Source: a virus
IMG/VR virus record: IMGVR_UViG_3300046838_000312
Span: 1-22,654 of that record
Length of the DNA: 22,654 bases
Strand: one strand, 5' to 3'
Shown: in pieces, positions 1 to 22,654 of the stretch
Position numbering within the stretch: the stretch's first letter is position 1
How the letters are laid out: every line of letters begins with the position of its first letter
The notes under the pieces: generated by a model
The model's database searches: none
Seen by the model: the letters and a program-made list of their open reading frames with translations, nothing else
Told to the model about the DNA's origin: nothing
Translations under genes and position numbers: made by a program

Positions 1-10
1 AGGTGCCGCC

Positions 11-277
11 GTGGCCGCGCACGGTCACCTAGGCCCGACCGACGACAACGGGGCGCCGCGCAACGACGGGCTGGACCCCAGGTGGTCCTCGGACTGGCGC
101 TTCCTCGAGGGGCTGCACCCCGACGCTGAGGCGTATCTCTACGGCCTGGCGTCGGCACTGTGGGACCAGGGCGCGCGTGAGCACGCTGCCGGCAAGCCGA
201 ACCCATACTGGCGGGATGATCCGACCCCTTCGCTGGCTGTGCCGCCCTTGCAGGATGCTCCGCCAGCGTTACCCTGA
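11..277 (+). CDS. hypothetical protein, possibly 5'-truncated by the window edge
   Basis: An 88-residue reading frame from a GTG start, preceded by AGGTG at about the right distance for a ribosome binding site. The frame is also open to the first base of the window, so the true start may lie upstream and this may be only the C-terminal part of a longer protein. The sequence is hydrophilic and rich in Asp, Pro, Trp and Gly, with a short central helix-like stretch (AEAYLYGLASALWDQG) and a proline-rich tail. There is no signal peptide, membrane segment or metal motif. It ends 4 bases before the GTG of the next rightward gene, so the two are probably co-transcribed. I do not recognise the family. 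The coding call rests on spacing and composition only. Confidence 0.5.
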   Translation: MAAHGHLGPTDDNGAPRNDGLDPRWSSDWRFLEGLHPDAEAYLYGLASALWDQGAREHAAGKPNPYWRDDPTPSLAVPPLQDAPPALP

Positions 278-281
278 GCCC

Positions 282-686
282 GTGGCCGAAGAGACGACCG
301 ATGCAAGGCTGAACGAGCTCTCGCCGAAGGCGCTGCTTGTCCGGATCTGGCGTCAGTCGAAGCGCAACGGCATAGCCATCGCCGCCGCCAGGGCGGAACT
401 ACACGAAGTGGAGAAGCGCATGACCGATGCATTCGATGCCCTCGACGAGAAGGTCGAGCAGGACATCTCCGACGACACCCTCGCCAAGGAGGCCTACGCG
501 GACCTCAAGGCGCAGCTGGACGCCCAGACCCAGATCGCGGTCGACGCGGTCAACCAGTCATCGCTGGACAAGGCCGCCAAGGACCAGGCGCTCGCCGACC
601 TCGAGGCGGGCAAGGCCCGTGCTCAGGCCGCGGCCGACAAGCTCGCCGGCTCCTCGCCGATCGCCCCCACGGACCCGCCAGCCTGA
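282..686 (+). CDS. hypothetical coiled-coil protein
   Basis: A 134-residue protein starting at GTG 282. The frame opens further upstream at 177, but that longer form would overlap the preceding gene by 100 bases and has low-complexity Arg/Cys sequence, so the shorter start is preferred. Residues 10-35 are basic. From about residue 38 onward the protein is a long Ala/Asp/Lys/Gln-rich helix with heptad character (for example AYADLKAQLDAQTQIAVDAV), followed by a Pro-rich disordered tail. No enzyme motif is visible. A small soluble coiled-coil protein of this type could be structural or a scaffold-like accessory, but nothing in the sequence decides this. It is the last rightward gene before the hairpin terminator at 711-741. 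Confidence 0.65.
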   Translation: MAEETTDARLNELSPKALLVRIWRQSKRNGIAIAAARAELHEVEKRMTDAFDALDEKVEQDISDDTLAKEAYADLKAQLDAQTQIAVDAVNQSSLDKAAKDQALADLEAGKARAQAAADKLAGSSPIAPTDPPA

Positions 687-710
687 GGGCCCCTGACGGC
701 TGGCTGGACG

Positions 711-741
711 GCCCCCGCCCTTTCTCGACCCGGGCGGGGGC
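711..741. terminator. strong hairpin terminator between converging genes
   Basis: A perfect 10-bp inverted repeat (GCCCCCGCCC at 711-720, GGGCGGGGGC at 732-741) with an 11-base loop. It lies 24 bases after the stop of the rightward gene at 282-686 and 10 bases beyond the stop of the last leftward gene at 752-895. Neither side has a long U-run. On the + strand it is followed by the moderately T-rich TCGTCTGTCTCT. The position between converging transcription units suggests a bidirectional terminator. Confidence 0.8.
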
Positions 742-751
742 TCGTCTGTCT

Positions 752-895
752 CTAGCGCCGGCTCCAGAGGTACTTCACGTGGGCGACCAGGTGCTTGCCG
801 ACCAGGTGACCGGCCAGCGCGGCGCCGAAGAAGATCACGACCCCGGTCCAGGCACTCACGTCGTAGGTGCTGAACGTGTCCCCGGCCGCCCTCAC
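752..895 (-). CDS. small single-pass membrane protein
   Basis: A 47-residue ORF, last gene of the leftward operon. Its GTG start shares a GTGA overlap (892-895) with the stop codon of the upstream gene at 892-1236, and GGAAGGGG lies just upstream as a ribosome binding site. Residues about 13-34 (starting SAWTGVVIFFGAALAGHL) form one hydrophobic helix, followed by a basic tail (HVKYLWSRR), which favours an N-out/C-in single-pass topology. The translational coupling and clean membrane profile make it a likely gene in spite of its size. Function is unknown. A membrane-acting phage accessory peptide is possible. Confidence 0.7.
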   Translation of the reverse strand: MRAAGDTFSTYDVSAWTGVVIFFGAALAGHLVGKHLVAHVKYLWSRR

Positions 896-1236
896 GATGA
901 CCCCTTCCGGGGCGTGATGCGCACCGGCTCTCTGGACCGCACCGGATGCAGCTCGTGCGGCTTGGCGAGCTCGGCCTCCTGAGCGAGGACCACCCGTTGG
1001 ATGTGCACCTGGGCCATCAGCAGCGTGATGGCGTTGCCCAGGCTGACCCAGCTGTCGTGGCTCATGTCGAGCACCCGCAGGTGAGCGTCGCTCAGCAGCT
1101 CCAGGACCGCTTCGCTCGGCTCGTCGACGAAGGCGACGTGCTCGTCCATCGAGTCCAGCTGCGCCCGGGCTCCCGAGAGTGTCATGTAGACCTGATTGAG
1201 CCGCCCCATCTTCATCAGCGGTGTCTCGGCGGTCAT
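892..1236 (-). CDS. hypothetical helical protein
   Basis: A 114-residue protein. The ATG start overlaps the stop of the upstream gene as ATGA (1233-1236), and GGGGGAG lies immediately upstream. The frame is open further upstream but that extension is low-complexity Arg-rich sequence opposite a real gene. Predicted mostly alpha-helical: GRLNQVYMTLSGARAQLDSM, then EAVLELLSDAHLRVLDM, then a helix around NAITLLMAQVHIQRVVLAQE, ending in a basic tail. No Cys pairs or catalytic motif. Position in the tight leftward operon suggests co-expression with its small neighbours. Family not recognised. Confidence 0.7.
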   Translation of the reverse strand: MTAETPLMKMGRLNQVYMTLSGARAQLDSMDEHVAFVDEPSEAVLELLSDAHLRVLDMSHDSWVSLGNAITLLMAQVHIQRVVLAQEAELAKPHELHPVRSREPVRITPRKGSS

Positions 1237-1550
1237 CGCTCCCCCAGATGCACGACGCAGGTGCGCCCGTCGCCGTACGCGCAGGTGCACTGCGGCTCCT
1301 TCGAGGGGCCGATCCGGGTGTACTTCTTCCCGGCGCTGGACCACGACGACAGGGTGCCCACGGTCTGGCCGGCGCCGTTGACCAGGTTGGCTACCAGCAG
1401 CCAGCACTCCTCGCCCTTCGATGCGTCGTGCTGCACCGTGCTGACGAAGGCGTCCATGAACACCCGGCCGTCGAAGGAGATCTCCAGGTGGTCATCGGGC
1501 CAAAGCGCGGCGACGTTCACCTCCTGCCGGTCGACTGCTGAGGCGCTCAT
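1233..1550 (-). CDS. hypothetical protein with C-terminal Cys cluster
   Basis: A 105-residue protein joined to both neighbours by 4-bp ATGA overlaps (1547-1550 upstream, 1233-1236 downstream). The N-terminal 70 residues look beta-rich (HLEISFDGRVFMDAFVSTV, then ECWLLVANLV). The C-terminal 20 residues hold a compact Cys/His group, CTC at residues 88-90, Cys98 and His101, which could bind a metal. Cys49 lies in the middle. I do not recognise the family. The repeated appearance of Cys/His groups in this operon is the only functional hint. Confidence 0.7.
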   Translation of the reverse strand: MSASAVDRQEVNVAALWPDDHLEISFDGRVFMDAFVSTVQHDASKGEECWLLVANLVNGAGQTVGTLSSWSSAGKKYTRIGPSKEPQCTCAYGDGRTCVVHLGER

Positions 1551-1798
1551 GCCCACGGCCCGCGGCTGAGCACGCTCCACTCGTGCTCCCACTCGGTGTC
1601 GATGCGGCGTATCTCGAGGATCCGCCCGTCGTCGCCCAGGCGCTGGATGATGACGCGCACCTCGTGGCCGTCGTGGTGGATCAGCAGCTCGTTGCGGTCG
1701 AAGACGTTGTAGCGGGCGTTCTCGAACCACACGACGTAGCCGGGCTTGAGCTCCTCGGTGGTGACGAGCTCGGTCTTCTGGTCAGTCGGAAGGGGCAT
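1547..1798 (-). CDS. hypothetical small beta-rich protein
   Basis: An 83-residue protein. Its ATG lies 17 bases inside the end of the upstream gene and its stop overlaps the next ATG as ATGA (1547-1550). The upstream extension of the frame is low-complexity Ser/Thr/Arg sequence and was not used. The sequence alternates short strands (GYVVWFENARYNVF, then HEVRVIIQRL, then RILEIRRIDT), consistent with a small SH3-like or beta-barrel fold, and ends with Trp-rich sequence (EWEHEWSVLSRGPWA). No cysteine and no catalytic motif. Function unknown. Confidence 0.7.
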   Translation of the reverse strand: MPLPTDQKTELVTTEELKPGYVVWFENARYNVFDRNELLIHHDGHEVRVIIQRLGDDGRILEIRRIDTEWEHEWSVLSRGPWA

Positions 1799-2024
1799 GG
1801 GCGGGCTCCTGGTAGGTGTAGATGATGCCGAAGTGGTCCGGGACGGGGCACTCGTCCCGGCTGTGGTGGATCGGGTCGACCTTGAAGGTGAGGGTGACGT
1901 AGCTCGAGGTGCCCTCGGCCGTGTCCGGGTAGACGACGGCCTTCTGGCCGACGTGGTAGAGCAGCAGCTCACACCCGGCGCAGGTGATCTTCTGGACAGG
2001 TGCGGACGGGGGAAGGATGGCCAT
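1782..2024 (-). CDS. hypothetical protein with CxxC motif
   Basis: An 80-residue protein whose ATG overlaps the upstream stop by one base (TGATG at 2022-2026). The long open frame upstream is a shadow of the neighbouring genes. CAGC at residues 15-18 and HH at 53-54 with Cys59 (IHHSRDEC) form a possible zinc site. The rest is beta-rich (KAVVYPDTAEGTSSYVTLTF). It reads like a small zinc-ribbon-type protein, but the family is not recognised. Its end overlaps the next gene by 17 bases. Confidence 0.7.
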   Translation of the reverse strand: MAILPPSAPVQKITCAGCELLLYHVGQKAVVYPDTAEGTSSYVTLTFKVDPIHHSRDECPVPDHFGIIYTYQEPAHAPSD

Positions 2025-2338
2025 CAGCTGGTCTTCCGCCGCGACCGCGGCCGCGCCGGCGGCTTGGGCTCCGCCGGCTCGCCCTCCTTCGCCTCCTTGG
2101 CGTCCTGCGCCTGCTCGGCGTAGTGCGCCTCGGCCCGCTCGGCGTTCTCCCCGTAGCCGGTGATGGCCCACGTCTCGACCGAGGCCGTCGTGTTGGGGTC
2201 CTCCCTGAGCCGCTCGGCCAGCCCGGCCATGACCCGGGTGTCGCCGCCGAAGATGACCCGCATGCCATCCACCGAGCCGAAGGCCTGAGTGACACTGCCC
2301 TCGGTGATGAACGCGGGGTTGATGTTGGTGACGAGCAT
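2024..2338 (-). CDS. hypothetical protein with charged low-complexity tail
   Basis: A 104-residue protein, ATG at 2338 with a one-base TGATG overlap with the upstream stop. Residues 1-65 appear folded (MLVTNINPAFITEGSVTQAF, then a short glycine turn FGGDTRVMAGLAERL). From about residue 66 the chain becomes a charged Ala/Glu/Lys/Pro tail that ends in a basic cluster (RPRSRRKTS), typical of a disordered nucleic-acid-contacting or solubility tail. No Cys, no catalytic motif. Not recognised. Confidence 0.7.
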   Translation of the reverse strand: MLVTNINPAFITEGSVTQAFGSVDGMRVIFGGDTRVMAGLAERLREDPNTTASVETWAITGYGENAERAEAHYAEQAQDAKEAKEGEPAEPKPPARPRSRRKTS

Positions 2339-3327
2339 CAGTGGCTTCTCCTTCTTCCGCGGGCCGGCGGCCCGTACGTGGACTGCTGTGCTTCCACGCC
2401 GCGTCGGTGCGGTCGTGGGTCTGGCGCCTCCTCGAGGGGAGGGATGGTGGGCTCCGGCTCCTCGGACAGTCCGAACATCGACCGGATCCTGCTGGCGGTG
2501 TCGGGGTCCATCTCGATGCCAGTGATCTCCTCCCGGCGGGCCGTATCGAACTGGTGGATCTCGTCGAGGACGACGTAGGTGAGGTCCTGCCCGCGCATCC
2601 GGGGACGCTGGCTGGCTTGCACCAGCCGGAACAGGTAGACGAATCCCGCCTCGTCAACGAGGACCTCGGCGTTGTACTGGCTGTGGGGGTTGCCCCAGTG
2701 CTGCATGCGCAGCGCCATGAAGTTGAGGTCCTCGAGCGGGTTGGAGTTCTGGTCCGACCACACGATGCCGGTCGGCCAGGGCCGGCCAGTCGACACCTCG
2801 AGGTAGGCCCGGTACCAGGGCAGCACGCGGGCGAGCTCCCAGCGAAGGCCGTGAGCCAAGGTCCCGCCGCGCGAGTGGCTGTTGGACAGGTTCACCAGTA
2901 GCCGCTCGATGTAGCCGCCAAGAAGCGTGGGCAGGAGGTCGGCCTGGATCTCCACCAGCATCTGGTCGCTGACCTCGATCGCGAAGCACTCGTCGTAGAC
3001 GGTGAGCTCGACCACGTGGCTGGACCGCTGCTCCACCCGCTGGACCCGCAGCATCAGCCACGGGCGCTGCCGCTGCGGGCCCTGCAACGAGAAGTGCTGG
3101 AGCTCGCGCCGGCGCCATTCTTCCTGCATGCGCTCGTGAGCGCCGAGCAGGTTCGGCGTCGTCCGTCGAGGCGCTACATACCGGTCGTAGATGTAGTAGT
3201 CACCCTGGAGCTGCTCGGGCTCGTGGGTGCCGTCTGCGGTCCAGGTGGCCGAGTCGTCGCTGCCGTACCACTCGACGATGTCCTGGTCGATGTCGGCCAG
3301 GACCCGGTCGACCTCCTCCTCGTTCAC
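2338..3327 (-). CDS. hypothetical protein, largest of the leftward operon, with orphan DEIH motif
   Basis: A 329-residue protein starting at GTG 3327, overlapping the upstream stop as GTGA (3324-3327). A further in-frame ATG at 3375 would overlap the upstream gene by about 50 bases and is less likely. The N-terminus is acidic (EEEVDRVLADIDQDIVEWY). The middle is mixed alpha/beta with many Trp residues. Residues 251-262 read TYVVLDEIHQFD, which looks like a Walker B/DExH element of the kind seen in helicases and terminases, yet I find no Walker A loop (GxxxxGKS/T) anywhere in the protein. The C-terminal about 45 residues are Pro/Arg-rich and probably disordered. No family is recognised, and the DEIH could be coincidental. 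It sits in a run of small Cys-rich genes. Confidence 0.75.
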   Translation of the reverse strand: MNEEEVDRVLADIDQDIVEWYGSDDSATWTADGTHEPEQLQGDYYIYDRYVAPRRTTPNLLGAHERMQEEWRRRELQHFSLQGPQRQRPWLMLRVQRVEQRSSHVVELTVYDECFAIEVSDQMLVEIQADLLPTLLGGYIERLLVNLSNSHSRGGTLAHGLRWELARVLPWYRAYLEVSTGRPWPTGIVWSDQNSNPLEDLNFMALRMQHWGNPHSQYNAEVLVDEAGFVYLFRLVQASQRPRMRGQDLTYVVLDEIHQFDTARREEITGIEMDPDTASRIRSMFGLSEEPEPTIPPLEEAPDPRPHRRGVEAQQSTYGPPARGRRRSH

Positions 3328-3665
3328 CGCTCGTCGCGCTTCGGGTGGCGCAGCCCCCACGTTCCCAGGCAGCACAACGAGATGTACTCCGGGCTGTCGG
3401 CACCGAAGGCGGTGCGGGTGTGGGTGAACAGGATGGACAGGTCATCGCGGAACGGCTCGTAGGGCACCGAGATTCCCTGGGCGAGCACGGCGAGCGACCA
3501 CCCCGGTGACTTGTCGGAGGCGAAGTGGCCGGCGATCGCCCGGGCGGAGGCATCCGAGACCTCGCGGCGGTCCTCGAACGGGGCGGTCTGGGCGAAGACG
3601 TCGAGGGCCTCCTTCGAGGCGTGCTCCCAGTCGACCGGGTCGACGTCATTGCGGATCTGCAGCAT
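3324..3665 (-). CDS. hypothetical protein
   Basis: A 113-residue protein. The ATG at 3665 is preceded by GAAGGAGAG at a good distance, and the start lies 20 bases inside the upstream gene, which supports this start over the longer open frame. The body is helical (WEHASKEALDVFAQTAPFED, then VSDASARAIAGHF), followed by a hydrophobic stretch (WSLAVLAQGISVPY) too polar to be a clear membrane segment, and a CC pair at the C-terminal part (EYISLCCLGTWGL). The stop overlaps the next GTG as GTGA. Function unknown. Confidence 0.7.
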   Translation of the reverse strand: MLQIRNDVDPVDWEHASKEALDVFAQTAPFEDRREVSDASARAIAGHFASDKSPGWSLAVLAQGISVPYEPFRDDLSILFTHTRTAFGADSPEYISLCCLGTWGLRHPKRDER

Positions 3666-3915
3666 CAGGCTCTCCTTCGGTGTTGTGGTCGGGGCAGTGC
3701 GCGAGCAGGGCGTCCTCGGAGAGGAACCAGCCCTTGGCCTGCAGCTCGGTGATGACGTCCTTGAGCAGGCCCGTGACGTAGATGTAGGCCTGGCACTGCT
3801 GCTCGCCTCCGTAGACGAGCACACGGCGCCAGCCGGTGGTCGGGATGGTGGCATCGCAGCGCACGAACCACTCCGCCGGCCGATCGGGCGGAGTGGTCTC
3901 CCTCTTGAGCGTCAC
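3646..3915 (-). CDS. hypothetical small protein
   Basis: An 89-residue protein starting at GTG 3915, coupled to the upstream stop by a GTGA overlap (3912-3915). It begins with a basic segment and then alternates strands and a helix (EWFVRCDATIPTTGWRRVLV, then AYIYVTGLLKDVITELQAKG). Cysteines at residues 20, 41 and 74 with His73 are spread out rather than paired, so a metal site is uncertain. It is followed by a gene starting 20 bases before its end. Not recognised. Confidence 0.7.
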   Translation of the reverse strand: MTLKRETTPPDRPAEWFVRCDATIPTTGWRRVLVYGGEQQCQAYIYVTGLLKDVITELQAKGWFLSEDALLAHCPDHNTEGEPDAADPQ

Positions 3916-4253
3916 GTCCGCCGACCCTTGAGGAAGTCGGCGAACTTGTGGATCTCGCGCTGGTCGTTCAGCGAGAGTGGTTCGTCGCCGCTCGGGCAGG
4001 TGATGACGCCAGGGATGCAGGCGCTGCACAGGTCCTCCTCGACCCACCAGCAACCGCCGGCGCATGCGTGGTACTGGCTGCACCCGCAGGTGCGGCACTT
4101 ACGGGTCGCCTCTCCGAGCACGGCCTCGCTGATGTGGTCCTGGTCCTCGAGGATGCGCGCGTCCTCGGTCGCCGCAGCGATCAGGAGCGAGAACATCTCG
4201 ATCTCGTCCTCGGTGGGCGGGTCCTGGTCGAGCGGGGTCAGGATCGACCCCAT
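3912..4253 (-). CDS. hypothetical protein with eight-cysteine metal-binding cluster
   Basis: A 113-residue protein beginning at ATG 4253, seven bases after the upstream stop. The N-terminal half is an acidic helix (EIEMFSLLIAAATEDARILE). Residues 53-86 contain eight cysteines spaced C-x2-C-x-C-x5-C-x3-C-x7-C-x2-C-x6-C (RKCRTCGCSQYHACAGGCWW, then EDLCSAC), a dense pattern that should bind one or two zinc ions or an Fe-S cluster. The CxxCGC...CxGGCxWVExDLCSAC pattern is one I associate with small uncharacterised proteins of actinobacterial phages; this is from memory and unverified. The C-terminus is basic. No enzyme can be named. A nucleic-acid or protein-binding zinc module is the simplest reading. 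Confidence 0.8.
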   Translation of the reverse strand: MGSILTPLDQDPPTEDEIEMFSLLIAAATEDARILEDQDHISEAVLGEATRKCRTCGCSQYHACAGGCWWVEEDLCSACIPGVITCPSGDEPLSLNDQREIHKFADFLKGRRT

Positions 4254-4260
4254 CCCGCCG

Positions 4261-4509
4261 TTAGCCGTTCTGATCTGCGTTCGCCGCTGCCGGCCGAACA
4301 GTCCGCTTCCAGACACGGTCCTCCTCCTTCGCTCCTGCGTTGGGCTTGATGGCGCCGCAGTCGCTGCACTCGTAGTGCGAGACGCGGACGTGAGCCTGGG
4401 CGCTGAAGAGAGCGTCCATGGCGGGGCCGGCATCGGTCATGGGACCGAGCTCGTCGATGATGTACGTGACGACCCGGTGGTCGCACGGGGCGAACGGCTG
4501 AACGGTCAC
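4261..4509 (-). CDS. hypothetical zinc-ribbon-like small protein
   Basis: An 82-residue protein starting at GTG 4509, coupled by a GTGA overlap (4506-4509) to the upstream gene. CDH at residues 9-11 and HYECSDCGAIKP at 45-56 give two Cys/His half sites about 35 residues apart, consistent with a single zinc site. The segment between is helical (GPAMDALFSAQAHV). The tail is Ala/Asn-rich. It ends with TAA, uncommon in this GC-rich region, seven bases before the next start. Function unknown. Confidence 0.7.
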   Translation of the reverse strand: MTVQPFAPCDHRVVTYIIDELGPMTDAGPAMDALFSAQAHVRVSHYECSDCGAIKPNAGAKEEDRVWKRTVRPAAANADQNG

Positions 4510-5018
4510 AGACGGACCTCCTCCTCGGTGGTGTTGCCACATCGGGGGCAGATGTGGCCTCGGTCGTGGTGCGTGTGGCAGGCGGTGCAGCGCGCGACGT
4601 CGATGCGATCCAGGATGCCCTCACCGCGGCGCTTCGGGCCGGGCTTGAGGATGACGTCCTCGTTCCCGCCGGCGGCCTCGACCAGATGCGCGTGCTCCTT
4701 GCGGACCTCACGCAGCGCCATGGTCATCAGTTCGGCGAACCGATCCTGGTTCTCGTCGAGCAGCCACTTCAGCGCCAGGTCGCGCGCACGCTTGTTCAGG
4801 GTGCGGGCGGTGGTGCGCTTCCGGGGCACTGTGTTGGCGCAGGACCGGCACGTGTTGTTCCGGACGACGTGGCCGGCCTGGTCGTGGGAGTCGTAGAACT
4901 CCTCGACCTTCTGGCCCTCCCCGCACACCCGGCAGACGCGCCAGCCCGGCGGTGCGTCGTGGACCTCGGCTTCCTGGCCATCGAGGATGCGCTCGGTGGC
5001 CTCGTCGTGCGGCGTCAT
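4506..5018 (-). CDS. protein with two zinc-ribbon-like modules flanking a helical domain
   Basis: A 170-residue protein with an ATGA overlap (5015-5018) to the upstream gene. Residues 29-60 hold one four-Cys module (CRVCG at 29-33 and CRSC at 57-60), of the EFY-containing type often seen in phage HNH-associated and zinc-finger proteins. Residues 144-160 hold a second (CTACHTHH then CPRC). Between them lies a basic helical domain (RTTARTLNKRARDLALKWLL, then RFAELMTMALREVRKEH). The architecture suggests binding to DNA or RNA. No HNH catalytic His-Asn-His arrangement is visible, so it is not called a nuclease. Confidence 0.75.
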   Translation of the reverse strand: MTPHDEATERILDGQEAEVHDAPPGWRVCRVCGEGQKVEEFYDSHDQAGHVVRNNTCRSCANTVPRKRTTARTLNKRARDLALKWLLDENQDRFAELMTMALREVRKEHAHLVEAAGGNEDVILKPGPKRRGEGILDRIDVARCTACHTHHDRGHICPRCGNTTEEEVRL

Positions 5019-5341
5019 GACAGGTCCGCCTGAGGACCATGCAGCGAGCGCAGCACCCGCCGAGCGTGCCTGGCCATCTTGTAGTGCCGCTCCAGCTCGT
5101 CGGCGTCGACGTCGGTGTAGGAGGCGATGCGGCGCAGACCCGACTCGACCTGCTGGTTCGGGTAGGCCTTGCGGACCGACTCCTCCCAGCCCTGGATCAT
5201 GGCGGCGTAGGTGTCGGTGGCGACATCGTCACCGTTGGTGGTGTTCGGGTTCTGCACCAGTTCCTGGCCGAGCCGGCTCAGGTCGCGCAACTGCGAGACG
5301 AGACCGTGCTGGACCATGCCTGCGAGGTAGTGCGTGGACAT
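5015..5341 (-). CDS. hypothetical helical protein, first gene of the leftward operon
   Basis: A 108-residue protein. The ATG at 5341 follows AGGAGGAA (5345-5352), the best Shine-Dalgarno in this region, so the longer open frame upstream was rejected. It is mostly helical: HYLAGMVQHGLVSQLRDLSR, a polar linker (NPNTTNGDD), then TYAAMIQGWEESVRKAY and a basic C-terminal helix (DELERHYKMARHARRVLRSL). Its distance from the candidate promoter (about 90 bases) leaves a 5' leader occupied by a large stem-loop, so expression may be controlled at the RNA level. No known family was recognised. A small DNA-binding or regulatory role is possible but not shown. Confidence 0.75.
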   Translation of the reverse strand: MSTHYLAGMVQHGLVSQLRDLSRLGQELVQNPNTTNGDDVATDTYAAMIQGWEESVRKAYPNQQVESGLRRIASYTDVDADELERHYKMARHARRVLRSLHGPQADLS

Positions 5342-5369
5342 GTCTTCCTCCTGGGTTGTGGGTACGCAG

Positions 5370-5428
5370 AAGCCCCCTTGGGCGACCCACGCGAGGTTCC
5401 GGCTCGCATAGACCACCCAAGGGGGCTT
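5370..5428 (-). promoter_or_regulatory. nested inverted repeat in the leader of the leftward operon
   Basis: A perfect 13-bp inverted repeat, AAGCCCCCTTGGG (5370-5382) with CCCAAGGGGGCTT (5416-5428), encloses a second 5-bp stem, GCGAG (5391-5395) with CTCGC (5403-5407). Outside it, GTGGGTACGC (5358-5367) and GCGTACCAC (5447-5455) pair with one bulge. As leftward RNA, the 13-bp stem would sit at or near the 5' end and about 17 bases before the Shine-Dalgarno of the first gene. There is no U-run, so it is not an obvious terminator. Confidence 0.75.
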
Positions 5429-5434
5429 GTGGTA

Positions 5435-5464
5435 ATAATACCCCGCGCGTACCACGGGCCGCAA
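5435..5464 (-). promoter_or_regulatory. candidate promoter for the leftward operon
   Basis: Read leftward, TTGCGG (5464-5459) and TATTAT (5440-5435) are separated by 18 bases, a sigma-70-like arrangement with a 5/6 match at -10 and only a partial match at -35. It is the only AT-rich patch in this intergenic region. The predicted transcription start (about 5428-5430) falls on the first base of the 13-bp leader stem. Confidence 0.5.
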
Positions 5465-5467
5465 GAG

Positions 5468-5484
5468 ATGAGAATGGTTCTCAT
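5468..5484. promoter_or_regulatory. 17-bp palindrome at the HNH gene start, possible operator
   Basis: ATGAGAATGGTTCTCAT is a perfect 7-bp inverted repeat around a 3-base centre. Its central 15 bases match the Fur/Zur-type consensus I recall for actinobacteria (TGAAAATGATTTTCA) at 12 positions. It covers three in-frame ATG codons of the HNH gene and lies four bases beyond the -35 of the leftward promoter. It could therefore be an operator for both divergent units, or an RNA hairpin over the start region. Confidence 0.5.
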
Positions 5485-5896
5485 GAACGAGCAACAGGCA
5501 AGGGCGATCGTGCTCGAGCGCTCGGACGACCGGTGCGAGATCGCCGTGCCGGGTGTCTGCACCGGCCGACGTGACAGCGTCCACCACCGGCTCAAGCGCG
5601 GCCGCGGTCACGAGTGGGCTCCGAGCAATCTGCTGGGGTCCTGTGGTGACGGCACCCGCGGCTGCCACGGCTACGTCGAGGCGCACCCCACCTGGGCGCA
5701 GAGCGAGGGGCTGTGGCTGATGGCCGGCGACGGCGAGCCCCAGGAGGTCAGCGTCCACATGCGCTGGCACAACCAGCGTTCCTGGTGGCTCCTGGACGAC
5801 GAGGGGCTGCTGACCTGGGACGGGACGGCCTTCGAGGACCTGCAGCTGGACCCGCGGTTCACGCGTCTGACGTTCGCGACCAAGAGCCCGCGCTGA
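5468..5896 (+). CDS. HNH endonuclease
   Basis: A 142-residue protein of the HNH nuclease family. Residues 23-73 carry CEIAVPGVC, then VHHR at 38-41, Asn54 and a GSCGDGTRGCHGYVEAHP segment, so Cys23/Cys31/Cys59/Cys66 would bind structural zinc and His39/His40, Asn54 and His67/His73 supply the nuclease core. HNH enzymes next to the terminase are known in cos-type phages to act with it during genome packaging, so that is the likely role here. The C-terminal half (residues 85-142) is a Trp-rich extension (RWHNQRSWWLLDDEGLLTWD). The start is uncertain: ATG codons at 5468, 5474 and 5483 are all in frame and inside the palindrome, with weak AAGAG as the only ribosome binding site. Confidence 0.85.
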   Translation: MRMVLMNEQQARAIVLERSDDRCEIAVPGVCTGRRDSVHHRLKRGRGHEWAPSNLLGSCGDGTRGCHGYVEAHPTWAQSEGLWLMAGDGEPQEVSVHMRWHNQRSWWLLDDEGLLTWDGTAFEDLQLDPRFTRLTFATKSPR

Positions 5897-5910
5897 GGCA
5901 TGCTGGGCAC

Positions 5911-6072
5911 ATGGTCACTCTCGTACTCATCATTCTCGGCCTGGTCCTCGTTGTTGCCGGCGTGCTCGCGCTTGTCGGTGTCGTCGGGCTCCCGTGGATC
6001 CCGCTGATCATCGTCGGGGTCATCCTGATCATCGTCGGCTACATGCTCAGGCGCGGCACTCCGGTCGTCTGA
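5911..6072 (+). CDS. small two-helix membrane protein
   Basis: A 53-residue protein starting at ATG 5911, 14 bases after the HNH stop. Nearly the whole chain is hydrophobic, with two membrane helices (residues about 2-26 and 29-46, joined by LPWIP) and a short basic end (MLRRGTPVV). Such small membrane peptides are common in phage genomes and are usually uncharacterised. A holin-like role is conceivable, but the lysis genes lie about 10 kb away, so that is not assumed. It is followed by the 90-base gap that holds the 6097-6141 hairpin. Confidence 0.65.
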   Translation: MVTLVLIILGLVLVVAGVLALVGVVGLPWIPLIIVGVILIIVGYMLRRGTPVV

Positions 6073-6083
6073 TCGGCCGCCGT

Positions 6084-6089
6084 TACCCT
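6084..6089 (+). promoter_or_regulatory. candidate -10 element (TACCCT) in a recurring GTTACCCT motif
   Basis: TACCCT fits the TAnnnT form of actinobacterial -10 boxes, within the octamer GTTACCCT that recurs upstream of genes at 268-275 and 15662-15669. No convincing -35 is seen 16-18 bases upstream. If real, transcription would start at about 6096, at the first base of the 6097-6141 hairpin. Confidence 0.3.
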
Positions 6090-6096
6090 TCCGGTA

Positions 6097-6141
6097 GTCC
6101 CCTGGTCGCGGTCTAGCCCTCCGCTGACGTGGCCAGGGGAC
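6097..6141 (+). promoter_or_regulatory. stem-loop ahead of the fibre/terminase gene run
   Basis: GTCCCCTGG (6097-6105) and CCAGGGGAC (6133-6141) form a perfect 9-bp stem. Inside, GCGG (6108-6111) and CCGC (6121-6124) can add a small stem. It lies 21 bases before the GTG at 6163, whose Shine-Dalgarno is TAGGAG. There is no U-run after it, so an RNA-stabilising leader or a protein-binding site is as likely as a terminator. Confidence 0.55.
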
Positions 6142-6162
6142 GCTGACACCTAGGAGCATCCC

Positions 6163-6744
6163 GTGGCGCTGAAGGACCTCATCTGGAGTGGCCTGTCGGC
6201 TCGCGCAAGCAGGCAGATCCTTGCCGAGATCTCAGCGGGCGGCGGGGGTGGCGGGGGCGGCGCGTTCGGCGGCACCAAGATCGTCACCTCGTCCACCCGC
6301 CAGGTCAGCGCGGTCAGCGGCGGTCAGTCGGTCGCCTTCAACGGCTGGACCTCGAGCAACTACGTCAACGCCCACCCCGGGCCCGCCGTCACGATCGACA
6401 ACCCGAACTTCAACTGGACGCCCACCCTGGCCGGCTGGTACCAGATCAGCTGGAACCTGCTGATCGAGTTCTCGGCGGCCGCGCCATTGTCAGTGCGCTT
6501 CGAGAACGTCGGCTACTACGACAGCTACGGGCTGACCATGGACCTGCCGATCTTCGGCAACGATGTGGGGTCCGGCAACGGTCGCCAGGGACCGGGCTAC
6601 CAGGGCCGGATGACCACCAACGTCTTCTACACCGAGGACGCGGCGACAGTCGGCGGCAGCGGCATCAAGCCGTTTATGTACTGGCTGGGCACGCCCACCC
6701 TGAGCCGGCTGTTCCTGACGGCCGAGATCGCAAAGCTCGGCTGA
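6163..6744 (+). CDS. virion fibre/decoration-like protein with poly-glycine linker (paralog 1)
   Basis: A 193-residue protein from GTG 6163 with TAGGAG upstream. Three parts are visible: an N-terminal helix (residues 1-25, DLIWSGLSARASRQILAEI), eight consecutive glycines (26-33), and a beta-rich domain (about 38-193) with aromatic strands such as GWYQISWNLLIEF and a closing strand LSRLFLTAEIAKLG. The last part resembles C1q/TNF-like jelly-roll heads of phage tail and decoration proteins, in which a GWYxISW-like strand is typical. The helix and glycine linker recur in the next gene, so this looks like a duplicated attach-linker-head design. Exact location in the virion is unknown. Confidence 0.7.
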   Translation: MALKDLIWSGLSARASRQILAEISAGGGGGGGGAFGGTKIVTSSTRQVSAVSGGQSVAFNGWTSSNYVNAHPGPAVTIDNPNFNWTPTLAGWYQISWNLLIEFSAAAPLSVRFENVGYYDSYGLTMDLPIFGNDVGSGNGRQGPGYQGRMTTNVFYTEDAATVGGSGIKPFMYWLGTPTLSRLFLTAEIAKLG

Positions 6745-7415
6745 TGTCGACGCTGCACGATCTCATCTACTCGGGCTTCACCGCCCGGCAGGGACGCGCC
6801 ATCCTGGCGGCCCTCGCTGGTGGCGGCGGAGGCGGTGGCGGCGGCGCAGGCGGCCCATCGGGGATGACCTCGGTGCAGGCCGGCGCGTGGGCCAAGAGCG
6901 AGGTCACCACCGGCAACGGCACGGCCGACCCGTACACCTACTTCACGGCGCGGACCTTCACCTTCAACCGCAACCCGGGTGGGACCAACCCCGGGCATGT
7001 GCAGGGGCCGGCGCTCGTCGACGGTGACGCGGACGGCTACTTCGGCTTCGACATGGCCGCCGCCGGCTGGTACCAGATGTCCGGCAGCATCAACTTCCAG
7101 GTGTCCCACGCCGACCCGCAGGCGCTGCCCGACTTCGCCACGATCGAGATGCTCTACGGCGAGTGGGGCCAGCCGGGCATCAGCCAGCTGCAGCCCCTCG
7201 CTGACGGGCGGATCGGCTACGACTCCTTCGGCACCGGCCGCGGCGCTTTCTGGAGCGCAGTCACCGAGCCGTTCTACATGCACGGCTACGACGTCACCTG
7301 GGGGACCGGGATCGCCTTCCGGATCCGGATGCCCGGGGTCGGCTTCACCCTCGCCACCTGGAACAACTCCCTGGCCCAGTACGCGCTGAAGCTCAGCGTT
7401 ACCCAGCTGGGCTGA
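6744..7415 (+). CDS. virion fibre/decoration-like protein with poly-glycine linker (paralog 2)
   Basis: A 223-residue protein with a TGATG start/stop overlap (6742-6746). Residues 1-25 (LHDLIYSGFTARQGRAILAA) align with the first paralog through the shared pattern DLIxSGxxARxxRxILA, followed by nine glycines (26-34). The remaining about 185 residues are a beta-rich domain containing GWYQMSGSINFQVS, matching the GWYQISW strand of its neighbour, and ending in ALKLSVTQLG. The head domains are otherwise divergent, which is what fast-evolving surface-exposed receptor or decoration proteins show after duplication. The stop overlaps the terminase ATG, so translation of the two is coupled. Confidence 0.7.
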   Translation: MSTLHDLIYSGFTARQGRAILAALAGGGGGGGGGAGGPSGMTSVQAGAWAKSEVTTGNGTADPYTYFTARTFTFNRNPGGTNPGHVQGPALVDGDADGYFGFDMAAAGWYQMSGSINFQVSHADPQALPDFATIEMLYGEWGQPGISQLQPLADGRIGYDSFGTGRGAFWSAVTEPFYMHGYDVTWGTGIAFRIRMPGVGFTLATWNNSLAQYALKLSVTQLG

Positions 7416-9010
7416 TGTCCTTCCGTCTGCCGAGGGCGCCGCGAACAGACGACGAGCTGTGGTGGCTCATCAACGCCATGTTCGGCGTGAAGCTGCCGCG
7501 CGTCTCGGTCTGCGAGGGGCACGTCAGCCCCTTCGAGGCGGTCGCCCACGCCTACTGGGGCAAGGAGCCCAACTTCGCGGTCTGGTACGCCAGCCGCGGT
7601 TCGGGCAAGTCCCTGGCCCTGGCGGTCCTCGGGCTGACCAAGGCCTTCGTGCGCGACGTCGACGTCACCATCCTCGGCGGGTCGATGACCCAGAGCCTCA
7701 ACGTGCGCGAACACATGCGCAAGCTCATGGCGCACTCCAACGCCCCGGTCTACGCCGTCGAGAAGGACCAGGCCACCCTGATCCAGATGGCCACCGGCAA
7801 GGCCATCAAGCCGCTGCCGGCGTCCCAGACCACCGTCCGAGGCCCGCACCCGCCGCTGCAGCTGCTGGACGAGGTCGACGAGATGGAGCGGGCCATCTAC
7901 GACGCCTCGCTGGGCCAGGCGATGGAGCAGATCAACGTCCACGGCCACGTCATCGAGGAGTACATCGTCGCCTCGAGCACCTGGCAGAACCCCGAGGGCA
8001 CCTTCACCTCGGTCATGGAGGACGCCCGGGAGAAGGGCCTGCCGATCTTCACCTGGTGCTGGCGAGAACTGCTGCAGCCGCACGGGTGGATGAGCGAGCG
8101 GTTCATCACCAACAAGCGCAAGGCCGTCTCGGCCCAGATGTGGCACACCGAGTACGACCTGAACGAGCCCAACGCCGGCAGCCGGGCCTTCGACCTGGAC
8201 AAGGTCGAGAAGTACACCATCGAGTACGAGCCCCTGGTCCGCGAGCGCCACGAGGGCAATGGCGACCACGACGTCTACGTGTGGGAGGAGCCGCAGGCCG
8301 GCGGCCTCTATGCGGTCGGCGCCGACTGGGCCAAGGAGCAGGACAAGACCGTCATCGGCGTCGTCCGGTACGACGTCAAGCCGCGGCGCCTGGTCAAGCT
8401 CACCCGGATCAACCGGCGCCCCTGGGACGTCATGATCGACCTCTTCAACCGCGACACCCAGGACTACCAGGCGGTGGCCGAGCACGACGGCACCGGCGTG
8501 GGCAACGTCGTCGACGACTTCCTGGACTACTCCGACACCACGGCCAAGTTCGTCATGGTGGGGCGGCCACGCACCCAGCTGCTGCTGGACTACATCACCT
8601 CCTTCGAGCACGGCAACTACCGCATCCCGCGGATCCCGAAGAACGTCGACTTCCCGGGCGTGGTCGCCGACCCGCTGTACCGGGCCCACCGCGGCGTCAC
8701 CGTGGCCGATGTCTACGCGCCCGGCAAGTGGAACAGCCACCTGTCGGACGACGTCGCCATGATGGCCCTGGCCCACCGCGCGATCGAGCGGAACCCCGTG
8801 CCCATCACCCACGACGGCAGCGTCCCCTCCAACGGGATCCCGCGCGACGCCGACAAGCCGTTCCACGTCCAGCCTGACGGCAACACCTCCGTCGTGGTCG
8901 GCAACGTCGAGATCGTCGACGAGCGCTACGGAGACATCGGCGTCTTCGGGGTCCCGACCAACTCCGGCGGCGGCAGCGAGCGCGACCCCTGGGAGGCGAT
9001 GTCGGTATGA
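7415..9010 (+). CDS. terL: terminase large subunit
   Basis: A 531-residue packaging motor that couples ATP hydrolysis to DNA translocation into the procapsid and cuts the concatemer. ATPase domain: Walker A SRGSGKS at residues 60-66, Walker B LQLLDEVDE at 148-156 and a coupling motif SST at 187-189. Nuclease domain (RNase H-like): Asp304 in VGADWAKEQDKT, Asp358 in AEHDGTGVG and Asp445/Asp446 in HLSDDVAMM give the expected acidic triad. The length is normal for the family. The C-terminal 75 residues are a polar tail. The ATG overlaps the preceding stop (TGATG) and the stop overlaps the next gene (ATGA). No small terminase subunit is recognisable beside it. Confidence 0.95.
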   Translation: MSFRLPRAPRTDDELWWLINAMFGVKLPRVSVCEGHVSPFEAVAHAYWGKEPNFAVWYASRGSGKSLALAVLGLTKAFVRDVDVTILGGSMTQSLNVREHMRKLMAHSNAPVYAVEKDQATLIQMATGKAIKPLPASQTTVRGPHPPLQLLDEVDEMERAIYDASLGQAMEQINVHGHVIEEYIVASSTWQNPEGTFTSVMEDAREKGLPIFTWCWRELLQPHGWMSERFITNKRKAVSAQMWHTEYDLNEPNAGSRAFDLDKVEKYTIEYEPLVRERHEGNGDHDVYVWEEPQAGGLYAVGADWAKEQDKTVIGVVRYDVKPRRLVKLTRINRRPWDVMIDLFNRDTQDYQAVAEHDGTGVGNVVDDFLDYSDTTAKFVMVGRPRTQLLLDYITSFEHGNYRIPRIPKNVDFPGVVADPLYRAHRGVTVADVYAPGKWNSHLSDDVAMMALAHRAIERNPVPITHDGSVPSNGIPRDADKPFHVQPDGNTSVVVGNVEIVDERYGDIGVFGVPTNSGGGSERDPWEAMSV

Positions 9011-10467
9011 GGTTCATCGCGGCGATCGACACGACGTTCTTCGGCGTCTCCTACGCCCAGGGCAGCGACGTCAACACCACCAACTGGACCAAGCGGCAGA
9101 TCCTCCAGCACCTCGACCTGGGGCTCATCGCACCCAGCCAGATCTCCTCCGGCCAGATCGCTGACGCGCTGAAGTTCGACGGTGACGGGGTCACCACGGT
9201 CGTCGACATCAACGGCCGGACCATCGTCACCATCTCGATGCTCCCGCAGGTCATCAACTGGCTGCTCGACGTCGACACCGAGTCAGCCCCGCCCGACGAC
9301 GGCGCCGCGCTGGTGTGGGACGCCGGCGTTGAGCAGTGGGTGCCCGGTACGCCCACCGGTGGTGGCGGAGGCGGCGGCGGAACGCTGGACTCCCTCACCG
9401 ACGTCGACGTGTCCACCGACCCACCGGGTGACGGGGCCACGCTGCTCTACGACGCCCTGACCGGCCAGTGGATCCCCGGCAGCGTCGTGGCGGCGAACCT
9501 CGACGACCTGACCGACGTCGACGTGACCACCAGCCCGCCCACCGACAACGAGGCGCTCGTCTGGGACTCGACCCTCGGCAAGTGGGTGCCCGGCAGCGCC
9601 TCGAGCACGCCAGGGCCTCCTGGGCCGACGTCGTGGGGTATCCCCACGCCCTGGAGCTCGGCGAGCAGCTATGTCACCGGCCCGCCTGCCTCGGTGGTCA
9701 CCTACAACGGCAGCGCGTACGTGGCGATCTTGCCGGGTGCCAACCACCAGCCCGACGTCTCCACGACCTTCTGGCGGTTGATCGTCTCCAAGGGTGCGCA
9801 GGGCGACGTCGGCCCGGCCAGCACCGTTCCTGGCCCGCCCGGGCCTGCCAACACCCTGAGCATCGGCACTGTCAGCGCCGGGACTGCGGCCGCCACCATC
9901 ACCGGCACGGCGCCGACGCAGACCCTCAACCTGGTCCTGCCGCCAGGAGCGACCGGCGCCGACGGGCGCACCGTGCTCAGCACCAGCGGCATCCCCAGCA
10001 ACGCCACGGGGCTCAACGGCGACTTCGCCTACGACGCGGCCAGCAAGGTCATGTACGGGCCCAAGGCCGCTGGCGTCTGGCCCGCCGGCGTCTCCCTGGC
10101 CGGCTCGGCCGGGGCCAACGGCAAGGGCGGCGTCAACAACACGATGAGTTGGGTCGGCACCCTCATCGTCACCACGACCAGCCCCCGGCTCTACTACGAC
10201 GGCGGCGGCACGCTCACGATCGCCAAGATCCGCCTGAGCGTGCAGACCCCGTCTGTCGGGGCTGACATCATCGTCGACGTGCTGAAGAACGGGACCACGA
10301 TCTTCCCGACCACCGCCAGGCCCAAGATCGTGGCGGCCGCGTCCACCGGGACCGCCGTGCCCGACATCACGAACTGGGGCGACGGCGACTACCTGCAGTT
10401 CATCGTCACCCAGGTCGGCACCACCTACGCCGGCTTCACCCTGACGGCCACGGCGGCGATCGCATGA
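9007..10467 (+). CDS. tail fibre-like protein with W-x-PG repeats, chitin-binding-like and collagen-like segments
   Basis: A 486-residue structural protein, coupled to the terminase by ATGA. Residues 1-95 form an N-terminal domain with phage-like repeats starting around DITxGTQTI-type strands (IADALKFDGDGVTTVVDING). Residues 97-114 give one half module ending in QWVPG. Eight glycines follow (118-125), then two full modules (126-158 and 165-196) of the form LxDLTDVDVxTxPPxDxxxLxxDxxxxxWxPGS, a repeat type common in phage tail fibres. Residues 201-281 include short collagen-like PGPPGP runs and a segment (SYVTGPPASVVTYNGSAYVA, then TTFWRLI) resembling a type 5/12 carbohydrate-binding module. 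Residues 360-486 form a beta-rich C-terminal head. Likely role: fibre or appendage contacting host glycans. Confidence 0.8.
   Translation: MRFIAAIDTTFFGVSYAQGSDVNTTNWTKRQILQHLDLGLIAPSQISSGQIADALKFDGDGVTTVVDINGRTIVTISMLPQVINWLLDVDTESAPPDDGAALVWDAGVEQWVPGTPTGGGGGGGGTLDSLTDVDVSTDPPGDGATLLYDALTGQWIPGSVVAANLDDLTDVDVTTSPPTDNEALVWDSTLGKWVPGSASSTPGPPGPTSWGIPTPWSSASSYVTGPPASVVTYNGSAYVAILPGANHQPDVSTTFWRLIVSKGAQGDVGPASTVPGPPGPANTLSIGTVSAGTAAATITGTAPTQTLNLVLPPGATGADGRTVLSTSGIPSNATGLNGDFAYDAASKVMYGPKAAGVWPAGVSLAGSAGANGKGGVNNTMSWVGTLIVTTTSPRLYYDGGGTLTIAKIRLSVQTPSVGADIIVDVLKNGTTIFPTTARPKIVAAASTGTAVPDITNWGDGDYLQFIVTQVGTTYAGFTLTATAAIA
9382..9594 (+). repeat. tandem fibre repeat modules (two copies plus a preceding partial)
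   Basis: Two protein-level repeats of about 33 residues inside the 9007-10467 gene: LDSLTDVDVSTDPPGDG...QWIPGS and LDDLTDVDVTTSPPTDN...KWVPGS. A third, partial copy ending QWVPG precedes the poly-glycine tract at 9358-9381. The third-position differences show that they are old duplications rather than an assembly artefact. Confidence 0.75.
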
Positions 10468-12932
10468 CCGACCCTTCGGTGCGGGCGTACGCCTACAACC
10501 TCAACAACACCGTCACCAACACCAATGCGATCGTCTGGCCCGCGGGCATTATTGCCGGCGACCGGCTCTTCCTGCTGGCGGCCGGGCCGTACCACCCCAC
10601 CGCCCTGGCGGGCTGGGACATCCTCTACGACGTCGTCGACACCAACTTCCAGGCCGGGACCCTCTTCACCAAGATCGCTGCGGGTACCGAGTCCGGGACG
10701 ACCACCACGGTCACCTTCTCCAGCTCGGACCGCAGCTGCGTCGAGGTCGTGGTGGTGCAGGATCCCGCCGGCTACCCGGTCGTCAGTGTGGCCAACGCGT
10801 CCAGTGGTGTGGCCCCGCGCGTCGCTGTGCCCACGGCGGGACATACCGGCTCGCTGATGGTCTACATGGGCGCGCTGCGCGATGGCGGCAACACGCCGAC
10901 GCTGGAGCGCGGAACCACCCTGGTCGCCGCCTACGACGGCAACCGCGAGGCGGCGCTGATCGGGTCCGAGGTTCTCACCAGCAACGAGGAGACCTTCCAG
11001 TACTACTGGGCCGGGATCGCCGGCAACGGCTACTTCTGCGTGTCGATCGAGATGCAGGTTCCGGCCTACACCCGTGGGATGAACGCGGCGTACCTCGCTG
11101 CCCAGGCGGTCGACACCCCGTGGCTGAACTGGCCGCTCGCAGCCGACGCCCAGGACGTGTCAGGGAACGCCCGCCACGGCACCGTCACTGGCCGCTGGAA
11201 CTTCGGTCGAGGCATGGGGATCGGCGACGGCGGCGACGGCTCCCAGAGCCTCGGTGGCACCAGCTACATCCGCAGCGCCTCACTGGCCATCCCTGCCGGC
11301 AAGATCGCCGTCGAGGTGATCGCTGACATCACCCAGACGGCCGACAACATCCGGATGGTCTTCTGTCTCGGCACCTCGAACTTCGACCTGTACCTCAACG
11401 GTGGCGGGATCATCGTCAACAACGGCGGCTCGAACGTCGGCACGGTCCAGCGCCAGGAAGGCATCCACCACGTTGTCATCGAGACGACGCCCGGCACTGA
11501 CTGGACAACCAGCGGCTCCAAGATCTACATCGACGGCGTGCTGAAGGCGACCAGCGGCACCCACACCATCGCCGTGCTCGGGACCACCACGGTGCAGGTC
11601 AGCGGGTGGCCGTCATCTGGCGGACAGGAGCTGCCAGCCGGCTACTTCGTCGGTGGCTTCGCCATCTACGCCGGTGGTCTGAGTGCGGCCCGGGTGCTGG
11701 CGCACTGGAACGCGCTCGGCACCACGACGACCGGTACCGGCAAGCCCACCGACACCGCCAGCCTGATGACGATGGTCGCGATGGAGAAGGTGCCCGGTGC
11801 CACCGTCAACGGTGCCCGTCCCTCGCTGCTGCGTGACCTGTCAGGCAAGCGCCGGCACATGCTGTCCTCCAGCGCCAACACCGGCCAGATCAAGCTCCCG
11901 GCCACTCCGGCCGGGAAGCCCTCGCTGATGCTCGGCAACCTCTACGCGGCCGCGTACAACTTCCAGCGCGGACTGATGGGCGACATGGTCGCCGGCGAGA
12001 TGTTCGTGCTGTTCAAGCACACCGCCGACCCACCGACCCTCGGTGACGGCCGGTTCTGGCAGATCGGCAACGACGGCCAGATCTCGCACATCCCCTATGT
12101 CGACGGCCAGCTGTACGACAACTTCGGCACCACCTCGCGCAAGGTCGCCACCAACCCGACCCTCTCGTTCGCCGCCCAGTACACGGTCTACAACGTCCGC
12201 TCGGCCGCCGGCGCCTGGTCCAACTACGTCGAGAACGTGCTGAACTACACCACCGCCAGCAACACCGTGGGCTGGTCCAACACTCCCTTCATCGGCTGGC
12301 CCGACGGCAACGAGCAGAACACCGAGCTCGTGGCGTTCCTGATGTACGGGGAGGTCCTCGCCTCACCGGACCGCGCGATCGCGCTGGCGTGGTTGGACCA
12401 GCAGCGCAGCCCCGTCCAGATCGACAACGCCTTCACCGGCGCGACCGTCGTCCCGCTCGACCCCGGGACCCTGCCGGCCAGCAACCAGGTCGACAGTACG
12501 GCGTACACCACCGAGGGGTCCGAGCCGCTGACCATGCCGCTCGACAAGACCGGCTGGGCCCACTTCCTCATCCTCGCCTCGGGGACCTACACCTTCGACA
12601 CCTCCGGCTCGAACTTTGACTCCGGCCTGGCGGTCTACACCGGCGCCTCGGTCGGGGCGCTCACACTGGTCGCATCGGACCACGGGTCGGGCACCGGCTC
12701 GCCGCTGGGGTCCAAGCTCAGTGTCGCCCTGACCGCCGGCACGACGTACCACGTGCAGATCGGGTCAGGCACCGGGAGCGCCTCCGGGACGATCATGAAG
12801 CTGGGTGTCAGTGTGGTCTCACTGACGGGCGCGCTCGCTCCAGTCAGCACGGCTCCCGGCGCGCAGACCAGCCTGGGATGGCTCTACAAGGGCCGCTCGA
12901 ACCAAGCAAGCGACGCTCTAAGCGGAGGCTGA
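10464..12932 (+). CDS. large multidomain adhesin/tail fibre with LamG-like and PPC-like domains
   Basis: An 822-residue protein, ATGA-coupled to the preceding fibre. Domain order by sequence pattern: residues 1-196, a beta-sandwich beginning VRAYAYNLNNTVTNTNAIVW and GDRLFLLAAGPYHPTALAGW, a layout frequent in phage fibres; about 219-420, a LamG/concanavalin-like domain (WLNWPLAADAQDVSGNARHG, then KIYIDGVLK and a closing FAIYAGGLSAARVLAHW strand); about 426-646, a second ConA-like domain (SLLRDLSGKRRHML, then EMFVLFKHTA and LVAFLMYGEVL); about 663-790, a bacterial PPC-like beta domain (GWAHFLILASGTYTFDTSGS, SGLAVYTG, TTYHVQIGSGT). All of these domain types bind sugars or proteins at surfaces, so this is likely a receptor-binding or baseplate fibre. 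Confidence 0.8.
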   Translation: MTDPSVRAYAYNLNNTVTNTNAIVWPAGIIAGDRLFLLAAGPYHPTALAGWDILYDVVDTNFQAGTLFTKIAAGTESGTTTTVTFSSSDRSCVEVVVVQDPAGYPVVSVANASSGVAPRVAVPTAGHTGSLMVYMGALRDGGNTPTLERGTTLVAAYDGNREAALIGSEVLTSNEETFQYYWAGIAGNGYFCVSIEMQVPAYTRGMNAAYLAAQAVDTPWLNWPLAADAQDVSGNARHGTVTGRWNFGRGMGIGDGGDGSQSLGGTSYIRSASLAIPAGKIAVEVIADITQTADNIRMVFCLGTSNFDLYLNGGGIIVNNGGSNVGTVQRQEGIHHVVIETTPGTDWTTSGSKIYIDGVLKATSGTHTIAVLGTTTVQVSGWPSSGGQELPAGYFVGGFAIYAGGLSAARVLAHWNALGTTTTGTGKPTDTASLMTMVAMEKVPGATVNGARPSLLRDLSGKRRHMLSSSANTGQIKLPATPAGKPSLMLGNLYAAAYNFQRGLMGDMVAGEMFVLFKHTADPPTLGDGRFWQIGNDGQISHIPYVDGQLYDNFGTTSRKVATNPTLSFAAQYTVYNVRSAAGAWSNYVENVLNYTTASNTVGWSNTPFIGWPDGNEQNTELVAFLMYGEVLASPDRAIALAWLDQQRSPVQIDNAFTGATVVPLDPGTLPASNQVDSTAYTTEGSEPLTMPLDKTGWAHFLILASGTYTFDTSGSNFDSGLAVYTGASVGALTLVASDHGSGTGSPLGSKLSVALTAGTTYHVQIGSGTGSASGTIMKLGVSVVSLTGALAPVSTAPGAQTSLGWLYKGRSNQASDALSGG

Positions 12933-12935
12933 CAG

Positions 12936-13862
12936 ATGGCGTTCACGTACCAGGAGTTCACCTCCACGCCGGCGACGATCATCGCCGACCTCAAGACGAA
13001 GATCGTGCTGAGCTCGAACTGGACGGTGCCGACCGGCAACGTGGTGCAGTGCACCGCAGCCAACGGTGCCACCATGGCGCTCGACCTGACCGGCGGTGGC
13101 GCGGCGGACAACCAGCGGATCCGCACCATGGCCTACCGGCTGTTCTCCGGCGGCGTCGGGACCAACGGCGTCCAGCGCTCTCTCTACTGGAACCGCGTGG
13201 CGCCTGCCTCGAGCGCCACGTTGCGCGTGCGGGTCTTCGCCGGCAACACCCTGCTCTACATCGAGATCGAGGGGCCACGCGCCGGGGAGGCCGGCGCCGA
13301 CAGCACCACCTTCGGCTCGTACCGCCAGAGCATCTGGCTCGCCCAGATCACGCCGTACCACGGTGCCGACACCATCCCTTGCGTGGCGTTCGGCGGGACC
13401 AGCTCGTACCACGGCTACGAGAGCATCGTCGGGACCGCGCCGAACAGCCAGGTCGTCTACGTCTCGAGGAACCAGGGCGATACCTCGTCGTGGGTCACAG
13501 CTCGGATCATGACCCTGACAGTGCCTGCCTGGCAGATCAACGCCCAGGCCTACAACTACAGGGCCCTGGCCAGCGACGGCACCCAGTTCCTGCTGCCGTG
13601 GGTGGTCTTCGAGGACAGCGCCGGGATTCGCGGCCGCCTGACCGACATGTTCTACGCCGGCTGGTCGGCGTCCGACGACACCGCTGTCGTCGGCACGATC
13701 GCCGACAGCCAGACCATCACCTACGGCGGCAACACCTACCGGGTCACCACGCCCTGGCGGACCGACCAGACGGGGTCGGCCAACTCCTTCGGCTCGTTCG
13801 GCGTGGTGGCCAACGCCAGCGTCTCGGTCCGCTCTCCTCTGGTCGCCTGCCGAGTGATCTGA
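12936..13862 (+). CDS. virion structural protein, probable fibre component
   Basis: A 308-residue protein with GCGGAGG seven bases before ATG 12936. The sequence is entirely beta-rich, with regular alternation of hydrophobic and polar residues (TLRVRVFAGNTLLYIEIEG, QSIWLAQITPYHG, SQVVYVSRNQGD, ARIMTLTVPAWQI) and no transmembrane, coiled-coil or catalytic motif. The N-terminus (TYQEFTSTPATIIADLKTKI) is a short helix. I recognise the style of phage appendage proteins but not a named family. Its position between the large adhesin and two more short structural genes suggests part of the same appendage. Confidence 0.65.
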   Translation: MAFTYQEFTSTPATIIADLKTKIVLSSNWTVPTGNVVQCTAANGATMALDLTGGGAADNQRIRTMAYRLFSGGVGTNGVQRSLYWNRVAPASSATLRVRVFAGNTLLYIEIEGPRAGEAGADSTTFGSYRQSIWLAQITPYHGADTIPCVAFGGTSSYHGYESIVGTAPNSQVVYVSRNQGDTSSWVTARIMTLTVPAWQINAQAYNYRALASDGTQFLLPWVVFEDSAGIRGRLTDMFYAGWSASDDTAVVGTIADSQTITYGGNTYRVTTPWRTDQTGSANSFGSFGVVANASVSVRSPLVACRVI

Positions 13863-13863
13863 C

Positions 13864-14265
13864 ATGCCGACGCTGCTGCTGTCCGACGCAGTCAAGAACC
13901 TCGAGGCCGACGCGCTCGCGGCGGTGATCACCCACCTGTCGATCCACACGGCGACCACGGGGACCACTGGCGTGGCCGAGGCTGTTGGCGGGAGCCCGGC
14001 GTACGCCCGCAAGGCCGTCACCTTCAACGCCGCCGGGACGGTCGGGCCGTTGGGTGCTGCCGTCCAGCCGGCCACGGTGGGTATCGCGTGGTCGACCCAG
14101 GCGGTCTTCGACCTGCCAGCCGGCACCTACCCGTTCTGGGGAGCCTGGAACGCGCTGACGTCCGGACTGTTCCGGATGGGGCGCGACTTCTCCAGCGCTC
14201 GCGTGCTCGGCACCCAGGACATCCTGCCGATGGCGATCGGCATCGGCCCGGCAGTAGGAGCCTGA
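13864..14265 (+). CDS. small phage structural protein
   Basis: A 133-residue protein starting one base after the preceding stop. After an N-terminal helix (LLLSDAVKNLEADALAAVIT), residues about 25-70 read HLSIHTATTGTTGVAEAVGG then AYARKAVTFNAAG, a pattern I associate with short uncharacterised tail-associated proteins found beside fibre genes in actinophages; this is from memory. The rest is beta-rich (GIAWSTQAVFDLPAGTYPFW) and ends with a Gly/Ala tail. No metal or catalytic site. Likely virion component, possibly a fibre connector or head-distal cap. Confidence 0.6.
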   Translation: MPTLLLSDAVKNLEADALAAVITHLSIHTATTGTTGVAEAVGGSPAYARKAVTFNAAGTVGPLGAAVQPATVGIAWSTQAVFDLPAGTYPFWGAWNALTSGLFRMGRDFSSARVLGTQDILPMAIGIGPAVGA

Positions 14266-14266
14266 G

Positions 14267-15235
14267 ATGACTCTGCTTGACGCGCAGGCCTTCGAGAACG
14301 GCGACCGCTCGCTCTACACCCAGAGCGGCCGCTTCCAGCTGGACACCGGCCGGTTCGGCGGGTTCTCGCTGCGGGCCGACATCTTCTACTCGTCCATCAG
14401 CAAGGCCATCCCGGCCAGCACTGAGGTGGTCGTCGGGACCGCGCTGTTCTTCGGGAGCATCTCGCCGACGGTGAACCACCCGATGCACGTCTACTACGAG
14501 GGCGCGACGCTCCACGTCGCCATCCAGATGACGGCGTCCAACACGCTGCAGATCATCGTCGGCACCACGGTGGTGGCCACGGTCTCCGCTCCACCCTGGC
14601 GGCTCGGCTGGAACTACCTGGAGAGCAAGGTCCGGGTCAACTCGAGCACTGGGTACGTCGAGGTGCGGCTGAACGGGGTGGTCACCCCGATCCTGACTTT
14701 CTCGGGCAACACCCGCAACGGCGGCACCGGCGTCATCAACATCATGCAGCTGGAGCTGCCGGACGGGTGGCGCGTCGACGACTGGGTGATCATGGACACC
14801 CTCGGGAGCACCCTCAACGACTTCATCGGCGAGGTTCGGCTCAGCGATGTGGTGCCCACCGGCGCCGGCAGCTCGACCGGCTTCACCCCGTCGACCGGGG
14901 CGAACTGGAGCAACGTTGACGAGTCCGGGCCCAGCAGCACCGACTACAACAGCTCCGGCGTCAGCGGCACACGAGACCTGTACGCGATGAGCAACGTCGC
15001 CGGATCCCAGGTGCTCGGTGTGTTCACTAGCCTGTGGGCGCACCGCGGCGACACGGCGCCGGTCTCGATCAAGCTGGCCATGAAGAACGGCTCCACCATC
15101 TCCTACGGCGCGACCAACCTGCTGACCAGCGCGATGGTTCTCTACCAGGACGCCTGGGGAGTCAACCCGGATACCGGGACTGCGTGGACCGTCTCGGACG
15201 TCAACGCGATGGAGCTCGGCGCCGAGGTCGTCTAG
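14267..15235 (+). CDS. ConA/LamG-like tail fibre protein
   Basis: A 322-residue protein, ATG two bases after the preceding TGA. Residues 1-215 have the strand order of a concanavalin-like sandwich: FSLRADIFYSS near 38, TALFFGSIS, then MHVYYEGATLHVAIQM, LQIIVGTTVVATV, GWNYLESKVRVN, TGYVEVRLNGV, and DDWVIMDTLGS, typical of LamG-type lectins. Residues 220-322 form a second domain (GFTPSTGANWSNVDESGPSS then SQVLGVFTSLWAHRGDTAPV) like the extended C-terminal part of many phage minor tail proteins. It most likely contacts the host surface or a partner fibre. Its stop TAG overlaps the GTG of the next gene. Confidence 0.7.
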   Translation: MTLLDAQAFENGDRSLYTQSGRFQLDTGRFGGFSLRADIFYSSISKAIPASTEVVVGTALFFGSISPTVNHPMHVYYEGATLHVAIQMTASNTLQIIVGTTVVATVSAPPWRLGWNYLESKVRVNSSTGYVEVRLNGVVTPILTFSGNTRNGGTGVINIMQLELPDGWRVDDWVIMDTLGSTLNDFIGEVRLSDVVPTGAGSSTGFTPSTGANWSNVDESGPSSTDYNSSGVSGTRDLYAMSNVAGSQVLGVFTSLWAHRGDTAPVSIKLAMKNGSTISYGATNLLTSAMVLYQDAWGVNPDTGTAWTVSDVNAMELGAEVV

Positions 15236-15630
15236 TGGTCGACGTCAGGATCGACGCCGTCAGCGCGACGGCGATCATCGCAGGGCCACCCGATGCGCGA
15301 CTCGACGCGGTCAGCGCGACAGTCATCCTCAAGGGCGCGGCCGACGCCCGGATCGACACGCTCGGTGCGACGGTCATCATCGGCATCTCCAACCTGGAGA
15401 TGGCGCCGCTCACCCTCACGGCCCTCGAGGTCTTCCCGATCGTCGAGCCGGCCCCGCTCGTCATCAATGTGGACGTCACTGTCTTCGGCACCGGCGCCGG
15501 CGTTGCCGGCATGCCGTGGATCCCCGCCGGCGTCGTGGCGACTGTCGGCAGCCTGTGGCTCCAGGACGGCATCGCCTCGGACACCGTGGTCGGTGGTGGC
15601 TGGGGCGTCATCGTCATGATCAACCCCTAG
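15235..15630 (+). CDS. virion-associated protein with three short tandem repeats
   Basis: A 131-residue protein starting at GTG 15235, which shares its G with the preceding TAG stop. Longer upstream forms of the frame would overlap a real gene by 200 bases. Residues 2-53 are three near-identical units of 17-18 residues: VDVRIDAVSATAIIAGPP, DARLDAVSATVILKGAA and DARIDTLGATVIIGIS. The remainder is hydrophobic and beta-rich (LTALEVFPIVEPAPLVINVD then PWIPAGVVATVGSLWL) and Val/Ile/Gly-rich to the end. Repeats of this kind often form stacked beta structures. No known family recognised. Position suggests a fibre component. Confidence 0.6.
   Translation: MVDVRIDAVSATAIIAGPPDARLDAVSATVILKGAADARIDTLGATVIIGISNLEMAPLTLTALEVFPIVEPAPLVINVDVTVFGTGAGVAGMPWIPAGVVATVGSLWLQDGIASDTVVGGGWGVIVMINP
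15238..15393 (+). repeat. three tandem 17-18-residue coding repeats
   Basis: Three copies of the pattern D-x-R-[IL]-D-[AT]-[VL]-[SG]-A-T-x-I-[IL] are visible in the 15235-15630 gene. The DNA copies share stretches such as GTCAGCGCGAC and end in variable bases, so the unit probably expanded by slippage or unequal exchange. Confidence 0.65.
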
Positions 15631-15663
15631 CTCCGCCTCACGCACCAGCCCAGCGGTACGGGT

Positions 15664-15669
15664 TACCCT
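15664..15669 (+). promoter_or_regulatory. candidate -10 element (TACCCT) in GTTACCCT motif
   Basis: In the 71-base gap before the lysis genes, GGGTTACCC (15660-15668) is a small odd palindrome, flanked by GGTAC (15655-15659) and GTACC (15677-15681). TACCCT fits TAnnnT. No good -35 is visible. The same octamer lies upstream of other rightward genes. Confidence 0.3.
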
Positions 15670-15701
15670 CGGTGAGGTACCCACACCCAGCGGAGGCAGA
15701 G

Positions 15702-15863
15702 ATGCAGGACCAGCCAGACCAGACCACCGGCCAGCTGCCGAACAGCGCCGGCGAGATCGAAGACGCGGCCGCCATCCCCAAGGCGCCGGTCAACCCCGAG
15801 TCCCGCGAGGTCGACGTCGACCCCGAGGTCGAGGCGTCCTACGCTCGCGAGGAGCAGTCGTGA
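15702..15863 (+). CDS. short acidic protein, first of the lysis region
   Basis: A 53-residue protein with ATG 15702 preceded by GCGGAGG at good spacing; longer forms of the frame have no such site. It is hydrophilic and acidic (SREVDVDPEVEASYAREEQS) with no membrane segment or Cys. It overlaps the endolysin start by GTGA (15860-15863), so translation of the two is coupled. It could be a small regulator of, or accessory to, the endolysin, but nothing in it says so. Not recognised. Confidence 0.6.
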   Translation: MQDQPDQTTGQLPNSAGEIEDAAAIPKAPVNPESREVDVDPEVEASYAREEQS

Positions 15864-16939
15864 CGGCCACCCTGGCGGCCTACCGCGCTGCCATCCTCCA
15901 GGACTATGGCTACGTCGAGGGCCCCAACAACTACACCAAGTTCGGCGTCTGGTACGCCGGCCAGGTCAACGCTCCCTGGTTCGCCAACGCGGCCTGGTGC
16001 GACATGTCCACCTCGTACTGGGCTGACAAGGTCGGGGCCCGCGACGAGGTCGGCCTCTTCGCCTACACCCCGACGCATGCGCAGTGGTTCAAGGACCGCG
16101 GCCGCTGGTCGTGGCTCCCCGTCGCAGGTGGCATCGCCTTCTGGGACTGGGCGGGCAGCAACCTCATCAGCGCCATCGACCACGTCTCCGCGCTCATCGA
16201 GTCCGTTGACTCCGCTGGTCAGGCCACCACGCTCGACGGCAACTACTCCGACAAGGTCTGGCGCTGGCAGCACCCGATGCGCTACTTCGTCGGCTGCGGA
16301 CTCCCGCAGTGGTCCACGTCGGCAGGGAGCGTTCCGCCCCCGATCCTTCAGAACTGGGACGGCGTCTCGTACCCCGGCCGCGCTGCCTTCGACCTCGGCT
16401 CCAACCACCCGGCTGTCACCAAGCTCGGCCAGATGCTGGTCGCCAAGGGCTTCGGCGGCGCATACAAGCAAGGCCCCGGCATCCCGATGGGCCCGGCTGA
16501 CGTCGCCAACACCGCTGCCTTCCAGCGCGCGCAGGGCTGGACCGGAGCGGACGCTGACGGCTACCCGGGCCCGGAGACCTGGCGGCGCCTGATGGCTGGC
16601 TCTACGCCGCCACCGCCTCCCCCGCCGCCGGCGGAGAAGGTTCCGCCGACCCAGGGCTACCAGGGCGACGCGTACCTGGGGAAGCTGCACCGCGGCCAGA
16701 CCGACTCCGACTCGGTGAAGGTCTACCAGCGCGCGCTGCGCAACTACCCCGGGATCTCCACCATCCCGCTGAACCCCAGTGGGGTGACCGGCACCTACGG
16801 CTCGGAGACCGAGGCCATGACGCGCAAGGTCTACGAGACCTTCGCCCAGTGGCAGCCCTCGGGTGGCTGGGGCGGTGGCGACCTCGGCGTCCCCGGCCGC
16901 GCGCTGCTCGAGAAGCTCGGCGTCCGCGTCATCGGATAG
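15860..16939 (+). CDS. endolysin: CHAP-type N-terminus plus two peptidoglycan-binding domains
   Basis: A 359-residue lysin, starting at GTG 15860. Residues 1-150 fit a CHAP (cysteine-histidine amidohydrolase/peptidase) domain: Cys47 in NAAWCDMSTSYW, His108 in AIDHVSALIE and Asn128 in LDGNYSDKVW are the expected catalytic residues. Residues 172-247 resemble a peptidoglycan-binding domain (LGSNHPAVTKLGQMLVAKGF then FQRAQGW and GYPGPETWRRLM). A Pro linker (250-257) leads to a second binding-type domain (272-355, with SDSVKVYQRALRNY). It should cut peptide or amide bonds in the host cell wall. No signal peptide is seen, so export through a holin is expected. A run of membrane proteins follows. 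Confidence 0.9.
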   Translation: MTATLAAYRAAILQDYGYVEGPNNYTKFGVWYAGQVNAPWFANAAWCDMSTSYWADKVGARDEVGLFAYTPTHAQWFKDRGRWSWLPVAGGIAFWDWAGSNLISAIDHVSALIESVDSAGQATTLDGNYSDKVWRWQHPMRYFVGCGLPQWSTSAGSVPPPILQNWDGVSYPGRAAFDLGSNHPAVTKLGQMLVAKGFGGAYKQGPGIPMGPADVANTAAFQRAQGWTGADADGYPGPETWRRLMAGSTPPPPPPPPAEKVPPTQGYQGDAYLGKLHRGQTDSDSVKVYQRALRNYPGISTIPLNPSGVTGTYGSETEAMTRKVYETFAQWQPSGGWGGGDLGVPGRALLEKLGVRVIG

Positions 16940-16944
16940 CCGCC

Positions 16945-17220
16945 ATGCCCGAGAAGGCACGCGCGGTGTTGCACGAAGTCGTCTCGGTGCCCAAGACGTT
17001 CGATGGCTGGGCCATGCGCGTGCTGACGATCGCGGTGGTTCTGTGCATGATCAGCGCCTGGGCGACCTTCGCTGCGTCCCGGACCCTCAGTCTCCAGATC
17101 GAGGAGCTGCAGGAGAAGAACGGCACCTACCAGAAGCAGGCGCAGGTGCGCGGGTGTCTGCTACTGCAGAAGCTGGGGTCGACGCCCGAGGAGCTCGCGA
17201 GTGTCGGATGCACTCCCTGA
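16945..17220 (+). CDS. single-pass membrane protein in lysis region
   Basis: A 91-residue protein, ATG 16945, five bases after the endolysin stop. One membrane helix (about residues 23-44, MRVLTIAVVLCMISAWATFA) is followed by a coiled-coil-like segment (LSLQIEELQEKNGTYQKQAQ) and a C-terminal part with Cys71 and Cys89. Its position directly behind the lysin suggests a lysis accessory membrane protein. A spanin is not expected in a Gram-positive host. The end overlaps the next gene's start by 13 bases. Confidence 0.65.
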   Translation: MPEKARAVLHEVVSVPKTFDGWAMRVLTIAVVLCMISAWATFAASRTLSLQIEELQEKNGTYQKQAQVRGCLLLQKLGSTPEELASVGCTP

Positions 17221-17663
17221 TCGAGCGGGTCGGGCGCGCCAGCGATGCCGTCTTCTTCGTGCTCGAGGAGACTGGCGAGCTGGTCTTCGGGACCATCGCC
17301 CGCGTCCCGTTCTGGCTTCTATGTATCGCGGTGACCCTCCCGTTCCTCATCAGTGCAGCCCCTCCAGCTGCCGAGGTCAACACAAGTGACCCCCTCACTA
17401 ACCTCATCCAGTACGGCGTTCTCGGTATGGTGGTTTTGGGGTTTATTACGGGATGGATCGTGCCGGGCCCACAGGCCAAGCAACTGATCGAGGAGAACAA
17501 GCGGCTGAACGCGCTCATCGAGAGCCGATTCCTGCCGATGTCAGAGCAATATGCGGCCACCCTGGAGAGGTCGGCGATCGTGATGGACAAGGCCACGGAC
17601 GCACTCGAGGTAGCCGCCGCGGCACTTGCCAGGCTTGAGCCGCGCGAGCGAGGCAAAGGATGA
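17208..17663 (+). CDS. two-helix membrane protein, holin-like candidate
   Basis: A 151-residue protein, ATG 17208 overlapping the previous gene by 13 bases. An amphipathic N-terminal segment (residues 1-31) is followed by two membrane helices (about 33-51 FWLLCIAVTLPFLIS and 64-86 TNLIQYGVLGMVVLGFITGW), then a long helical charged C-terminus (KQLIEENKRLNALIESR). Two helices with a charged C-terminus are in line with class II holins or with lysis-cassette membrane proteins. The gene at 18252-18638 is a competing holin candidate. The region has clearly more A/T than its neighbours. Confidence 0.6.
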   Translation: MHSLIERVGRASDAVFFVLEETGELVFGTIARVPFWLLCIAVTLPFLISAAPPAAEVNTSDPLTNLIQYGVLGMVVLGFITGWIVPGPQAKQLIEENKRLNALIESRFLPMSEQYAATLERSAIVMDKATDALEVAAAALARLEPRERGKG

Positions 17664-17851
17664 CTGTGATCACCCTTCGACGACGCGCACATCTATCTCA
17701 ACTGCAGCGAACACGTCTAGAAACGCTTACTGAGGTGAGTGAGCGGGTACTTGACGACAAAACAGAGCAAGCAAACGCTGCAAGCAAGCGTGTCGAGGCC
17801 GCTGCTGCGAGACTATTGGAAGGTCACGAGCGTCTTCTGCGCGGTGGCTGA
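17660..17851 (+). CDS. short helical/coiled-coil protein
   Basis: A 63-residue protein coupled by ATGA (17660-17663) to the preceding membrane protein. After a basic start (LRRRAHLSQLQRTR) it is a continuous helix of Ala/Glu/Arg (EQANAASKRVEAAAARLLEG). The DNA is unusually rich in A/T and in rare-for-this-region codons (CTA, AAA, ACA, GCA, AGC), so base use differs from the rest of the window. It may be a small soluble partner of the membrane protein upstream. Function not known. Confidence 0.55.
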   Translation: MTVITLRRRAHLSQLQRTRLETLTEVSERVLDDKTEQANAASKRVEAAAARLLEGHERLLRGG

Positions 17852-17881
17852 CCACCTCGCTCCGTCGGCAGGGAGAGCACC

Positions 17882-18247
17882 TTGTTCAGCATCATCGTCG
17901 TGTCGGCACTGGCCACCGTCATCGTCTCGTCGCTGATCTTCTTCTTCGGCTGGGGCCTTCCCGCCATCCGCGCGTACCGCCACGGCAGCCTGCGGGTCCG
18001 CAAGCTAGTCCTGCTGGACTTCGTCGGCTTCAACGTGGCGGCCTTCCTGCTCGGCGCGCTAGCCATGTACGGCGTCATCACGGTCGGCATCCAGCCGCCG
18101 TCGACGGCGGTCGGCACAATCGTGAGAGCCGGTCAGACCGTCCTCATCGCTGCCCTGTGCACCCTCAGATGCATCGTCTGGATCGTCGAGCGCAAGCATG
18201 ATTCCGGGGTGTCGGATCTCATCGTGACCAGGAAGGAGGCATCCTGA
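17882..18247 (+). CDS. three-helix membrane protein
   Basis: A 121-residue protein starting at TTG 17882, supported by AGGGAGAG five bases upstream. A GTG at 17900 is the alternative. Three membrane helices are clear: about 3-28 (SIIVVSALATVIVSSLIFFF), 44-68 (LLDFVGFNVAAFLLGALAMY) and 78-102 (VGTIVRAGQTVLIAALCTLR), with a polar C-terminus (ERKHDSGVSDLIVTRKEAS). It belongs to the run of membrane proteins after the endolysin. A holin or holin-antagonist role is possible. Family not recognised. Confidence 0.65.
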   Translation: MFSIIVVSALATVIVSSLIFFFGWGLPAIRAYRHGSLRVRKLVLLDFVGFNVAAFLLGALAMYGVITVGIQPPSTAVGTIVRAGQTVLIAALCTLRCIVWIVERKHDSGVSDLIVTRKEAS

Positions 18248-18251
18248 CGCC

Positions 18252-18638
18252 ATGTCCACGGACCTTCTCCTGATCAACGCGATCGTCGGAATCGTCATCC
18301 CGGCGCTGGTGGCACTGCTCACCAAGGCGGCGGCGCCCGACTGGGTGAAGGCGGTCGTGAACCTCCTCCTGGCGGCGATCGCCGGCGTGCTGACGCCGAT
18401 GGTCGCCTCGGGGACGGATGACATCGACTGGAAGGTCACCGGGCTGACCATCCTGCAGGTGTTCGTGCTGTCGGTGGTGGCCCACTACGGCCTGCTGAAG
18501 CCGACCGGGCTGACCGGTGGCGCCGGCGTCATCTCCCAGGCCGTTCCCGGAGGGGTAGGGCCCACCGACCCGGTCAAGGTGCAGACGCAGCTGGTCACCT
18601 CGCCGTTGGCCCAGGACGTACCGCCCGCAGGCCCATGA
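18252..18638 (+). CDS. putative holin
   Basis: A 128-residue protein, ATG 18252. Three membrane helices, about residues 6-24 (LLINAIVGIVIPALVALLTK), 33-51 (KAVVNLLLAAIAGVLTPMV) and 63-82 (GLTILQVFVLSVVAHYGLL), with a soluble C-terminus (90-128). The layout of a short N-terminus, a helix ending in LVALLTK and a second helix with AxxGVLT resembles actinophage holins, which make the membrane pore that releases the endolysin. It lies 1.3 kb downstream of the lysin. It is the best holin candidate of the several membrane proteins here, but no experiment is implied. Confidence 0.65.
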   Translation: MSTDLLLINAIVGIVIPALVALLTKAAAPDWVKAVVNLLLAAIAGVLTPMVASGTDDIDWKVTGLTILQVFVLSVVAHYGLLKPTGLTGGAGVISQAVPGGVGPTDPVKVQTQLVTSPLAQDVPPAGP

Positions 18639-18769
18639 GCGAGCAGAGCACGCGTGACTTCCTGATCGAGGCGGCGATCGCCCTGGCCATGATGGCCGCG
18701 GCCGCGTACGCCGTGACCAGGGACGCCGGCCGTGCTCGGATGACGAGGCTGCTGACCCGCCTGCCGTGA
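18635..18769 (+). CDS. 44-residue single-pass membrane peptide
   Basis: A short ORF coupled to the putative holin by an ATGA overlap (18635-18638). It reads MSEQSTRDFL, a hydrophobic alanine-rich segment (IEAAIALAMMAAAAYAVTRD) and a basic tail (RARMTRLLTRLP). The start-stop coupling and simple membrane-plus-basic-tail design support a real gene. It may help the holin or be a lysis regulator, which is inference from position only. Confidence 0.6.
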   Translation: MSEQSTRDFLIEAAIALAMMAAAAYAVTRDAGRARMTRLLTRLP

Positions 18770-18787
18770 TCCCACGGAGCTCGCCCC

Positions 18788-18793
18788 TAGGGT
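18788..18793 (+). promoter_or_regulatory. weak candidate -10 (TAGGGT) upstream of portal gene
   Basis: TAGGGT fits TAnnnT in the 58-base gap before the portal gene, whose GTG lies 35 bases further on. There is no clear -35. The gap shows no hairpin. Reported only as a weak candidate. Confidence 0.2.
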
Positions 18794-18827
18794 GAGACGA
18801 TCGCCGCAGCACACCGGAGGAGAGCAC

Positions 18828-20585
18828 GTGCCAGGCACCAGGTATGTCACGCCGAGCGAAGCGGCGGACCGTAGCGCCATGGAGGAGATCCCGCACAGCG
18901 GGCCGCTCTACTTCAACGAGGTGGGCGTCAGCGGGCTGAAGTACTCCTCCGGGTACGTCGACGAGGAGTTCCTGCCGCACCTGCGCGGGCGCAAGGCGAT
19001 CCAGGTCTACCGGGAGATGGGCGACAACGACGCCATCACCGGCGCCCTGCTCTTCGCCGTCCAGCAGCTGATGCGCGGCCTGGACTGGAACGTCGTAGCC
19101 GGGTCCAAGAACCAGGAGGGGGCCAAGGCCGCCAAGCTGGTCGAGTCCTCCAAGGACGACATGTCCCACACCTGGGACGACTTCGTCGTCGAGGCGCTGA
19201 CCCATCTGCAGTTCGGTTGGGCGTGGCACGAGATCATGTATAAGCGCCGGATGGGGCCCTGGCAGACCGATGGTCGCCGGCGCAGCAAGTACACCGATGG
19301 GCTGATCGGCTGGCGCAAGATGCCGCTGCGGTCCCAGGACTCTCTGCACCGCTGGATCTTCGATGAGACCGGCAACGTGCAGGCGATGGTGCAGATGGCG
19401 CCGCCGCACTACCAGACCAAGACGCTGGCGATCGAGCGGTCCCTGCTGTTCCGCTTCGGCCACCACAAGGGCAACCCCGAGGGTCGCTCGATCCTGCGCA
19501 ACTCCTACCGCTCCTGGTACTACAAGAAGCGCCTCGAGGAGTTCGAGAGCGTGGGCATCGAGCGCGACCTGGCGGGCCTGCCGATGGTCAAGGTGCCGGC
19601 GGAGTACCTGCGGGCTGAGCCGGGCACCCAGCAGTACAAGATGGTCGAGGCCATGAAGCGGATGGTCCGCTCGGTCCGGCGCAACGAGCAGGAGGGCCTG
19701 GTCTTCCCGATCGCCTACGACGCGGAGACCAAGCAGCCCCTCTTCTCCTTCGAGCTGCTGTCCAGCGGCGGCAGCCGCCAGTACGACACCAACGCGTTGA
19801 TCCAGCGCTACGAGCAGCGCCAGCTGATGACCACGCTGGCCGACTTCATCATGGTCGGCCACCAGGGCAGCACCGGCACCTACAACCTGCACGTCGACAA
19901 GACGGGCATCTTCCGCGACACCCTCAACGCGGTCGCCTCCAACATCGCCGAGACGATGAACCGGTACGCGATCCCGCGCCTGTTCGCCGCCAACGGCTGG
20001 CGCCCGTCCGAGCTGCCGCGCTTCGAGGTCGGCAACGTCGACGCGCCAGACCTCGGCCAGCTTGCGCAGTTCCTCACCGCCACGGCGGGCCTCGGCTTCA
20101 ACTGGGGACCGGACGCCGACATGGAGCGGTTCATCCGCCACGCCGCGGGCCTGCCCGACCTGTCCCCCGAGGACGTCGAGAAGCGTCGGCGCGAGGCTCG
20201 CATGGACGAGGCCGCCCGGATGGCGGTCACCCAGACCGAGTACCTCGGCGCCCGCCAGCAGCTGGCCCAGGCCGTCGCCACCGAGCGGCAGCTGGCGGCC
20301 GGCGAGCACACGCCCGAGACGCTGGCCATGGAGCAGCAGAGCCAGGCGAGCGCCCAGCAGCAGGCGGCCGGGCAGCAGCAGATGCAGATCGGCGCCGCCG
20401 GCGAGCAGCGGGCCCAGGAGCAGCACTCGATGGCCCGCCAGCAGGGTCTCTTCGCGGCGATCGGCGGCGAGCCCGGCCCGAACGGGCAGAACGGTGCCAC
20501 GCAGGCCAAGTCCCCGATCAAGAAGCCGGTCCGCAAGCGCCTGGTCGCCACCGGCGCGCCGCGGCGTCAGCTGGTGGACCGATGA
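18828..20585 (+). CDS. portal protein (DUF935 / Mu gp29-like)
   Basis: A 585-residue protein, GTG 18828 after GGAGGAGAG. The longer form from 18792 lacks such a site. The portal is the dodecameric ring at one capsid vertex through which DNA is packaged and ejected. The N-terminal segment DEEFLPHLRGRKAIQVYREM, the block FVVEALTHLQFGWAWHEIMY, then GLIGWRKMPLRSQDSLHRWI and GRSILRNSYRSWYYKKRLEE are typical of the DUF935 family. Residues about 495-560 are Gln/Ala-rich (ASAQQQAAGQQQMQIGAAGE), probably disordered or a crown-like extension, ending in a basic tail. In this window it is 9.8 kb from the terminase, unlike the common adjacent arrangement. The stop overlaps the next ATG. Confidence 0.9.
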   Translation: MPGTRYVTPSEAADRSAMEEIPHSGPLYFNEVGVSGLKYSSGYVDEEFLPHLRGRKAIQVYREMGDNDAITGALLFAVQQLMRGLDWNVVAGSKNQEGAKAAKLVESSKDDMSHTWDDFVVEALTHLQFGWAWHEIMYKRRMGPWQTDGRRRSKYTDGLIGWRKMPLRSQDSLHRWIFDETGNVQAMVQMAPPHYQTKTLAIERSLLFRFGHHKGNPEGRSILRNSYRSWYYKKRLEEFESVGIERDLAGLPMVKVPAEYLRAEPGTQQYKMVEAMKRMVRSVRRNEQEGLVFPIAYDAETKQPLFSFELLSSGGSRQYDTNALIQRYEQRQLMTTLADFIMVGHQGSTGTYNLHVDKTGIFRDTLNAVASNIAETMNRYAIPRLFAANGWRPSELPRFEVGNVDAPDLGQLAQFLTATAGLGFNWGPDADMERFIRHAAGLPDLSPEDVEKRRREARMDEAARMAVTQTEYLGARQQLAQAVATERQLAAGEHTPETLAMEQQSQASAQQQAAGQQQMQIGAAGEQRAQEQHSMARQQGLFAAIGGEPGPNGQNGATQAKSPIKKPVRKRLVATGAPRRQLVDR

Positions 20586-20878
20586 GTAGCGACACGCAGA
20601 TTGACTCCGACGCCTACCCGGTCGTCGTGGGCATCGTCAGCGCGAAGTCCCGCCGGGCGATCAACGACGCTGCCGCGTTGTTCGCCAGCTACGTGCAGGA
20701 CGTCATGGCCACCGGCCGCTCATCCGAGGACGCCTGGCGCGAGCTCGCGTCGGCCTCGGTGGTCCTGCTGACCGACCAGACCATCGAGCTGGCCCGGCTG
20801 CGTCGGCAGACCTCCGCCCAGGCGGTGCTGCAGCTGGCGGCTGACGTCTGCGACCGCCACTCCGGGAGCCCGGTATGA
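20582..20878 (+). CDS. hypothetical small helical protein
   Basis: A 98-residue protein with ATGA overlaps on both sides (20582-20585 and 20875-20878), between the portal and a large basic protein. It is mainly helical (VSAKSRRAINDAAALFASYV, then EDAWRELASASVVLLTDQTI and TSAQAVLQLAADVCDRH). No membrane helix or catalytic motif. Coupling to the portal suggests a head-assembly role such as a connector or scaffold accessory, but this is inference only. Confidence 0.65.
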   Translation: MSSDTQIDSDAYPVVVGIVSAKSRRAINDAAALFASYVQDVMATGRSSEDAWRELASASVVLLTDQTIELARLRRQTSAQAVLQLAADVCDRHSGSPV

Positions 20879-22654
20879 GCGATCGTCGTCGCGACGCTGC
20901 GACGGCTACAGTCGGGCTCGGTGGCGTCGCGGGGGCTGGTGCGCTGCGCCATGTCGGCCTCGAGCGGGCCTACGAGGGAAAGGCCCGCCCGAAGGTTCCC
21001 CTGCTGCATGAGCTCAAGTTGGTCCGGACCCGACGTGGCCGCATCCCGTACGCCGCCGGCGCAGCGCTGGGGCTGGTCTCCGTGCCGACCGCCGCGGTGG
21101 GCACGTCACGCCTGCTCAGCCGTCGCGTCGACAAGGCCGACGACCGGAAGCGGTCCTTCCTCAGCGAGGGCGTCGCCGGCGCACGCGAGGCGGTCACCTC
21201 CCGCAACGACGCCATCAAGGAGCGCCCACCCGGCAAGCTCGTGGCGGGCAACTACCTGGCCGGTGCCGCGGTCGGGTCCGCCGCTGGCGCGCTGGTGCAC
21301 CGCGCTCCGGCACTGCGTCGCCTGCCCGGCGCGATGCGGTCGGGGCTCGCGGCCGCCAGCGGCGTGACCGCTGGCAGCGCCACGCTGCCGATCCAGAGCA
21401 AGATCACCCAGCGGGCCACCCATGGCGAGTACGAGGTGACCCCCACCGGCGTGCGCCGCAAGCGCAAGAAGCGCGCCGCCCCCTCGCGCACGATCGTCGA
21501 CGGCCGCCCGGGCAAGAGCAACATGCACCCCATGGCGCTGCGCCAGGCGATGGTGCCCAGCAGCGACCCGTTCGAGAAGCGCGGCGAGCGCACAGCGGCG
21601 CGCTGGACGGTCGGGCTCACCCAGACCGCCGACAAGATGGAGCGCAGGGTCAAGCGCGGCCGTCTGGTTCCGGTGGCGGCGATCGGGGTGCGCTCGCTAG
21701 CCCGTGACGCCTCTCCGCTCGCTCGGGTCCGGATCCCGGTCCACAAGGCCGGCTACTACGGCGAGGACATGAGCCGCAGGGAGAAGCGCGCCAGGGTGGC
21801 AGCCGTAGGCGGTGCGCCGTTCGTCGGCGACTTCGCTCAGGCGGCCCAGGCCGGGCGGATGGCCCCTCCCGGCCAGCGTGGCTCGGCCGCGGCCCTGCAG
21901 TACAGCGGTGGCCAGGTCGGCGGCGCAGTCGGACAGGTTGCCGGCGCAGCTGGCGCTCTCGGGCTGGCCAGCCGTAGCCACCACGTCCAGCGGGGTGCGG
22001 AGAAGGTCACCGACGCCGTCGACCGCGCCGAGTCCACTGCCCGGCGGGTGGTCCGCGCTCCGGCCAAGGGCGCTCGCAAGCCCGGCATGCTGGCTCGCGA
22101 GGCGGCCAACCCCAAGGCTCCGCGCGCCGTGCGCGCCGCGCTGCGGCCGGTCGTGCGCAACCCCAAGGCAGCGATCGCCGGCGCCCTCATCGGCGGGGCG
22201 ATCGGCAGCCAGGCCGGCGGCCAGGCTGGCTATGGCATCGCGCTCAACCGCGAGGACGCCTACAAGCGCCGGGTGAACAAGAACATGGCCGGAAAGATGG
22301 GTGGAATCCAGGGTGGCCGCTTCGCCAAGGCGGCCGACACCCACCCGCTGAGCAACCGCGAGCAGCGAGTGCTGCGGCAGCGCAAGAACCGCAGCGCGGT
22401 CATGAGCGCGGTCGGTGGGGCCACTGGCATCGCCTCCCTTGCAGCGCTGGGTGCGTCGCGCCATCCGAAGCTGCGCCGGCTGAAGGACATCCAGACCCCG
22501 CTGCTGACCACCGGTGCCGGTGTGGGTGGGATCAACGCCTTCACCAACGCCGCCATCCAGCGCAAGGAGGCCCAGGCGAGCGCGGTCCGCAAGGCCCTGG
22601 TGCCCACGGGCATCCGGCGCGCCCCGGCGATGCGCGCTGGCTTCATACGTCAGA
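20875..22654 (+). CDS. large basic protein with multiple Gly/Ala-rich hydrophobic segments, partial at window end
   Basis: Open from ATG 20875 to the last base (593 codons, no stop), so the C-terminus is missing. At least eight Gly/Ala-rich hydrophobic segments occur, for example near residues 11-28 (ATVGLGGVAGAGALRHVG), 122-140 (VAGNYLAGAAVGSAAGALV), 345-360 (VGGAVGQVAGAAGALGL), 430-450 (AIAGALIGGAIGSQAGGQAG) and near the end (GAGVGGINAFTNAA). They alternate with very basic Arg/Lys stretches (VRRKRKKRAAPSRT, RREKRARVAAV). GxxxG-type spacing is typical of glycine zippers that pack helices in membranes. Next to the portal, an internal virion or DNA-ejection protein is a reasonable guess. No protease or MuF motif was seen. 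Confidence 0.75.
   Translation, partial: MSDRRRDAATATVGLGGVAGAGALRHVGLERAYEGKARPKVPLLHELKLVRTRRGRIPYAAGAALGLVSVPTAAVGTSRLLSRRVDKADDRKRSFLSEGVAGAREAVTSRNDAIKERPPGKLVAGNYLAGAAVGSAAGALVHRAPALRRLPGAMRSGLAAASGVTAGSATLPIQSKITQRATHGEYEVTPTGVRRKRKKRAAPSRTIVDGRPGKSNMHPMALRQAMVPSSDPFEKRGERTAARWTVGLTQTADKMERRVKRGRLVPVAAIGVRSLARDASPLARVRIPVHKAGYYGEDMSRREKRARVAAVGGAPFVGDFAQAAQAGRMAPPGQRGSAAALQYSGGQVGGAVGQVAGAAGALGLASRSHHVQRGAEKVTDAVDRAESTARRVVRAPAKGARKPGMLAREAANPKAPRAVRAALRPVVRNPKAAIAGALIGGAIGSQAGGQAGYGIALNREDAYKRRVNKNMAGKMGGIQGGRFAKAADTHPLSNREQRVLRQRKNRSAVMSAVGGATGIASLAALGASRHPKLRRLKDIQTPLLTTGAGVGGINAFTNAAIQRKEAQASAVRKALVPTGIRRAPAMRAGFIRQ

Follow-up and report, generated by a model that had tools for sequence, protein, structure and literature searches.

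The window, that is, the whole stretch of 22,654 bases that was analysed, constitutes an entire virus-contig record. Its rightward part encodes an HNH endonuclease, tail-type proteins, a large terminase, an endolysin, a holin and a portal protein. Its leftward operon of 13 genes extends over 4.6 kb, up to a convergent rightward gene, which lies on the plus strand and ends at position 686. Since the operon ends there, the window does not show the replication genes of its phage; the record probably represents a fragment. No near match to the window was found among named phages. The closest named relatives of the portal protein, from an unannotated gut phage and from Arthrobacter phages, were at most about 45% identical, and the terminase had a single remote match among named phages; terminase relatives were also sought in bacterial genomes and none was found. 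Five virus contigs (L003 to L007) encode terminases 75-79% identical to that of the window. One capsid relative (63% identical) lay in a Bacteroidetes MAG contig, a match that was not trusted as a host assignment; the other capsid relatives were 40-45% identical. Arthrobacter phage Ottawa was rejected as an example of the same layout, its genes being shown all in one direction.

Read leftward from the divergent HNH gene, the features of the region were as follows.

5474 to 5896, plus strand: divergent HNH endonuclease gene (PHROG 740, E = 3e-22), which opens the rightward packaging and structural run and served as synteny anchor
5436 to 5465, minus strand: predicted sigma70-type promoter, read by eye (TTGCGG, 18-nt spacer, TATTAT)
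5370 to 5428, minus strand: 5' leader hairpin of 59 nt, with a 26-bp stem and the loop CCGGAAC (from folding and covariation)
5015 to 5341, minus strand: gene 1, 108 aa, unmatched, with an upstream Shine-Dalgarno sequence GGAGGA
4506 to 5018, minus strand: gene 2, 170 aa, with an N-terminal zinc finger, a long helix and a C-terminal zinc ribbon (RIDVARCTxCxTHHDRGHxCPxCG)
4261 to 4509, minus strand: gene 3, 82 aa, a CxH...CxxC protein
3912 to 4253, minus strand: gene 4, 113 aa, with the motif CxxCGC...CxGGCxWV..DLCxxC
3646 to 3915, minus strand: gene 5, 89 aa, with a weak match to PHROG 926 (unknown function), E = 5e-4
3324 to 3665, minus strand: gene 6, 113 aa, unmatched
2338 to 3327, minus strand: gene 7, 329 aa, GTG start, no relatives found
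2024 to 2338, minus strand: gene 8, 104 aa, unmatched
1782 to 2024, minus strand: gene 9, 80 aa, CxxC, unmatched
1547 to 1798, minus strand: gene 10, 83 aa, without a confident match
1233 to 1550, minus strand: gene 11, 105 aa, with a C-terminal Cys cluster, unmatched
892 to 1236, minus strand: gene 12, 114 aa, unmatched
752 to 895, minus strand: gene 13, 47 aa, with a single hydrophobic segment (by eye)
About 711 to 741, minus strand: GC-rich hairpin after the last gene, a candidate terminator lacking a U tract (from the sequence, with a strong local fold)

A previous, sequence-only reading had described 13 leftward genes at 752-5341, almost all of them joined by short overlaps. Every one of these ORFs was present on the minus strand, and overlaps of 1-20 bp were found at 11 of the 12 junctions, the remaining one being a 7-bp gap. 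With the adjusted start of gene 7, the junctions read leftward were overlaps of 4 and 4 bp, the 7-bp gap, and overlaps of 4, 20, 4, 1, 1, 17, 4, 4 and 4 bp; this adjusted start, GTG at 3327, is the most likely one and gives a gene at 2338-3327. An independent codon-model gene caller, written for the present analysis, recovered all 13 genes, with a shorter start for gene 5. The CxxC motifs reported for genes 2, 3, 4 and 9 were present in all four, and the terminal Cys cluster of gene 11 was confirmed as a C-terminal CxC...C group. Cysteine made up 2.11% of residues in the operon (32/1520) compared to 0.42% in the rightward genes (21/4948; Fisher P = 9e-9). The equivalent leftward cassettes of L004, L005 and L006 contained 1.77%, 1.90% and 0.86% Cys, respectively; since the L004 and L005 cassettes are more or less as rich, the high Cys content characterises early proteins of this sort rather than the window operon. 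The hairpin that follows gene 13 faces the convergent plus-strand gene.

The earlier statement that none of the proteins has a nameable function was borne out, as profile searches gave no confident match for any operon protein. Searches of Pfam and PHROGs with all 13 proteins revealed no confident function and no defence or counter-defence family, and NCBIfam, searched with most of the 13, likewise gave no confident function. The first finger of gene 2 weakly resembles a zinc element located ahead of the core in endonuclease VII/HNH proteins; matches to this element were weak (PHROG 2340, E = 7e-5), and the match to the Hpy99I zinc element had a probability of 0.99 but an E-value of 0.09. In the AlphaFold model of gene 2 (pLDDT 65), the N-terminal finger is followed by a long helix and a zinc ribbon, and a beta-beta-alpha-metal catalytic core was not recognised in this low-confidence model. 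The motif of gene 4, rather than the whole protein, was found again in Stenotrophomonas, Xanthomonas and Streptomyces phages (best E = 9e-6). Relatives of gene 7 were sought in viral contigs, named phages and 16,357 ORFs of related loci, and none was found; its AlphaFold model was unusable (pLDDT 38). Gene 13 may, from its hydrophobic segment, encode a small membrane protein.

In each of L004 to L007 a leftward run of small genes was found at the equivalent place beside the HNH gene, the HNH product of the window being 47-59% identical in these contigs. Nineteen leftward genes were called in L004, 18 in L005 and 12 in L006, the runs of the latter two reaching the contig end. For 11 of the 13 window proteins there was no relative in the fetched records, including the phages with terminases 75-79% identical. 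Counterparts were limited to gene 2, in L004 (6476-7027, 42% identical, equivalent operon position), and to gene 3, weak relatives of which lie in the leftward cassettes of L005 (2914-3108, E = 1.3e-5) and L004 (3594-3968, E = 4e-4). A search of viral contigs with gene 2, even with a two-row profile, gave nothing beyond L004. About five cassette genes are common to L004 and L005; between the window and these two contigs the number is one or two. Because mostly different genes occupy the equivalent place in relatives, these are high-turnover cassettes and not a conserved 13-gene system. In L004, the sole long relative, replication genes come next in the run: a DnaB-like helicase, a primase, a PolIII-type polymerase and, probably, a single-strand-binding protein were identified there by eye from the sequence. 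In a more distant clade from freshwater, with 49% terminase identity, a helicase leads the leftward run. From these layouts, the 13 genes of the window are most simply an accessory block heading the early region. Judged from its gene content and setting, the operon is a promoter-proximal, early accessory cassette of an uncultured high-GC tailed phage, lineage-specific and of high turnover, real but ordinary in kind.

The sequence-only reading had gone further and proposed that the operon is one undescribed system. The early-type operon of small coupled proteins, part of them with zinc motifs, was upheld, whereas the single system was not: the gene set is not kept in any relative, and frequent loss of the genes in close relatives was what the comparison with L004 to L007 revealed. 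An undescribed host-takeover or counter-defence system made up of the 13 genes is thus very unlikely, even though their early-type position, small size, zinc motifs and want of a known family would suit one. PADLOC, searched with 10 of the 13 proteins, gave only a weak zinc-element match in gene 2; since PADLOC catalogues defence genes, its coverage of counter-defence is poor. A role of single operon genes in host takeover or counter-defence is possible.

The 5' leader hairpin at 5370-5428 was overlooked in the sequence-only reading. On the minus strand, from 5428 to 5370, it reads AAGCCCCCUUGGGUGGUCUAUGCGAG-CCGGAAC-CUCGCGUGGGUCGCCCAAGGGGGCUU. Its base lies about 6 nt past the -10 box in the window and 4-9 nt past it across all four phages, all of these promoters being predicted; the distance from the hairpin to the first leftward start codon is 28 nt in the window and 34-53 nt in the three distinct relatives. 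At the promoter place the relatives have TTGACC or TTGACG together with TACTAT, TATAAG or TATAAT. The promoter of the window failed a generic promoter scan and is therefore weak on its own.

The 121-nt leader folded at -56.9 kcal/mol (z = -5.6), and none of 200 shuffled sequences folded as well. The hairpin alone had a folding energy of -47 kcal/mol in the window and -37 to -45 kcal/mol in the relatives. For the four sequences, z was -5.6, -5.7, -6.3 and -1.9 in the sense orientation and -3.0, -2.8, -4.5 and -1.1 in the antisense orientation; by itself the L006 hairpin was not strongly stable (z = -1.9). The 3' tails after the stem were UUCU, UUCUUUG, CUUUG and CUUUG, the U tract being poor in the window (CUUCUG) and better in the relatives (UUCUUUG, CUUUG). 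The leader hairpin of the window was not scored in a terminator scan written for this analysis. No internal terminators stood out that antitermination would need to overcome. No alternative antiterminator fold of the leader was found. Rfam gave nothing at gathering score, and at a relaxed E-value it gave chance-level microRNA models only.

The hairpin was present in all four relatives that hold the region (L004 to L007), in each case downstream of a -10-like box and ahead of the first leftward gene; the hairpins of L006 and L007 are identical. The loop, CCGGACC or CCGGAAC in the relatives, contains GGA and is the best conserved part. A covariance model built from three sequences, with L006 and L007 left out of building, detected these two at 44.8 bits (E = 4.5e-7 over 728 kb) and found a single element per record in five records; 19 more distant records had no match to it at a convincing score. 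Changes on both sides were observed in 8 of 23 pairs compared to 3.6 in shuffles (2 of 500 as high), and 90% of cells were paired compared to at most 55% in slid alignments, figures that rest on four distinct and mutually related sequences. The hairpin is conserved with covariation in related phages, and the case is good but not overwhelming. Furthermore, the genes behind the leader are replaced between relatives while the leader persists. A coding frame as the cause of the conservation was rejected, since the open frames that pass through the loop in the window and in L005 do so in different registers (by eye).

A hairpin pattern search recovered the known relatives, and its further matches were discarded: those in L085, L088, L090, L091 and L092 were mostly collagen-like or composition-driven stretches, L089 folds differently and L086 has a different hairpin with a U7 tail. 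When the leaders were compared by BLAST with named phages, only short chance-level pieces were obtained, and no description of the hairpin element was found in the literature, mostly outside subscription papers.

In the distant clade (L009, L010, L018 and L020), a terminator-like hairpin stands before the leftward replication operon, with a UUUU(UU)G tail and 22-29 nt before the first leftward start codon. The order there is a promoter-like TATAAT, a conserved GGGGAGGGGGCAGTATG element, which varies in L020, and then the hairpin. No sequence kinship with the hairpin of the window clade was detectable. Since the layout but not the sequence is common to both clades, the link between them is one of analogy.

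We tentatively favour a reading of the leader hairpin as a cis-acting RNA, either an attenuator or an antitermination site, that controls elongation through the early operon. The promoter at about 5436-5465 would transcribe all of the operon genes, and the 59-nt hairpin would fold once the transcript exits RNA polymerase. By default, the hairpin would act as, or set up, an attenuator restraining the early operon. A host or phage factor recognising the conserved loop might then release the polymerase; alternatively, the hairpin itself, bound to RNA polymerase, may let the polymerase pass. If this is correct, early transcription in an uncultured high-GC phage lineage would be gated by a conserved leader RNA and not by a conserved protein, the orphan genes would be an exchangeable cassette behind a constant switch, and the hairpin could be used as a marker of early regions in which the genes are unrecognisable.

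It is unlikely, though worth weighing, that the hairpin is instead a 5'-terminal stabiliser that protects the early mRNA against 5'-end-dependent decay, with no regulated termination. Its stem base, 4-9 nt past the -10 box, falls at about the expected start of transcription, so that hardly any unpaired RNA would precede the stem; the sequence of the stem varies while pairing is kept, as would suit such a role. However, a plain stabiliser could do without U residues in its 3' flank and without a loop kept as CCGGA(A/C)C, and the terminator-like hairpin of the distant clade lies farther from its promoter, behind another element. The layout of early promoter, terminator-like hairpin and early genes that the two clades have in common leads us to prefer elongation control over stabilisation.

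We consider it distinctly improbable that the hairpin forms the 3' end of an independent small RNA, about 60-70 nt long and acting in trans, the loop of which pairs with a host or phage target or titrates an RNA-binding protein. Small RNA genes are built in this way, as a promoter followed by a terminator-like hairpin, and the conservation of an apical loop with GGA fits this function. No second promoter is visible in the remaining 28-53 nt, however, and since the downstream genes have no other visible promoter, read-through must occur. There is still less to recommend an inverted repeat that works as DNA, be it an operator for divergent promoters or another protein-binding site: although it sits in the intergenic stretch where the two main directions of transcription diverge, it occurs as a single copy per record, the sense fold was stronger in three of the four sequences, and on the transcribed, leftward strand 11 G-U compared to 2 A-C opposites (P = 0.011) point to RNA rather than DNA.

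Elongation control of a variable early cassette by the leader hairpin can be set beside several known arrangements. Tailed phages carry hypervariable early cassettes, in which many overlapping small orphan genes stand before or among the replication genes and turn over rapidly. The window operon is alike in its essentials; its gene content is new and its kind is known. Transcription attenuators are hairpins of the 5' untranslated region that stand downstream of the promoter and ahead of the first gene and have a tail partly rich in U. The leader hairpin resembles them in being stable and GC-rich and in its placement; its tail is partly U-rich, weakly so in the window, better in the relatives and strongly so in the distant clade. 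A competing antiterminator fold, a ligand and a leader peptide were not found, and an ordinary attenuator does not require the conserved loop sequence seen here.

Reported for Tn916 is canT, a processive, probably RNA-based cis antiterminator that goes with insulating terminators and was shown by reporters (PMC11658703). Like the arrangement proposed here, it combines such an antiterminator with a terminator close to the early genes of a mobile element; Tn916 is, however, a conjugative element, and canT stands apart from the terminator.

The put RNA of phage HK022 (putL) is a cis-acting antitermination RNA of lambdoid phages, about 70 nt long and located downstream of early promoters; it forms two stem-loops and acts via the zinc-binding domain of the RNA polymerase beta-prime subunit (PMC9378689). 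The leader hairpin is of similar length, lies directly past an early leftward promoter (here a predicted one), has a conserved structure and has early genes behind it. In contrast to put RNA, it forms one continuous stem-loop, of 26 bp in the window, and belongs to an uncultured high-GC phage; one stem-loop was also found in each relative, with a possible extra enclosing helix in L004 (by eye). Since place and size agree with put RNA but the fold does not, the hairpin was not filed as put RNA. That the CCGGA(A/C)C hairpin represents a new, structurally unrelated family of put-like processive antitermination RNAs, with which high-GC phages would turn on the early region and need no phage protein for it, is very doubtful. 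The conserved leader hairpin is put forward as a new candidate regulatory RNA, akin to put RNA in place and size and distinct from it in fold.

The replication operon of freshwater phages was found to carry a conserved element, GGGGA(A/G)GGGGCAGTATG ... CTTCCC, in its 5' leader; a U-tailed hairpin follows this element.

GGGGA(A/G)GGGGCAGTATG ... CTTCCC leader element: phages L009, L010, L017, L018, L174 and L176; upstream of the helicase gene, on the minus strand

A variant form of this element was present in L020, also on the minus strand and upstream of the helicase gene. Together, the element and its U-tailed hairpin look like a second leader RNA family, separate from that of the window. 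Searches with the Rfam tmRNA model gave matches adjoining the terminase gene in L009 (L009:9421-9503) and L018 (L018:6880-6962), each only approximately 83 nt long; at the equivalent position L020 carried a tRNA.

In the window, the predicted -10 box of the leftward operon is spanned by a perfect 12-bp palindrome, GGTATTATTACC (5438-5449). Because of this symmetry, the site could act as a -10 box for leftward and rightward transcription alike, or as the binding site of a dimeric regulator. At the other end of the window, a long rightward open frame (20876-22654) apparently continues past the right-hand edge of the record, which is therefore probably a fragment.

In L004, a related virus contig, a further helix formed by GTGTGCCCC with GGGGGCACAC may enclose the leader hairpin (minus strand, approximately 7340-7450); a similar enclosing helix was not seen in the other leaders. 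Among the genes common to the leftward small-gene cassettes of L004 and a second related contig, L005, is one (L004:6148-6483 and L005:4702-5184; E = 6e-23 between the copies) whose product might conceivably act in nucleotide binding or counter-defence; the L005 copy gave a weak match of the nucleoside 2-deoxyribosyltransferase type (PF05014, E = 0.003).

Follow-up and report, generated by a model that had tools for sequence, protein, structure and literature searches.

A family of glycine-zipper-rich basic proteins encoded behind the portal gene of uncultured tailed phages

We analysed a complete virus record of 22,654 bases (IMGVR_UViG_3300046838_000312; the whole stretch is referred to as the window) and found that its last open reading frame encodes a very basic protein rich in glycine zippers, which belongs to a new family of an ordinary kind, a minor head-module protein. 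On balance, we favour a minor head protein that sits inside the capsid of a tailed phage possessing a tape-measure-like gene and that is most likely ejected along with the DNA. Packaging and ejection, which agree with the original prediction of an ejection or internal head protein, are inferred from the place of the gene in the head operon, the very basic charge and the enzyme-like inserts of relatives; such inserts are of no obvious use in capsid assembly and so fit an internal or ejected head protein. The family is of interest because relatives use the protein as a chassis for these enzyme-like domains.

The reading frame behind the portal gene

The frame (20875..22653, plus strand) is free of stops for 593 codons and runs to the end of the record. 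The record thus ends within the gene, which is truncated at the contig boundary. The portal gene, a 98-codon gene and this frame are linked by 4-base ATGA overlaps, the small gene, for an acidic protein (98 aa, pI 4.9), sharing 4 bases with the end of the portal gene and 4 with the start of the frame that follows. These overlaps, together with codon-position GC (0.744/0.590/0.875) and conservation at the protein level, indicate that the frame is coding. The gene had been placed directly beside the portal, which was wrong, as the 98-codon gene (20582-20878) intervenes.

The features are given below. The alignment A2 has 20 rows, the window protein (P0001) and a single row for every distinct locus protein; L010 and L013, which duplicate L009 and L012 respectively, are omitted, and L025 and L026 are partial.

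18792..20585, plus strand: Mu-type portal protein, 597 aa (PF06074, E 2.7e-28; phrog_113, E 1.7e-75)
20582..20878, plus strand: small protein of 98 aa, acidic (pI 4.9), from the conserved partner gene (19 aligned rows)
20875..22653, plus strand: glycine-zipper basic protein, 593 aa seen (composition and homologues)
20896..20946, plus strand: uncharged Gly/Ala segment 1, residues 8-24, N-terminal core pair; in 19 of 20 A2 members, the exception being the partial ORF of L025
21043..21108, plus strand: uncharged segment 2, residues 57-78, N-terminal core pair (composition and A2 alignment)
21238..21297, plus strand: uncharged segment 3, residues 122-141; missing from short relatives
21340..21399, plus strand: uncharged segment 4, residues 156-175; missing from most short relatives
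21430..21459, plus strand: YxxTPTGVxR motif, residues 186-195; invariant columns in alignment A1
21754..21903, plus strand: block with YxG, RA and MAPPxxR, residues 294-343; conserved in the nine A1 rows
21880..21972, plus strand: glycine zipper segment 5, residues 336-366, 4 GxxxG (composition)
22168..22248, plus strand: glycine zipper segment 6, residues 432-458, 4 GxxxG (composition)
22393..22458, plus strand: segment 7, residues 507-528, C-terminal core pair (composition and A2 alignment)
22489..22560, plus strand: segment 8, residues 539-562, C-terminal core pair (composition and A2 alignment)
22585..22599, plus strand: VRKAL, residues 571-575, a degenerate form of [VIFLM][AGS]K[AS][LFIMYWV], the site that precedes the tail in relatives
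22615..22653, plus strand: conserved C-terminal tail beginning RRAPAMRAGFIRQ..., broken off at the contig end (relatives' tails)

The 593 residues seen contain 12.1% G, 18.7% A, 13.0% R and 5.2% K, with a net charge of +72 and a pI of 11.8. GxxxG occurs 18 times versus 8.6 ± 2.6 expected, a count reached by none of 2000 shuffles, and GxxxGxxx[GAS] 11 times versus 3.0 expected (2000 shuffles). Uncharged runs of at least 14 residues number 8 (183 residues) versus 2.2 (37 residues) expected; again, 0 of 2000 shuffles reach 8. The predicted alternation of Gly/Ala segments, with their GxxxG spacing, and basic stretches is thus real, and both zipper spacing and alternation go beyond the composition of the protein.

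Hydrophobicity is modest (highest 19-residue Kyte-Doolittle mean 1.54), so the segments could equally well form soluble helix bundles or insert into membranes. The eight uncharged Gly/Ala segments could point to a late host-membrane protein, acting in membrane stress, lysis timing or superinfection exclusion and lying in the head operon incidentally. Like members of the glycine zipper 2TM family (PF05433), the protein has GxxxG-rich helix pairs, and one of the 20 aligned members matches that profile weakly (E 0.027, possibly by chance), whereas the window protein gives no match. A host-membrane role nevertheless appears improbable in view of the charge, the long Arg-rich linkers and the modest hydropathy, the identical post-portal slot in every locus found, and the location of the lysis genes elsewhere in the window.

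Structure prediction was poor (mean pLDDT 56, pTM 0.33); in this low-confidence model the YxxTPTGVxR motif provides the sole predicted beta strands. Pfam and PHROG profiles detected no enzymatic domain and no protease domain in the window protein. Judging from the four close complete relatives with an alignable tail (L004, L005, L006 and L007), 17-18 residues are missing from its C terminus. The protein is therefore about 97 percent complete, which makes a concealed extra 3′ domain unlikely for this member.

Relatives, inserted domains and the C-terminal tail

The window gene matched none of 50,697 phage records as DNA or protein, nor did two relatives of its product, and a scan of viral contigs with the window protein as query gave no relative. 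The window portal as query retrieved 66 related viral loci. A profile search of their 5,343 ORFs (E < 1e-5) found the glycine-zipper family in 21 of these loci, always in the same slot, directly behind the portal or with the small gene in between; many of the remaining 45 loci stop soon past the portal or are distant. The other matches at this threshold in the last profile round were to the second basic gene alone, which is fused to the glycine-zipper gene in L002 and L014 (two profile rows). A second scan added further family loci, among them ParB-bearing ones. With the window portal, a scan of genome contigs gave one distant match and no host for the window virus. One contig of 135,953 bases (IMGVR_UViG_3300027749_000047) carries two different copies of the gene (L077 and L080) separated by about 67 kb; the assembly may have joined the genomes of two related phages.

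Identity of relatives to the window protein ranges from 55 percent down to about 20 percent, and all 20 aligned members have a pI of 10.6-11.9. Short and long forms share a core made up of two mostly uncharged segments on the N-terminal side, two on the C-terminal side, and the conserved C-terminal tail; the middle segments occur in the longer forms only. In a PDB profile search with the family (30 rows), the sole matches were to influenza haemagglutinin fragments through a glycine-rich stretch, at E 0.09 or worse, and were taken as chance.

Some relatives carry additional domains, which sit inside the chain ahead of the constant C-terminal tail and not at the C terminus. A ParB-fold domain is inserted in five loci (L015, L018, L073, L075 and L086). 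The profile of these inserts gave five PDB matches, each to SbnI or nucleoid occlusion protein (best E 2.9e-4), both of which are ParB-fold proteins. In PHROG searches many ParB families came up with four of the inserts taken singly (L015, L073, L075 and L086), and ParB families also matched two whole A2 members. As other relatives lack the domain, it represents an insertion into a constant scaffold. The ParB inserts come from relatives, the window protein having no recognised domain.

Two other elements are less certain. L008 and L009 share a conserved HExxH followed by EEGRAD, which gave no profile match and nothing useful in a PDB profile search. L043 and L029 have a segment with the H-Y order of ADP-ribosyltransferases (ART); a PARP match was obtained for L029 only (E 0.16), the PDB profile search again gave nothing useful, and the model of the L043 segment failed (pLDDT 42). 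The names metallopeptidase and ART are therefore unproven.

The tail was found on the glycine-zipper gene alone in 11 of 11 confirmed loci, and the idea of a general cargo tag was rejected on this ground. The motif [VIFLM][AGS]K[AS][LFIMYWV] lies 38-48 residues from the end in 16 of 23 complete members, versus 0.46 expected by shuffling with relatedness left in (the A2 rows plus L073, L075, L077, L080 and L086 make 25, from which P0001 and L026 were left out). SPN3US head proteins have propeptides, according to the accessible text of PMC10052503, which makes a removable targeting tail attractive. The motif occurs 34 times versus 4.03 expected in 44 genes from portal to scaffold, 13 times versus 2.28 in five tape-measure-like genes, and 15 times versus 8.69 in 285 other genes. 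Helix composition may explain this enrichment, and because it extends to tape-measure-like genes, we treat the motif as a candidate protease site only.

The head operon and the MuF position

In two long relative contigs the gene order is portal, small acidic gene, glycine-zipper gene, second basic gene (about 165 codons) and a gene of 1040-1130 codons, followed by the RWW gene, an S78_2 protease gene and two or three basic Gly/Ala genes, and then by acidic scaffold-like, decoration-like and major capsid genes, connectors and a tape-measure-like gene. The relatives' major capsid gene has 44 percent identity to annotated capsid proteins of isolated phages. The acidic scaffold-like gene (pI 4.3-4.7) is separate and lies ahead of the decoration and capsid genes, and in the five contigs read another gene of its own, tape-measure-like and about 1700-2170 codons long, follows further downstream than the capsid gene. 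These two roles thus seem taken by other genes; moreover, at pI 11.8 the window protein is not acidic, as a scaffold would be.

The small acidic gene precedes the glycine-zipper gene in 19 loci, the window included, and in relatives it overlaps or nearly abuts it. The small proteins have pI 4.4-5.8, values for which the starts in L002, L014 and L043 were taken further upstream. L016 and L086 may have the gene too, with a different start, whereas L019, L026 and L029 showed no recognisable copy. Its product has no convincing family in Pfam, PHROG or PDB, and the simplest guess is a chaperone or adaptor.

Other features of these regions were observed. The gene of 1040-1250 codons occurs in MuF-bearing and MuF-less contigs alike (hhalign probability 100; for example, L005:14494-17610 and L034:11703-15035) and has no Pfam family, with a near-invariant core containing GPEAEK, DDHYLPF, GGxYxRTR and GGPTxEDIY. 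An AAA ATPase (PF00004 and AAA_lid_6) is encoded within the head operon at L017:16304-17110, and ORFs with a similar start occupy the same place in L029, L040 and the L086 contig. In the window, the terminase gene (7415-9010) is about 9.8 kb apart from the portal gene (18792), and the region 9007-18638 between them contains fibre-like genes, an endolysin with a peptidoglycan-binding domain and a holin-like gene. The neighbouring ORFs 6163-6744 and 6744-7415 have similar N-termini, each followed by a glycine run.

From the portal type, a MuF or protease gene had been expected at the position of the glycine-zipper gene. In relatives the protease is in fact present, beyond the point at which the window breaks off: 16 of 19 related contigs have S78_2 (PF14550) downstream, and the other three (L024, L018 and L040) stop short of its position. 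The observation that MuF is not found alongside the gene held up: MuF (PF04233) occurs in 3 of the 19 contigs (L034, L020 and L033), exactly those without a glycine-zipper gene after the portal, and of the 16 MuF-less contigs 15 carry the glycine-zipper gene clearly and L040 weakly. In L034 and L020 the order is portal, a gene of 1100-1250 codons, MuF and protease, indicating that the small gene and the glycine-zipper gene are an insertion between the portal and the 1100-codon gene. The pattern follows lineage, and by itself is no evidence of exchange. The MuF protein at L034:15131-16963 has a C-terminal ParB_N-like domain of the kind inserted in glycine-zipper relatives.

Could the protein be a divergent MuF, protease, scaffold or tape-measure protein missed by profiles? 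The place it occupies near the portal usually belongs to MuF (PMC5576092, in its accessible part); the gene is second after the portal, the small acidic gene lying between. No MuF was found in contigs bearing the gene. However, no MuF domain was matched in the glycine-zipper protein by Pfam or PHROG, and hhalign against two MuF relatives gave a probability of 0.04 out of 100. Furthermore, in the lineage without MuF a different protein of 700-960 codons, called RWW after the residues it starts with, fills the MuF slot before the protease (for example, L005:18062-20944 and L017:17110-19401), and the S78_2 protease, acidic scaffold-like and tape-measure-like genes are all separate. We therefore find a missed homologue of this sort very improbable. 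Consistently, profiles found no protease, MuF or scaffold domain in the family, any of which would have spoken against the original prediction, with the caveat of the HExxH element in two relatives. No family was found for RWW; a divergent MuF was considered for it and ruled out (profile comparison probability 3.7, no detectable relation).

Small basic Gly/Ala proteins of pI 10.7-12 are encoded between the protease and the scaffold-like gene (L020:18830-20448, L089 on the reverse strand, and L091:4683-5668), which means that several proteins of this type are encoded in the head operon. An alternative reading is an assembly core or DNA-organising head protein, its linkers neutralising DNA and its zippers holding a bundle, which never reaches the cell, either remaining in the capsid or being degraded by the head protease. 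The very basic nature of all 20 members would suit such a role, as would an operon shared with a head protease, an acidic scaffold-like protein and several more basic Gly/Ala proteins; the candidate sites with a K that lie ahead of the tail in 16 of the 23 complete members could then be places of processing. On the other hand, ParB-fold and HExxH inserts make little sense in a capsid-bound protein, and the scaffold role is apparently filled by another gene. We regard such a role without delivery as rather unlikely, though a serious alternative to ejection.

Proposed delivery and comparison with known systems

If the protein is ejected, it would be made from the late head operon alongside its small acidic partner, which may keep the +72 polypeptide soluble or guide it to the procapsid. 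There, the Gly/Ala helical hairpins would pack as helix bundles via their GxxxG faces and the Arg/Lys linkers would hold DNA. Upon infection the protein would exit through the portal and tail and act at or across the membrane. The tape-measure-like protein could make the channel instead, which counts against ejection.

Since the scaffold of relatives also bears extra domains (ParB fold, HExxH element), it may serve as a delivery carrier, comparable with toxin-bearing MuF proteins. In its fullest form, which we put forward tentatively, the proposal is of an undescribed carrier, a portal-linked basic zipper scaffold with a constant C-terminal tail and an acidic partner that enters the capsid and then the host with the DNA, acting as a chassis for exchangeable effectors in phages that have lost a recognisable MuF. 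Candidate effectors, suggested by sequence, would be a ParB-fold nuclease, a metallopeptidase-like and an ART-like domain.

As far as the accessible text of PMC5576092 and PMC6316719 goes, MuF genes directly follow portal genes, SPP1 gp7 is directed to the inside of the procapsid, and toxin domains are present on some MuF proteins. Like MuF proteins and MuF polymorphic toxins described there, the glycine-zipper protein is encoded next to or near the portal, combines a constant part with exchangeable enzyme-like domains in relatives, and has a predicted head location with host entry. In contrast to MuF proteins, it lacks a MuF domain, is very basic and zipper-rich, and has a small acidic gene ahead. 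MuF toxins have a constant N-terminal part and a variable C-terminal toxin, whereas the glycine-zipper inserts are internal and the tail is constant; the protein may nonetheless function in a similar way.

Phage polyvalent proteins with ParB, metallopeptidase and ART domains are encoded among virion genes (PMC5512222, accessible part). The glycine-zipper gene has a similar late virion neighbourhood, and the ParB-fold domain, HExxH element and possible ART of relatives are domain types listed in that part of the paper. Polyvalent proteins have at least two domains of unlike activity per chain; unlike them, the window protein is without a detected enzymatic domain. In relatives one ParB-fold domain or one HExxH element was recognised per chain. 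A glycine-zipper carrier is undescribed in PMC5512222, the word 'glycine' being absent from its main text. The open-access library searched gave no evidently relevant paper on glycine-zipper or GxxxG ejection or internal virion proteins, and no match for siphophage ejection proteins, actinobacteriophage internal head protein or ejectosome internal virion proteins.

T7, P22 and T4 package internal head or ejection proteins with the genome. Known membrane-active ejection proteins belong mostly to short-tailed phages, unlike the glycine-zipper lineage, which has a tape-measure-like gene. SPN3US internal proteins are packaged and some are processed by the head protease (PMC10052503, in the text available). 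The glycine-zipper protein would resemble the internal head proteins of T7, P22, T4 and SPN3US-like phages in its proposed packaging with the genome; no sequence relation to the ejection or internal proteins of these phages was found.

Even if the protein is head-bound, it represents a new family of head genes, one that comes with a conserved acidic partner and is missed by current profile libraries. If the carrier proposal is true, uncultured long-tailed phages ship a membrane-friendly and DNA-friendly carrier with the genome, swapping enzymes in and out, which would extend the idea of MuF toxins and polyvalent proteins to a new scaffold. It would also provide a natural way of bringing cargo into bacteria, and a setting in which the disappearance of MuF from this lineage could be tested.
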